Shown here piece by piece: positions 1 through 64,000 of a stretch of DNA of 64,000 nucleotides. The notes beneath the pieces are model-generated. The model was not told the DNA's origin and did no database searches. It saw only the letters and a program-made list of their open reading frames with translations. Every line of letters starts with the position of its first letter. The first letter of the stretch is position 1. The translations under genes and the position numbers were made by a program. The stretch is from Chrysophaeum taylorii (Eukaryota > Sar > Pelagophyceae > Pelagomonadales > Pelagomonadaceae), in the NCBI GenBank assembly GCA_029834535.1, contig JAQMWT010000427.1, positions 1 through 64,000 on the forward strand, written 5' to 3'.

Positions 1-11
1 AGTCCTGCATC

Positions 12-587
12 ATGAAATGCTCATCGATCACATTTAAAGAAGTTGTGAGACTTACAAACAAAGAGTGCTGCTTATCAGAAATGCATTTTATGTGGTTCAA
101 CTAAGCAAAAAGGAATTTTGCTGCAAAAGGGTGATTTTTCGAATCACATGCGTTTCGTACCTCAGGCTGTGTAAAGGTTTACTCAGCTGATGACGCGGGA
201 AGTGAGTATATCCTTCAATTTGAGTCAAAGGATGGTGGGTGAATGCCCTCTGTTTTTTGACTGAAAAAACCAGCAGTTTATTTATTAGAGCGGTTTACAG
301 ATGCCACTGTTCTCAAATTCATAGAACAGACTCAATAAGCTCTATGATGAAGTACCAATGATGGACCGTTTTTTTAGAATTAAAACCCAAAACGGATATG
401 TAGCATTTCAGGAAAGAATGGTCAAAACCATGAGTGAATCCGCTGAGAGCGCTATAGTCATTTTGTAAAATTATATCGAGAAATGGAGCAGGCAGATACC
501 TCAATATATGATTGCTTCTTTTTAGGTATTACTCCCGAGCATCTCAGTGTCATAAGAAAAAAATTAAGCAAGGATATGCGATCTTAG
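12..587 (+). CDS. Crp/Fnr-family transcription regulator (bacterial segment, frames broken)
   Basis: Read across frames, the segment gives a cyclic-nucleotide-binding-type sensor followed by a C-terminal helix-turn-helix. Recognisable stretches are VKVYSADDAGSEYILQFES, DEVPMMDRFFRIKTQNGY and the recognition-helix end IASFLGITPEHLSVIRKKLS, which is the usual C-terminus of short Bacteroidetes Crp/Fnr regulators. The family binds DNA as a dimer and responds to redox or nucleotide signals; the ligand here is unknown. No single frame spans the gene, so several small indels are present. The start is taken at the first ATG, but the gene may begin upstream of the window. Family assignment is fairly sure; the exact ends are not. 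Confidence 0.7.
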
Positions 588-649
588 ATACCTTAAGGAA
601 GGCAGTTCTATAGCTATAAGATTTTGCATGACCAAATTCTAAAATCATG

Positions 650-1043
650 GAAACGATAGTAAATAAAACAGTTGAGAAAATTATTTCAATGCTTTGCAAA
701 GGGGATGTTGCAATCTGTCTTGATTTTTTCACCCAGAATGCTTATTGTACGCGTAAGAGAAGGTCAAAGGAAAAACGGCCGTTCATGGTTCCTACAAATC
801 TCGGGAGGAAGCCCACCGATTTTCTTAAGATATTCAAGATTATTTTTTCGACACAAAAAGCTTTAATGTAGAAAGACGATCGTAGAAGGTGGGGATGGCC
901 TGGTTTATGCAAATGGAACGTCGCACATAAGCTGTACGCCACTGGAAAATTATTCCATAGTGCCGGGGGCCAGAGATGTATCGTTGAGGACAGCATGATC
1001 AAAGAATACAGGTTTTACGAGGACTCAGCGCTTATGAAATCGC
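650..1043 (+). CDS. NTF2/SnoaL-like small protein (bacterial segment, frames broken)
   Basis: Pieces in different frames read as a small NTF2-fold protein: LDFFxPECLLY near the start, then VHGSYKSREEA, FDTKSFNVE, YANGT, HKLYATGK and a C-terminal IKEYRFYEDSAAYEI. The order and spacing match ketosteroid-isomerase/SnoaL-like proteins of about 120 to 130 residues. These are cytoplasmic proteins of varied function, often of unknown substrate. It follows the Crp/Fnr gene on the same strand by about 60 bases and could share its transcript. Several frame changes are needed, as elsewhere in this segment. Assignment rests on pattern recognition, not on a search. Confidence 0.55.
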
Positions 1044-1064
1044 AGCTTCATCAACTATTCTATC

Positions 1065-1495
1065 ATGAACTACTCGATTTTATTGGTATTTCATTGTGGT
1101 AGGCATCATGGTAGTAGTGCAAGGAGGCCTTATTGTAGCTTGTGTGCTTTTAAACAATCCTCTTTTAGCTACTTCGGAGCGCTCACCATAAGCGCTTGCT
1201 TTATATTGCTTCAGTATTTATATCAGTCAGGCAAATCCCAAGCCTCGGAGAGCTTCGGACTGTACCAGCATAGTTTGGTTTACAGGGCTGTTTTTAGCTT
1301 CTTGGCAGTTTACACTTTTTTTGTATTGATACCACGACTGGGTATATCCACTGCAGTATCATTGGGTTATGTGGCCAAATATTTTTTCAAAAAATTGCCG
1401 CCCATTATGGATGGTTGGATGACGGTAGAACCCTTGTGTGGAAAAAATTAGTGGGATTATTGCAATGATTGGCGGACTATTGCTTATTAGTTTTG
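1065..1495 (+). CDS. YdcZ-type DMT-family membrane transporter (bacterial segment, frames broken)
   Basis: A hydrophobic protein of about 140 residues read in pieces: an N-terminal helix VVGIMVVVQGGL, then NNPLLAT, a stretch VFSFLAV followed by LIPRLGISTAVS, and a C-terminal helix ISGIIAMIGGLLLIS. This is the pattern of the small DMT_YdcZ (formerly DUF606) inner-membrane proteins, which have four to five membrane helices and no settled substrate. It lies 20 bases downstream of the NTF2-like gene. Frames are broken by indels, so residue-level detail is unreliable. Confidence 0.5.
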
Positions 1496-1691
1496 AATGG
1501 CCGAAATACTTATTGGCATCACTTCTTGAATCACCTACTTCAAAAAGGGCTACATTTTCCAGGGCCTGTGTTACTGGTGAATGTTTTTCGATCTGAAAAG
1601 TTATGCTGGTGAAGCCGGTTCTTAGGTTATCAGTATGTCCGATGTAAAAATTATCCGAAGCTTCGGAATTTCGAATGTAGAGATAGTACAT
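1440..1691 (-). CDS. GIY-YIG nuclease-domain protein (bacterial segment, C-terminus broken)
   Basis: The minus-strand frame starts MYYLYIRNSE and soon shows FYIGHTDNL, the two beta-strand motifs (YxY and YIG) of GIY-YIG domains. It continues with LFEVGDSRSDANK, resembling the conserved FxxxxxRxxAxxxE helix of the small YhbQ-like subgroup. These one-domain proteins are about 80 to 95 residues long and are probably structure-specific nucleases. The tail runs into other frames and overlaps the end of the YdcZ-like gene in convergent orientation. The first part is convincing; the exact 3' end is not. Confidence 0.65.
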
Positions 1692-1744
1692 GGTGAGATT
1701 AAAAAGAAAAGATCGCCAAGATGGCGACCTTTGTTCGTGAATGC

Positions 1745-1815
1745 TCTCCAGGGTGGGCCGAACCAGCGACCCTCTGATACAGTCAGATGCTTCTAACCAA
1801 CTGAGCTACTGAGGA
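1745..1815 (-). tRNA. tRNA-Asn (GTT expected, anticodon loop damaged)
   Basis: The reverse strand reads TCCTCAGTAGCTCAGTTGG, then an anticodon stem TCTGA/TCAGA, then GGTTCG of the T loop. Body and stems match bacterial tRNA-Asn. The anticodon loop is two bases short (CTGTA where CTGTTAA is expected), one extra A sits before the anticodon stem, and an A is missing after the T-loop TTCG. I read these as sequencing indels in a normal gene. Confidence 0.65.
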
Positions 1816-2112
1816 ATTTTAGAGACCCGGAAAACCGACCATTGTTCTTACGTCAAAATTAGGACTGCAATATTAGCCGCTTCCATTCAATCTGCACTAC
1901 TGGATTATAAAAAAGATTTGACGACCATATGATTTATTTGCCTTACCAGGCATGTGTCAAGTTTTCAATACAAATACAGCCATCATGGCATTAAAACGAA
2001 TAAAAAAAGCGAGATATACCGGTCATAATGTCATTAAAATGACCAAAAAATGGCGTTGGCACAGTTTTGACTATAGTATGGGCAAAGATGTTAAACCTTA
2101 AATTTTTAAGAT
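1816..2112. other. No gene recognised (bacterial intergenic)
   Basis: Between tRNA-Asn and the hsp20 start I see only short fragments. One is a lysine- and arginine-rich frame beginning MALKRIKKARY near 1986. I recognise no product. Confidence 0.4.
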
Positions 2113-2536
2113 ATGTCACTTATAAAGTATAATCCAGGAAGATACAGAACACAAGGTGTTACAAGGTTCTTCGATGATCTGTTTAACGACGGGTTTTTTG
2201 GTGAATGAATGGCGAAAGATCATTTGTACCTCAGGTCGATATCTCAGAAACTGACCAAAGCTTTTGAAACTTTCATTTCTGTCCCGGCTTGGAGAAAATG
2301 ACTTGAACATTGATTTTATCTGATTTGGCGTATTACCGTTTCTGGTGAGCGTAAGTTCAAAAATGAAAAGAATGAGAAGAACTACCACTCTGTAGGGGAC
2401 CAGATCTGGCTCTTTTCCAGCGTTCTTTCCAATACCTGATAACGTAAACGCAGACAAAGTGGACGCAAATTCCGAAGCGGGTATTTGAACATTATCGTTC
2501 CTATGACGAGAAAAAAGTACAGAAAAAGACAATAGC
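2113..2536 (+). CDS. Small heat-shock protein Hsp20 (bacterial segment, frames broken)
   Basis: The start MSLIKYNPGRYRTQG followed by VTRFFDDLFNDGFFG is the classic N-terminus of Bacteroidetes Hsp20 proteins. Later pieces show the alpha-crystallin domain: VDISET, PGLEK, ITVSGERKFK, YGSFQRSFQIPDNVNADKVD and a C-terminal YLNIIVP then KKTIAI. The protein is an ATP-independent holdase that keeps unfolded proteins soluble in the cytoplasm. Expected length is about 140 residues, which fits. It sits directly upstream of the Do-type protease gene, so both belong to protein quality control. The alpha-crystallin part spans at least three frames because of indels. Confidence 0.85.
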
Positions 2537-2686
2537 GATTAAGTAAGTTGAGTTTGTTGACCCTGTCCTGCTCCGTTCTCTCGGATTGGGGCGGGGGTTT
2601 TTGTTAAATATTGTTAAGTATAAATCTCAAGTCCATCGAACGTTATTGTCTTGAATTGTTTGAGATCACTAAAAACTGAAAAAGAT

Positions 2687-4216
2687 ATGAACACGAGAAC
2701 AAAATTAAACATTTACGTATGCTGTTCGCCTCTCTTTTAGGTGGAATTGTGGCCGTTGGTGGTTACCAGTTGGTGAAAAGAGCAGCCGGTTCAAATCTAG
2801 AAAGGAAGCTGAACCTGTATATTCTCAAACTATTCAAGTACTGGTTTCTTCGGAGATACCCATCGAGATAATTTTCGTGGAAGCCGCGAAAGCAGTAGTA
2901 ACGCCTGGTGTGGTACATATTCGTAGCCACAAAAATGGGGAGAAACAGCTGCTTTACAATCCTTAGAAGATTGTTTCAGGGATTTTTTGGTGAGCAAGAA
3001 GACCGTCAATACCCCAAAGCGACCTTCAGTGGGTAGGGATAGTGGCGTTTCATAAGCCAGGATGGCTACATCGCAACAAACAATCATGGTGGTGATGGAG
3101 CAATGAAAATTGAAATGTTATGAACTGACAAACAGAACTTTTGCGGCTGAAGTGAGTCGGAACAGATCCTACCACTGATTTAGCGCTTCTTAAGATTGAC
3201 CCGAAAAGGATCTTTTTTTTTTTTTTTAAATTTTTTTTTTTTTGATCGCCAATTGTAAAATTGGGGATTCGGCATGTGTTGAGGTTGGCGAATGCGGTGT
3301 TGGCTGTCGGCAATCCATGAATTCCGCCTCAACGGTGATGTGGCAGGTATCCATAGTGCCAAACGGTCGTAACATCAACATATTACGAAAACGAGCAACA
3401 TGGCTACGAGTTTTCCTACAAACGGATGCCGCCCGTTCAATCCCGGCACTTCAGGAGGAGCTTGTAAACACCCGCGGTGAACGTATAGGAATCAATACCC
3501 GCCCATAGCGACCATTACGGGTTCATATGAAGGATATTCATTGACGTGCCTGCTAATCTGGTTACAAGTAGTGGCAGATTTGAAGGACATTCGGCGTGGT
3601 TCAAAGGGCATTGTTGGAATAAGCATCAGGGATGATCAATTGCTACCTGGCGGAGGAGGAAGAAGAGATTTGGGCGTTTTAGAACGGAGGTTGGAAAAAC
3701 GTAAAAAGCGGAGAGCTTCTGCTGAAGATTGCAGGCATCAAAGTGTTGATGTGATGTAATTGTTGCTATCAACGGCCAAAAAGTGAAGAAGACAGCCGAA
3801 CTCCAGGAAAAGTTGCTTTGAATCGTCGGGTGCTATAGGTAGCGGTGACTGTCCATTCGGGATGGAAGAGAAAAGACGGTCATGGCTACGCTGAAAAACT
3901 CGTGAATACAACAAAACCGATGCGAGCAACAGTAACAGCGTAATTATACAGGGCGCGACATTTGAGGATGTTTCTCGAGAGGAAGCCCAAAATTGAATAT
4001 CCGAAGGTGGTGCAAAGATCGTTGTACTGGGAAAATGGCAAGTGGGAAGATGCTGGTATCAAGGAAGGATTTATAGTTACCGGAATCTGATAAGCAAGGT
4101 GTAAGAAATGTAAAGATCTGTCACGGGCACTTTCCAGAAGAGTGGACGGATCCGGACTGTTGATTGAGGGTATTTACCCTAACGGCCTGAAAGCCTACTA
4201 CGGAATTGGTTGGTAA
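2687..4216 (+). CDS. Do/DegP-type periplasmic serine protease (bacterial segment, frames broken)
   Basis: A trypsin-like S1C protease with C-terminal PDZ parts. The N-terminus has a membrane anchor or signal (LLGGIVAVGGYQLVKRAAG). The catalytic His is in IATNNHVV near 3070, the Asp region follows TTDLA near 3170, and the Ser lies in the region reading SGGALVNTRGE IGINT near 3450-3500. PDZ fragments follow, and the end IEGIYPNGLKAYYGIGW is the usual C-terminus of Bacteroidetes Do proteases. The enzyme degrades or refolds damaged proteins in the periplasm, matching its neighbour Hsp20. A poly-T stretch near 3212-3241 is longer than any protein-coding reading would allow and is probably a homopolymer error. 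About 500 residues are expected. Confidence 0.85.
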
Positions 4217-4337
4217 ACTTAGTTAGTTGAGTTAAGTTGTAGAGCCCCGTCGGTTTATTCGGCGGGGCTTTTATTTTATCGGTCAGATTAATGCCTGGCC
4301 TTTGCTAATTTTAACCACAAATATTAACCCAACACAT

Positions 4338-5728
4338 ATGAATGACTTGGTATAGCGCAATCCCTCAAGAACCTGGGCATTGAAGAAAAGAATTAAGGCA
4401 CCTCAACCGGTTCACAATGGCCGGAGAGTGGGGCAGCAACAGTACCTCTTTATCCCCCGCTGACTGAAAAGTGATCGGAACGACTCAGTTTACCGATGAC
4501 ATTGGTTTCTTATGAGATGGGCAAATCTCTTCAGGAAGGGCTAGGTGAGGTTCAGGAAATGATTGACATCTGTGATTTTGCAGTCGGATTTCAGACAACT
4601 TTATGGGCTAAGTATGCCTCCGAGCGTCCAAATCATAGAATTACGAGCAGTATCACCCTTTGGGACTTGTTGGTATTATTTCAGCATTTAATTTTCCGGT
4701 AGCGGTTTGGTCCATGGAACGCCGCCATTGCCTGGGTGTGTGGCGATGTATGCATCTGGAAACCCAGTGAGAAAACACCATTGACCGCAATTGCTTGCCA
4801 AAGGATTGCGGCAGAAGTTTTTGCAAAGAATGAAGTCCCCGAAGGGGTAAGCTGCCTGGTGATTGGAGACGCCTCAATAGGACAAAAAATGTCAAATGAT
4901 AGACGAAATACCCTTGGTTTCAGCTACAGGCTCTACACGCATGGGCAAGGCTGTAGGAGATCGGTAGGTAAGCGTTTAGGGCGAGCATTGTTGGAATTAG
5001 GAGGTAACAACGCCATCATAATTTCTGACAAGGCAGATCTTGAAATGTCACTTATTGGTGCTGTGTTTGGTGCCGTAGGCACCTGTGGACAACGTTGTAC
5101 GTCAACTCGAAGATTGATCATTCACGAGAGCATATTTGAGGAAGTAAAGCAAAAATTGGTGAGCGCTTTGGCCAATTAAAAATCGGCAACCCACTTGATG
5201 AATCTAATCATGTGGTCCCTTGATTGACAAGGACGCCGTAGAAACATACGCCAGAGCCCTGGAAGCGTTGAAGTCAGAGGGTGCTAATCCGGTGGTAGAA
5301 GGGGAAGTTCTTTGGGCTCATCGTATGAATCCGGCTGCTATGTTAAACCAGCCATTTACGAATAGAAACACAATTACAAAATGGTTCAGTCAGAAACCTT
5401 TGCACCCATTCTTTACCTGATAAAGTATTCGGAATTGACGAAGCCATAGCGATTCAAAATGATGTGCCTCAAGGTCTTTCGTCAGCGATCATGACCGGGA
5501 TATGAGGGAGTCTGAACTATTCTATCCCATTCCGGCTCGGATTGTGGCATTGCCAATGTCATATAGGCACTTCCGGTGCGGAAATAGGTGGTGCTTTTGT
5601 GGTGAAAAAGAAACCGCGGAGGAAGAGAGTCCGGTTCGGAGCATGGAAATTTACATGCGTAGACAGACCAACACCATTAATTATGGTCAGGTCTGCCCTT
5701 GGCCCAGGGGATCAAATTTGAGCTTTAA
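4338..5728 (+). CDS. ALDH7-type aldehyde dehydrogenase (bacterial segment, frames broken)
   Basis: Successive frames give a near-complete aldehyde dehydrogenase: [48 protein letters not shown], the NAD-binding [25 protein letters not shown] with the general-base Glu, and the catalytic Cys in [13 protein letters not shown]. These long blocks match the ALDH7 group (alpha-aminoadipic semialdehyde / piperidine-6-carboxylate dehydrogenase), which oxidises the semialdehyde formed in lysine breakdown. About 510 residues are expected; the segment length suits that. The last third is the most damaged. Substrate is inferred from subgroup resemblance only. Confidence 0.8.
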
Positions 5729-5992
5729 ATTCAAGAAAGCGTCAGAAGTACCACACTGATCAAAGCCATTGTAATAAAAATGAGAAAGTCGGTGGTGGCG
5801 ACGGTCTTTATATTTTTATACTTCGCATAACCGGAATATTTCGAGTTGATAAACAAAAGTTACGCAGTACTTCTTTACGATTGGTCTAAACTGTATTAAC
5901 GTTTTATTAAGTTGACAAAACTCCACGTGAGAGGCAAAAAACACCGGACCATAAAATGGTCCGGCCACAGTTATAGTCACATATAAGGGTTG

Positions 5993-7873
5993 TTATTGTG
6001 CGCCTTTGATGATTTGGTCCACAACTTCGGGATTGAGCAAAGTAGAGGTATCACCCAGTTTTGAGGTGTCATTCTCACCACCTTTCTTAAAATTCGACGC
6101 ATGATTTTTCCGGATCTTGTTTTGGGCAAGCCCGGTACGATCGTATTTTATCCGGCTTGGCGATCGGTCCAATGATCTTGCTTACTGTACTTCGAATTTC
6201 ATTCTTGAGGTTTTCCTCCGTACGATTGGACATATCACATATCACATAGGCATAAATACCCTGTCCTTTGATGTCGTGTGGGTAGCCAACAACGGCTGAT
6301 TCTACGCCATTGGATGTTCATTGATGGCATTTTCAACCTCAGCAGTACCCATTCTATGACCTGATACGTTGATCACGTCATCCACGCGTCCGAGAATTCT
6401 GTAGTAGCCGTCTTCATCCCTCTTGCAGCCATCACCAGTGAAGTACATACTTTGTAAGTTGCAAATACGTTTGCCTGCAGCGCTCATTGGTCACCATAGG
6501 TAGTCCTAAGCATCGATGGCCAGGGAAGCTGATACACAAATTACCTTGCACGCCGTTGCCCTTCAACTCTTTACCATCGGCATCAACAATTACAGGTCTT
6601 ATGCCAGGTAGAGGTAGTGTCGCATATGCCGGCTTGGTTGGGGTTAAGCCCGCTAATGGTGAAATCATGATACCTCCGGTCTCCGTTTGCCACCAGGTAT
6701 CAACGATGGGCATTTGCCTTTGCCAATATGGTCGTGGTACCAGTGCCAGGCCTCTTCGTAAAGGTTCGCCAAACCGTGCCCAGTACTTTTAAAGAATCCA
6801 ATTTATAAGGTTCTAGTGGCTCCAATCCGCAAGCTTCCAGTGCCCGGATAGCTGTCGGTGCGGTGTAAAAGATTGACTTGATATTTGTCGCATATAGCCC
6901 AGACCTTTCCCGGTTCAGGGTAAGTAGGCACACCTTCGAACATGATAGTAAGTCGCACCGGCCAGAAGCGGGCCATAAAGAATATAGGAGTGGCCGGTGA
7001 TCCGCCTACGTCCGCTGTACACCAGTAGACATCATCACTACCGTATTGAAATACATTTTGAAAGGAAAACTGGGTGTACACCATATATCCTCCTGTGGTA
7101 TGAACTACACCCTTGGGTTGACCTGTCGAGCCCGATGTGTAAAGGATGAAAAGCATGTCCTCGGAGTCCATTACTTCCGCCTGATTGTTGGTGTCAACTT
7201 TGGCTGTTTCTTCATGCCACAGGCATCACGTCCGGGTTTCATGGTTACTTCAGTTTGTCGTTCGTAGACCACAATGACTTTTTCTATCGATGACGTTTTT
7301 TTCTAAGGCCTCGTCCACCACGGCTTTTACGGTATGGTTTTTGGCACCACGGAAAATTGCCGTCTGAGGTTAGGACCATCTTGGCTTCACATCATTGATG
7401 CGATCGGCCAATGCATTGGATGGAGAATCCGGCGAACACCACGAGTGAACGCTCCCACACGTGCGCAACCCAGCATGGCAATAGCCGCTTCTGGAACCAT
7501 CGGCATGTAGATAATGACGCGGTCTCCTTTTTGGAACTCCATTATTTTTTAGGACGTTGGCGAACTCACACACTTTTTCATGCAGTTGAGGTAGGTGAGT
7601 GTGATGCCCTCTTCATTGGGGTCATTGGGTTCCCAGTATAGCAGGCTTATCACCTATGTGAAAAGGTGGTCTTTCCAGGATATTTTCAGTGAGAGTCAGT
7701 TTAGCATTCAGAAACCACTTACTTCTGGCTTTTCAAAGTCCCATTCAACGACTTTGTCCACTTTTTACCGCCAGTAGAATTGATTGGCCACCCGCTCCCA
7801 AAAGGTTTCGGGATGGCTATGCTCTTTTCGTAAGCAAGGTAGTATTCGCTTATGTTTCAATTTTTGTCAACAT
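5993..7873 (-). CDS. acs: Acetyl-CoA synthetase (bacterial segment, frames broken)
   Basis: On the minus strand the pieces read as an AMP-forming acetyl-CoA synthetase from N- to C-terminus: [13 protein letters not shown], the P-loop-like [52 protein letters not shown], then [27 protein letters not shown] and the lysine-bearing C-terminal region. The enzyme activates acetate to acetyl-CoA in the cytoplasm. About 630 residues are expected and the span fits. The gene is convergent with the ALDH7-type gene. Several small indels break it; the A8 hinge and core motifs are still plain. Confidence 0.88.
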
Positions 7874-8031
7874 GTGCACATAATTAATTCGTCTTGAACT
7901 AAAGTTAAATTTTTTCCCTCAGGGCATGCAACATTCGCCGAATTACACTTAACGACGCTAGGCGATCAATAAGGATCTGGTGATCCTTTAGAACAGTAGT
8001 TTATTAGATTTGCACACCTCAAATGACAACC
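7874..8031. promoter_or_regulatory. Divergent intergenic region acs / purM
   Basis: The acs and purM starts face away from each other over about 160 AT-rich bases, so both promoters should lie here. I see no operator or riboswitch that I can name. Confidence 0.3.
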
Positions 8032-9190
8032 ATGAACAGCGATACATGCAGCGTGGGGTTTCGGCCTCCAAAGAGATGTCCATAATGCCATTAAGAACAT
8101 CGACAAGGGCATTTTTCCAAATGCTTTTTGCAAGATTGTTCCAGACTTGTTGGGTGGGGATGAAAGCTACTGCAACATCATGCACGCAGATGGTGCAGGC
8201 ACCAATCCGCACTGGCTTATAATATATTGGAAAGAGACCGGCGATCTCTCCGTATGGAAAGGAATCGCACAGGACGCAGTGATCATGAATACTGACGATC
8301 TACTTTGCGTAGGTGCCGTGGATAATATATGCTGTCTTCAACAATTGGACGCAACAAAAACCCATTCCCGGTGAGGTACGTACCGCTTTAATAGAAGGGA
8401 CAGAAGAGGTGCTTCAGATGCTTCGCGACAACGGGGTAGACATTAGATCAACTGGGGGTGAAACTGCCGACTTAGGAGATTTGGTAAGAACGGTCGTAGT
8501 CCGATAGCACGGTGATCGGCCGGATGAAAGGACGATGTCATCACCAACGCAAATATCCATCCGGGTGACGTCATTGTGGGTCTGGCTTCCTATGGTCAGG
8601 CGACCTATGAGACTGTGGTACATGGTGGTATGGGAAGCAAACGGTCTCACATCGGCGCGGCATGATGTATTCGCCAAAAATACATGGATAAGTATCCTGA
8701 GTGCTTCGACCCAGCTGTGCCCGAAGATTTGGTTTATTCCGGGTCAAAAGATTTGTTAGACACCGTAGAAGCTCACCATTGGATGCAGGCAAGTTGGTGC
8801 TGTCACCAACTCGAACCTATGCCCCGATCATCAAAAAAATATTTGATGAAGGTCTCCGTTCACAAATCCATGGAATGATTCATTGTAGTGGAGGTGCCCA
8901 AACCAAAGTGCTGCACTTTGTCAATAATGTTCACATTATTAAGACAACCTTTCGAAATTCCACCTTGTTTCAATTGATCCATGAAGAAAGCGGTACAGAC
9001 TGGAAGGAGATGTACAAGGTCTTCAATATGGGACATCGGATGAACTGTATGTGCCTCAGGACATTGCACAGACTTTGATTGATAATTTCTCAATCATTTG
9101 GTGTGAAGGCTAAGGTCATAGGCCATGTCGAAGAATCAAGGACTAACAGCTCACCATTAGATCATCAAACAAAGTTTTGATTACGCTTAG
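8032..9190 (+). CDS. purM: Phosphoribosylformylglycinamidine cyclo-ligase (AIR synthetase; bacterial segment, frames broken)
   Basis: The gene reads [11 protein letters not shown] near the start, then [42 protein letters not shown], the long block [35 protein letters not shown] and [14 protein letters not shown]. These are signature blocks of PurM, which converts FGAM to AIR with ATP in step five of purine synthesis. The HADGAGT and [11 protein letters not shown] blocks contact ATP and metal. About 385 residues are expected, as found. The frame changes several times. The 3' end runs toward the convergent alpha/beta hydrolase gene, leaving only about 15 bases. Confidence 0.88.
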
Positions 9191-9206
9191 TTATTCCTTA
9201 GAAAAC

Positions 9207-9910
9207 TCACGCAAGCTCTAAAACGACTTTTTTGGATTGGGTTCCAGCACCATGTGACCCGTTTCGGGCATGATGAGCAGCGATGATTTAGGCATGGATC
9301 GGCACATTTCTACCAGCTTGGTAATATCAATAACGTTGTCACTGTCACCACCGATGATCATCGTTGGCGTGTCAATCATGTTAAGATCCTCTTTTGACAA
9401 GTTGATGACATAATTGAGTTTGGGGTTAAACAATGCCCTGATCTGATCTTCCCCTCCAAAGTGCGTGACAGCAAGATAATCTTTGAATCTTTAGGCATGT
9501 CGTCCTATTTATAGGACGGAGGCCTCTCGACCATCATATTGATAACTGGGCGCTGATCAGCATCATCTTGTCTATTCGATCGGGTTGTGTTTTGAACCAA
9601 TTCGAGTAAAACGAGTCCACCAAAGCTAAAACCAATGACTTTCGCACTTTGAATGTCAAGAGCATCCATAAGGCCACTACATCCTGTGCGTCTGTTGTAT
9701 GGAAAAAGAATTATCTAGCGGAGAACTTTTGCCATGTCCTCTTAAATCCAAGGTATAGACCGAGTAGCAAACACGAAATGGTTGACATATCACTCCAAAA
9801 CTGAGAAGACTGTGTCCACCGTGGAGCAGGATCAGGGGATCCCATACTTGCACTTCGTAGTACAGATCAATACCATTGACTTCTATAGACTTACCCGGCC
9901 AAAGCTGCTG
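9207..9910 (-). CDS. Alpha/beta-hydrolase (bacterial segment, frames broken)
   Basis: Minus-strand pieces give the alpha/beta-hydrolase plan: IEVNGIDLYYEVQ, the oxyanion block LILLHGG, a LDLRGHGKSS strand, the nucleophile elbow AKVIGFSFGGLVLLEL, the acid-bearing strand DTPTMIIGGDSDNVI and the catalytic His in MPETGHMVLEPNPKK. This is a soluble hydrolase of about 260 to 280 residues, likely an esterase-type enzyme of unknown substrate. The nucleophile Ser lies in GFSFGG. Frames are interrupted like the neighbours; the upstream end is approximate. Confidence 0.75.
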
Positions 9911-10009
9911 CCTTGATGAAGTAGGACAAAAGAGATTACTATGAATAAGGGGATTCAGTTGGCCAATTAATGAAACAAAAAAAGGAAGCCCAGGACTTCC
10001 ATTTTTTGT

Positions 10010-10082
10010 GGGAGCATATCGGAGTCGAACCGATGACCTCTACGCTGCCAGCGTAGCGCTCTAGCCAGCTGAGCTAATGCCC
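10010..10082 (-). tRNA. tRNA-Ala (GGC)
   Basis: The reverse strand folds as a cloverleaf: D arm GCTCAGCTGGCTAGAGC, anticodon stem CTACG/CGTAG with loop CTGGCAG (anticodon GGC), and T arm ATCGGTTCGACTCCGAT. One G appears to be missing at the 5' end of the acceptor stem (GGGCAT where GGGGCAT pairs with ATGCTCC), in keeping with indels in this segment. It is the last intact bacterial feature before the junction. Confidence 0.88.
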
Positions 10083-10169
10083 TGTGAATGGAGGGCAAAT
10101 ATATTTATTTCTCTGAAATAAGTTGCTCATGCATTTGCGGCTCTTCATTCTTTTTCTAGCTTGGCAGCT

Positions 10170-10335
10170 TTGTGCGGCATCACAGGTATTGGTCTTTTAC
10201 CGAAACGGGTCGTCCGTGATGGGCACCTGGTGAAACCGGCCACCTTATCCCTGGCACACCGGGGCCGGAGCGACATGGGCATGTTCAGCGGATCACCAGG
10301 TCGATTGGGCACAGTCGCCGGTTGTCGCGTATTCG
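10170..10335 (+). CDS. Start of an asparagine-synthase-like glutamine amidotransferase, cut off at the junction
   Basis: The frame reads CGITGIGL directly after a TTG that stands where the start Met is expected, then LAHRGRSDMGMFS. These match the N-terminal glutaminase domain of asparagine synthase (B) enzymes: nucleophile Cys2 in MCGITGI and the AHRGPDD motif. In the other frame IGHSRRLS resembles the next conserved block (LGHRRLSIID). Everything after about 10,340 fails to continue the family. The gene is therefore broken off where bacterial and algal sequence meet. The family call rests on three short motifs. Confidence 0.5.
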
Positions 10336-10345
10336 AGAAAGCTCA
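10325..10345. other. Probable chimeric junction between bacterial and algal sequence
   Basis: Bacterial coding similarity stops inside the asparagine-synthase-like gene at about 10,335. No bacterial gene can be recognised after this point, and no algal gene before it. The exact base cannot be fixed by eye. Confidence 0.55.
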
Positions 10346-12185
10346 GAACAACGTTGAAGTTCCTTCGGTGGTTGACATTGCAGGAAATCGGGTAAGTGAA
10401 ACTGTCAACAAAATCGAGGTCTGAAGAACTACAACACAAGCGCCTGGGATGACGTGCGTTAGACGATTGTTGCAGCGGGGCAAAGATAGCGGAAACACAG
10501 GCTGGTACATATGATGGCGGTGTACCAGACGTCTGATGAGAACGTTGCCTTTGGGCAGATAGGCTGCATGGTGCACGGTGACCAGGTTATGACGATGGTT
10601 GGAGTCGACAGAAGCAAAAATAGGCGTAAGCAGGTTTGATACGAACGTGGGTGTTTGGTTGTTGTGGTGCGAGCAAGTTGCCATGGGCACGACCGCGTCC
10701 TGTAAGCGAAGATGGAAGACTTCGGACGCGCCAGCGGTGTAAGGAACGAACACAGGTAGACACACGTATGCAAGCCAGCTGTGACACCGGCCCAGTGACG
10801 ATTTTCGCAGTCGCAAGAACGAAATTGCCATATGGGCCAACGTGGGAGCAAGCGGCGAGCTTCGCTTGTCATACTCGAATAGGCTGCGGTAGAAGTTGGA
10901 GACAGTGGCAAAACAGTTGTGGCACGTAAGAACGTTGCAGATAGCTTGCAGATAGCGTCGCGGGTGCTGAACACGGAATTCACGTCGATAGCAAAACCGA
11001 ATTTTAAAGGTCAGAAAAGCGGCGAAAAAGCGATAGTGCGTGAAGGAGAACCACAAATCACACAGCAAAGAAGCGTCTGTCCAGGATCCCGAAGAGCGAT
11101 AGATCCACATAGGAAGCACGAAAACTGCGCACGCGAAAAATTGAGAGGCACAGCTTAGTTGTGGCAGGTGAAAATGTGCGATGGAACGTGATTCACTGGT
11201 TTTACCAAAACCGACAAGCACAACGAGGAGTGGATCAACGAATAGCTGAAAATGCACAACGGGGAGTGGAGCAACGAATAGGCGAAATACAGAACGAGGA
11301 GGGGAGCAACGACGAGGTGAAAAGACAGAACGAGGAGAGGAGCAACGACGAGGGGAAAATACAGAACGAGGGGCTGAGCAACGAATAGCGGAAAATACAG
11401 AACGAGGCGCCTGTGCAATGGGAGCTAAAAAAAAAAAACGAGGGGCTTCCGTGGGATGGGGTTGTTGATGTGCTTGCATCAGACATTCGGCGGTACACAC
11501 GCTGACTTGGAATTATCTTGATTGGCAGAAAGGTGCAAAGATGTGTAATAGGTGGTGGTATTAAGAAAAGCGGCGGAGTGGAACTAGAATCAGTCAAGGT
11601 TGGAGTAGGCATAGGAGCAGAAAAGGTAGTGTTACTGGTGGTTTTGGTGGGTTGGTGTTGTAACAGTTGTTGGGTGTTGTTGGGTGTTGTTGGAGTCATT
11701 GGAAGTGTTGCGCTGTTGAGAAGAACGGCGATGGTGGGTAGGGCGTTGTCGTGGAATAGCTAGGAACTTTGAAACTTGCGGCAGTCCCCCTTAAAGTGAT
11801 CCTTGCAGCCGCCAAAAGGACATCGGGTAGTGCGTCGGAATCGAGCAGAGCCAGGTTGTTGGGAAAGGGGAGCGTCTAGGGTAGGTCAGTTGGAAGAGTC
11901 TGAAGTCGTGGTTGACGACGCGGCGGATAGCGCGGCGGAAGTGGTTGTGCATGCCATCGAAATTGATTGTTGTTGAACTACTCAAGGGTAGAACCACATT
12001 CATCGTTGTTGTTGAACTTCTCAAGGGTAGAGCCACATTCATCGGTACGAAACGCGAGACGATAAAACAAAGCCAGTAAGGCTTGAAGCACGATGCACGT
12101 AGTCAAATGCGAACATGTGAGAACTGAAATGGGGATGAGAGAACTGTAATGGGGACGTGGTGCAGGGGTAAGTGTCATAGCTTCC
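10346..12185. other. No recognisable gene; intermediate base composition
   Basis: Both strands hold open frames, the longest on the minus strand from 11,500 to 10,343 (385 codons), but its sequence is dominated by the translated tandem repeat at 11,222-11,405 and shows no domain. Composition is less GC-rich than the later algal DNA. I cannot say whether this belongs to the alga, the bacterium or a third source. Confidence 0.4.
11222..11405 (+). repeat. Five-unit tandem repeat, about 36 bp per unit
   Basis: Five diverged units begin AACGAGGAG or AACGGGGAG and end GAAAATACAG or close variants (starts near 11,222, 11,258, 11,293, 11,329 and 11,365). The unit is close to 36 bp, so it stays open in frame and produces a false coding signal on both strands. 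Confidence 0.75.
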
Positions 12186-12223
12186 TCACATGTCTGTTTG
12201 TTTGTCTGTTTGTTTGTCTTTAA

Positions 12224-12285
12224 ATGTCGACTGCTAAGAGGGGGGGGGTGTGTGTGGGGAGCATGAAGGATGTGGGTGGGTTTGT
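12224..12285 (+). repeat. Dispersed repeat, copy A (GTCGACTGCTAAG type)
   Basis: The stretch GTCGACTGCTAAGAG followed by a G-run and GGGGAGCATGAAGGATG recurs in the same order at 39,781-39,840. It lies directly upstream of Helitron-like copy 1 and replaces that copy's usual 5' end. Confidence 0.5.
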
Positions 12286-13274
12286 GGGTTTGTCCCTCGA
12301 TTTAGGGTAAGGATCATGTAGGCGCGAGAGTAAGGATCATGTAGGCCCGCGAGGCAGCCATTGATCCTCGAAGCCGTCTACGGCGACCTCGCAGACTATT
12401 TCCACGACCCGCGGCGGCTCTTTTAGCCAGCACGCCATTCTCACGCCCCGTTGAAACGATGTTGTCGATGCTGACAACGCGCGCATGACTGCGGCCTTTT
12501 TTTCCCGGAGACGAGGCGTCGGAGTTCTTTTCGGCTGACTAGGCTGGGTCGGAAGACGACGCCTCGCTCTTTACAGTAGAGTTTTCAACTCCCTGACAAC
12601 CAACGGCATGCTGACTTTGATCGCGAGCTTAAAGTCTTCGCAACCTCGACCCGTCGCACGGCCACTGCAACGGTACCAGATACATGATCTATCGTGTCGT
12701 GTCACCGAGGCTCCTCCAACCTGTATCCCTTAAGGCCCGCTGACGCCAAACGATCAACAAGAGCCAGGGCCAGACGCCCCGCGAGGTCGGCGTCCTCTTG
12801 CCCACAAGCCCGTCTTCTGCCACGTCCAGCTCTACGTGGCTCTCTGTCGATCGGCAACCCCGAGGATATCCTCTTCTTGGTCGACGACTCCACCCTACCC
12901 CACACGTGCTGCGCAATACCGATAAGCCCCCTCCCGGCGTCTACACGCGCACTATAAGTGAACTTACTGGGACCACGTGAACTTGCTGGGGTTTGAGATT
13001 GGGACTAGGTGAACTGAGTGACCAGGTGAAACTGGGACCAGGTGAACATACTGGGGTCTTTAGAGTAAAGGGTTTTAGAGTAAACTCAAAGGTTGGCGGC
13101 GCGTGCGGATCAAAGCAGCTGGGATTGGCGGAGGCGAGAGCGACGAGCTCAAAGGAGTTGGTGTGAGCTAGGTGAACTTACTGACCAGGTGAACTTATAT
13201 GAAACTTACTGGGACCAGGTGAACTTACTGGGGTTAGAGATTGGGACTAGGTGAACTTACTGGCCTGCACTTGT
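12286..13274 (+). mobile_element. Helitron-like fragment, copy 1 (5' end lost)
   Basis: First of five related copies. From the shared TTTGTCCCTCGATTTAGGG it carries remains of a Pif1-type rolling-circle helicase: AVYGDLADYF with a disrupted RAILTP block, then RNLDPSHGHCNGTR, then TINKSQGQTPREVGVL (motif VI region). These are three ordered helicase blocks of Helitron Rep/helicase proteins, in different frames. The 3' part is a minisatellite of GGTGAACTTACTGGGACCA-like units and ends in CCTGCACTTGT. The normal 5' terminus CCTAACTACTAATCGACAG is absent here. The helicase is not functional. Helitrons move by rolling-circle replication. Confidence 0.7.
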
Positions 13275-14371
13275 CTATTATTATTATTACCACCACATCC
13301 CGTGCTTCTTGATTCAGGTTTTATTTCTTTTCTTGAGCCCCGCACGAACGACCGAAGAGAGGTTTCTTAGATACATACTCGCTTCAGAACATTGGGGGGA
13401 CTCCTCGCTTGAGGGGTCGCACAGCGCGTCGTCAAAACGTTGGGCCTCCAACGCGAGCTTACTGCGGCCTCTGAAGGCGATCCGGGCGAGGTACGCGTAC
13501 AGTTCTATATGGTGGTGGGCTCGAGAGGCGAGTCGTAGGCGAGTTACTTCAGCTCTTCCATCGCGCGCGCGATGATCTCGCCCTTCTTCGTCTGCTGCGC
13601 CTCGCTTACCTTGGTGGCGGCGTCGTCCTTGGGTCTGCACAGGCGAGACGCAGCTCAAAATTCTTGACGAGCTCGAGCCCGACAGCAACCTCGTCGACGC
13701 GCGCGTGCTCGCTGACCTCGCCTCTCTCAAAAATGAAGTCGGTGAATTGTTTCACGACGAAATCTTTAATGGCGTCGAGTGTCGGCCGGAAGCTTGGTAT
13801 GCGACCGCGTTCCTGATGTCGGAGGATGATCCTCGGGCGGCTCGCCGCGTTTGCGGTTGATGCGGAGCATCGATTGTACGAGAGTTCGGTGACGCCAGCA
13901 ACCCCAGTCGCTCGAGAGTCTTTTTCATAAGGCTATCGGACCAGTTGCGTCGGTTGGTGGGTGTTTCAAGGACTACAGCAACAACTAGGTCGTCGTCGTC
14001 CACGCGCGGAGACGAAACTTTGGCGTCGTCGTCGTCGTCGTCGTCGAGCACACAGCAACGAAAGAACGAGTCGGTATTAGGGAACGAGTTGCCTGGGGGC
14101 TCGGCGGTGTGTGCCGATGACTTGGTTTGCTGGATCCCTAAAACAGACCTCGGGGAGCGACGCTGCGCGCCAAAACGTCTCGCCAGAAAAGGGTTTCGTC
14201 AGTCGCAAGGAACAGCCGTGTGAACCGACTTCCACCTCGTCGCGTTTCTTGGTCAGGGAAGCCTAGGGCGAGTACGACCAAGGTGCTGGTACGCTGGGAC
14301 CGACGGAACCTTCAAAGGAAGCTCGGCTCGGTTCAAGGGGTGGTCATCGTATCGTATCTACCAAAAGAAGT
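13275..14371. other. Largely unassigned; one coding-like stretch at about 13,640-13,863 (+)
   Basis: From about 13,640 the plus frame reads TQLKILDELEPDSNLVDA, LADLASLKNEVGELFHDEIF, RPEAWYATAFLMSEDD and ends at TGA near 13,861. It looks like real protein sequence and is preceded by TGCACAG, a possible 3' splice site, but I find no clear upstream exon. The minus strand is also open here. I recognise no family. It may be the last exon of a gene interrupted by Helitron copy 1, or a pseudogene. The rest holds nothing I can support. Confidence 0.35.
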
Positions 14372-14403
14372 ATGTATGGGCGCGTGACGTCACGAGACCC
14401 TGA

Positions 14404-14404
<1 letters not shown>

Positions 14405-14430
<26 letters not shown>
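14405..14430 (+). repeat. (GA)n microsatellite in the aldolase upstream region
   Basis: About 13 GA units about 155 bases before the aldolase start. It may lie in the promoter or 5' leader. Confidence 0.8.
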
Positions 14431-14435
<5 letters not shown>

Positions 14436-14585
14436 CCGAGACACGGGTTGAATTTCTGAGAACGACAATCCAGTTGAATCATGTTCCGGTCCAGAAGAAG
14501 GCGTACGTAAAGACGTATCCGGAAAACGCGAACGTCACACCGCGAGTGAGTTCGTCCTTCAAGCGACGCCGTCACTCACCAAAAG

Positions 14586-15776
14586 ATGAAGCTCGCCGTG
14601 GCCGCCCTCGCAAGCGTGGCAGTGGCCCTCGTGCCGGGAACGACGAGCCGACCCACCCGAACGGTGCTGCAACAGTCTGCCGTCGCCGACATCGAGCTCC
14701 CCGCTTCTGTCAAGCCCGGCGTCGTGACTGGCGAGGCCCTCATGGACCTCCTCCAGTACGCCAAGACCAAGGGCTTCGCGATCCCGGCTGTCAACGCGGT
14801 CTCCTCGTGCGGTATCAACGCTTGCCTTGAGGCCGCGGCCAAGTTCAAAGGGCCTATGATCGTCCAGTTCAGCCGCGGCGGCGGCCAGTTCCTCGCCGGC
14901 AAGACGATCGCCACGGGCGACATGGTTGACAAGGCCTCGGTTGCGGGCTGCGTCGCCGGCGCCCTTCAGGTCCGACAGCTCGCCGAGCTCTACGGTGTCC
15001 CCGTCATCCTCCACACGGACCACTGCATGCGCGATTGGCTCCCGTGGTTCGACGGCCTCCTCGAGGCCAACGAGGACTACTACAAGGCACACGGCGAGCC
15101 CCTCTTCTCCTCCCACATGCTCGACCTCTCCGAAGACCCCCTCGAGGAAAACATTGCCACCTGCGTCGAGTACTTGGAGCGCATGTCTAAGATCGATCTC
15201 CTCCTCGAGATGGAGCTCGGCATCACCGGCGGCGAGGAGGACGGCGTCGACAACACCGACGTCGACAACTCCAAGCTCTACACCCAGCCCGAGGAGGTTT
15301 ATGCCGTCTACGAGGCCCTCTCGAAGGTACCCAACGGTAAATTCACCGTCGCGGCCGCCTTTGGCAACGTCCACGGCGTCTACTCCCCGGGCAACGTCAG
15401 GCTCGAGCCCCAGATCCTCCACAACACCCAGGCCTACATCTCCGAGAAGCTCGGCGGCGAGGACAAGAAACCCGTCTACTTCGTTTTCCACGGAGGCTCG
15501 GGATCCTCGACCGAGGACATCCAGTATTCCATCGAGGCCGGCGTCATCAAAATGAACATCGACACCGACACCCAATGGTCCTTCTGGAACGGCATCCGCG
15601 AGTACGAGGCCAAGTTCCACGATTACCTCCAGGCCCAAATCGGGAACCCCGATGGCGAGGACAAGCCGAACAAGAAGTACTACGATCCTCGCATGCCGCT
15701 GCGCGCTGCCGAGGAATGCACGGTCGATCGCCTCGGCCAGGCTATGGAGGACCTCAAGTGCGTCAACGTCCTCTAA
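14586..15776 (+). CDS. Fructose-1,6-bisphosphate aldolase, class II
   Basis: A 396-residue zinc-dependent aldolase that splits fructose-1,6-bisphosphate into DHAP and glyceraldehyde-3-phosphate. Key blocks are present: zinc ligands in HTDH (residues 143-146), ELGITGGEEDGV (about 210-221), the ligand His in GNVHGVY (260-266), the phosphate-binding FHGGSGS (301-307) and NIDTDTQ (324-330). It resembles the long bacterial/diatom class IIA type. About 30 extra N-terminal residues (MKLAVAALASVAVALVPG, then Ser/Thr/Arg-rich) look like a signal peptide plus transit peptide, suggesting import into a complex plastid, but no clear cleavage-site Phe is seen. The frame is intact and intronless. Function is certain, location inferred. 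Confidence 0.95.
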   Translation: MKLAVAALASVAVALVPGTTSRPTRTVLQQSAVADIELPASVKPGVVTGEALMDLLQYAKTKGFAIPAVNAVSSCGINACLEAAAKFKGPMIVQFSRGGGQFLAGKTIATGDMVDKASVAGCVAGALQVRQLAELYGVPVILHTDHCMRDWLPWFDGLLEANEDYYKAHGEPLFSSHMLDLSEDPLEENIATCVEYLERMSKIDLLLEMELGITGGEEDGVDNTDVDNSKLYTQPEEVYAVYEALSKVPNGKFTVAAAFGNVHGVYSPGNVRLEPQILHNTQAYISEKLGGEDKKPVYFVFHGGSGSSTEDIQYSIEAGVIKMNIDTDTQWSFWNGIREYEAKFHDYLQAQIGNPDGEDKPNKKYYDPRMPLRAAEECTVDRLGQAMEDLKCVNVL

Positions 15777-17696
15777 ATACCGACTGTACACTCGACGTCC
15801 GTCCTACCATCAAAAAAAACAATCCCACGCACGCACGCACGCATGCGCAAAGAGGTCGGCGCGAAGACTCTCACAGAGTCTTGTTGGCAGCCGAGCAACC
15901 ACACTATTAAGGAGCACCGGCCGAGAAAAAAAAATAATAACCCCTCCCGCACGCCGAGGTCATGGTGATGATTGGGACACAGCATCTTCCGACGTATCCG
16001 ACGCGCTTCTTCTTTCCCTGCACGCTTTCCCCGGCCTTGGACAGACGTGCGCCCCCGCCATCCCTACGTGCACTCCGCTCCTTCCTCCTTCGCCCCGCCC
16101 TTCTCGTACCGTAGATTTGCTTCATATACCCACCCGAAGTCGTGAGATTCTTTGTCCAGGCGGTGGCTGATGCGCCTACGTCTTCGTTGCGAATTGTCGA
16201 TCCGGAACGTGGCTTTTCCGGCACCGATTTTGCTGCACACACACAGTGTGTGTGTGTGTGTGTAGAGCGACGTGAGCGTGAGCGCAGCCAATGAGAAAGT
16301 CAGTCGCACGTCAGCAATTGCGCTGGGTCATGCTCCAAAGGGACGGTCTATAACGGTGACCGTGCCTTGCGGTCGGAATGTTGTGCAGCGAAAGCGTCGC
16401 GCGAAGGCACAGGTTGCAAGCGACAAGCGTGCTAATGATGCACGGATGGGCGAAGAAAAGGCGCCGCCATTGAGCAACGGGCTTATTTTGAGTCTAGGAA
16501 ACGACCCCTAGGCGATACCACCCGACGACCGTCGTCGCGGCGCTGTGTCGGCAGTGATGACGGAGAGCGCGGCGTTGTCGACGACGAGAAGATGCCGGAC
16601 GCAGTGTTTCTGGGCGCCGAACCCTGGTGAATTGCCGTCAACTAGGGTTAGGTTTAAAGTAACATTAGCTCTGACATCGGAAACTCCCACGCCGGGCTCA
16701 GAGGTGTGCATATTTTACTCAAAACATAGAGATAAGTAACGGCATTCCTTACCTGACATACAAGGCGTTTCCGTCCTCCTTCACACCGTCGTCATCAGCA
16801 CCACCCTCGTTCTCATCCTCCACGTTATAGCGCGCCACCGGAGGCGAGGACTGCTCCGCGTCGCCCGGCCTGGCCGTCGCATGCGGGGTCTGTAACAGAC
16901 ATCGTCCCGAGCCTAGGACCAGCGGCGTCGAACAATTCGATTGGTCGGCTTGGGTGACGTATCGGATGGATGTTGTAGTGTTAAAAATACTTTACCATCG
17001 CTTTGACGCAACAACAGTAAAGTAGCGGTAAAGTAAATTAAAATAGGTAAAGTTAAGGATTTTGGTAATGTTTTTTTTATTACTAAAGTTTGAGTAAATA
17101 AATGCACAACCCTGAATTTGCTTCTCCCCTTTTCCTTTCCTCATCAATACAAGAAAATTTCTACAGAGCTCTCGTGCTCTTATATTTGACACGCTCGTCG
17201 AAATCTTGTGGGTTGTAGAGCCTTATATCGTAGTGAGTTGAGTGTGATGAGTGATCGCAGAGCTCGTTCTGCCTCAATAGGTACCAGTCTCGGAACGAAG
17301 GCAGATCACCCCCTTTGGCAGTGCTGTGGCGGACTTCTACTCCGCTACTCCCCGTTTCTTGCCTCTACTCGTCAAGAAAACTTGCCCCCTATGCATTCGT
17401 TCTGCTGCGAGGCACAACTCAGCGCCCACACGACGCCATCATAGAGAGTCGCACTATGATTCAGCCTTCTTTCTATAAACCAACATCCGAACTTGAAGGC
17501 TCGGAGAGCTTGGTGGCGGTATTCAGCGGCGGCTGAAGGACCGGACCTCCTCTGCCCGATCTGCATTCGAGGTGAAGACCGCCTTTTCCCCGCCACACGA
17601 CGCGTCGTGTAATAATAAATTACGACGCGTCTCCTCGGTCCGTTGAATTTCGTTTCCTTCGCTGGGTGACGTGGCGCGAGCATATGGGATGATTCG
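15777..17696. other. Gene-free stretch with simple repeats
   Basis: No open frame here has a recognisable domain or convincing composition. It holds an (ACGC)n run near 15,828-15,845 and an inverted dinucleotide repeat (CA)n then (TG)n at about 16,233-16,263. It also holds an AT-richer patch at 16,980-17,190 and a perfect 16-base palindrome, ACACGACGCGTCGTGT, at 17,595-17,610 with a partial copy at 17,622. The aldolase 3' UTR and the next gene's promoter must lie here. Confidence 0.5.
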
Positions 17697-18083
17697 ATGC
17701 TGGTAACGGTCATTGTCGCGCCTTGCGCGCTCGGCTTCGTGAGCGTCACGAGTCCGCGAAGGTCGGTCGCGCGGTTTGATTCGGAGGAGGGCCTCGAATG
17801 GAACGACCTCGAGTGGCGCGTGCAGCGCGCCCGGCTCGTCCACTACGACACGCAGAGGATCTTGCGTCGCAAGCCGCGGTACCTGTGCTACGACGAGGCG
17901 TCCAAGTGGGTGCAGAGGATGGGTCTCTGGCGAAACAAGAAAGAGTGGAAGCAGTGGCTCGCCAGCGGCGAGAAGCGCAATCCGTACATCCCCAACGACC
18001 CGGAAAAGTATTATGGCGACAAGTTCCGAGGGTGGGCCGACTTTCTCCACGGCGAGGACTGGCCGCCGAAAACGAATAAGTAA
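17697..18083 (+). CDS. Small protein with one integrase-repeat-like (IRU) motif and a signal peptide
   Basis: A 128-residue protein. Residues 1-17 (MLVTVIVAPCALGFVSV) form a signal-like hydrophobic N-terminus. Residues about 65-118 show YDEASKWVQRMGL, KKEWKQW, GEKRNPYIPNDPEKYY and FRGWADFL. This pattern (F/YxxA..W...LGL.. EW..W...G.RP..IP..P...Y...W.GW.DWL) is the repeat found in brown-algal, haptophyte and large algal virus proteins named phage-integrase repeat units; its function is not known. There is normally an array of such repeats; here there is one. The frame is intact. The (GAT)n run after the stop at about 18,101-18,126 is non-coding. Confidence 0.6.
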   Translation: MLVTVIVAPCALGFVSVTSPRRSVARFDSEEGLEWNDLEWRVQRARLVHYDTQRILRRKPRYLCYDEASKWVQRMGLWRNKKEWKQWLASGEKRNPYIPNDPEKYYGDKFRGWADFLHGEDWPPKTNK

Positions 18084-18218
18084 GTATGCACGAATTGGGA
18101 TGATGATGATGATGATGATGATGGCGATCACTTTATTAGAGAACGAGCGCTATCATTTATTTAGCCACATACTCGTCGTTCTAGAAGGCCGTCGTCACTA
18201 ACCCGCTGTACAGTATTC

Positions 18219-19805
18219 ATGAAGAAGAAATCGTGGTGGTGGTGGTGGTTATGCGTTGGGGTGTTCGGGGCTGCGCGCGATGACGAGACATACCGGCGCG
18301 CGCGGAAGGACGGGTTCTGGGACAGCGACTGCGAGTGGGCGTACCAGCGACTCGGGGGCGAGACGGGGGCGGCGGTGACGGGCGGGTCGGGCGACGGCGT
18401 CGTGTTCTCGGCCGCCGGGCTGCCAGAGTTCTTCGAGCGCGAGGTGGCGCCGGCGGCGAAGCGCGTCCGGGCGCTCCGGAGGGACCCCCTGTGGCCCGCA
18501 GGGACGCGCGTCGCTCTGTTCGTCGAATCTCGACTGCGCGTCCCGCGCGATGTTTCGGAGTGTTTCGACTCGGTGGTGACGGCTCCGGCGGTTGTTCCGA
18601 AGGGACCGCTCGCGTTCCGGGTCAAGGCCGTGAAGATCGCGGCGATGGAGCGGTCGCCCTTCGAGCGCACGGTGTACCTCGACTTTGACTCGGTCCCGTG
18701 CCGACCGAGCTTCGTTACCGAGCTTATGGTAACCCTCGGCGCGGCCGACGTCGCGCTCGCCGACAACTATCGCGGACAGACGGACGATCTCCGACGCGAG
18801 CACGCCTCGGGATGCGTGGTGTTCCGGAGCTCGGCGACGACGCGGCTCCTGCTCGCGCGGTACGCCGCGGCGCACCGGCTATTGCGGGGAACGCGGCGCG
18901 GCCGGCGCGATCAACCGGCGCTCATGGTCGCGCTCCGGAAAACGGTCCTCGACGACGGGCTCAGGCTCGCCCACATCTCGCCGAGCTTTTTTTGCCGCAA
19001 AAACACCTCGCGCGCCGTCTCGTGCGACGCGGGCTGCGGCGTCGCCCACAAGCCGGCGCGCTACGACGCGGCGGCCAAGGTGTTTGGCGTAGGCTTTAAG
19101 AAGACGGGCACGACGTCGCTGGCCGCGGCGCTTCGCGAGCTCAAGATCGGCCCCGAGCCCTCGCACGCGGGCCTCGTCGCCGCCACAAAGGCCCTCCTCG
19201 ACCGCGACGACGCGCGGCCCGCTATTACCCTCGCCGCGTCCGACGAAGCGCGAGCGTTCGCCGACGCTCCTTGGTGCATGGCCGCGAGCCGCGGCGGCTT
19301 GCTCGAGGCCCTCGCCGCCGCTTTTCCGCGCGCCAAGTTCGTCCTGACGAGGCGGGACCCCCTCGCGTGGTGGACCTCCACCCGGAATTGGCTAGCCTGC
19401 TTGAAGCCCTTCAACCTCCGTCGCTACGCCGGAATGCTCGGCGCTTCCAACTTTACCAAGACCGAGTTCCTCCGGGCCTACCGAGCCTACAACTCGAGGG
19501 TCATCGACTTCTTCAAACCCGCGCCCCACCGCCTCCTCGTGTTGGACCTCGCCCAGAAACGCCCCTTCCCCTGGGCGCGCCTCTGCGCCTTCGTGGAGGC
19601 CTGGGGCGCGTGTCCCACCGACGCCCACCCCAACGCCGCCAACTCTTATCTGCGGAACGAATTCACCGCGAGACACCCCGAGATTGCGCCGGGGCCCGAC
19701 GACCTCGCCAAGTGCGCTGATTCCCTCACCGACGACGACGCCGTCCTCCTGCTGCGAGGAGAAGTGAAAAAAAAAACCCGTTTCTCTTTGAGCGGTGAGG
19801 TGTAA
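18219..19805 (+). CDS. Glycosyltransferase–sulfotransferase fusion, secretory
   Basis: A 528-residue protein with two enzyme-like halves. It begins MKKKSWWWWWLCVGVFG, a signal anchor whose Trp run comes from a TGG repeat. Residues about 95-260 resemble a nucleotide-sugar transferase: FRVKAVKI, ERTVYLDFDSVPCRP with a DxD-type DFD (155-157) and later DQPALMVAL. Residues about 285-480 resemble a P-loop sulfotransferase of the Sulfotransfer_4 kind: VFGVGFKKTGTTSLAAAL is the 5'-phosphosulfate loop, and FVLTRRDPLAWWTSTR is the 3'-phosphate loop. A Golgi enzyme that both adds and sulfates a sugar is inferred. It is 74 bp upstream of the next gene on the same strand. Individual fold calls are good, substrates unknown. 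Confidence 0.75.
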   Translation: MKKKSWWWWWLCVGVFGAARDDETYRRARKDGFWDSDCEWAYQRLGGETGAAVTGGSGDGVVFSAAGLPEFFEREVAPAAKRVRALRRDPLWPAGTRVALFVESRLRVPRDVSECFDSVVTAPAVVPKGPLAFRVKAVKIAAMERSPFERTVYLDFDSVPCRPSFVTELMVTLGAADVALADNYRGQTDDLRREHASGCVVFRSSATTRLLLARYAAAHRLLRGTRRGRRDQPALMVALRKTVLDDGLRLAHISPSFFCRKNTSRAVSCDAGCGVAHKPARYDAAAKVFGVGFKKTGTTSLAAALRELKIGPEPSHAGLVAATKALLDRDDARPAITLAASDEARAFADAPWCMAASRGGLLEALAAAFPRAKFVLTRRDPLAWWTSTRNWLACLKPFNLRRYAGMLGASNFTKTEFLRAYRAYNSRVIDFFKPAPHRLLVLDLAQKRPFPWARLCAFVEAWGACPTDAHPNAANSYLRNEFTARHPEIAPGPDDLAKCADSLTDDDAVLLLRGEVKKKTRFSLSGEV

Positions 19806-19879
19806 TAATAATAAGGGAAATAAGGGTCGTCAATTCAACAATTCAAATCGGTTGTTGTCGTTGTTGTCGTCGTTATTCG

Positions 19880-22800
19880 ATGCGCCGCGTCCTCGGGGAG
19901 CACAATGGGCAGGAGTGCGGCGGGCACGAGGTGGTGTTCGCCGCGGGGCCGATGGGGATCGAGTTCGAGCCCGAGACAGTGTCGAACGGGGAGGAGCTGG
20001 GATGCATCGTGGTGAGGGTCCACGACCTTCCGGAAGCGCTGCAGGAGCAGATCGAAGCGCGGCGGACGGTGGCCGTGGGGGACGCGGTGGTACGCGTGGA
20101 GGGGACCTCGGTGGAAGGGTGGCCATTCTCCAAGGTGGTCGAGGCCCTCCGGGCGCGGCAGGCCGAGCCGCGGCGCGTGCGTTTCTCGCGTCGACGCGAC
20201 GAGGCGCTCAAGGCGTCGAGGGTCGTGTCCAAGCTGCGCGGCGAGCTCCGCGACCAGAAGAAGGACGCTCTCGCCTTTGAGGAGGACTTGTCGTCGGCGC
20301 GCGCGGCGCTCGAGGGCATCCGCAAGCAGCGGCGGCGCCGGCGGCCGCCCTCGTCGGCGGGAAGCAGCTGCGGCTCGGACGACTGGTCGGTAGAAACTCC
20401 CGTGCTGCCGCGCGTCGCCGAGGAGGACACGCCCGTCGCGGTCGCCGTCGCGCGCGAGTCGGTCGCGCTCAAGGTCGACGTCGACAAGACACGATCCGTC
20501 CTGGCGGCCGCGGCCAAGGTTCTCGAGTGCGAGGACGAGCACGTGAGCGAGACCGCTTCGCGGTTGACGGCCGACCTCGCCGCGAGCCGGTCCGCGACGC
20601 GCGAGTTGCGGGCCGCGCTCGAGGCGAGCGAGACGGGCCGCCGTCGCCTGCGCCACGAGCTGGCGGGCCGCGACGAGGAGCGCGCGGCGGCCCAGCGCGC
20701 GACGGCCGACGCGCAGCGCCGCGCGAAAGACCGCGACGAGCAGCTCGAAAGCGAGCGCAAGGCCCGCCAAGAGGCCGAAGACGACCTCCGCGCCTCGTAC
20801 GCGCGCGGCTTGCGCGACGCCCTCGCGCAGCGCGACGCGGCGCACGCGGCCGAGCTCGACGCCAAGGACGCGGCCATTCGCGCGGCGCGCCAGGATGCTG
20901 ATCTCGAGAGGCACCGCCGCGACGACGAAATCGCCGCGCTCGAGGCCGACCTCGAAAGACGCGTGCGACGCGCCCTCGACGCCCAGCGCGACGACCACGG
21001 CCTCGAGCTCCGCCAGATCGAGGCGAGAGAGGCTTCGCTGCGCCGCCGCGCCGACGACTTGGCTTCGCAGCTCGACACCGCGAGGACCGCCGAGGGTAAC
21101 GCGCGAGACGCGCTCCGCGCGCTCGAGGCGGCCGCGCGAGCCGAGAGATGCGACCGCCGCCGGGAGCGCGGCGTCCTCGAGGCGCGACTCGGCGACCTGG
21201 CCCGCCGCGACAAGGACCACGCGCTCGACATCGAGGCGCAGGCGGCCGAAATCGCCGCGCTCCAAGCCGAGGCCGCGACGCTCGAGGCGGACTTGGACCG
21301 ACTCGTCGCCGTCGACACCCGAGAGACCTTCGACGAGGATCAACAGGACGATTCGCGCGAGGCGCGCATCGACCGCTTCTCCCGCTACATCTCGCACCTC
21401 CGAGCGCAACGGGACGACTGGATCCGGGCCGCCGAGGCTCGGGAGGCCGAGCTTCGCGACGCCCGAGCGGCCGACGCCGACCGAGTCGCGCGGCTCGAGG
21501 CCGAGCTTGGTCGTCGCGACAAGTGGATCCAGACTTATCAGGCCACGATCGACGCGGCGCGCCAGGAGGCTGACGCGCGCGTCGAGGCGTGCGAGCGCAA
21601 GTGCCGTGCCGACGCGGCAGAGGAAGTCAATCGACTCGAGGCGGAGATCGGTCGTCGCGACGACTGGATCCAGACGCGCGTCGACGCGATCGAGACGGCA
21701 CGACGCGACGAGCAAAACAAGCTGCGATCCGAAGTTGAGGCGAGAGTAGCAACCCACGCGGAGGAATTGAGGGGGCTCGAGACCGAACTGGCTCGTCGCG
21801 ACGAGTTGATCCATGCTCATCGGGAGGCGGTTGACGAAGCGCGCCGCCAAGCCGAGGAGTTACGTTCCGATAACGACGTAAAAGCAGCGACCCACGCAGA
21901 CGAGGTCGACAAGCTCAAGGCCGAGCTGCGTCGTCGCGACGAGTGGATTCATACGTATCAGGGTAAGATCGATGCAGCGCATCGAGAGGCGGATGCGCGT
22001 GTGGAGGCATGTGAGCGCAAGTTGCGTTCCGATGCTGATGAGAGAGCAGCAACGCACGCGGACGAGGTCGACAAGCTCGAGGCCGAACTGCGTCGTCGCG
22101 ACGAGTGGATTCAGACCTATCAGGGATCCATCGATGCTGCGCGTCGAGAGGCGGATGCGCGTGTGGAGGCATGTGAGCGCAAGTTCCGTTCCGATGCTGA
22201 CGAGAGAGCAGCAACGCACGCGGAAGAGGTCGACAAGCTCGAGGCCGAGCTTGCTCGTCGCGAAAAGTCGATCCGTGCGCATCAGGAGGTAGCAGACACC
22301 GCGCGCCGCGAGGTCGAGGCTTGTGAGCGCAAATTTCGCGACGATGCCGAGGCGAGGGCAACAACCCACGCGGAAGAAGTCAACGGGCTCAAGGTCGAAC
22401 TAGCTCGTCGCGACGAGTGGATCCGTGCGCATCGCGAGGCCGTTGACACCGCGCGCCGCGAGGTCGAGGCACGCGAGCGCAAGGTACGCTCAGATGCCGA
22501 CGCGAGAGCAGCGACCCACGCAGAAGAGGTCGACGAGCTCACGGCCGAGCTGCGTCGTCGCGACGCGTGGATCCAGACCTATCAAGGTACGATCGATACG
22601 GCGCGTCGAGAGGCAGACGCGCGCGTCGAGGATTGCGAGCGCAAATTTCGCGACGATGCCGAGGCGAGGGCAACAACCCACGCGGAAGAAGTGAACGGGC
22701 TCAAGGCCGAACTAGCTCGTCGCGACGAGTGGATCCGTGCGCATCAGGAGGTAGCAGACACCGCGCGCCGCGAGGTCGAGGAATGCGAGCGCAAATTTCG

Positions 22801-25413
22801 CGACGACGCCGAGGCGAGGGCAACAACCCACGCGGAAGAAGTGAACGGGCTCAAGGCCGAACTAGCTCGTCGCGACGAGTGGATCCGTGCGCATCAGGAG
22901 GTAGCAGACACCGCGCGCCGCGAGGTCGAGGATTGCGAGCGCAAATTTCGCGACGATGCCGAGGCGAGGGCAACAACCCACGCGGAAGAAGTGAACGGGC
23001 TCAAGGCCGAACTAGCTCGTCGCGACGAGTGGATTCAGGCTCACTGCTATGCGGTCGAAGTCGCACGGCGCGAGGGTGATGTGCGCGTCGCATCCCACGC
23101 CAAGGAAATCGCCCGCCTCGAGGCCGAGGTCGGTCGCCGCGACGAGTGGATCCAGAAGTGTCGGGTCGCGATCGACGCCGCACGACTCGAGGCTGACGCT
23201 CGCGTCGAGGCGCGCGAGCGCAAATTTCGCGAGGATGCCGAGTCTCGAGGAGCAGTCCACGCAGAAGAAGTCGCGCAGCTCGAGGCCGAGCTCGAACGTC
23301 GCGAGGAGCGGATCAGAATGTGCCAAGGCACAATCGATGCTGCCCGTCGCGAAGCGGAGGCTCGCGAGAGCGAGTTGCGCGCCGACGTCGAGGCCAAAGG
23401 TCTCGCCCACGCGCGGGAAGTCAGCCGGCTCGTGGCCGAGGTTGGTCGTCGCGACGAGTGGATCCAGACACACCGCAATGCGGTGGAGACCGCGCGTCGA
23501 AATGCCGACGCGCGCGTCGAGGCGCGCGAACAAGAGTGTCTCGACGACGCCGAAACACAAGCCGCCGCGCAATCAGAAGAAATCAATCGACTCGAGGCCG
23601 AGCTTGGTCGTCGCGACGAGCTGATTCAAACGCATCAAAGGACGATCGACGCTACCCGTCGGGATGCGGAGATTCGTCGCGTCGAGGAGCGCAAGTCGCT
23701 CGAAGACGCCGAGGCAGCCGCCAACGCGGCTCGCGCGGCCGCGGTGAGTCATCTCGAGGCCGAGGTTGGTCGGCGCGACGAGTGGATCCAGACACACCGC
23801 AATGCGATCGAGACGGCGCGTCGCGATGCCGACGCGCGCGCGAGCTCCCAAGCAGAAGAGGCCAGTCGACTGAAAACCGAGGTTTGTCGACGAGACGAGT
23901 GGATCCAGACGGCGCGCGACGACGTCGCTGCCGCTCGTCGCGACGCCGAGGAGCAGCGCGACGCCGAGGCCGCTCGTACAAGCGCCGAAGTGAATCGGCT
24001 CGAGGCCGAGATTCGTCGGCGCGACGAGTGGATTCAAGAGCACCGCGACGCCGTCGACGCGGCGCGCCGCGACGCGGACCGGCGCGTGACGGAGCGCACG
24101 CTCGCGCTGCGCGCCGACGCGCGAGTCCGCGCGGCGGCGCACGCGGCCGAGATCGAGCGGCTCGAGAAGCAGCTCCGGGAAGAGAAGACCGAGGACGCGA
24201 CGATTGCCGAATGCCTCGAGAACGACGAGAAGGTGCGGCTCGAGCGGGAGGTCGCCGCGCGAGACGCGAGGATCGAGGAGCTTTCGCGGGCTCTCGCCGC
24301 GAACGAGCAGGAGGCCGGCGCGCGCGACAAAAACTTCCGCAGTCTCGTGACAAAGTACGCCGACGAGACGGGCCAGCTGCGTCGCCGGCTCGACGCGGCG
24401 AATCGCGCGGCGGCGGACGTGCGGAACAAGCTGCAGGCGGCGCGCGCCTCCCGCGCGAACGACGACGACGACGACGGGGAGTTGTCTTATTCGACCGACC
24501 ACGAGATCGACGAGCGCGGCGAGCTCGCGCGCCGCGACGCGCAGCTCGCAGCTCTGGCGCTCTCGCTCGACGCCGCGATCGCCGAGCGCGACCGCCTGAC
24601 TCGCGACCGCGACCGCGCCGCCTACGCCGCCGTCGCCGCCGCGGCGGCGAGGGCTGCCCTGGCGCGCAAGCCTACCTCGGACGCGGCGACAGCTACCTTT
24701 GCTCGCGAGCCCGCGACGTCCGACGCCGCGACTATGACGGCGGCGGCGATAGCCTTGGCTCGCAGGCCCGACCCCGCGATCGAGGATCCGACGCGAGAGG
24801 AAGCGCCTCGAGTCGCGCCACCGCGAGCCGAGACGAAAGGCAACGACGAACAGACCAAGTTGGCCTACGTCGCCGCCCGCCTCGCCTCTTCTGTGAGCTT
24901 TGTGCTTTTTGATGGCTCACGTCTGCGCAGGAACACGCGGCGTGTGCTCTTCGCACGCGCCTCGACTCGGCGGCGCGAATCGCGGCGAGGGAACTCGTCG
25001 AAACAAGCGACGAGAGAGCTCGCCAGGACGCGGTGCGCCTCGCTTCTTCTTTTTTCGCTTCTCGGCGGGGACTTTACTATTTTTTTTCCAGGAGCAAGTC
25101 TGTGTCGAGATCAAGGCGTTGCGCAAGGCCCTCGACGCGTCGGCGAACGAGTCCGCCATCGTCAGAGCGGCAGTCGAAGCGCGAGTCCCGTCTCTGGAAG
25201 ACGAGGACGAGCCGCGCGCCGGAGGAGGAGAAAACACTGCCCTGCTGCTCCACGACGCTTTCGCGTGCGTCCGCGCCAAAGATGCCGAGCTCAACGAGCT
25301 CATCAATTTTAACAGGTGCGATCGATCGATCGATCGGGCTTTCTGTGTTTTTTTTTTTACGCCGTTCCCGCAGGACGATTCACGCCTACATCACCGAGCT
25401 CGCAGCAGATTAA
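19880..25413 (+). CDS. Giant PDZ-domain coiled-coil protein with 50-residue repeats (four exons)
   Basis: Predicted 1,792 residues. Residues about 15-100 form a PDZ-like domain: GPMGIEFEPE, IVVRVHDL, VAVGDAVVRVEGTSV, FSKVVEALRA. The rest is charged coiled coil. From about residue 515 to 1,400 it repeats a 50-residue unit of the form RRDEWIQTxxxxIDAARREA then ERKFRxDAExRAxTHAEEVxxLEAEL. The long first frame runs off course at 24,893, where three short GT-AG introns restore coding: 24,893-24,930, 25,033-25,091 and 25,316-25,373 (38, 59 and 58 bp). Exons 2-4 continue the coiled coil and end at TAA 25,411-25,413. It is probably a cytoskeletal, centrosomal or scaffold protein. No known orthologue is recognised. 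Confidence 0.8.
22721..23020 (+). repeat. Two nearly identical 150-bp tandem units inside the coiled-coil gene
   Basis: Units at 22,721-22,870 and 22,871-23,020 both begin CGCGACGAGTGGATCCGTGC and differ at only a few bases, while flanking units are more diverged. Exactly 150 bp equals 50 codons, so duplication keeps the frame. Confidence 0.9.
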
Positions 25414-25491
25414 CCCTGCCGAGGAGGAGGAGGAGGCCGCGTATTTTTTTTAATAAATCGACGACTGTGCTATCCTACAAAAAAGAGGGAG

Positions 25492-26127
25492 CTAAGAAGA
25501 AGAAGAAGCCTCGGGGGCTTGTCGGCGCGTGAGATGGCTTCTAACCGCGGCGTCGTCGTCGTCGTCGTCGTTAAGCTTTGCGGTCGCGTCGTCTCGGGTC
25601 TTCGCGTTTCGCCGTTGATTCTCGTCCGCGGCGGCTAGCTCGGCGATGATGCGTTGGTCCACGGCCTCGAGTTCTCTGGCCGTATCCTGGTGGGCGATCC
25701 GCACCAACAGCACCATAGAGGCGAGCGCGACGAAAAGCGCCGCGGCCGCAGCGCCGTCGTCGTTGGTCCCGCCGCGTCGTCGCCAGCTATAGTAAACGCG
25801 AATGGGCCGCGACGCATGAGCTGCGTAGGTTGGCCTCAAGGTGACCGCGACGACCTCGGTGCCGTCGTGGAACAGCGTGATGTCGAGTTCGTCGAGGGTT
25901 TGTCCTTGTTGGTCGACAACTTGGACGGAAGTACTAACATTCGATCCAAACCGCAGCCCGAGTTCACCTTCCTCGACCAGCATCCCCCGCAGCGCCGTCG
26001 CCGTTCGCTCGCGGAACCGCGGCGCGACGCTCGCGACCACGTCCATCCACTCCGCTGTGCGGGCGAGCATCGCGACGCGGTCGCCGCGGTCGTAAGCGCA
26101 GGCGGAGAGTAGAAAAAGAGATAACAT
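25492..26127 (-). CDS. Hypothetical secreted or membrane protein with one membrane helix
   Basis: 211 residues, not recognised. MLSLFLLSACAYDRG is a probable signal peptide. Residues 50-115 look like a beta-rich lumenal domain (VQVVDQQGQTLDELDITLF, TEVVAVTLRPTY). Residues 126-145 (AAAAALFVALASMVLLVRIA) form a membrane helix. Residues 146-180 are a charged helix (ELEAVDQRIIAELAAAD), probably cytosolic coiled coil, followed by an acidic run and a serine tail. The layout recalls type I membrane proteins of the early secretory pathway, such as p24-like cargo receptors, but I see no diagnostic motif. It is convergent with the coiled-coil gene, 78 bp between stops. Confidence 0.6.
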   Translation of the reverse strand: MLSLFLLSACAYDRGDRVAMLARTAEWMDVVASVAPRFRERTATALRGMLVEEGELGLRFGSNVSTSVQVVDQQGQTLDELDITLFHDGTEVVAVTLRPTYAAHASRPIRVYYSWRRRGGTNDDGAAAAALFVALASMVLLVRIAHQDTARELEAVDQRIIAELAAADENQRRNAKTRDDATAKLNDDDDDDAAVRSHLTRRQAPEASSSS

Positions 26128-26445
26128 ATTCCTTACCCTATCATCAAATCTTTCGGGGGATCGATCATCTTGGTGACGATGATGGCTCTCCGCCGCCGCC
26201 GCCGCCGCAATGTTGTTGTTGTTGTTGTTGTTGCATCCGGTGCCATTTCCTCCTTTTTAATAGTAGCGCGCGTGGTATGGCGGAAGTAAGGAGCCGCACC
26301 CGCCGGCCCGCCCATACAAGCACCAATCCCCCGCTTCCGGATCGGGCTTTATGATCCGATCTCGAGATGGGAGGAGTCGAAATTTTGTTTAGTAAAAAAA
26401 GCACTGGGCCTCGCGCTTGAGCGATGGTAGTAGTGCTCTCGCTAT

Positions 26446-26652
26446 CTAGAACTGCCGCCCTCCGCCTCTAGACGCGAGAATCTTCTTGTGCTCCTCCTTC
26501 CGACACGAGCGATAGGCCTCAAAAAACTCGTTACAATGCCGCCTGTCGCCGTGATGCTTTTCGATGCACGCGAGCGCGAGCTTCTGGAGAGATTGACATT
26601 CGCTCTCGAACTTGCTCTGGACTTTGTGCCGCCCATCGATACTCACGTTCAT
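26446..26652 (-). CDS. Twin CX9C (CHCH) mitochondrial protein, COX23/CHCHD7-like
   Basis: 68 residues with two CX9C motifs: C-QSLQKLALA-C and C-NEFFEAYRS-C, separated by IEKHHGDRRH. Twin CX9C proteins fold as a helical hairpin with two disulfides, are imported into the mitochondrial intermembrane space by Mia40/Erv1, and mostly help build cytochrome c oxidase. Spacing and the block HCNEFFEAYRSCRKE resemble COX23/CHCHD7 more than COX17 or COX19. The size is normal for the family. A GTGAGT follows the second codon, but a 30-base intron there seems too short, so I keep one exon. Confidence 0.75.
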   Translation of the reverse strand: MNVSIDGRHKVQSKFESECQSLQKLALACIEKHHGDRRHCNEFFEAYRSCRKEEHKKILASRGGGRQF

Positions 26653-26768
26653 GGCGAAGAAGAAGAAAAAATGAATGGGGTTCGCCTTGTTGCGCGCTCG
26701 TTCAAGGGTTTAGGAAAGACTAGTGCTGAGGGCATTTTTTTTTTCAAACGGACCGACGCCCCCGTAGT

Positions 26769-26792
26769 CCTAACTACTAATCGACAGATGTT

Positions 26793-26827
<35 letters not shown>

Positions 26828-27607
26828 TTGTCCCTCGATTTAGGGTAAGGATCAGGTAGGCGCGAGAGTAAGGATCAGGTAGGCGTGAGAGAGCCAGACA
26901 GTGATCCTCCAAGCCGTCTACGGCGACCTCGCAGACTATTTCCACGAGCCGCGGCGGCTCTTTCAGCGCGCCATTCTCACGCCCCGTCGAAACGATGTTG
27001 TCGATGCTGACAACGCGCGCATGACCGCGGACATGATCGATCGTGTCGTTGTCACCGAGGCTCCTCCAACCTGTATCCCGTAAGGCCCGCCGACGCCAAA
27101 CGATCACCAAGAGCCAGGGCCAGACGCCCCGCGAGGTCGGCGTCCTCTTGGCGAAGCCCGTCTTCTGCCACGTCCAGCTCTACGTGGCTCTCTGTCGATC
27201 GGCAACCCCGGGGATATCCTCTTCTGAGTCGACGACTCCACCCTACCCCACACGTGCTGCGCAATACCGATAAGCCCCCTCCCGGAGTCTACACGCGCAC
27301 TTTAAGTGAACTTACTGGGACCACTTTGAGATTGGGACTAGGTGAACTGAGTGACCAGGTGAAACTGGGACCAGGTGAACATACTGGGGTTTTTAGAGTA
27401 AAGGGTTTTAGAGTAAACTCAAAGGTTGGCGGCGCGTGCGGATCAAAGCAGCTTAGATTGGCGGAGGCGAGAGCGACGAGCTCAAAGGAGTTGGTGTGAG
27501 CTAGGTGAACTTACTGACCAGGTGAACTTATACGAAACTTACTGGGACCAGGTGAGCTTACTGGGGTTAGAGATTGGGAGTAGGTGAACTTACTGGCCTG
27601 CACTTGT
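26769..27607 (+). mobile_element. Helitron-like fragment, copy 2 (internally deleted)
   Basis: It starts CCTAACTACTAATCGACAG and ends CCTGCACTTGT, immediately joined to copy 3. It holds ILQAVYGDLADYFHEPRRLF with QRAILTPRRNDVVDADNAR (helicase motif around IV/V), then a direct jump to MIDRVVVTEAPP and the TITKSQGQTPREVGVLL block. The roughly 200-base middle part with RNLDP...CNGTR, present in the other four copies, is missing. The 3' part is the GTGAACTTACTGG minisatellite. It is a non-autonomous remnant. Confidence 0.75.
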
Positions 27608-28644
27608 CCTAACTACTAATCGACAGATGTTTGTCTGTCTGTCTGTTTGTCTGTTTGTTTGTCCCTCGATTTAGGGTAAGGATCAGGTAGGCGCGAGAGT
27701 AATGATCAGGTAGGCGCGAGAGCCAGACAGTGATCCTCCAAGCCGTCTACGGCGACCTCGCAGACTATTTCCACGACCCGCGGCGGCTCTTTCCACGCGC
27801 CATTCTCACGCCCCGTCGAAACGATGTCGTCGATGCTAACAACGCGCGCATGACCGCGGCCTTTTTTTCCCGGAGACGAGGCGTCGGAGTTCTTTTCGGC
27901 TGACTAGGCTGGGTCGGAAGACGACGCCTCGCTCTTTACAGTAGAGTTTTCAACTCCCTGACAACCAACGGCATGCTTACTTTGATCGCGAGCTTAATGT
28001 CTTCGCAACCTCGACCCGTCGCACGGCCACTGCAACGGTACCAGATACGTGATCGATCGTGTCGTTGTCACCGAGGCTCCTCCAACCTGTATCCCTTAAG
28101 GCCCGCCGACGCCAAACGATCACCAAGAGCCAGGGCCAGACGCCCCGCGAGGTCGGCGTCCTCTCGCCCAAGCCCGTCTTCTGTCACGTCCAGCTCTACG
28201 CGGCTCTCTGTCGATCGGCAACCCCGAGGATATGCTCTTCTGAGTCGACGACTCCACCCTACCCCACACGTGCTCCGCAATACCGATAAGCCCCCTCCCG
28301 GCGTCTACACGCGCACTGTAGGTTAACTCACTGGGACCAGGTGAACTTACTGGGGTTTGAGATTGGGACTAGGTGAATATAGTGACCAGGTGAGCTTACT
28401 GGGACCAGGTGAATTTACTGGGGGTTTTAGAGTAAAGGGTTTTTAGAGTAAACTCAAAGGTTGGCGGCGCGTGCGGATCAAAGCAGCTTGGATTGGCGGA
28501 GGCGAGAGCGACGAGCTCAAAGGAGTTGGTGTGAGCTAGGTGAACTTACTGACCAGGTGAACTTATATGAAACTTACTGGGACCAGACCTAAACTTACTA
28601 GGGTTAGAGATTGGGAGTAGGTGAACTTACTGTCCTGCACTTGT
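27608..28644 (+). mobile_element. Helitron-like fragment, copy 3 (head-to-tail with copy 2)
   Basis: 1,037 bases from CCTAACTACTAATCGACAG to CCTGCACTTGT. It follows copy 2 with no spacer. It carries VYGDLADYFHDPRRL, NLDPSHGHCNGTRYVIDRVV and TITKSQGQTPREVGVL in different frames, that is, the C-terminal half of a Pif1-type helicase, plus the 3' minisatellite. The sequence on its right (TCGTTACTATC) starts with T, and the base left of copy 2 is also T. Insertion between two Ts, as for the Helentron/Helitron2 group, is therefore possible. Confidence 0.75.
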
Positions 28645-28792
28645 TCGTTACTATCTATGAGGCCGGAGGTGAGCCACCTCGAGCAGAAAGGAAGGATGAT
28701 TACATGGGTGGGGACATGCTTTTTGTCGTTCGTCCCTTCGTTCGTTCGTTCGGAAAAAAAAAAAAGAAAAGCGAATTATAATTATTATAGAA

Positions 28793-29362
28793 TTAGAAGC
28801 CGATATCGCCCACGCTGGTCTTGGAATCTTCATTGGAGAGGACCGTCGCCATCGGGACGCGGTCGGCGGGGCGTTTCTTTAGGAGTGCTTCGTCGACGGG
28901 GACGGCCTCGACGAGGGCGTGTGTTCGGCCGGAATTCGAACGGTCCATGACCTGCGCACGTATGCGTCCGCCAGCGAGGCTTTGCATCATGGCCTCGGCC
29001 GCGTCCTGGAACTCGGGCCATACCGTCAAGAGCGTCCTGCCGGTGGCTTTGTCGACGACGCGGACTTTGCGAATTATTCGGAAGCCTCTCCTCGCCTCGT
29101 CCGAGGCGGGATACTTCCCGCAGCACCTAGTGTCGCTCGTGCAGGCGAGCCATCTTAATTCAGGCAGTATGCGCGGTGAGTTCTGAAGGATCGTGCCTTC
29201 GGCGCCTTCCCCGAAGACACGGAAGTTGTCCATGACCGTTGCCTCGAAGAACGGATCGCTCGGGTACACGGGTCTCCACCCGATCGACGAGAAACATTGG
29301 CAACACAAAATTCTAAAGGCGTCGTCCACGGGCTTGCACAACGTCGCGCAGGAATTCTCCAT
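28793..29362 (-). CDS. Hypothetical protein
   Basis: 189 residues, no family recognised. It has a Cys-rich start (CATLCKPVDD, LCCQCFSSIGWRPVY), a middle with LPELRWLACTSDTRCCGKYP, and a C-terminal half with a strand-rich RIIRKVRVVDKATGRTLLTV and GGRIRAQVMDRSNSGRT. Codon use matches the neighbouring genes and the frame is closed by a stop upstream near 29,401, which supports a real gene. There is no signal peptide or membrane helix. It is divergent from the next gene over about 265 bases. It begins about 150 bases to the right of Helitron copy 3, which lies at its 3' side. Confidence 0.55.
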   Translation of the reverse strand: MENSCATLCKPVDDAFRILCCQCFSSIGWRPVYPSDPFFEATVMDNFRVFGEGAEGTILQNSPRILPELRWLACTSDTRCCGKYPASDEARRGFRIIRKVRVVDKATGRTLLTVWPEFQDAAEAMMQSLAGGRIRAQVMDRSNSGRTHALVEAVPVDEALLKKRPADRVPMATVLSNEDSKTSVGDIGF

Positions 29363-29568
29363 CGCGTCGACGCCAGAATCTTCTTCTGCTGATTCGGTTT
29401 CGAAACGAATTCAACTCAACCTCAGGTCGACGGCCGTTCCGTTAAAAATTCCGTTGATGATTCGGGGCGTTCCGTTGGGCTGGCAAAAGAAGATATCCTT
29501 CGCTAGAACAGAAGAATGGGCAACTTGAGTGCAAACGACCGTTAGGCTCTGGAAATCCCGGAGTAAGT

Positions 29569-29602
<34 letters not shown>

Positions 29603-29627
29603 TCTGAGGGAGGACGACGCATTCAGA

Positions 29628-30977
29628 ATGTCCTTTGGCACCCCTCGAGGCGTGGTAAGGCGGACGCCGCCACCCAACGGCACCCGGCGGAGCTACCTGA
29701 AGGACCGGTCGCTCGCGGAGCTTTTGTCGTTGCTGCGCCGGCTGCGAGACGGCAAACTCGATGATTGGGAGGCGGAGGTCGAGAAGCCGTACCTTCGAAT
29801 TGTTCGCGCGATCGCCCGCGCGCGCCGAGATCTTCGCGCGCGGCCCCGGCGCGGGGCCGTGTACGGGAAGATGGTGGCCGAGCTCGAAGCCCCCCACGTG
29901 GTGTTGTGGCGACCTCCGCGGCGCGCGTCGAGTCCGTCGGCGTCGGCGTCGGCGTCGACGCCTCCGCGGTTGTCTTTCGAATACCGGCCGTCTAAGGCGC
30001 CGGCGCGCGACACGCTATCGTTCGAGTACCGAAAGGATCGCGACGAAAGTCCGCCGCTCTCCGTGCACCGCAACGTCTCGCGGTCGGCGGCGATGGCTCG
30101 GACGATGACGCGCGTCTTCGTGCCGCGATTCCTCGTCGCGTTGCTAGACCTCGACGACTGCGCGGCCACGCGACTTTACCTGCGGCGGCCCGAGTTCTTC
30201 GTCGAGTGCGGCGACTTTTTGATCATGCCGAATCCCGCGTATTTTGACGAGAAATGCTTCTCGTCCAACCCGAAGGACGCGGCTCGCGACGCCGAGAGAT
30301 CGTTCCGCGGCTTCGGACTCGTGGCCTGGTGGATCCATCCGGAACTCAGGAAGCGGTCGAGGTTTTATGTCACGCACTCGGACCTCCGGTTCCGCCTGAC
30401 GAAATCCTCCTCCGCGGGGGGGGGCGACGCGAGCGCCGACCGGGGCCCGGCGCTTAACGTCGCCGAGATACTCTCGAGGGCGGCCGACGCCGCGCCCTAC
30501 CTCTACGACGACACCGACCTCAAGCCACACCACGTCACCGAACTCGAGGAACTAGACAAGACCATCCGCAACCACCTCGCGATGGTCTACGGCGTCCCGA
30601 AACGACGAGTGACGACCGAAGACTTGTACTTCCACCGTCAGCGCGCCATGTGGAACAGTCCCGCCCGCGCCTGGTCCATGACCCTCCACCTCCACGTGTC
30701 GGTCGGCCGCGCCCGCACCCCCAGCTGCTACTGCCACTCGGTTACCCTGCGTGACCTCATCGACACCCTCGCAAAAACGCTGTCGCCCAACGACAATCTC
30801 CACGACGACGACGACGACGACGACGTGGCCTACTACGAGCTCCTCGACATGCCGCGCGACCCCGCGCAAGCCGAGGCCGCGCGACGCAACCTCGCCAACG
30901 CGGGCTTCGTCCTTTCCGCCAAGACTCTCTCTGCTGCCGACTTTTCCTTCGACGACCTCCTCGGCTACCAGCCCTGA
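29628..30977 (+). CDS. Hypothetical protein with an HLHVS motif; probable 5'-leader intron
   Basis: 449 residues from MSFGTPRGVV. The open frame extends upstream through an Asp run to 29,529, but GTAAGT at 29,563 and CAG at 29,624-29,626 fit a 64-base leader intron ending just before this ATG, so I start here. The middle has FVPRFLVALLDLDDCAA, RRPEFFVECGDFLIMPNP and LVAWWIHPELRKRS. The C-terminal third has YGVPKRRVTTEDLYFHRQRA, SMTLHLHVSVGRAR and a short poly-Asp run. The HxHxS string recalls HIT or 2H phosphoesterase folds, but I would not assign one. It is convergent with the GT8-like gene, 86 bp. Confidence 0.6.
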   Translation: MSFGTPRGVVRRTPPPNGTRRSYLKDRSLAELLSLLRRLRDGKLDDWEAEVEKPYLRIVRAIARARRDLRARPRRGAVYGKMVAELEAPHVVLWRPPRRASSPSASASASTPPRLSFEYRPSKAPARDTLSFEYRKDRDESPPLSVHRNVSRSAAMARTMTRVFVPRFLVALLDLDDCAATRLYLRRPEFFVECGDFLIMPNPAYFDEKCFSSNPKDAARDAERSFRGFGLVAWWIHPELRKRSRFYVTHSDLRFRLTKSSSAGGGDASADRGPALNVAEILSRAADAAPYLYDDTDLKPHHVTELEELDKTIRNHLAMVYGVPKRRVTTEDLYFHRQRAMWNSPARAWSMTLHLHVSVGRARTPSCYCHSVTLRDLIDTLAKTLSPNDNLHDDDDDDDVAYYELLDMPRDPAQAEAARRNLANAGFVLSAKTLSAADFSFDDLLGYQP

Positions 30978-31063
30978 CGTCGTCGTCGTCGTCGTCGTCG
31001 CCGGCTTGTTGTTGTTGTTGCATTGTTAATTATCCGTATCTGTCGTCGGCAACCTTCCTTTTC

Positions 31064-32188
31064 TCACAACCCTCTCGGCGGCCTGGTTTCGAGCCGGAGC
31101 GGCGGCCAAAGAGGGCTCCAGTCCTTACACCGCGGCGTGTAGTTGCGCATCCGCGCGTCGGTGAAGTCGGCGCGCCGCGCCTGGAGCGCGCCGAGCCTGG
31201 TGAGGCACCTGCGGGCGCACGAGTGCGGAGGTGCGCGCATCGCGGGCGCAGCGAGCGTGAATTGCCACCACCAGTCCTGGGCGCACTTGTGGCCGCCCCA
31301 CCGGAGGTCGCCCTCGGCGTTCCCGGGACGGTGTTTCGTGCAGTGCACGCCCGGGCAGAACCAGGGCTTGGGTGGCATGTTGAAGTGGACATACTTGAGC
31401 TTGCAGGTCCGATGGGAGACCGAGTAGAGCGACTTTAGCCGCTGCGCGACAAAGTACTCTGCGAAGCCTTGATCCGTGAAGCCCGCCCCCATGCCCGCCC
31501 AGCCGCGCCCCTTCTTTCTTCTCATCAGAGCCCACTCGTGGGGCGCCAGGCTCGCATTCCAGCCGTGGGCATACACGAAACGACGGTCGCACGCCGATCC
31601 ACCGCACAGCACTTGGAGCGTTGAAACCAGTTCGCGCCACACGGATCTGTCGGGACGCGCGACCGCGAACGCCGTCAGGATCGGCGTGCCCGCCGTCTGC
31701 TGCGCGACCATGAGCGCGGGCTTTCCGCCTGGCGCGCACACAACGTCGCGGTCCGTCTCGGGCCAGCATTGCGGGGATAGCACCCGCCCGCACCTGGCCT
31801 CGTTCTCGAAGAGGTGTCGAAGCGACCCGACGACTATCGCGTCGCTGTCTAGAAGCAGCACCTTATCGTACGCCAGCGCGAACACGTAGAACTTTCGCAT
31901 CAGCAGGTAGTCTTCCAGAATGGGCGGGAGATCCATTTCGACGGGCACGACCCCGTTCGCCTCTAACGAGACCCTCAGCTCCCAGGGACACGGCTTGTCG
32001 ACCATTGCCACGAACTCGGCGTCGACGTTGCCATACCTCACGAACGTCGATTTCAGCACCAGCACAGCGCATAGCGTGGGGCCAGATGGGCACATGTCGT
32101 CGCCTCGCTTCACCGACCGCGCCGTCCAGCCATCAACCTTCCGAGAAGGACGCGTCGTCAACAGCACTGCGACGGCCCACCGCATCAC
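31064..32188 (-). CDS. GT8-like glycosyltransferase, secretory
   Basis: 374 residues. A short hydrophobic N-terminus (WAVAVLLTT) may be a signal anchor. The catalytic part shows KFYVFALAYDKVLLLDSDAI with a DxD motif (DSD), then VVGSLRHLFE, and a late HGWNASLAPHEW / KYVHFNMPPKPW region that carries conserved His and Trp. This is the layout of glycogenin/galactinol-synthase-type GT8 enzymes, which use UDP-sugars and Mn2+. Several Cys pairs near the C-terminus (GVHCTKH, HSCARRC) suit a lumenal enzyme. The acceptor is unknown. It is divergent from RPS21 over 68 bp. Confidence 0.8.
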   Translation of the reverse strand: MMRWAVAVLLTTRPSRKVDGWTARSVKRGDDMCPSGPTLCAVLVLKSTFVRYGNVDAEFVAMVDKPCPWELRVSLEANGVVPVEMDLPPILEDYLLMRKFYVFALAYDKVLLLDSDAIVVGSLRHLFENEARCGRVLSPQCWPETDRDVVCAPGGKPALMVAQQTAGTPILTAFAVARPDRSVWRELVSTLQVLCGGSACDRRFVYAHGWNASLAPHEWALMRRKKGRGWAGMGAGFTDQGFAEYFVAQRLKSLYSVSHRTCKLKYVHFNMPPKPWFCPGVHCTKHRPGNAEGDLRWGGHKCAQDWWWQFTLAAPAMRAPPHSCARRCLTRLGALQARRADFTDARMRNYTPRCKDWSPLWPPLRLETRPPRGL

Positions 32189-32256
32189 TATAATTTATAA
32201 CCCTCGTGTGTCACGATATAGTAACCCTACTATACTACGTATTTCAGCGACCGGCG

Positions 32257-32502
32257 ATGCAGAACGAGAGCGGCCAAAACGTCGACCTCTACATCCCGCG
32301 CAAATGCTCGTGGACGAACCGGCTCATCGAGGCGCAGGACAAAGCCTCGGTCCAGATCAACGTCGGCTCGATCGACCCGAACACGGGACTCTACACCAAC
32401 GCCTACAAGACATATGCGCTCTCGGGCTACGTCAGATCCAAGGGCGAGAGCGACATGGCCTTGACCGACCTCCTCAGAAAGCAAGACGAGCAGGCTATCT
32501 AG
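32257..32502 (+). CDS. RPS21: Small ribosomal subunit protein eS21
   Basis: 81 residues, the normal length. MQNESGQNVDLYIPRKCSWT, NRLIEAQDKASVQINVG and KTYALSGYVRSKGESDMAL match eS21 from end to end; the family start is MQNxxGxxVDLYVPRKCS. The frame extends upstream by 17 codons, but the family N-terminus fixes the start at 32,257. TTTCAG nine bases before it could be the 3' end of a leader intron. It belongs to the cytosolic 40S subunit and is needed for late 18S rRNA maturation. The 68-bp gap to the GT8-like gene must hold both promoters. Confidence 0.95.
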   Translation: MQNESGQNVDLYIPRKCSWTNRLIEAQDKASVQINVGSIDPNTGLYTNAYKTYALSGYVRSKGESDMALTDLLRKQDEQAI

Positions 32503-32766
32503 GCTCGTCGCGCGCCGTGCTGCACACAGGCCGCAGGCGTGGGGAGCCGTGTCGTGACCTCTTTAGTTAGTTTTATTTATACTACCGCGGCGGCGCACTT
32601 GCTGTAAGCGTCGTCGTCGCCGTCGTCGTCGTTGGTGATTCGTTCCTTTATTCGCAAGGAGCCGTGCGTCCTATTGCGTGAAGCAACTAGCCGCGCGGCA
32701 CTCTGCTGACTGCACTGTGGACGACGTGAACAACGTAGGGTAAAAGTTTGAGGTTTGGTTTCTTAT

Positions 32767-33828
32767 CCTAACTACTAATCGACAGATGTTTGTCTGCCTG
32801 TCTGTTTGTCTGTTTGTTTGTCCCTCGATTTAGGGTAAGGATCAGGTTGGCGCGAGAGTAAGGATCAGGTAGGTGCGAGAGCCAGACAGTGATCCTCCAA
32901 GCCGTCTACGGCGACCTCGCAGACTATTTCCACGACCCGCGGCGGCTCTTTTAGCCAGCGCGCCATTCTCACGCCCCGTCGAAACGATGTTGTCGATGCT
33001 GACAACGCCGCGCGCATGACCGCGGCCTTTTTTTCCCGGAGACGAGGCGTCGGAGTTCTTTTCGGCCGACTAGGTTGGATCGGAAGACGACGCCTCGCTC
33101 TTTACAGTAGAGTTTTCAACTCCCTGACAACCAACGGCATGCTGACTTTGATCGCGAGCTTAAAGTCTTCGCAACCTCGACCCGTCGCACGGCCACTGCA
33201 ACGGTACCAGATACATGATCGATAGTGTCGTTGTCACCGAGGCTCCTCCAACCTGTATCCCTCAAGCCCCACCGACGCCAAACGATCAACAAGAGCCAGA
33301 GGCAGACGCCCCGCGAGGTCGGCGTCCTCTTGCCCAAGCCCGTCTTCTGCCACGTCCAGTTCTACGTGGCTCTCTGTCGATCGGCAACCACGAGAATATG
33401 CTCTTCTGAGTCGACGACTCCACCCTACCCCACACGTGCTGCGCAATACAGATAAGCCCCCTCCCGGCGTCTACACGCGCACTATAAGTGAACTTACTGG
33501 GACCACGTGAACTTACTGGGGTTTGAGATTGGGACTAGGTGAATTGAGTGACCAGGTGAAACTGGGACCAGGTGAACATACTGGGGTTTTTAGAGTGAAC
33601 GCAAAGGCGAGCGGCGTGTACGGATCAAAGCAGCTTAGATTGGCGGAGGTGAGAGCGACGAGCTCGAAGGAGAGTGGGGTGAGTGGATGTGAGCACGAGT
33701 GGGCTTACACCGAATTTACTGGGGTTAGAGATTGGGACTAGGTGAACTTAACGGGAACAGGTGAACTTACTGTGGTTAGAGATTGGGACTAGGTGAACTT
33801 ACTGGCGAACTTACTGGCCTGCACTTGT
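32767..33828 (+). mobile_element. Helitron-like fragment, copy 4
   Basis: 1,062 bases from CCTAACTACTAATCGACAG to CCTGCACTTGT. Helicase remains in order are VYGDLADYFHDPRRL, RNLDPSHGHCNGTR and TINKSQ with EVGVLLPKPVF. The 3' part has diverged GTGAACTTACTGG units and a GTGTACGGATCAAAGCAGC stretch shared with copy 5 (GTGCGGATCAAAGCAGC in copies 1-3). Copies 4 and 5 are therefore closer to each other than to the rest. It is joined without spacer to copy 5. Confidence 0.75.
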
Positions 33829-34883
33829 CCTAACTACTAATCGACAGATGTTTGTCTGTCTGTCTGTTTGTTTGTTTGTTTGTCCCTCGATTTAGGGTAA
33901 GGATCATATAGGCGCGAGAGTAAGGATCAGGTAGGCGCGAGAGCCAGACAGTGATCCTCCAAGCCGTCTACGGCGACCTCGCAGACTATTTCCACGACCC
34001 GCGGCGGCTCTTTCAGCGCGCCATTCTCACGCCCCGTCGAAACGATGTTGTCGATGCTGACAACGCGCGCATGACCGCGGCCTTTTTTTCCCGAAGACGA
34101 GGCGTCGGAGTTCTTTTCGACCGACTAGGTTGGGTCGGAAGCCGACGCCTCGCTCTTTACAGTCGAGTTTTCAACTCCCTGACAACGGCATGCTGACTTT
34201 GATCGCGAGCTTAAAGTCTTCGCAACCTCGACCCGTCGCACGGCGACTGCAACGGTACCAGATACATCATCGATAGTGTTGTGTCACCGAGGCTCCTCCA
34301 ACCTGTATCCCTCAAGCCCCACCGACGCCAAACGATCAACAAGAGCCAGGGCCAGACGCCCCGCGAGGTCGGCGTCCTCTTGCCCACAAGCCCGTCTTCT
34401 GTCACGTCCAGCTCTACGTGGCTCTCTGTCGATCGGCAACCCCGAGGATATCCTCTTCTGAGTCGACGACTCCACCCTACCCCACACGTGCTGCGCAATA
34501 CCGATAAGCCCCCTCCCGGCGTCTACACGCGCACGGTAGGTGAACTTACTGGGACCAGGTGAACTTACTGGGGTTTGAGATTGGGACTAGGTGAACTTAG
34601 TGACCAGGTGAACTTACTGAGACCAAGTGAACATACTGGGGTTTTTAGAGTGAACGCAAAGGCGAGCGGCGTGTACGGATCAAAGCAGCTTAGATTGGCG
34701 GAGGTGAGAGCGACGAGCTCGAAGGAGAGTGGGGTGAGAGGACGTGAGCACGAGTGGGCTTACACCGAACTTACTGGGGTTAGAGATTGGGACTAGGTGA
34801 ACTTACTGGGGCCAGGTGAACTTACTGGGGTTAGAGATTGGAACCAGGTGAACTTACTGGCGAACTTACTGGCCTGCACTTGT
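33829..34883 (+). mobile_element. Helitron-like fragment, copy 5 (abuts UNG)
   Basis: 1,055 bases with the same termini. ILQAVYGDLADYFHDPRRLF and QRAILTPRRNDVVDADNAR are in one open frame, followed in other frames by NLDPSHGDCNGTR and TINKSQGQTPREVGVLLP. The right end (TGT at 34,881-34,883) lies 42 bases before the UNG start codon, and the next base is T. The tandem pair 4-5 mirrors pair 2-3. Confidence 0.78.
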
Positions 34884-34925
34884 TTGATTTTAAACGAGTC
34901 GTAACGAGTCGTGTGGTTGGCCAGC

Positions 34926-35729
34926 ATGTCGCAGCCGAACATCACGTCCTTCTTTGGAAAGCGGCGCGGGGAGGGCGAGGAGTCGGAGGCGAAGAAGGCC
35001 AAGGTGAACCGCGAAGCTGCGGTGTCACTGTTGTCGTCGTTGACGTGCGCGGAATGGCGCGCTGCGCTCGAACGAGAGACCGAGAAGGACTACTTGTCGA
35101 GGCTCGCCGAGTTCGTCGAGAAGGAGCGCGGGAAGGGGCCGGTGTACCCGCCAGCCGAGAGCGTGTTCGCCGCGCTGAACGCGTGCCCGCTGAGCGCGGT
35201 GAAGGTCGTCGTGGTGGGCCAGGATCCGTACCACGGACCGGGCCAAGCCCACGGCCTCGCGTTTTCGATCGCGAAAGGGGCGCGCTGCAAGTTCCCGCCG
35301 AGCCTCCGCAACATCTTAGACGAGGTGAGCGACGACGTCAAAGCCTCCAAGTCGTCGGGTGGCGACTTGATGCCGTGGGCAGAGCGCGGAGTGCTGCTCT
35401 TAAACGCCGTCCTCACGGTTCGAGGCGGCGCCGCCAACTCGCACCAGAACAAGGGCTGGGAGCGCTTCACCGACGCTGTCATCAGCGCGGTCAACACTCG
35501 ATGCCCCGGCGTTGTCTTTTTGTTGTGGGGCAAGCCAGCCCAGACGAAGTGTGCCAGCATAAACAAGAAAAAGCACCGCGTCCTTGCCTCCTCCCACCCC
35601 TCGCCCCTCTCCAACACTAAAACCAAATCTCCATTCACCGGCTCCCGCTGCTTTTCCAAGTGTAACGACCTCCTCCTCACCGACCTCGGCCACGACTCCG
35701 CCGTCAACTGGGACCTTGCGCCCGAATAA
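34926..35729 (+). CDS. UNG: Uracil-DNA glycosylase, family 1, with PCNA-binding motif
   Basis: 267 residues from MSQPNITSFF. The catalytic water-activating Asp is in VVGQDPYHGPGQAHGLAFS (about residues 97-115). PPSLRNI, GVLLLNAVLTV, NSHQNKGWE and the leucine-loop HPSPLS follow in the normal order. It removes uracil from DNA in base-excision repair. QPNITSFF at residues 3-10 is a PIP box (QxxIxxFF), as in nuclear human UNG2, so nuclear action at replication forks is likely; this motif is also why I prefer the second ATG to that at 34,911. The promoter must overlap Helitron copy 5. Intact and intronless. Confidence 0.95.
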   Translation: MSQPNITSFFGKRRGEGEESEAKKAKVNREAAVSLLSSLTCAEWRAALERETEKDYLSRLAEFVEKERGKGPVYPPAESVFAALNACPLSAVKVVVVGQDPYHGPGQAHGLAFSIAKGARCKFPPSLRNILDEVSDDVKASKSSGGDLMPWAERGVLLLNAVLTVRGGAANSHQNKGWERFTDAVISAVNTRCPGVVFLLWGKPAQTKCASINKKKHRVLASSHPSPLSNTKTKSPFTGSRCFSKCNDLLLTDLGHDSAVNWDLAPE

Positions 35730-35893
35730 TAATAACAAACAAACAAACAAACAAACAAAATAAGTAACTAACTAACTAACTAACTAACTATGCCCGCCAC
35801 CACGCGCGTTGTCGGCATCGTCCCGGGCGATCTGGGGCGCGCGTCATGGAGGTGTGGGAGCGGGGCTGTCAACGCGTCTCTAGAAAATCACTA
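35730..35893. other. Convergent 3' region with tetranucleotide repeats and a possible SECIS-bearing UTR
   Basis: It holds (ACAA)n at 35,735-35,758 and (CTAA)n at 35,766-35,790. On the minus strand, the 3' UTR of the SELENOM-like gene contains an ATGA at 35,844-35,847. A 7-bp stem partner pair follows (35,838-35,844 with 35,802-35,808, 29-base loop). This could be part of a SECIS hairpin, but I cannot place the 3' GA of the core. Confidence 0.3.
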
Positions 35894-36199
35894 CTACAGT
35901 TCGGACCGCGCAAAGCCCTTCTCCTTGAGCAGCCCGTGGATCTCGTCCGTTTTCATCGTCGAGAGGTCAATTCGCTCGATCTCCTCGCCCGCATCGTCCA
36001 TGATGACGAGGTCGGGATTGTGGCCGCGGATGTACTCCACCTCGAGGTCCTCGTAGCTATCGGCGTGTCCCTCGGTCTTCACGAACGTCTTGACCTCCGG
36101 GAGCTTGTTCAATTTTCAGCCGCTGCAGGTTTCAATCTTCCCCTTGACGCCCAAGGCGACGGCGAACAAGGTCGAGAGGAGGAGGAGGACTCGCATCAT
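35894..36199 (-). CDS. Selenoprotein of the SELENOM/SELENOF (Sep15) family, in-frame UGA read as Sec
   Basis: Reading through TGA at 36,116-36,118 gives one 101-residue protein: MMRVLLLLSTLFAVALGVKG (ER signal peptide), then ETCSGU at residues 23-28, then LNKLPEVKTFV, YIRGHNPDLVIMDDAG and a C-terminal IDLSTMKTDEIHGLLKEKGF. The CxxU redox motif followed at once by LxxLPEVKxFV, and the xYIRGxxPxLV block, are diagnostic of the SELENOM/SELENOF thioredoxin-fold family, which acts in ER redox control. The C-terminal RSEL resembles an ER-retention signal. Start chosen at the first ATG of two adjacent ones. Sec decoding needs a SECIS in the 3' UTR, not confirmed. Confidence 0.88.
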
Positions 36200-36462
36200 T
36201 ATTCTAGAAGAACTTTTCTGGATAAGGGTAAGTTTTACTCTCGCGGAAGAGGATGCAAGGGTCACGTTATTCATTCAATTCAGGAAGCGAGCGAACTCGC
36301 TTCTCGAAGACCACACACGTAGAAGGAGTAAAGGGGACCTGCGCCGTGCAGGGTCGGACCGGCGTTGGTTGATCGCTTCAGTCGTCGGAGGTTGTCGAAG
36401 TTGTCGCAAGCACCGAGTCATGGCGGGAGGCAGCGATGTCCAGCACCGGTCCACGAGGAGCA

Positions 36463-36759
36463 TTAGCCTCAGCCGCCGGCAACGCAGCCTTTCGGAGCGG
36501 ACGAAAGGTCGCGCATCCCGCGGACCTTCTTGGTGCCGCCGCCGCCGCCGGCGCCCGGGGGGCCACCACCCCCGCCGCTGCCTCGCCGTCTCGGGGGGTC
36601 GCGACGTCGGAGTGAGTGGTGGGAACTTTCGGGGTTGATCATCGTGTCAACGAAAAACCAAAAGAAATCGAGGATCGCCCACACAAAGTCGGAGATAATA
36701 CTGAGCCGCCACGGCGACCGTCGCTCGACGAGCGTTCCGTCTGAATTGAGATAAACCAT
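36463..36759 (-). CDS. SELENOK: Selenoprotein K, Sec as penultimate residue
   Basis: 98 residues when the TGA at 36,469-36,471 is read as Sec. MVYLNSDGTLVERRSPWRLS and a membrane helix (SDFVWAILDFFWFFVDTMI) match SELENOK, followed by the usual Gly/Pro/Arg-rich cytosolic tail. The end reads GCVAGG-U-G-stop (TAA at 36,463-36,465); animal SELENOK ends GGUGR, so the UGA sits exactly at the family's Sec position. It is an ER membrane protein linked to ERAD and palmitoylation in animals. The SECIS should lie in the 263 bases before the SELENOM-like gene; an ATGAC at 36,417-36,421 (minus) is one candidate core. Identification is firm. Confidence 0.93.
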
Positions 36760-37293
36760 CTTTTACGCAAAGGTTATCATTACCCTCACCCTTCGATAGA
36801 ATTCATCCGTACAAACAGGAGTTACGCGTGGTGGTCCTTCCTCGTCCTGCCGGAAATCGGTGAATTTGTCGGGACGACGTCTTTTGTGCCGGCCGATGGT
36901 GTGCGACACGATGCTTCCGTAAGTAAAGAAAAGAGTCGCGCCGAGGTCTTGCCTTTAGATTACCACAGATGAGTTTCCTTTGCTATGGGCCGAGACGGCC
37001 AAGTACCGCCTACCCAGCGGCGACGACGACGAAATGTGCTGCGACTCGAGCATGACCTCTTCCCTCCCCTGCGCGCGTCGCCTGCCCACCCGCACGCCGG
37101 GCGTCTCTAGGCAGAAAGTAACGTAACTTTTCAAGCTCACGTATGCCTGCGGCTGGTACACGACGTGCGGCGCCCGCACAGGGGCAAGACGCTTACCACC
37201 GCCGCCGCTTACCGCCGGCACCGATTAAAAGAATCAAGCGCAGCCGCAGGGGATGAGAGTAGGATTTACGAGGAGACCAATCCAGTCTATCAA
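36760..37293. other. No supported gene
   Basis: This holds the SELENOK promoter and the 3' flank of the sulfotransferase fusion gene. A minus-strand frame at 36,955-37,221 (88 codons) has no domain and I do not call it. Confidence 0.5.
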
Positions 37294-39666
37294 CTATACG
37301 ACACCGATGGCCTTTAAAATCGTGTCGTACCAGTAGGGGGTGTAGAGAATACTGACGTCGTAGTCTCGTCGCTCCATCTCGGCCCATTTGGCCTTGAGGA
37401 AGTCCGGGGTGACGTCGCTCCAGTTTCGCACGAGGATGGTCGGGAGCTTGGCGAGGAGGTTGCGGCGGTAGGCGTAGGCCGTGTCGTCCAAGACGGGAAT
37501 GGCCCCTGCGACGAGGGCCTCGTACTCGCGGTAGCATTGCTCGCCAACACCGTTGGGCGAAAAGACGAACTTGCTGGTGGCCATGAGCACGGGCATGTGG
37601 GCGTCGTAGCTCCCGGTCATACCCTTCTTGTTGCCGTAGCGTTCGTTCAACATGAGGATAACCTCGTGCTCGATTTCGTGAAGGCCCGGGTCGTTTTTGG
37701 GACGACCTATGTGGTGGAACTGGTAGTCTTGGCCGAGAGGACAGTCGAATTCTGGATGAAGCGCGAGAATTTTGGTGTGCTCCATGCGTCCCTTGTGCAT
37801 GCCGTCGACGTTCATGCAACAGCACAGGAGCAAGCGATCGCGGCGCGGGAGGCTCCTCGAGAGGTCGGGATGTTCGAGGAGTGCCTGCCAGAGAGAGACG
37901 CCTCTGACCCCGATGACGCGCTCGACGACGCGGCCCGCGTGCTCCTCGGACACGGGACCGTTGTCGACGTTGTTCGCGAGGAAGAGCGCGAGGCGGTCGC
38001 CGAGGTGTCGCCCGGGCAGCCACTTGCGCGGGTCGAAGACGTCGACAACAACCTTCCGCGACTCGCGCAGCGCTCGAACGCAGGGGAACTTCTGCGCGTC
38101 TTTCTCAAAAACTCTCTTGCTGTTCGGGAGGGTCACGCCCCGCGGCGGCAGCATTTTGTCGTCGGGCTGATAGTGGTACAAGCTCGCGATGGTGGCGTTG
38201 AGGGAGCGCGGCCGCAGCGACGGCGACAAGTGGCAGCCGGTCATCGCGTGGAGCCGCACGTCGGCGACGGCGCCGACGAGGTGCGGGTGGACGAGCATGT
38301 TGAGGAGGGGGTCGATTCCGAGGTCGCCGGTGTCGGGGTTGTGCGCAAAGTACCCCAGCGTCTCGGGCTTGTCTTGGATGTGGCTGTTCTGAAACCGGAT
38401 GTTGTCGGCGAGGCGGGTCGACTCTAGCCAGTACGACACGCAGCACCGGAAGCAGCACTTCAACCGTCGGTAGGGCGTCCGGAAAGGGACGGCGGCGCGC
38501 AAACAATTCCGGGGAGCGGGGGCTTTCGGGCACGTCCGCTCGATCGGCGAGCACTCCTCCTCCTCCTGCAGGCAGCTCTCGATGCCGCGCTTCGACTGGG
38601 ATGCCGCCGGCAGTTCCTCCGCGACGGGCGGCGCCGACGCGAGCCTCCGTTCCCTCGAGGACCAGAAGACGGGACGCGCATCCCCAAAGCCGCCGCCGCC
38701 GCCGCGAATGCACGCGTCGTCGTAGCCGTACCTCGCGCCCATCTCCAAAAACTCGTCGACGGTCGCGGGACCGTCGATGCCGGGCCCGAACGTCGCCGCC
38801 TCGAGGTGGGCGAGCCCGAGGAGGGTCGTCGCATCGCGTCGGTGATGGTGAGTTGCGTTATTGTTCGCCCTCGCGGCCTCGCGGGCGCGGTCCTCGCAAG
38901 TCGTGGCGAATTTCGGCATCTTGGCAGCAGCGAACGTGCACAACCTGGCTCCGAGAGAAGCGTTGGCCGCGAGGTCCTCGACCCTCATCCGTTCGTCGGC
39001 GTAGCGCTCCGCGTGTTCGTTCCAGGCCACGTAGGTCGAGAGGGCCCACCCCACGCGTTCCTCGAGGGTGGTCTCGCAGTCGTACGCGGCCGCGCAGGGG
39101 GTCGTGATCGGGGGGGAGGCGGTCACTTTTTCGACGAACCGCGCGACCGGAGCGTGAGGCCGGAGCAGCGAAGCGATCGCGCGAAGCGGACACCTCACCA
39201 AATGGACCACGCGCAAAAACTTTGGCTTGAAGGCGTTTTCGATGTCGACGCGGTTCATGATCGGCCGCAGCTGCCACCATTTCGTGCGCTCGCCGCTAAA
39301 CGGGTAAGGAACGCCGAACGCGAAGTCGTTCACCGCGTGAGTCCACGAGACCGTCGCGTGCGCGTCGTACGTCTCGTGACCCGTACGAAGGCCCATGAGC
39401 GACATCAGGTGCGCGACGGCGCGCGTCCCGACGCCCGCGGTCCCGGTGACGAGGAGCGGCAGGACGTCGTATGCCGTCCTCGGGCCAGGCATGCACGTCC
39501 GATTCAGCCGCCGCGAGAAGATGTACCGGTCGCATTCCCGAATCTCCGTCTTCCACCCGCGCTTTTCGAAATTCGAAAGCAGCTTTTCGTTGTGGAACCA
39601 CCGCGGCACGCGCGACACGTTCAGACCGCCGCACGCCGCCACCCACCACCACCACCACCACCGCAT
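37294..39666 (-). CDS. Sulfotransferase–exostosin-like glycosyltransferase fusion, secretory
   Basis: 790 residues. It begins MRWWWWWWVAACGG, a signal anchor with a Trp run from a TGG repeat. Residues about 68-310 look like a P-loop sulfotransferase: LLVTGTAGVGTRAVAHLMSL is the PAPS 5' loop, GHETYDAHATVSWTHAV follows, and VVHLVRCPLRAIASL (153-167) is the 3' loop. After a Cys-rich linker, the C-terminal half resembles GT47/RXYLT1-type transferases: MATSKFVFSPNGVGEQCYRE, EALVAGAIPVLDD and LPTILVRNWSDVTPDFL. Domain order is the reverse of the fusion at 18,219. Likely role: building and sulfating a secreted or surface glycan. Intact frame. Confidence 0.78.
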   Translation of the reverse strand: MRWWWWWWVAACGGLNVSRVPRWFHNEKLLSNFEKRGWKTEIRECDRYIFSRRLNRTCMPGPRTAYDVLPLLVTGTAGVGTRAVAHLMSLMGLRTGHETYDAHATVSWTHAVNDFAFGVPYPFSGERTKWWQLRPIMNRVDIENAFKPKFLRVVHLVRCPLRAIASLLRPHAPVARFVEKVTASPPITTPCAAAYDCETTLEERVGWALSTYVAWNEHAERYADERMRVEDLAANASLGARLCTFAAAKMPKFATTCEDRAREAARANNNATHHHRRDATTLLGLAHLEAATFGPGIDGPATVDEFLEMGARYGYDDACIRGGGGGFGDARPVFWSSRERRLASAPPVAEELPAASQSKRGIESCLQEEEECSPIERTCPKAPAPRNCLRAAVPFRTPYRRLKCCFRCCVSYWLESTRLADNIRFQNSHIQDKPETLGYFAHNPDTGDLGIDPLLNMLVHPHLVGAVADVRLHAMTGCHLSPSLRPRSLNATIASLYHYQPDDKMLPPRGVTLPNSKRVFEKDAQKFPCVRALRESRKVVVDVFDPRKWLPGRHLGDRLALFLANNVDNGPVSEEHAGRVVERVIGVRGVSLWQALLEHPDLSRSLPRRDRLLLCCCMNVDGMHKGRMEHTKILALHPEFDCPLGQDYQFHHIGRPKNDPGLHEIEHEVILMLNERYGNKKGMTGSYDAHMPVLMATSKFVFSPNGVGEQCYREYEALVAGAIPVLDDTAYAYRRNLLAKLPTILVRNWSDVTPDFLKAKWAEMERRDYDVSILYTPYWYDTILKAIGVV

Positions 39667-40441
39667 TTTTAGTGGTGGTGCTCTTTCCGAGACGACTGGA
39701 GGACACCGATGATGAGAAAGGAATCAAAGGATCTTCTTTATCCTCAGAAAAAAAAGAAATGAAGAAATTTTGTTTGTAAAGGTCGACTGCTAAGAAGTCT
39801 TAGAAGAGGGGGTGGTTTTGTGGGGCATGAAGGAGGGATGTGCCTGACGGGCGGAGATAGGTATGCGGGACCTAGTCGGGGTCAGCGCCGAGTCGAGGGG
39901 CAGGCGAAGAGAGGAGGGGCCCCGCCCGTAGGTCGTACGCATGCTGCCGCCGGACGTATGTGCGACGAAGGGTGACGCCCGGCTGGGATCGTCGGGCGGC
40001 GGCCTGGGTGGGGCTCCCCGAGGAGGCGGCGACATGGGTGAGGGCGGTGAGGGCACAGCGCGCCCGGCCCAATGCGTTGGCGACACCCCACTCACGGCAG
40101 ATGCGGCGAGTTTTTTTTTTTGGGCCGCCGGTTTGTTTGCCTCGGCGTGTAAGTTGGCGCAGCCGCTTTCCACCACCACCACCCAGGTTGTTCGCGCAGC
40201 GATGCGCTCTGCGCATATGTTTGGGCGAGGGCGTGGGACGCCGCGCTGGCCTCGCCGAAGGCACCAAAGACGACGAGGCCGGCGACGGTGCCGTAGGTAC
40301 GTAGCCGCCGTTCGACGCAAGAAGCCACAGGCGGTGGTGCTGGTACCCGCCGGCTGGGGTTTGTTATTGTTTGTGGTTGAATTCGAATTCAAAACAAGAC
40401 CGTCTCCACCAAAAACGAAAGGAGCGGGAAGGTGAAGCCCA
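39667..40441. other. Gene-poor stretch with dispersed repeat and poly-T
   Basis: At 39,781-39,840 is copy B of the GTCGACTGCTAAG repeat. A T12 run at 40,111-40,122 interrupts a GC-rich stretch. Open frames occur on both strands, but none shows a domain or agrees with its neighbours. The minus strand at 39,872-40,267 has HVAASSGSPTQAAARRSQPG, possibly a mobile-element remnant, not identified. Confidence 0.4.
39781..39840 (+). repeat. Dispersed repeat, copy B (GTCGACTGCTAAG type)
   Basis: GTCGACTGCTAAGAAG, then GAGGGGGTGG and TGTGGGGCATGAAGGAGGG, in the same order as at 12,224-12,285. Only about 60 bases align by eye, so this may be one end of a larger element. Confidence 0.5.
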
Positions 40442-41272
40442 CTATGTATCCCAGGGTTCGACGAGGATGCCGTAGGCGAGGGCGGTGATGGCGAGGTGGG
40501 CGAGCAGGAAGGCGGCAGCAAAGGCGGTGAGGCGGAGGGCTTGGCGAGGAAGGTTGTCGAGGTGGGGCATGGCCTTGTTGGCGGGGAGCTCGGCGGCGAT
40601 GGCGACGAGGGCCCAGGAAATGGGGAGGACGTAGAGGACGTTGCCGCGGAGCGTGGTAGCGAGGAGGCCTGCGAGGACGGCGCCGTAGAGCGAGGCGAAG
40701 GCGCAGGCGAGTTGAATGGTGTCGTCGATTTTGCGCTGGACCGCGACGAGGTTGAGGTTGAGGAGAAAGGCAACCGTCGTCCACCCGGCGTGGATAGCGA
40801 CGGGGAACGCGACGACGTATCTTTCGAGGGGCTTCGCTCCGCGCATCGACTCCACCGCGACGCACAAGTTCGCCGCGATGGCGCCGAGGAAGAACGAGGA
40901 GAAAGCGAAGCGCTCGCGGCAAAAAAGAAGGGCCCAAAGCAGTTGAGAGACGTTCGCGCAGACGACAAACGGCGAAGCCTCGCGGAGCGAAGAGGATGGC
41001 GTTTCCGTGAAAAAGACATGCACAGACGCCAGGACCTCCCAGACGTAAATGAGGCTCCAGATTGCGAAGGCCCACCCCGCCGGCGAGACGAGGGTGCTGT
41101 ACTTTTTGTTGAGCTCTGGGTTGGTCTTGCCGCCGAGAAGGCCGGCATTGGCCGCAAAGACCACAAAGGTCTGGGCCGCGAAGCTCAGGAGCCAGGCGTT
41201 GCGCGGCAGGGGCGCCTCGACGAGCGAGGCGTGGCACCACTTGCAGGTCGTCGCGATGTGGTCGAAGATCAT
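40442..41272 (-). CDS. Multi-span membrane protein, TspO/MBR-related
   Basis: 276 residues with about seven hydrophobic segments. The block TLVSPAGWAFAIWSLIYVWEVL is typical of the TspO/MBR-related (tryptophan-rich sensory protein-like) branch, where FxPAGxxFxIWxxIY marks the second and third helices. Further helices include FVVCANVSQLLWALLF, VIHAGWTTVAFLLNL-like AIHAGWTTVAFLL and LSITALAYG-like LAITALAYG. Classical TspO is about 160 residues with five helices; this longer form with a C-terminal extension fits the related family of unknown ligand. Divergent from the ankyrin/FN3 gene over 78 bp. Confidence 0.6.
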   Translation of the reverse strand: MIFDHIATTCKWCHASLVEAPLPRNAWLLSFAAQTFVVFAANAGLLGGKTNPELNKKYSTLVSPAGWAFAIWSLIYVWEVLASVHVFFTETPSSSLREASPFVVCANVSQLLWALLFCRERFAFSSFFLGAIAANLCVAVESMRGAKPLERYVVAFPVAIHAGWTTVAFLLNLNLVAVQRKIDDTIQLACAFASLYGAVLAGLLATTLRGNVLYVLPISWALVAIAAELPANKAMPHLDNLPRQALRLTAFAAAFLLAHLAITALAYGILVEPWDT

Positions 41273-41350
41273 ATATGGCGGAGGAAGAACGGGGACTCCG
41301 GTCCGTTGGCTCCCCGAAAAAAATCATCCGTTAAAAATAAGGCAATCTTC

Positions 41351-42911
41351 ATGCAGTCGCTCTCCGAGCTCATCACGGATGACGGGGAGCGGCTGCAGGA
41401 GAACTACGAGGGCGAGCAGCCCGAGGCGCCGACGCGGCGGTTCCGGGAAGGCACGAATCCGTTGCTGTCGACGCAGGAGGCGCTCAAGGCCGCCGAACAC
41501 GGGAATTCGGAGATCGTGGCCGCGTATCTCGAAGCACGGGGGGACCCGATGGCCGTGAGCCGGCTCCATCACATGGGGTGGTCGCTCCTGCATCTGGCAA
41601 CGGGGTGCGCGTTGATGGGCGGGGCGACGAGCTCGCTGACGTACCGGTCAAGACCGGAACCCGACTGCCCGAACGGCTTCGCGACGTGCGTTAGTCTTCT
41701 TCTCGCGGCCGGCGCGGACCCCAACGTCCGGAGCAAGCAGCACGACTACACCCCTCTGATCGGGGCGTGCTTGTCTGGGGACGCCGAGTGCTGCCGGCTC
41801 CTCTTGCAAGCGGGAGCCGTCTCCGTCGACCCGAGTTCGGTCGCTTCGGAACCGGCGCCGCAGACGCCCTTCGAGGCCGCGCGTCGTGCGCGGCTCTCGG
41901 ACGGCCGACGACGAGCGGTGCTGGGGGTCTTGAACGCCCCCCCCCGCCAGCTCCCGCGGTCCCCCTTGGACGTGCGCGCCCGGCTCCTCCTCGACTCGTT
42001 AGAAGTCGACGATCGCGAGCGCTCGGTCGAAGTGAGGTGGCGAAGCCCGCCGGGCGTCGTCGACATCCAACGGTACACGGTCCGCGGGTATGCCGACGGC
42101 GTCGAGATCGACGTCAAGCACGACGCGATCGCCCCCGTCTTGAAGACGGGCCTCCTGACGAAGCGACGAGACTTCTGCTCGAGCGCTGTCATGGATCGGG
42201 GTATCGCGCTCCGTCAAAACCTCGGTCTCCCCGTTCCCGTCACGGCCTCCACCTTGATCCACGGCCTCTCTCCGGGCCTGGCCTACCACTTCACGGTCGC
42301 CTGCGTGGCTATCGTCGACGACGACATTAGAGAATCGCCGCCGAGCCTCGCCTCCAAACCCTTAGAGATCCCGACGCTCGACGACGACGACTGGAACACC
42401 GCCGAGATCATCGACAAGGTCCTCAGCTACGGCTCGGCGGCGGCCTCGGCCCAGGCCGCCGACACCTCCAACGTCGTCGTCCTCGTCAACCGGGACGACT
42501 TGCGCGTCCCGCCCCAAGCGCCCCCGCTCCGTCGCGTATCCCGCTCGGTCGACGGCGTCGGCGAGATCTTGCCCGAGCCCCCCGCCAAACTCCACCGCAC
42601 CCCCCTCCCCGAGAACCTCTGGCCGCCCCCCGACTTCACGACCAAGAGGGACCTCGCCGTCACCCCCGAGATCAGGCCCCTCCCCCGGAGGGCGACGTCC
42701 TTGACGCCCTCCAGAGTACTAGTACGACAACAACGACAACAACAACAACAACAACAACAACGGGGCGGCAACAACAACGAGGAGGATGAAGACGAGGAGG
42801 ACAAAAATGACGCCCTCGTCCCGAGCCAGCTCTTCTTCAAGAAGGCCGCCGCCGCCGCCTCGTCGTCGTCGTCGTCGTCGTCGAAGAGACCACCACCACC
42901 CTCGACCCCGA

Positions 42912-42950
<39 letters not shown>

Positions 42951-43051
42951 TCGACGACCCCGCAGCAGGGGCCCACATCATCCCGACGAGGCCTCGCGAC
43001 CACTCGCGCAAGCATTCCTCCCAGCCGAGCGAGGAGTGCGCCCTCAGCTAG
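41351..43051 (+). CDS. Ankyrin-repeat and fibronectin-III-like protein with low-complexity tail
   Basis: 566 residues from MQSLSELITDDGE. The frame is open 285 codons further upstream, but that part is antisense to the TspO-like gene and the gap promoter lies between, so I start here. Residues about 45-170 hold ankyrin repeats (LHHMGWSLLHLATG, LLLAAGADPNVRSKQHDYTP, SGDAECCRLLLQAGA). Residues about 220-340 resemble an FN3-type beta domain (SVEVRWRSPPGVVDIQRYTV, LIHGLSPGLAYHFTVACV). The tail has poly-Gln, poly-Ser and poly-Asp runs from triplet repeats. It is probably an intracellular scaffold; partners unknown. Intact. Confidence 0.75.
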
Positions 43052-43099
43052 CTCATTATTTCTAGTGTTCTTCTTGTTGTTATCTACCTACCTACCTAC

Positions 43100-43573
43100 C
43101 TACCTCGTGTGGTTTGTTGTTGTTCTTCTTGGAGGCGGCGCCCAGTCGCGGTCATTCTGTTTCCACTGAGGAGGGGCATCGCCGTCGACGTAGGACTCCT
43201 TCTTCCAGATGGGCACGGTCGCCTTGAGCTCGTCGATGAGCCACGCGCAGGCCTCGAGGGCGTCCTTGCGGTGCGGCGCGCTCACCGCGATGACCACCGA
43301 GGCCCCCCCGATCGGAACCTCGCCGGTCCGATGGAGGATCGCGCATTTCTTCACATCCCACCTCTCGCGCGCCAATTCGCAGAGCCGCCGCATTTCCTTC
43401 AACGCCATCGGCCCGTAGGCCTCGTAGCTCAGCTTGGCCACCGTCTTGTCCTCGAAGGTGTCCCGCGTCACGCCCACGAAGGTCGCGATCGCTCCACACG
43501 CGGGATCCCCCACGAAGGCCTCGGCCTCGCGACTCTCGATGGGTTGATCGCTCAGCCGCACGTGGTCATCCAT
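43100..43573 (-). CDS. MOCS2B: Molybdopterin synthase catalytic subunit (MoaE/MOCS2B)
   Basis: 157 residues from MDDHVRLSDQPI. Family blocks are all present: AIATFVGVTRDTFEDKTVAKLSY-type N-terminal strand (split here for brevity), HRTGEVPIGGASVVIAVSAP, HRKDALEACAWLIDELKA and VPIWKKE with the conserved active-site Lys. MoaE forms a heterotetramer with MoaD and adds two sulfurs to cPMP to make molybdopterin. The open frame continues 187 codons upstream on the minus strand, but those codons are antisense to the GIGYF-like gene, so the shorter start is right. Divergent promoter of 98 bp. The MoaD partner is not in the window. Confidence 0.93.
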   Translation of the reverse strand: MDDHVRLSDQPIESREAEAFVGDPACGAIATFVGVTRDTFEDKTVAKLSYEAYGPMALKEMRRLCELARERWDVKKCAILHRTGEVPIGGASVVIAVSAPHRKDALEACAWLIDELKATVPIWKKESYVDGDAPPQWKQNDRDWAPPPRRTTTNHTR

Positions 43574-43671
43574 GCTCTTATTCAACGGATATTTTTCCGA
43601 AGAGACCCGTCGGAAGAACGGATAGAAACGGGTATCGTGTCGCTGAGAGAGAGCAAGCGCTGCACAACAGC

Positions 43672-46600
43672 ATGGCGAACGTCGAAACGAAGCGATCATT
43701 TGGCCCGGCCTGGCGCAAGGACGGGGGGAGTTTCGGGACACCCAAGACCGAGGCCCCCGAGGGAAACACCCCGTCTTCTTCTTCTTCTTCGGGCCCGCGG
43801 CCCGCGCCCCCTCGGCAGACAACGGGGGCCTGGGCCAACGGCTCGTCATCCCAACACATCGCGTCGGCGGCGCGGCGGCCTCCGGCGGCGACCACCTCGG
43901 CTCCATCTCCTGGAGGAGGAGGAGGAGGAGGAGGAGGAGGAGGACAAACGGGTCTGGCGCCGACGAACTCGAGGAGTGCGCACCTGGCGCCGGAGCAAGG
44001 CTCGTCGAGCAAGTCGGTTCCGCCCCTCGCTTCGGCAGCTTCCAAGCTCCGGGCCGCCAACCTCTCGACCTACCACGACCGCCGCGACGACCGATCCAAC
44101 TTTCAGCAGCAAGTCCCGGCTCCGGCGCCCGCACCCCTCAACATACCGCGGCGCCTACCGAAGCGAAAGTTCGACAAGGCCCAACTCCTCGCGCGCCGCG
44201 AGCCGACCGAGATGCTCGAAGGAGTGCGAGCGAGCGTGCCCCGCGAACTCGTCTCCTTCGACGCCCTCGACCCCGTGTGTGCGCGCGAGAGACCCTCTAC
44301 CGACGAGATCGCCGCCCTCTGGGAGGCGAGCCGTCCGAGGCCTCTAGACAGGGACGACGCCTCGCGACCCCCGCACGACGACCAAGCCAAGCGATTCTCG
44401 CCCCTCATGAAGCCCTCCACCCTCGAAAACCGCCGCAACGACCGCGGCCCCCCCGTCGGGCGTTGGGAGCGTGGCCTCACGGTGCCGCGCGACGACGCCG
44501 ACAAGCTCTGGGACGAGATTGAGCCGGACTCTGATGCCCTCGGCGACGACTCGTCCGCCCTCGCGAGCTGGTCCGAAGCCGCGCAGGCCTTTGAGCGCGA
44601 GATGAAGGCCATACGCGACGCCCAAGCCAAGGGCTTGCCTCTCGACTTGCCGGACGGAGCCTCCATCGGCAGCCCCGACATGTTCGGCGCCGCGATGACC
44701 TCGGACCCCGCCGCCGCCGCCCCCGAATCTACGACCGTTCGCCCGGAACGCTCGCAGCAAGCGTCTGACGCAATCAAGGCCCTCGAGGCCGCGACCAACG
44801 CGCACCGCTCGCGCCTCCAACCCTCAGACACAACCACCGACCCCGACCTCCTTCACCGGGAGCCGGCTACTCGGCTGGATGCGGCCGCGGTTCGACGACA
44901 AGAGGCCGCGGTTCGGCAACAAGAGGCCGCGGTTCGGCAAGAGGCGGCGGTTCGGCAAGAGGCGGCCGCGCGACAACAAGAGGCGGCGGTTCGGCAAGAG
45001 GCGGCCGCGCGACAACAAGAGGCGGCGGTTCGGCAAGAGGCGGCCGCGCGACAACAAGAGGCGGCGGTTCGGCAAGAGGCGGCCGCGCGACAACAAGAGG
45101 CGGCCGCACGACAAGAGGCGGCCGCTCGGCAAGAGGCGGCCGCTCGGCAAGAGGCGGCCGCTCGGCAAGAGGCGGCCGCGCGACGGGAGGCGGCCGCGCG
45201 ACGGGAGGCGGCCGAAGAAGAGGCGCGGCGACGAGATGAGGCACGACGACGCGAGGAAGAACGGCAGCGCGCTTTACTCCTCCCGTGGTACTACCGCGAC
45301 CCACAGGGTGACATCCAGGGCCCGTTCGATGCGTCGCAGATGCGGCAATGGTTCGATGCCGGGTACTTCACCAACGATTTGCCCCTGCGTCAGGGCGACG
45401 GCCAGGGCCGCTTCACTGCCTTGGGCATCCTCTTCCCCTCAGCGGCCGACGCCTTTCTCGCGCGCGCGAATCCCGCGCCACCACCCGTCCCCCGCGACCC
45501 CCCCACAGTCGAGGCACCTGCTGCGGCCGATCCTCTCGCCGGCCTTACGTCACTCCTCGCCGACGGCCAGCTTCCCGGTCGTGCTCAGGGACCGACCGAG
45601 GCGCCGCAATCGCAGCCGCAACCGCAGCAACAACCGATTGGGAACGGCGCGTCGAGCTTCTCGTGGATGTGGCCCGGCGGTACGGACACCTCTCTGCCCG
45701 CGAACGGCGCGACCATAGCCGACGAATCTGACCCGCCCGTCGTCAACGACAACCTCCTCTCCGGCTGGCGGGGATCAGGCTCGGGCGCGCTGGACGTTGG
45801 CGGCCTCGGCGCACTCGGCGGCGCGCTTTTCGAGCCGCCGGTGCCCGCGCCAGAGCCGGCGCAGCGCAAGCCTGGCCGAGTCGAGCTCCACCAGCCGCAT
45901 GACTCCCTTGCGAGTAAAGGCCCGGCCGACGCGAGCGGGCTCGCGCTCGGCGCGTCTGACTCGCCGCTCGCGCTCAAGATGATGCTCGGGGTGGGTGGCG
46001 CGGGTGTGGTTATCGACGACCCGCGGCAGCAGCCGCGTGCCGAGTTGCCTCAGGAAGCGCAGCAGCAGCAGCAGCAGCAGCAACCGGATCTCGTGGCGCC
46101 CCCAGCGCCTCAGCCACAGCCGCAGCAGAAGAAGAGCAAGCAGAACGCGCAGCAACGTCAGCGCCAGGACGCGACGCAGAGCCCTGATGGAGCGCCGTCG
46201 GCGCCCATGTCGCGACGAGCACAGCGGCGACAAGAGGCAGCGGCGGCCGCAGCCGCGGCCGCGGCACAGCAGCGGCAGCAGCGGCAGCAGCAACAGCAGC
46301 AACAGCAGCAACAGCAGCTACAGCAGCTACAGCAGCTACAGCAGCTACAACAGCTACAACAGCTACAGGTTGCGAACGAGAACAGCCAGAACGCTGGGAA
46401 TGTGGTGGGCCATGCGCCGCGAGCAGAGCCGCAGGTTCAGACGAAGCCGCCGGCCCGGCACACGGCGCGCGCCCCGTGGGCTCAGGCGTCCCTCGAGCAA
46501 CAACAGGCTCTACTCATGCAGCAGCAGCAGCAGCAGCAGCAGGCCTCCAAGCTAAGTATCCGCGAGATCCAGCAGCAGGAGGAGGCGGCGCGCGTCGCCG

Positions 46601-47259
46601 CCGTCGCCGAGCGCCAGCGACAAATCGCCGCGCAGCACCAGCATCAGCACCAGCGCGTTGTCCAGCACTCGTCGATGGCGGCGCGGCTGGCAGCGCAGCA
46701 CGGCGTGAACACGACCGCGCCCGGCAACTACCGCCCTCCGCCGGCATCGCAGCCCGCGGCGTCGCGCCGCGTGCCCGCGTCCTCGCACGCCCAACAGCAG
46801 CAGCAGCCAGGTGCGGGCACCAAGCATTCGGGTGGACGCGCCCCCCAAAACCCTCCGCATCACCCGGGCGGGTCGTCCACGGCGGCGGCGGCGGCAAACA
46901 CGTTCGAGGGATGGTGCAAGGCCCAGCTGAAGAAGATCACGGGGTCGGACGATTTGACGTTGATCCAATTTTGCATGACCCTCGACGACACGTCGGAAAT
47001 CCGGCAATATCTGTCGATGTACCTAGGGTCAACGCCGCAGGTCGCAACGTTTGCGAACGAGTTCATCAAGAAGAAGCAATCGAACAAGTCTTCGACGCCC
47101 GCCGCGCTCAAGCTGCAAACGCAGGGCCCGCCCGCGTCGACGGCCGCGCCGCAACCGAATCCGAATTTGAAACCCCGTCCAGACAACGACGACTCGGACA
47201 TGATCACCGTCAACCCAAAGAACCGCCGCGGCCGCGGACGTCGTGCCAAGGCTACGTGA
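43672..47259 (+). CDS. GYF-domain protein, GIGYF-like, glutamine-rich
   Basis: 1,195 residues, intronless. The GYF domain is at about residues 537-590: LPWYYRDPQGDIQGPFDASQ, then MRQWFDAGYFTNDLPLRQ, with the GPF and W-x-x-x-GYF core that binds Pro-rich PPGΦ ligands. It is preceded by a tandem RQEAA repeat (about 403-520) and followed by long poly-Gln stretches. A conserved C-terminal segment (about 1,076-1,140: WCKAQLKKITGSDDLTLIQF, SEIRQYLSMYLGSTPQ) resembles the C-terminus of plant and animal GIGYF/EXA1 proteins, which link to 4EHP and repress translation of mRNAs. Function by family; the 4EHP-binding motif was not located. Confidence 0.82.
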   Translation: MANVETKRSFGPAWRKDGGSFGTPKTEAPEGNTPSSSSSSGPRPAPPRQTTGAWANGSSSQHIASAARRPPAATTSAPSPGGGGGGGGGGGQTGLAPTNSRSAHLAPEQGSSSKSVPPLASAASKLRAANLSTYHDRRDDRSNFQQQVPAPAPAPLNIPRRLPKRKFDKAQLLARREPTEMLEGVRASVPRELVSFDALDPVCARERPSTDEIAALWEASRPRPLDRDDASRPPHDDQAKRFSPLMKPSTLENRRNDRGPPVGRWERGLTVPRDDADKLWDEIEPDSDALGDDSSALASWSEAAQAFEREMKAIRDAQAKGLPLDLPDGASIGSPDMFGAAMTSDPAAAAPESTTVRPERSQQASDAIKALEAATNAHRSRLQPSDTTTDPDLLHREPATRLDAAAVRRQEAAVRQQEAAVRQEAAVRQEAAARQQEAAVRQEAAARQQEAAVRQEAAARQQEAAVRQEAAARQQEAAARQEAAARQEAAARQEAAARQEAAARREAAARREAAEEEARRRDEARRREEERQRALLLPWYYRDPQGDIQGPFDASQMRQWFDAGYFTNDLPLRQGDGQGRFTALGILFPSAADAFLARANPAPPPVPRDPPTVEAPAAADPLAGLTSLLADGQLPGRAQGPTEAPQSQPQPQQQPIGNGASSFSWMWPGGTDTSLPANGATIADESDPPVVNDNLLSGWRGSGSGALDVGGLGALGGALFEPPVPAPEPAQRKPGRVELHQPHDSLASKGPADASGLALGASDSPLALKMMLGVGGAGVVIDDPRQQPRAELPQEAQQQQQQQQPDLVAPPAPQPQPQQKKSKQNAQQRQRQDATQSPDGAPSAPMSRRAQRRQEAAAAAAAAAAQQRQQRQQQQQQQQQQQLQQLQQLQQLQQLQQLQVANENSQNAGNVVGHAPRAEPQVQTKPPARHTARAPWAQASLEQQQALLMQQQQQQQQASKLSIREIQQQEEAARVAAVAERQRQIAAQHQHQHQRVVQHSSMAARLAAQHGVNTTAPGNYRPPPASQPAASRRVPASSHAQQQQQPGAGTKHSGGRAPQNPPHHPGGSSTAAAAANTFEGWCKAQLKKITGSDDLTLIQFCMTLDDTSEIRQYLSMYLGSTPQVATFANEFIKKKQSNKSSTPAALKLQTQGPPASTAAPQPNPNLKPRPDNDDSDMITVNPKNRRGRGRRAKAT
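44880..45245 (+). repeat. In-frame tandem repeat encoding (R)QEAA units
   Basis: Alternating units such as GCGGCCGCGCGACAACAAGA and GGCGGCGGTTCGGCAAGA repeat in frame. They encode RQQEAAVRQEAAA arrays forming a likely long charged helix. Copies are close to identical, so recent expansion is likely. Confidence 0.85.
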
Positions 47260-47855
47260 ACCCCGTAGATTCGATTCCACCACATGACGACGACGACGAC
47301 GACGACGACGCACGAGCGGCCACAACCGAGACCGGATCAGGTCCAAGCGGCGACGGCCATTTTTGTCGTCGTCGTCGTCTTCTTCATCTTCTTCTTCTTC
47401 TTCTTCTTCTAGGACGTGGCGGCACTTTGCGCCCACGCCGCCTTTTTTCTTGGCAAAAGCGCACCGCCTCTCACTACTACCACTACAACCATCACCACAA
47501 CACCTTGTGCGACCCCTTTCTCCGAAAACGACGCCGGCCACGTTTGACGGGCCACGTTTGATATCATCGACAGCCGGATTCTCGCCTTGAACGACCGACG
47601 GACCGACGGACGTCGCCCGGGGCCACTATCTTGCTCCCCTTCTCACTATATGCCGCCGTCGTCGTCGGCCAGGAAGCACAACCACGAACAGGAGGAGGTT
47701 CCTGTACGCACGCAGCATCCTACAGTTTAGTAGTCGTCTCGTGCTCGATCCCTGGGATTTTATTAAGAAGCTCCTTGGCTCGCGCAAGCTTCCGTTCTTG
47801 CTTGTTGTGCCGGCACTGCCCCCCCGCAATAGATTGATGAATTCGAGGAAGAGGG
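47260..47855. other. Intergenic region with triplet repeats; probable RNF113 leader
   Basis: It contains (ACG)n at 47,284-47,310 and a (GTC)n/(TTC)n tract at 47,365-47,412. No gene is recognised. The end of it, up to a GTAAGT-like donor at 47,856, is probably the first non-coding exon of the RNF113 gene, with a short upstream ATG at 47,837. Confidence 0.45.
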
Positions 47856-47894
47856 GTAAGTGTTGGGGTGGCGCGCGTTCTCGTTCACAGCGTG

Positions 47895-48899
47895 ATGTTC
47901 AAGCGGGCGAGCGGCCCCGCCAAGCGCAGCTTCCGGAAGCGCGATCGCGAGGAGGCGTTGGAGACGGGGAGTGGTGTGGTCCAGGGGATAAAGCGCGAAG
48001 CGAAACGCGGGGCAACGTTCCGCATGAAGAACGAGGACGTCTCCGACGACGAGGAGGAACGGGCGACGTCAGCCGTGTGGGCGTCGAACCGCACGGTGGA
48101 GCGCGTCGAGCACCGCGGCGGCGCTCTCGAACACTCCGAGGTTGACGTGGAGCAGGACAAGGACGCTCGGGCGCTGCTGGAGCGAAAATTGCGACTCGAG
48201 AAGGAGGGAAAGGTCGAGGCTGGCGTGTACCGGGGTGCGAACAACTACAAGAGCTTTGTCAAGGTGAAAGAGTCGCAGATAGGGGGCAACAAGTACACCG
48301 GAACGAAGGGACCCATTCGCGCGCCGCAGTTCGTGCGAAACACGTGTCGATTCGACTACCAACCGGACGTCTGCAAGGACTACAAGCTGACGGGCTTTTG
48401 CGGCTACGGCGATTCGTGCAAGTTTTTGCACGACCGCGGGGACTACAAGACGGGGTGGCAGCTCGAGGCCGAGCACCGCCGCGAGATGGAACGGAAGAAG
48501 GAGCGCGAGATGGCGGGAAAGTTGGGTTACGATTCGGACGAGGAACGCGAGAGAGATAAGTATAGGGTCCGATCGGAAGGGGAGGACGACGACATTCCCT
48601 TTGCGTGCCACATTTGCCTAAAGGCCTTCGATGACCCCATGCAGACCCTCTGTGGCCACTACTTTTGCACCAGGTGTGCCTCGGAGAGGTTTCGTTCGGG
48701 AAACTCGCGCTGCGCGGTGTGCGACAAGCAGACGTCGGGGGTCCTCAATGCGGCGCCGAAACTCAAAGCCAAGGCAAAGGCTGTCGGCGGTTTTCAGCGC
48801 CTCTTCGAGATGGGCTCGAAGACCATGGCCGACCTCTCGCCTCCCGAAACGACAACTACGCAATACGCTGCCGCACACAGCCCTTCTTTCCCTCGATAG
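47895..48899 (+). CDS. RNF113: RNF113/CWC24 spliceosomal protein (CCCH zinc finger plus RING)
   Basis: 334 residues from MFKRASGPAKRSFRKR. A family block FDYQPDVCKDYKLTGFCGYG leads into the zinc finger C-x8-C-x5-C-x3-H ending CKFLH, followed by DRGDYKTGWQLE. The RING finger (C3HC4) runs from FACHICLKAFDDPMQTLCGH to RCAVC. CWC24/RNF113 joins the activated spliceosome near the first catalytic step; the RING may act as a ubiquitin ligase. A 35-base leader intron is likely (GTAAGT at 47,856 to CACAG at 47,890); splicing puts the upstream ATG out of frame, so translation should begin at 47,895. The C-terminus is short and low in complexity. Confidence 0.92.
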   Translation: MFKRASGPAKRSFRKRDREEALETGSGVVQGIKREAKRGATFRMKNEDVSDDEEERATSAVWASNRTVERVEHRGGALEHSEVDVEQDKDARALLERKLRLEKEGKVEAGVYRGANNYKSFVKVKESQIGGNKYTGTKGPIRAPQFVRNTCRFDYQPDVCKDYKLTGFCGYGDSCKFLHDRGDYKTGWQLEAEHRREMERKKEREMAGKLGYDSDEERERDKYRVRSEGEDDDIPFACHICLKAFDDPMQTLCGHYFCTRCASERFRSGNSRCAVCDKQTSGVLNAAPKLKAKAKAVGGFQRLFEMGSKTMADLSPPETTTTQYAAAHSPSFPR

Positions 48900-49094
48900 C
48901 CCTACTCAGATGATAATAATGATAATGATAGGCAGTTCTTCGACACAAGACTGCTGCTCTACGGGGGGTGGGGAATCTCATTCATTCGCTTATTACGTAC
49001 TACTCCAAACAACCGCAAACGTACGAAAACGCGCGCGCGCGAAGGCGCGTGCTGTTGGTAGGTAGGTAGGGGGAAAAAAACTACAAGCCGCCGC

Positions 49095-50384
<1,290 letters not shown>

Positions 50385-52796
50385 CTACGGAGAGTGGTGG
50401 TGGTGGTGATGAATGGCCTTGAGCCATTTTGGTGAGTCAGCAAAGACGCTGAGGAAATCGGGGTCCTCGGGGCGCGTCGTCTTGACGTGGCCGATTGGGA
50501 AGAGTCGGGCGACGAAGTGGGAGGCGAGGGAGTAGTCGTCGGGGGCCTTAGTCGCCAGGCCGCGGGCACCGCAGTCGTAGTCGGAGGTGCGGAGGACGTT
50601 CCAAGGTTTCGCTGCGAGGACATCGTTGGCGAATTGGGCGTCGGTGCGGCGCTGGGCGAAGACGTCGTCGAGGAGCGCGTCCCCGAACGCGGCTTTGAGC
50701 TTAGCGACCACTGGACGGTTAGAGGGGTGTACGGATATGCGCAATTGAGACGCGGCGTTGGTCGCCGCGAAGGCTACGATCGCGGGGGCGGCCGCGTCGA
50801 AGGAGTCGTGGGCCGAGACGCGGAGCCAGGTGTGACCTCCGAGGGGGGGTCGCTGGAGGCCCCAGAGGGTCTGGCGCGCACCGATTCCGGGGCGCGGACC
50901 CGTCGCCGCCTCTCCGAGGTACCGGCCGAGCTCGAGGCAGTAGCCGCGCGTTTTTGAGTCGTCGCAGGCGGCGGCGATGGCGCGCGCCGCGGGGGGTAGG
51001 GCGGTGGCCCAGATAGTCGCGTCTGCATCGAGGGACTCGAGATAAGAAGTCTCGTAGCTCGACGCGAACGAAGGCGTCGACGAGGGCACGCAAACGACGG
51101 CCGCCGTGTGAACGTCGAGCTGTGAACGCGGCGGGACCTCCCCGAAAATTTCGCCGTCCTGGGGCCGCGCCTGCGCCGTGAGCGCGGGCGCCGCGACGTC
51201 GCCGACGCTGAAGACGCACTGCGAGGTGCGCTCCCAAAGGCGGCGAGCAAAGGCCAAACCCTCGGCGTCGCCGACGGCGTCCTTGTTGACGACGACAGAA
51301 ATCGGCTGGGTTTCGAGGGTCCACGCGGCGAGTTTCGCGATGGCCGCGTCGTCCATCAGCGCTGCGCGCGAGGGCGGGCTCGTGACGTCGAGGACGACTT
51401 GCCGCCAGTACTCGCGAGGCCGCCACTCGGGGTCGGGAGCCGAGCGTTCGTGGACGCGCCAAGCCACGCGATCCCTCGCCTCCCTCGCGGCCAGCGAAGT
51501 ATGGTCGCTATCGTCGCCGACGATCGCGTAGCCCGTCGACCTCATTTCGTCGGCGAGCGAAGCCGCCGCGCTCGACGAGGCGCGAAGAGCCGAAAAACCG
51601 GGAGCTTCCGCGAGAAGCGCGTCGAACCGGGCCGTCTCGAGGGCATCGGTCCCCGACATGGCCGGCGAAGCCGTTTCGTCGGAGCAGTCCTTGGGGGGCC
51701 CGAGGAGCCGCCGCTCGAGGTCGTGGGCCGTGAGCGCGTGAGCGCCGGGCGCAACGACGTGCCGGAGCGCGGTACACTGGCCCGAGTTTTCGATCAATGC
51801 CGAGGCCTTGGTGGCCGCCGCGAAGGGCCCCACGTCCAACGCGGCATCGGCGCACAGGACCATCGTGTTGGGTCCGCCCGTCGACGCGAAGAGCCGCCGC
51901 GACAGCTCGCGCACGGCGACGGCCGCGTCCCTGGAACCCGTCAGGTAGACGGGAGAGTCCTCGAGTACGTCCGAAAGCAGCCGCCGCTGGGCCGCGAGAT
52001 CGCAGTTTGCGAAATACAGCAGCGACAGAACACGGTCGCGGACCTCCGCGTCTTGGACCTCGGTCCGCACAACCTCGCAGAGAGCGCGCGCCCACCTGTA
52101 GACGTGCTGCCCGCACGCGCCGCGAGCCATCACCACGACCGGAACGCCGACCTCGACGTTCCGCAGGACCTTGCGCGAGAGGTCCAGGAAGTGGGAAAAG
52201 TTCTGGACGGCGCACACGACCGCCGGCGTGCGGTCGACCTTGAGGACGCCCGCGCGCTCGGCGGCGACGAGCCCGTCGTTCAGCAGCCGCTCGACCCTCG
52301 ACGCCTGCACGCACTCCTCGATCTCCGTCACGCCGTCCTGCTTGTGGAAGTCGCGGGCCTGGTTGGCCACGAGCACGGGGGCGTGAGGCCCCTCGGGGTC
52401 GAACAGCACCGCTTCGACGCGCCGCGTCGCTTCGCGCGCTCGGTCGTCCGACGACGACGATTCCGACGACGACGACGACGACAGGAGCGCGCGACAGCAG
52501 AGTTCGCGGACCTCTTCGAACGACGAGAGGACCGTGGCGCCGTTCTCGACCCCGAACGCGTCCACAGTCGGAGACACCTTCCCCGTCGGGGGGGGGCTTC
52601 TCGTGCCGGCGACGATGCTGCACACGGGCTCGTCCCACCACTCTCGCCCACTCCCGCGAACCGCCGCAACCGCGCGCGCCCGCAGGTTCCCGGTCGCGAC
52701 GTCCGGGCATTCCTCGAAGGCCTCCGCATACTGCTTGGACGCGAACTGGAACGGCCGCACGGCGAACCGTGCGATGAGTTTCCGACGCGATGTCAT
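50385..52796 (-). CDS. Large aldehyde-dehydrogenase-superfamily protein, divergent
   Basis: 803 residues. An ALDH-like catalytic region is suggested by TKASALIENSGQCTALRHVV with a Cys (SGQCTALR) where ALDH enzymes have G-Q-x-C. The earlier VEVGVPVVVMARGACGQHVY fits the substrate channel side, and CADAALDVGPFAAA is an E/D-rich block before it. The second half (about 430-780) is not a standard ALDH: EYWRQVVLDVTSPPSRAALM, TLETQPISVVVNKDAVG, GGHTWLRVSAHDSFDAAAP. Normal ALDH is about 500 residues, so this is a longer, diverged form; activity is unsure. The C-terminus reads AIHHHHHHSP from a triplet repeat. Divergent from the Tudor/TPR gene over 73 bp. Confidence 0.6.
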   Translation of the reverse strand: MTSRRKLIARFAVRPFQFASKQYAEAFEECPDVATGNLRARAVAAVRGSGREWWDEPVCSIVAGTRSPPPTGKVSPTVDAFGVENGATVLSSFEEVRELCCRALLSSSSSSESSSSDDRAREATRRVEAVLFDPEGPHAPVLVANQARDFHKQDGVTEIEECVQASRVERLLNDGLVAAERAGVLKVDRTPAVVCAVQNFSHFLDLSRKVLRNVEVGVPVVVMARGACGQHVYRWARALCEVVRTEVQDAEVRDRVLSLLYFANCDLAAQRRLLSDVLEDSPVYLTGSRDAAVAVRELSRRLFASTGGPNTMVLCADAALDVGPFAAATKASALIENSGQCTALRHVVAPGAHALTAHDLERRLLGPPKDCSDETASPAMSGTDALETARFDALLAEAPGFSALRASSSAAASLADEMRSTGYAIVGDDSDHTSLAAREARDRVAWRVHERSAPDPEWRPREYWRQVVLDVTSPPSRAALMDDAAIAKLAAWTLETQPISVVVNKDAVGDAEGLAFARRLWERTSQCVFSVGDVAAPALTAQARPQDGEIFGEVPPRSQLDVHTAAVVCVPSSTPSFASSYETSYLESLDADATIWATALPPAARAIAAACDDSKTRGYCLELGRYLGEAATGPRPGIGARQTLWGLQRPPLGGHTWLRVSAHDSFDAAAPAIVAFAATNAASQLRISVHPSNRPVVAKLKAAFGDALLDDVFAQRRTDAQFANDVLAAKPWNVLRTSDYDCGARGLATKAPDDYSLASHFVARLFPIGHVKTTRPEDPDFLSVFADSPKWLKAIHHHHHHSP

Positions 52797-52869
52797 TCCT
52801 TTTCCGTCCGGTGTCGGCGACGTCGAGATACCGGGGTATCGCCGCCGGACGTTGAACCGCCGTTATTGC

Positions 52870-55800
52870 ATGACCGCCGAAACAAAGAAGCGCGTCTCGG
52901 TCAGATACGACGGCGCCGAGGAGGACCGGTACCTCGGGTACTACTACGAGGAAGAGGGCCGCGTGCGCTACGACGACGGCGAGGAGCAGGATAGCGTCAA
53001 GCCCGAGTGGGTGACCTACGTGGCGCCGGTGACCCCAGCCGACGCGTGTCTCGGTCTGCGCGTCGAGGCGCGCATTCCGGACGATACCCGCGTCTTCCCG
53101 GGCGAGATCGCAGGGGTCATCAACTCCGACACCTGCGAGGTGGCCTTCGACGACGGCGACCGCATGAACGTGCCGATGGCTGACATGGTCACGCCGCTCG
53201 ATAATGCCTCTGCTCGAGACGGGAATAAAGAGGATGACGACGTCGATGTTGTCACCGAGACTCCCGCACCACCCGACGACGACGACGACGACGACGACGC
53301 AAGGCTATGGGACGCGATTCTCGAGGAGCCATCATCTCCCAACGACGTGGACGCGGAGGCAGATAGGATGATGATGTCCACGGAGCCGCTTCACGACAAA
53401 AACAACGCGGATCTCTTTACGGAGGATACGCCTCCCCCGAAGAACAACGCGACCAACCTCTTGACGGAGGAAGTAAAAATTTTCGGCGGCGGCGGCGGCG
53501 GCGGGGGTTATGAGGGCACGAGCGGGTCCTTCTTGCACCAGGCGGTGGCCGGGATGCTCTCGGCGCCCGTCGACGGCGGCGGCGCCCGCGGGCACGTGAC
53601 GAACCCTCGGAGACTGCTCGACGAGTCGTCGATCGCGCTCGGCGACGACGGCTGGGGGTACGAGCCGGGTGACGGCGACGACGCGGGCGTTCCGAGGGCG
53701 CGGCTCCGGGCTCCTCTCGTCCCGAGCGCCGAGCCGGCGCTCGCGCGCCAACTCCGCATGCTCCGATCTTCCGCGAGCGCCGTCGTCGACGCGCCGCCCG
53801 AGATGCGACTCACGCAACTCCTCTACGAAGCCGCCACGATCGAGCAAGCCCGAGCGCACAGCGAGATCACGGGGCGCGCCTGGGACGTCGTCGACGACGC
53901 CCGTTTGTTTGGCGACGACGACGTCGGGGCGTCCTCCTGGGCCGTCGCCCACGTCGACGCGCTCCTCGAGCTCAGAATGCGCGCCATCGCCGTGTGCCGC
54001 ATCCGCTACGGCTCGACATCGATCGAAATGCTCAGATCCCTCCTCGACCTCGCGCGAGCCTACGCCGACGCCGGCCTGTGGCCTCAAGCTACGACCCACG
54101 CCGACCGCGCGACACAGCTCATATGGTCGCTCGAGGCCGCCTCGGCAAAAAAGCAAACCCAAATCAATAACGACGACGATTTTGCCCAAGTCCACCGCGT
54201 GGCGACGGCGATTCGAGAGGTCTTCGAACGCCTCGAGACGCTGGCGCTCAACCGCGACGGCGGCGTGCCGTGGCCCGAGGTCGCGCGCGCGCTCGTGTCG
54301 TCCGGCATCCCATCGCTCGCCGAGCAGCCGTGGGGCGTGCGCGAGGGCTCGGCGCGCCCGACCGAGCTTTCGGAGATGGGCTCTCTGGGGCCGACCACGT
54401 CGATGACGTGGGGCAGCGCCGTCGCGTTCTTGCGCGCGCACCACGCGGGCTTTTCGGCGGCCGTACGCAAAATCGAGCGGTCGGTGCCGGCCCACGACCT
54501 CGCGTTGCTGGCCTTCGCCTTCGACGCCGCCGCCCACATGGAAGAGGACAACGAGTCTATCGCTTTCGGGGTTGGCGAAAAAAAGAACGGCGGCGTCGCG
54601 TCGGCCATCGGGCTGCGAACGGCAATCGTGCGCACGCCGGCCGCGGCGAGTGCGTTCGCCGGAACGGGATTCGCCACGTGGCTCGCCAAGCGCTGCAAGC
54701 GCGAGCTTCTCGTCCGAGCGTCGTCTCCTACTGGTGGTGGTGGTGGTGGCGGAAGTAGTCTCGACTGGATCCCGCTGACGTGGGAACAGGCGGCGAGCGC
54801 GTTGGCGCTGACGCTCGAATTGGACCGGCGAGGGACGCTCGCGGAGATGCGCGCGGTCGCGCAAGTAATATTCGGGCGTTCGCACGCCGAGGCCGGAAAG
54901 ATGGCCAAGGCTCGGTCGGCGCTGGGGTCGGCGCTGGCGACGATCGCGAGCCTCGACGCGGCTCGTCGAGAGGGACGCGTCGCGGCGGGCGCGCACGCGG
55001 CGCTCGCCGACGTGTTGGTGGCGGAGCACAGCGCGTGGGAGAGGGCGACAGAGAACCGCGGCAAAGAGGCGGCCGAGCAGTGGCTGGCGACCGACGAGGG
55101 CCACCGGCTGTGGCGCGGCGAGGTGAAGCGGCTCGTCGCGGAGATGCGCGTCAAGGGCACGCCCGGGCTCGTCGAGCTCACGCGTCCCGAGATCGAGTGT
55201 CGCGCGCGCGACGTACTCCTCGTCGCGCGGACGCAGTACGTCATCGCGCAGGAGAAAAAGAAATCCAAAAAAAGCCAGGCGCGCCACGAGACGCGGCTCG
55301 CGGCCGCCCGATCGCACCTCGAGGCCGCGTTCCGGTGCGAGGTGCGTACCTACGGAGCGCACGCCGGAAACGCACGCGCCGCGCTCGCGACGGCGGCGCT
55401 CGGAAACCTCGCCGTCGTAGCTGGCGACCATCAGGAGGCGATCGCCAAGCTCGGGGATGCGGTTCGTCTTATGGTGTCCGCGTCCGACGGGAAGACGCGC
55501 GCCGCCTCTGCCGGCGCGTCGGTCCAACTAGGACGGCTCCTGCGTAAGACCAAGCGCCCGGCGGAGGCGGCCGAGTGCCTCGCCGCCGCCGCGCAGTTCT
55601 ACTTGAGCGTGGCGCGGCACGCCCACGCGGAGGTCGAGCGGCACACCTCGGCGGAGAACAACGCGTCGTCTTGCCGTCGCGAGGTGGCGAGCGAGGCGCG
55701 CGGTGCGGCGGCGCGCAAGGCGCGGAGTCTCTGGCTGGAGGTTGCTGCCATCCTCAGCAAGGAGGACAGGTCCGACGGGTCGACTTTCGTCATTGCGGCG

Positions 55801-56049
55801 CACGAACACATCTACGCCGCCTCCAAGTTCGCCGACGGGGACGACTCGATCTCGGCGATGAAGGCGCTCCGCAAGGTCGCCAAGCTCGAGGCCGCCGCCG
55901 GACGGTACGAGGTTGCCGTGGCCCACTACCTCGAGCTTCAAGCCGTGGCGCGGCGCGCGGGCGTGACCGACATCGCCACCAAAGCGCTCCGAGCAGTCCG
56001 AGCGCTCCGCGGCGACACCAATAGGCGTAAATATTATCAAGAGAGTTAG
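52870..56049 (+). CDS. Tudor-like and TPR-containing protein
   Basis: 1,059 residues from MTAETKKRVSVRYDGAEEDR. Two Tudor/Agenet-like barrels are visible at residues about 7-50 (RYLGYYYEEEGRVRYDDGEE) and 60-115 (LGLRVEARIPDDTRVFPGEI, TCEVAFDDGDRMNVPMADMV). An acidic, Gly-rich linker follows to about 240. From about 300 to the end, helical repeats of TPR type dominate: IRYGSTSIEMLRSLLDLARA, AKARSALGSALATIASLDAA, GNLAVVAGDHQEAIAKLGDA. The start is set by the 73-bp divergent gap, though the frame is open further back. No orthologue recognised; a chromatin or RNA-associated scaffold, or a ciliary TPR protein, is possible. Confidence 0.65.
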   Translation: MTAETKKRVSVRYDGAEEDRYLGYYYEEEGRVRYDDGEEQDSVKPEWVTYVAPVTPADACLGLRVEARIPDDTRVFPGEIAGVINSDTCEVAFDDGDRMNVPMADMVTPLDNASARDGNKEDDDVDVVTETPAPPDDDDDDDDARLWDAILEEPSSPNDVDAEADRMMMSTEPLHDKNNADLFTEDTPPPKNNATNLLTEEVKIFGGGGGGGGYEGTSGSFLHQAVAGMLSAPVDGGGARGHVTNPRRLLDESSIALGDDGWGYEPGDGDDAGVPRARLRAPLVPSAEPALARQLRMLRSSASAVVDAPPEMRLTQLLYEAATIEQARAHSEITGRAWDVVDDARLFGDDDVGASSWAVAHVDALLELRMRAIAVCRIRYGSTSIEMLRSLLDLARAYADAGLWPQATTHADRATQLIWSLEAASAKKQTQINNDDDFAQVHRVATAIREVFERLETLALNRDGGVPWPEVARALVSSGIPSLAEQPWGVREGSARPTELSEMGSLGPTTSMTWGSAVAFLRAHHAGFSAAVRKIERSVPAHDLALLAFAFDAAAHMEEDNESIAFGVGEKKNGGVASAIGLRTAIVRTPAAASAFAGTGFATWLAKRCKRELLVRASSPTGGGGGGGSSLDWIPLTWEQAASALALTLELDRRGTLAEMRAVAQVIFGRSHAEAGKMAKARSALGSALATIASLDAARREGRVAAGAHAALADVLVAEHSAWERATENRGKEAAEQWLATDEGHRLWRGEVKRLVAEMRVKGTPGLVELTRPEIECRARDVLLVARTQYVIAQEKKKSKKSQARHETRLAAARSHLEAAFRCEVRTYGAHAGNARAALATAALGNLAVVAGDHQEAIAKLGDAVRLMVSASDGKTRAASAGASVQLGRLLRKTKRPAEAAECLAAAAQFYLSVARHAHAEVERHTSAENNASSCRREVASEARGAAARKARSLWLEVAAILSKEDRSDGSTFVIAAHEHIYAASKFADGDDSISAMKALRKVAKLEAAAGRYEVAVAHYLELQAVARRAGVTDIATKALRAVRALRGDTNRRKYYQES

Positions 56050-58872
56050 TGACGACGGCCGAAGAAAGAAATGCCGGCAGAAATTAAATTCCGTGGCGGA
56101 TGGACTGCACTCGACAGCACCCGGCTCCGCGTCATTGATGCCCGCGACATATCAAGCAGTTCTTCTCCCTACGTGTTGTTCTTCTTCTGGAAAACATCCC
56201 GCGCGACGAAGAGGAGGGGACGCGCCCAACGGACGACGACGAGCTGATTCACGGGGACTTACTTCCCCATGCTGCCCTCGCCGCTGAGGAAGAGGAAGAA
56301 GAAATTGTTTATCACCGGCCTGGCGCCCTCGTTGGTAAGCATCGAACTGCGCTTGCCTCGAGCGGATAGATGCAGACAGAGCTGCTACGGTCGTTGATCG
56401 CCTCGCGTCAGTTTTTTTCTTCCGCGAAGCGCCGGCGCGTTTCACCCGAGCCGGCCATGTCCTCCGGGTCAACTGTCCGGGTATCGTTGGTGTCGCTGGG
56501 TATTGTCGGTATCGAGACCTCGTCGAAGTCCATCGTCTTGACCACGATTTGTTCGCGCGTAGCGCGCGGTCGGCGACCGTAATTTCTACCGTGCTCCGGC
56601 GAGAAGAACCGATGCTCGGCTTCTTGGCGAAGGAGCGCTTGCTCGTCGTTGCCGCGCACGAGCCCTCGAAGAAAGGCATTTAGTCGCGCAAGGAGCCTGT
56701 CAGGGGTGCTGTCGACTACGTTCAAAGCTGGACGGAGTTTCGTCGCGCGGCGGCGCGAGCTCGAGGTGCTCGTAATGGAAGAAGCTCTCGCCTTGGCAGC
56801 TCGGGTCCAGATAACAGGAACAGGCTCTTGCTTCTTCAGCGAACACGTGTTCATCTGGGTTGATATCCGCACCCCAGGCAAGGAGTGGCGGAACCACTCC
56901 CCGCTGGAACAGCGCTCGCCGCAGAGACCCGCGCGCGCGCCGCCGTACTTTATGACGCGGAAAGCGCGAGTAAAGTCCGGGAAGCGCCAGTTTTCGAAGT
57001 CAGAACCGCTGGCTTCTTTCTGCGGACACTTCTTCTACTCAGGCAGTAGGGCAATACGGTTTCGTCGTCGACACGCCGTCTAGTTATGCGTACCGGAGAA
57101 AGCTGTCGGTGGCGAAGTATTGGACATTCATGCTGGATCCCGACGCGACGAGCCAGAACGGTGACATGCGTTGTTCTTCGGGCTTAAAAAAGGCGTAATC
57201 GTATTTTTTCGTATTGTCGTTCAGCGTACGTACGTCCCGAAGCGACCGAGAAAGAAAGCCGCCGCCCTTACGACATCATTCCGGGGATTATTCCACGCCG
57301 CGCGTGTAGAAGCAGCGTCGGTGGCAATAGTGCGCCTGCACTTTGAGGACGAAGGTGCGCCAGTCGGCGTCGGGTTCAGGGGCGCAATGACGTGGCTCGC
57401 TTTTCTGTTCCCAGACGGGCATTGCGCGACTCTGATATTCTTAGCGGTGCGGCGCGCGCACAACGAGGCGGCGTTTGGAGAGGAACGTCTCTTTGAAGCG
57501 CAAACAGCAAAAGCGGTAGCGTCAAGTCGCCTCGACGGGCGCGCTGAAATGGGCGCCGTCGATGGCGGCATCTTTCGTGTCGCTCCAGCCAAGTTCGTTC
57601 GCAGTTCAAAAAAAAAGTGAGACGCCGTATAATCGAGCAGTGAGGTCGATGAAGGTATCCATCCAGTACGACAAACCGCCTTCCACGAGGGCACGCCGCC
57701 AGTGAAGGACTCGATATGGAAGGGAGGGTGGGAGCGAGCTCGAGATGTGCGTCTCTGCGATGGGTTTTGCGTGCTGCTGTGCAAGGGTCGCGTTCTCGGC
57801 GTTGTTGGAAGCGACGTCGCCAAAATCGAAGCGGAGTTCCCTCGGCACGATGGAAGCTGAGCGCTTGCACAAGTATTGGAAAAATCTTGCCATACGAGAA
57901 ATAGTCTGCTCGCGAAACAATTGCTCGTGCTCTTCGCGCGCGGTGCAAACAAGAAGGAGCAGGCATCTTTCTTCTTTCGTTTCCAGCCCCCTCGATAGTA
58001 GAGCGTAGTCTTCTTCTGGAGCGAGTGCATGGACGATCTTCATGTCGCCCGTGCGCAGAAGCTCGTTGGCGACCGCTTGATCTTCGAGGCGATTCTTTTC
58101 GTTCGTGATGGCCGGGTTATCTCGCGGACGGTCGAGAGGCGGAAGCGCGTTTTTGAAGTTAGCTTTTTGAAGTTAGGCGGCGCAGAAAAAAAAAACGTGG
58201 ACTTCCCTGAAGCTAGATCCTTCCCCACCGTCACTCCAGTTCTGGTTCGGGCACCAGAGTGACGAAAGCGCTGGGACCGCCAGCGTCTTTGAACAGGGAA
58301 GCGGTCCATCGAAACGGATGTTGCTTTAGAAACACGCAACGCGCGGCGGGGTTGTTGTGCATAAAGAGATGTAGCGCAGTTTTCAGACGTGTCGCGGCGT
58401 TATTTTTCGTAGTAAGCAGGAGGAGGAAGCAAGCCCAAGAAAGGAAGTCGAGTCAAGTCGAGTCAAGTCGTTCGGGTTGAGTTTGCCGCCTCCTCGGCAC
58501 ATAAAAATCGAACACCGGAGTAGCCTTCGAACGTACCGTCGGCCGTGTTGATCACGGAGAGGGCGACCTTATTAGTACGGAGATAGTAGGCCGCCAACTT
58601 GGCGGCAAGCGAGATAATTATTGCCAAGCCCAAAAGATAATCGGCGGTCGTACCTCAGTTGTTGGCGGAGTCTGTCCGTCGAAGTTGTTGGCCATGCTTC
58701 TCACACTCTGGCAAATTGCAGGACATATCCACCTTGCCGCCGTTGTTCGTTGTTTCGCACGGGATTCATGCAACAAGACGTCTTGTTGAATAATTCAGGA
58801 CACACTGTGTGTTGCGCTTGCGTGTGAATGATGAACACACTCGCTACCTCCAAGGGGTAAGTAAGGGTAAAA
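56050..58872. other. Lower-GC stretch with short, mostly minus-strand coding-like pieces, unassigned
   Basis: No intact gene. The minus strand holds several short frames that look protein-coding, at 56,408-56,881 (with RLLARLNAFLRGLVRGNDEQ), 57,606-58,043 (with MKIVHALAPEEDYALLSRGL and FFQYLCKRSASIVPRELRFD) and about 58,250-58,410 (with LFMHNNPAARCVFLKQHPF). A possible membrane-protein piece lies near 58,500-58,640 (DYLLGLAIIISLAAKLAAYY). Composition differs plainly from the flanking genes. No family is recognised. It may be a decayed insertion of unknown origin; if virus-derived it is a broken fossil. Not host-essential as far as visible. Confidence 0.4.
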
Positions 58873-60465
58873 ATGGGTGAGACCAGGCGGAAGCGTAGCG
58901 TGCGCGAGGCGAAGAAGCCGCGGACGTGGCAGGGCCGGGAGATTCATCCCGAATGGGGCGACCGCATCCGGCTCCGAATAGTCGCAGGTCGCGCCGATTT
59001 GCTTCCCTCGGAAGGCGAGGATGTGGAATTTCTCGTTGGCGAGGCCGAGTGGGACACGTACTCTGAGGCTGCCCGGACGATGGGGGTCGGCGAAATCGCC
59101 GAGTTCGAGGGTCCCGAGGAGCCGTTCGCGGCGGAGCTTCTGGAGTGGCGGGAGGTGGGTCTCCCGCCGGGGGCCGCAGAGGTAGTTCGATTCGACGATA
59201 TTTGGAAGGTCGTGTGGCGCGCGAGCGACGCTCCGTGGCATACGCCGACGAGCGACAGCGATGTCGCGTACCGCGCCTCTACCCAGCGAATTGTCGAGCG
59301 TCCGGAAAGGCCGCCGGAATTCGACGACGATTACGTCGACGCATTTCCCGAAGCGGACGAAATTTTTCTCGAACCTGACGAATGGCCGAGCGAGACTACG
59401 GTGAGCCCGCCGTCCGGCGAGGGAACTCTGCGGTTCGGGCTGGAGCGGATGGCGAAAAACGAGCGCGCGACCTTTTATATGCCGAAATCGAATCCTTTCC
59501 GCCTCGAGGCCTTGGATGCGCACGTTATCGACTGGACGAGACGCGAGGCGGCCGGTACCGGGTACAAGCGGACGCTTCTCGCGCCGCCAAACGTATCGTG
59601 GAAAACGCCCGAACCCCTCGACACCGTCGTGGCGCGCGTCTCGACCCCAACGTTGTTGAAATTAGAGTTTCCGGTGATCGGTGCGGTCGAGAGCGACTCT
59701 GATGAGATCGCGGCGACGTGGTGTGTCGATAGAAGCTCTTCCGAGTTCGAACCGCTCGAGGCAGTCGTCGCGACGATGCGGTGCGGCGAGATCGCCGAGG
59801 TGTTGGACGGCGACTCCCGGCGGGTCGCTGTGGTCGAGTTGATCGGGCTCGAACCCGCGACACCCTCGGTCAGCGACCTCAAGGACGCCGGCAACGCCGC
59901 GTTCGACCGCGGCGAAGTCCCGAGGGCGCTCAGGCGGTACGACGAGGCCGTGGCGGCGGCCTTAGTCGATGGCGGCGACCGCGCCGCGCTCCACGCGAAC
60001 CGCGCGGCCTGTTTTTTGCGGCTGGAAAAGCACCGCGACGCCCTCGGAGCCGCAGACGTCGCGCTCTCGATCAACCCGGACCACGTCCAGGCCTTGCGCC
60101 GCAAGGCCAAGGCCCACGTTGCGCTCGGCGAGCTCGCCGAGGCCGTCGTGCCCCTCAAGCGCTGTCTCCACCTCGATCCCACCAACGCCCTGGCCAAGCG
60201 CGAGGCTTCCCACCTCAGAACCAAGCTCGCCGCCCGAAAGCAAAAGGCCCGCGACGTCTTTGGCTCGGTATTCAACAAGCCGTCGTCCTCGTCCTCGTCG
60301 TCGTCGTCGTCGTCGGTGCAGCCGCCCGTCGTTGATGCTAGGGAGGACAACGACGACGCTGCCGCGAGGTTTGGATTTGCCCTTCGCGCGAGGCGCGCGG
60401 GGCGCGTCGCCTCCCTTCCCGAGGTCGATCCTACGACCTACGAGGACTTCGAGACCTATTGGTAG
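58873..60465 (+). CDS. FKBP-like and TPR protein (immunophilin-type co-chaperone, divergent)
   Basis: 530 residues. The N-terminal 330 residues hold two or three FKBP-like beta modules with recurring phrases: MGVGEIAEFEGPEEPFAAEL, LERMAKNERATFYMPKSNPF, VATMRCGEIAEVL; the MxxGExxxF phrase marks FKBP domains, but active-site residues are not clearly kept. Residues about 335-450 form three TPRs: DLKDAGNAAFDRGEVPRALR, ALHANRAACFLRLEKHRDAL, INPDHVQALRRKAKAHVALG. This matches FKBP51/52-type co-chaperones, whose TPRs bind the C-terminal EEVD of HSP90. A serine run follows. Stop is 6 bp from the stop of the convergent next gene. Confidence 0.72.
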   Translation: MGETRRKRSVREAKKPRTWQGREIHPEWGDRIRLRIVAGRADLLPSEGEDVEFLVGEAEWDTYSEAARTMGVGEIAEFEGPEEPFAAELLEWREVGLPPGAAEVVRFDDIWKVVWRASDAPWHTPTSDSDVAYRASTQRIVERPERPPEFDDDYVDAFPEADEIFLEPDEWPSETTVSPPSGEGTLRFGLERMAKNERATFYMPKSNPFRLEALDAHVIDWTRREAAGTGYKRTLLAPPNVSWKTPEPLDTVVARVSTPTLLKLEFPVIGAVESDSDEIAATWCVDRSSSEFEPLEAVVATMRCGEIAEVLDGDSRRVAVVELIGLEPATPSVSDLKDAGNAAFDRGEVPRALRRYDEAVAAALVDGGDRAALHANRAACFLRLEKHRDALGAADVALSINPDHVQALRRKAKAHVALGELAEAVVPLKRCLHLDPTNALAKREASHLRTKLAARKQKARDVFGSVFNKPSSSSSSSSSSSVQPPVVDAREDNDDAAARFGFALRARRAGRVASLPEVDPTTYEDFETYW

Positions 60466-60471
60466 AGTAGA

Positions 60472-61353
60472 CTACCTACCTCTTCTAGCCCCACGCCCCG
60501 GGGTCGTCGTCGTCGTCGTCGAGGTTGATGATGAATTTGGAGCGATGGCGAGGGGTGGTCGGTCATCGGCCTCGAGAAAAGCGGCGAGGAGTGAGTCGTT
60601 TTTAAGGTCGACGAGGAGCGACGCGAGGGTGGGAGGATCGTCGAACGCGATCGCTTCGCCGACAATCTCCGCGAGTTCGGCGTCGAGCACGATCGACGCA
60701 ACCCGTCCCGGCGACAGCGGGAGAACGAGGGGCTGGTAAATGCGAAGGGCCGAGGGGGGAGCGAGCGCGAGGGACCGGCGCACGCGGTCCGGCACCACGA
60801 CGAACGCCCCTTGGCGCGTCGCGTGGTCGACGCAAACGCAAATCGCTCGGTGCCCTCTCGCGACTAGTTCAAACACCGTGTAGTCCCTATAGGCCGCCGG
60901 ACGGGGGTCGTCGATGCGGCGCCGGTCGAGAGGGTACTCGCCACACGCGAGCTTGGTGGCGGCGGCGCGCTTCGCGCGCACGACAGAGAGCTCCTCGCGA
61001 AGTCCGCTCTTCGAGGTCGAGGTCCTCCGCTTTTTCGTCCGAGGCAGCCCCGCGCTCGACTGCCTGAAAAAACTCTTGAACGACGACACGCTCCCCTCGG
61101 ACCGCTTCCACGCGGCCGCGCGCTTGCGAGGACACGACTCCTCCAACAACAACGGCTTCTTTTTAATCATCTTCTTCTTCTTCTTCGTTTCGAAAATCAC
61201 CTCGTCCTTCTTATTTCGTCGCGGCAAATCCACCACCACCGAGGGGGTGTCAAGCTTGAGCTCCTCGACGCAGCTCGAGACTAAGGGAGCGACCACGGCC
61301 TCGTTGTTACTGCCGCGCCACCCAACGACCAGCTCATCATCATCAGAGTCCAT
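60472..61353 (-). CDS. Hypothetical nuclear protein
   Basis: 293 residues, no family recognised. It starts acidic (MDSDDDELVVGW), then has two basic clusters typical of nuclear localisation signals (TKKKKKMIKKKP and PRTKKRRTSTSKSG). The C-terminal part (about 130-245) looks folded: RRRIDDPRPAAYRDYTVFEL, HRAICVCVDHATRQGAFVVV, RIYQPLVLPLSPGRVASIVL; the alternation suggests a small beta barrel. A Thr run ends it. Frame intact, codon use as in neighbours. Divergent from RPN7 over 83 bp, convergent with the FKBP/TPR gene. Confidence 0.6.
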   Translation of the reverse strand: MDSDDDELVVGWRGSNNEAVVAPLVSSCVEELKLDTPSVVVDLPRRNKKDEVIFETKKKKKMIKKKPLLLEESCPRKRAAAWKRSEGSVSSFKSFFRQSSAGLPRTKKRRTSTSKSGLREELSVVRAKRAAATKLACGEYPLDRRRIDDPRPAAYRDYTVFELVARGHRAICVCVDHATRQGAFVVVPDRVRRSLALAPPSALRIYQPLVLPLSPGRVASIVLDAELAEIVGEAIAFDDPPTLASLLVDLKNDSLLAAFLEADDRPPLAIAPNSSSTSTTTTTTPGRGARRGR

Positions 61354-61436
61354 TATTGAGTCGTCTTCGTTACAAGGGTTTAAAGTCAGTCAGTCAGTCA
61401 GTCGTTAAGGGTTATTATTTTTTTATTAATTAATCA

Positions 61437-62543
61437 ATGGCGACGGAGCCGGCGATGGGGATTGCGCAGCGCGCGTTCAGCGCGCCCGACGAGGGTCTGC
61501 TCGAGGAGATAAAAGCAAAAAAAATGGCCCCGTACTACGAGTACATTGCGCCGAAAGTTGGGTGGACGATAGACGGGTCGCTCCTCGCGGCGATGAAAGA
61601 CGCCAACGGCGCCGAGCTCGCGTTTCTTCAGGCCGCCAAGGAGGAGGCCGAGAAGAACTTGGGCGACATGGAGGTGCTCGACGCCCTGTTTGCGATCGCG
61701 GCGTTCCACGCGCGGATCGGGGACAAGGCCGGGACGTTCGAAGCGTGCGACGCTATCGCGCTCAAGCCTAAAGTATCGACGGGAAAGAAGATCGACGCGT
61801 TGATGGGAAAACTTCGGATCGCCTTGTTCTACCTCGAGGTCGACAAGGATGTCCTCGCCGAGACGAAAAAACTCGCCGACAGCGGCGGCGACTGGGACCG
61901 GAACAATCGTCTCGGCGTCTACGAGGCGATAGTCGCGATCGTCAATCGCGACTTCAAGGCCGCCGCCAAGCTCCTGCTGAGCGGCGTTGCCACCTTCACC
62001 TGTACCGAACTCTGCGACTACAGCGACTTTGTGTTTTACGCGGTCCTAACCAACTTGCTGTCCCTCTCGCGCCCCGAACTCAAGAAGAAGGTAGTCGAAG
62101 GTCCCGAAATTCTCCAGATCATTAAACAGATTCCCCACCTCCGGGAGCTCGTCGTCTCGCTCTACGACTGCGAGTATGCGCGATTCTTTTCCAATCTCCT
62201 CGCCCTCGAGGACCGTATCAAGCAGGACCGCTACTTGGCCCCCCATTTCCGCTACCTCATCCGCGAGATGCGCGTCCTCGCCTACACGCAGTTCCTCGAC
62301 GCCTACAAAACCGTTACTCTCAAGGCCATGGCCGCCGTTTTTGGGGTCTCGATTCCTTTTTTGGACCAGGAACTTGCCCACTTTATCTCCTGCGGCCGCC
62401 TCAACGCCAAAATCGACAAGGTCGACCTCGTCGTCGAGACCAATCGCCCCGATTCCAAGTCGGCGCACTACCAGACTATCATCAAGCAGGGCGACCTCCT
62501 CCTCAACCAGATCCAAAAACTCGCCCGCAAGGTCTCCATCTAG
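61437..62543 (+). CDS. RPN7: 26S proteasome regulatory subunit RPN7 (PSMD6)
   Basis: 368 residues, close to the family's 380-390. MAPYYEYIAPKVGWTIDGSL opens the helical-repeat part. ALFYLEVDKDVLAETKKLAD, GGDWDRNNRLGVYEAI and FTCTELCDYSDFVFYAVLTN are strongly conserved RPN7 blocks. The C-terminal PCI domain holds YLIREMRVLAYTQFLDAYKT, MAAVFGVSIPFLDQELAHFI and GRLNAKIDKVDLVVETNRPD. RPN7 is a scaffold subunit of the proteasome lid and contacts RPN3 and RPN11 neighbours. Intact, intronless. Confidence 0.96.
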   Translation: MATEPAMGIAQRAFSAPDEGLLEEIKAKKMAPYYEYIAPKVGWTIDGSLLAAMKDANGAELAFLQAAKEEAEKNLGDMEVLDALFAIAAFHARIGDKAGTFEACDAIALKPKVSTGKKIDALMGKLRIALFYLEVDKDVLAETKKLADSGGDWDRNNRLGVYEAIVAIVNRDFKAAAKLLLSGVATFTCTELCDYSDFVFYAVLTNLLSLSRPELKKKVVEGPEILQIIKQIPHLRELVVSLYDCEYARFFSNLLALEDRIKQDRYLAPHFRYLIREMRVLAYTQFLDAYKTVTLKAMAAVFGVSIPFLDQELAHFISCGRLNAKIDKVDLVVETNRPDSKSAHYQTIIKQGDLLLNQIQKLARKVSI

Positions 62544-64000
62544 GAGTATTAGTAGTAGTAGTAGGTAGAATCCCTATGTTTTGTGTCTTTAAAGGCGGCG
62601 GCCCCTCTGGTTTTGCGACGCACTATCTTCGTGCCGCTACGGGCGAGGAGCGCTCGTCGGCGAAACCCACGGAGGGCTGACGAAGTAAGAAATGAGTGTT
62701 CTTCTGCTTGTAGATGACACGCATGGTGCGTCAAGAGCGTCGGATAAAATAAAATTAAACAAAGCGGGCGGGCGCGCCCTACCATCATCGACTGAACCGC
62801 GAAAGGCAAGAGTGATGCGCGAGTGATGCGCGAGTGATGCGCGCGTGATGCGCGAGTGATGCGCGAGTGATGCGCGAGTGATGCGCGAGTGATGCGAGTG
62901 ATGCTCGCTCGCGCAAGGCCGGCGCTCGAGCACGCGAGATTCGGGGAGCTCTGGCATTCCTGGCGACCGTCAACCAGAACAGTACGGTTGTGCATATGGC
63001 TAAGACCACCGAGCTGGCAGCAACGCTCCGGAAGTGCTCGATGTCGCGCCGAAAGCAGCAGCGTCAGGCGACGACGACGAAAGCACGCGTACGCGGCCTC
63101 GCCGGAGCGCGCGGCGGAGAGACGCTGTTCGACGTAGTAGTAGTAGTTAGTAAAGGCCCGGCGGCTCTCGGGAGACAAACCCCTCTACAACTGGAAGGCG
63201 AGCGGGAATTCCCGCAGTTTTCTGCGGCATCGGGCGGCAGATCATCATGGACGGCAAGATCAATGAGGGCTTGCTCGAGAAGAAGACGGCCAACCCACGT
63301 ACGGCATTCCGCTCTCGAAGATGTAACAGTGGCTCTGAACTTCCGAGGTCCCGCCCCGTGGAACTCCACCCACGTGGTAGAACGAACTCCAGGGGCTGCC
63401 GCGGGCCGGCGTTCAGCCATTTCTCGGTGCCGCGGAGATGGCCATCGCGCTCGAGCGTGATCCGCGAGACGCAAATCGGGGCGCGCCCGTTCCTTCCGGT
63501 GGCGCGACGGTGAAGGACGTGCTATGACTCGGGTGCAAGTTCTAACCCGAGGACCAAACGAGTGCTACTCGAACATCATCACAGCACGTCAAGGGCCTAT
63601 ACCGCGGCTTCCTCAAGCGGATCGACCAAAAAAAAACGGCGTCGCCCAGCCTTGAGCTCGGCGAAAAGCAGAGCGGCGTCTGATCGACTTCGGCATTCTC
63701 TCGCACAAGGAAGCCGCCCTCAAGGAGAAGACCAAGTAGGCCATGGCGGCAAAGAAGCAAAGGAAAACCGACGACGCCTGGAAGAAGCGCCGCTCCGAAA
63801 TTCGAGCCGCAGAGCTGGCCTACGCGGCGTCCGAGCTCCGTCCCGTCCAGCATTTCATCATTGGCCGCACCGGACGCCAAGGATAAGCGCAACAAGGAAA
63901 ATGCCCTCGTCGAGGAGGCTCGCCTCCAGAGTGTCGATAAAGCGCTACTCGTGCTTCCAACGCCTGTTTTTTGATTCGAGACCCGGCGGTTGAAGAAGCG
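62544..64000. other. Lower-GC tail with coding-like scraps, unassigned
   Basis: Apart from the minisatellite, short plus-strand phrases look protein-coding, such as MDGKINEGLLEKKTANPRTA near 63,247, RRLIDFGILSHKEAALKEKT near 63,680 and MAAKKQRKTDDAWKKRRSEI near 63,744. They lie in different frames with no continuous gene. Composition resembles 56.05-58.87 kb more than the adjacent RPN7. Not identified; the window ends inside it. Confidence 0.35.
62810..62904 (+). repeat. Minisatellite, about 11-bp unit (GTGATGCGCGA)
   Basis: About eight direct copies of GTGATGCGCGA with single-base variants and no spacers. It is open in several frames on the minus strand (HHSRITRASLA-type repeats), so it makes false ORFs. 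Confidence 0.9.

Follow-up and report, generated by a model that had tools for sequence, protein, structure and literature searches.

The minus strand of the analysed window, a stretch of 64,000 nucleotides from Chrysophaeum taylorii, very probably encodes a selenoprotein from the Sep15/SelM family at positions 36199 to 35894. We read it, with high confidence, as an intact and intron-free SELENOM in which the UGA at codon 28 would be decoded as selenocysteine (Sec) through a SECIS element in the 3' untranslated region (UTR), and as the downstream member of a pair of selenoprotein genes in the same orientation. The upstream member would be SELENOK, using a SECIS of its own, and 263 nt separate its stop codon from the ATG of SELENOM on the same strand. 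Introns are required by neither gene. A standard open reading frame (ORF) caller truncates both proteins, SELENOM to 72 residues without the redox centre and SELENOK by its last two residues, and the gene pair very probably means that the organism makes use of selenium.

The SELENOM coding sequence (35894..36199, minus strand) is a single exon of 101 amino acids with the stop codon TAG, exactly at the position and on the strand proposed in a first-pass annotation of this DNA. With TGA read as U, it translates as MMRVLLLLSTLFAVALGVKGKIETCSGUKLNKLPEVKTFVKTEGHADSYEDLEVEYIRGHNPDLVIMDDAGEEIERIDLSTMKTDEIHGLLKEKGFARSEL*, where Sec is residue 28. The corresponding TGA (36116..36118) is the only one in the frame, and the ORF list splits the gene around it, into a 52-aa ORF that ends at the TGA and a 72-aa ORF after it (35894-36112). 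The hydrophobic N-terminal leader MMRVLLLLSTLFAVALG (36149..36199), a probable signal peptide as judged by eye, the CSGU motif and the LNKLPEVKTFV segment all occur in one frame, as had been claimed. Furthermore, the Pfam profile Sep15_SelM (PF08806) matches the read-through protein with an E value of 7.2e-26 (90.5 bits, with a cut-off of 26), and the match, which covers residues 21-96 of the protein and positions 2-75 of the 75 in the profile, runs across the TGA. The GC3 amounts to 0.89 on the 5' side of the TGA and to 0.86 on its 3' side, and to 0.77-0.88 in other genes of the window. The normal family length that had been attributed to the protein holds in that nearly the whole Pfam domain is covered, but not for the complete chain, 101 residues facing the 129 residues of the SelM chain, which is matched at 15-94. 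The single Cys codon of the gene lies within the redox motif, and the C terminus, RSEL, seems from its sequence to resemble a retention signal of the KDEL type. No close relatives of SELENOM were found in IMG/VR, in GTDB genomes or in phage records, and NCBIfam, which serves the annotation of bacteria and archaea, gave no match with either the SELENOM or the SELENOK protein.

The comparison with solved structures allowed us to choose between the two names that had been offered for this family member. In the PDB search, SelM (2a2p) was matched with an E value of 1.4e-16 (63.6 bits) and Sep15 (2a4h) with one of 3.6e-6 (30.2 bits), and the third and last match, a ribosomal protein at 0.36, is noise. 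The TGA of SELENOM aligns with the last residue of the CGGC motif in 2a2p, a Cys that presumably stands for the Sec of the solved protein. Homology to 2a2p suggests a thioredoxin-like fold; the single-sequence AlphaFold2 model, with a mean pLDDT of 54.4, is too poor for a comparison of folds. Both SELENOM and SELENOF are described as endoplasmic reticulum (ER) proteins with a thioredoxin-like fold and a CxxU or CxU centre (PMC10668967, PMC10650576). The hallmarks of SELENOF, namely, the CxU motif and the Cys-rich N-terminal domain, are absent from the protein examined here. Of the two Sep15/SelM names, the evidence thus favours SELENOM rather than SELENOF because of the CxxU motif, the ranking of the PDB matches and the lack of a Cys-rich N-terminal domain; the combination of CxxU, leader and RSEL end likewise places the protein with SELENOM.

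The upstream neighbour had escaped the first-pass annotation. The SELENOK coding sequence (36463..36759, minus strand) is a single exon of 98 amino acids with the stop codon TAA, and its ORF (36759-36469) comes to an apparent stop at a TGA (36469..36471), the second-to-last sense codon, which precedes GGC TAA. Read-through of this codon yields the end ...CVAGG-U-G. Mammalian SELENOK ends with AGGUGR. The Pfam profile SelK_SelG (PF10961) matches residues 2-81 with an E value of 6.4e-19 and, since this match stops at residue 81 of 98, the Sec site lies outside it. The PDB search with SELENOK returned 20 matches with E values from 0.014 to 8.9, none of which is named SelK, and the two alignments that were inspected correspond to Gly-rich stretches. 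The next gene upstream on the same strand (37294-39666, 790 aa) matches the C-terminal domain of RXYLT1 (E 5.7e-7).

It had been argued that a stop would hardly fall by chance exactly at the Sec position of the family, and this argument is strengthened by the Pfam match across the TGA of SELENOM, by GC3 values that are even on both sides of it and by the second family-specific TGA in the adjacent gene. A chance stop was rejected, as the TGAs of SELENOM and SELENOK each stand at the Sec site of their family and the family match continues through that of SELENOM. Moreover, eight further ORFs with a Pfam match in the window (UNG, RXYLT1-like, aldolase, sulfotransferase, GAPDH, RPN7, CCCH-RING and TPR) contain no in-frame TGA, against 62 TGG and 78 TGC/TGT codons. 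The GYF ORF, also free of TGA, was left out of this count because its N-terminal part overlaps the antisense MoaE frame, and it was kept among the nine control ORFs of the SECIS scan described below. A single Sec-site TGA in each of the neighbouring genes, and the absence of any from the eight others, therefore exclude both a chance stop and a wholesale reassignment of UGA. A genome-wide change of the code to Cys or Trp, without any role for selenium, would read CSGC and AGGCG in the case of Cys, but it is contradicted by these codon counts, and we consider its probability negligible. It is also conceivable that the two TGAs are sequencing or assembly errors for TGC or TGT in genes of the Cys type, each being one base away from a Cys codon in a single, unreplicated sequence. 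Nevertheless, two independent errors would be needed, both hitting precisely the Sec column (1 of about 100 codons per gene), the 78 Cys codons of the eight ORFs are accompanied by no in-frame TGA and SELENOK is followed by a predicted SECIS, which together make such errors highly improbable.

The window holds 1,514 in-frame TGAs in frames free of TAA and TAG, 48 of which passed a filter that keeps only C..U, U..C, C.U and GGU/CU motifs and certain lengths. When all 48 read-through frames were scanned with Pfam, three were matched, namely, SELENOM, SELENOK and the MoaE frame, in which the TGA precedes the entire domain, and no third selenoprotein was found among these 48 frames. The filter is narrow in motif and length, and an atypical or spliced selenoprotein could therefore escape it. 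The MoaE (molybdopterin synthase) frame (43103-44137, minus strand, E 6.2e-41) is antisense to a long GYF-domain frame on the plus strand. One tRNA, a tRNA-Ala, was identified by ARAGORN in the window.

Both strands of the window were scanned for SECIS elements, defined by an AUGA...GA core, a hairpin forming helix II and a helix I close by, and AUGA SECIS-like hairpins were obtained at 24 AUGA positions (25 rows). Such a hairpin lies within 300 nt past the stop in both selenoprotein genes (46 nt in SELENOM and 41 nt in SELENOK) and in none of the nine control ORFs. The predicted SECIS of SELENOK (36354..36452, minus strand, with the AUGA at 36421-36418) is convincing as modelled, combining AUGAC, an apical CAACU, CGAC on the 3' side and a long helix I. 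The 99-nt element has a z score of -4.56, and none of 200 shuffles was as stable; for the 121-nt stretch, whose predicted native fold comes close to the SECIS, the z score is -2.89 and one of 200 shuffles was as stable, and for an 81-nt piece without the lower stem the corresponding values are -0.68 and 51 of 200. The energy of the fold forced into the SECIS lies at most 0.6 kcal/mol from the minimum. Shuffled UTRs scored like this element in 0 of 400 cases with an ATGA core, in 1 of 400 with any NTGA core and in 0 of 400 with NTGA together with the AA/CC rule. With AA/CC demanded and any NTGA core accepted, it is sixth among the 37 candidates of the window, of which three combine ATGA with AA, and it is the most stable of these three. 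The Rfam SECIS models, run permissively with E values up to 10 on the 3' UTRs of SELENOK and SELENOM, gave no match. The TGA at the Sec site of SELENOK, together with a good predicted SECIS, constitutes the strongest support for the decoding of UGA as Sec in this genome.

The short distance between the UGA and the predicted SECIS in SELENOK is, in our opinion, the most interesting detail of the locus. Counted from the UGA, pairing in the predicted stem begins after 16 nt and the AUGA is reached after 47 nt, whereas the minimum spacing between UGA and SECIS is quoted as at least 51-111 nt (PMC8659212); the spacing predicted here is under that minimum. Promotion of Sec insertion has been reported for a separate stem that SelS carries 9 nt past the UGA (PMC3628699), and a review assigns that stem no positive role (PMC8659212). 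Whether the SelS stem promotes insertion or has no positive role, a stem adjacent to the codon therefore does not by itself forbid recoding.

As regards SELENOM, the annotation had proposed a SECIS in the 3' UTR, and the proposal stands as far as an AUGA...GA hairpin 46 nt past the stop is concerned, but not for the apical AA/CC, which is absent from it. The candidate (35791..35868, minus strand, with the AUGA at 35847-35844) has AUGAC...CGAC, a good helix I and an apical AG. SECIS elements are said to require unpaired adenosines or cytidines at the apex (PMC3328465), and no candidate of the AA/CC type was detected in 35960-34900. The hairpin is the minimum-energy fold of the 78- and 86-nt pieces and lies 1.7 kcal/mol above the minimum in the 106-nt piece; it is no more stable than its shuffles (z +0.71, +0.97 and +1.31), and the centroid favours a competing CGCGCG stem. 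It ranks eighth by energy among the 25 AUGA candidates of the window, and shuffled UTRs matched it in 21 of 400 cases with any NTGA core and in 1 of 400 with ATGA. These features could be those of a decaying gene which has lost its SECIS and in which UGA now terminates translation, the candidate being devoid of the apical AA/CC and thermodynamically unremarkable. Yet the frame is intact, the family residues are kept on both sides of the TGA, the GC3 is like that of other genes and the AUGA/GA hairpin occurs at the expected place, so we hold decay to be very unlikely and retain the reading of SELENOM as an intact selenoprotein gene.

The uracil-DNA glycosylase gene UNG (34911..35729, plus strand; Pfam UDG PF03167, E 2.7e-17) is convergent with SELENOM, and the 164 bp between the two stop codons hold the start of the SELENOM 3' UTR. 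When the apical rule was dropped, the scan up to 1.4 kb past SELENOM gave nine SECIS candidates. Seven of them have their TGA antisense to the UNG coding frame, two with a much stronger helix II (-18.9 and -20.9 kcal/mol), and the SECIS of SELENOM may overlap UNG. The other two lie inside the 164-bp gap and are the hairpin described above and a large-looped one whose TGA is at 35871. The former is favoured on account of three features, an ATGA core, a helix I of -19.4 and the place it occupies, and we regard it as a candidate that is probably the SECIS of SELENOM according to the folding predictions. Some predicted selenoproteins of plants and algae are likewise reported without a predicted SECIS (PMC6627142).

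On this basis, the SECIS of SELENOM would most likely start about 25 nt past the stop, with the AUGA at 46 nt, and at both UGA codons SBP2 and eEFSec would supply the ribosome with Sec-tRNA. The leader would then direct SELENOM into the ER, where RSEL may retain it and where CSGU would make it an oxidoreductase of the thioredoxin fold, and SELENOK would be an ER membrane protein whose Gly-rich tail ends in Sec. It is possible to hypothesize a more elaborate arrangement, in which the two selenoprotein genes work as a functional unit and may share a transcript, the SELENOK stem serves as both recoding stem and SECIS and SELENOM uses a SECIS without apical adenosines. The double role of the stem is suggested because the SECIS begins 16 nt past the UGA, under the quoted minimum, and we consider the arrangement as a whole doubtful.

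Between SELENOK and SELENOM, a perfect hairpin of 20 nt, GAAGCGAG-TTCG-CTCGCTTC (36284..36303, minus strand), occurs as the sole copy in the window according to an exact-match search, and it could mark a transcript end or be a 5' UTR element. Elsewhere in the window, diverged repeat arrays extend over 26754-28632 and 32742-34883 with spacings near 1.0-1.06 kb; identity between the best copies, within an array and across the two, is 94-98%, and a short AGGTGAACTTACTGGGACC-like repeat lies within them. At positions 1-12000 the GC content is 41-48%, and the remainder of the window lies at 57-69%. Large low-GC regions, which were read as centromeres, are described on the chromosomes of the pelagophyte Pelagomonas (PMC9481584). 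The gene set of the window, which includes a class II aldolase, RPN7, GAPDH and a sulfotransferase, together with the GC content would point to a compact eukaryotic nuclear genome, probably that of an alga.

Algae are known to be rich in selenoproteins. Ostreococcus has been reported to possess SelK and SelM and the diatom Thalassiosira to possess two SelM and no SelK, in a study that calls SelK widespread among eukaryotes using Sec (PMC2375036), and a later algal survey lists SELENOM among the widespread families and SELENOK among the least widespread (PMC7539508). The latter survey, by Jiang et al. (2020), describes neighbouring selenoprotein genes or clusters in 13 algal species (PMC7539508), and such clusters are also described from invertebrates, where in some of them not every gene has a SECIS (PMC3473315). 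A SELENOK-SELENOM pair is not named in the main text on the algal clusters (PMC7539508), nor in the titles and abstract openings of the papers listed by a thin search, which is no proof of novelty.

Compared with the known systems, the SELENOM described here shares with its family (PF08806; 2a2p) the Sep15/SelM redox domain, the CxxU motif, the LNxLxEVKxFV segment, the N-terminal leader and a TGA at the redox-motif position. However, it carries CSGU where CGGU is printed for SELENOM (PMC10668967), and it differs from known SELENOM proteins in a shorter C terminus ending with RSEL and in a SECIS candidate without the apical AA/CC. SELENOF/Sep15 (2a4h) has the same Pfam domain but is distinguished by CGU and a Cys-rich N-terminal domain (PMC10668967, PMC10650576), different from the CxxU and the single Cys found here. 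The neighbouring gene has in common with known SELENOK (PF10961) the SelK_SelG match, the Gly-rich tail and the Sec in the second position from the end, and the locus shares with the algal clusters the proximity of selenoprotein genes (PMC7539508). SELENOM and SELENOK are thus new members of known families and represent ordinary biology, and what is unusual at this locus is the gene pair itself and the short predicted spacing between UGA and SECIS in SELENOK. This spacing and the noncanonical candidate of SELENOM offer test cases for the rules on SECIS consensus and spacing in algae and other protists.
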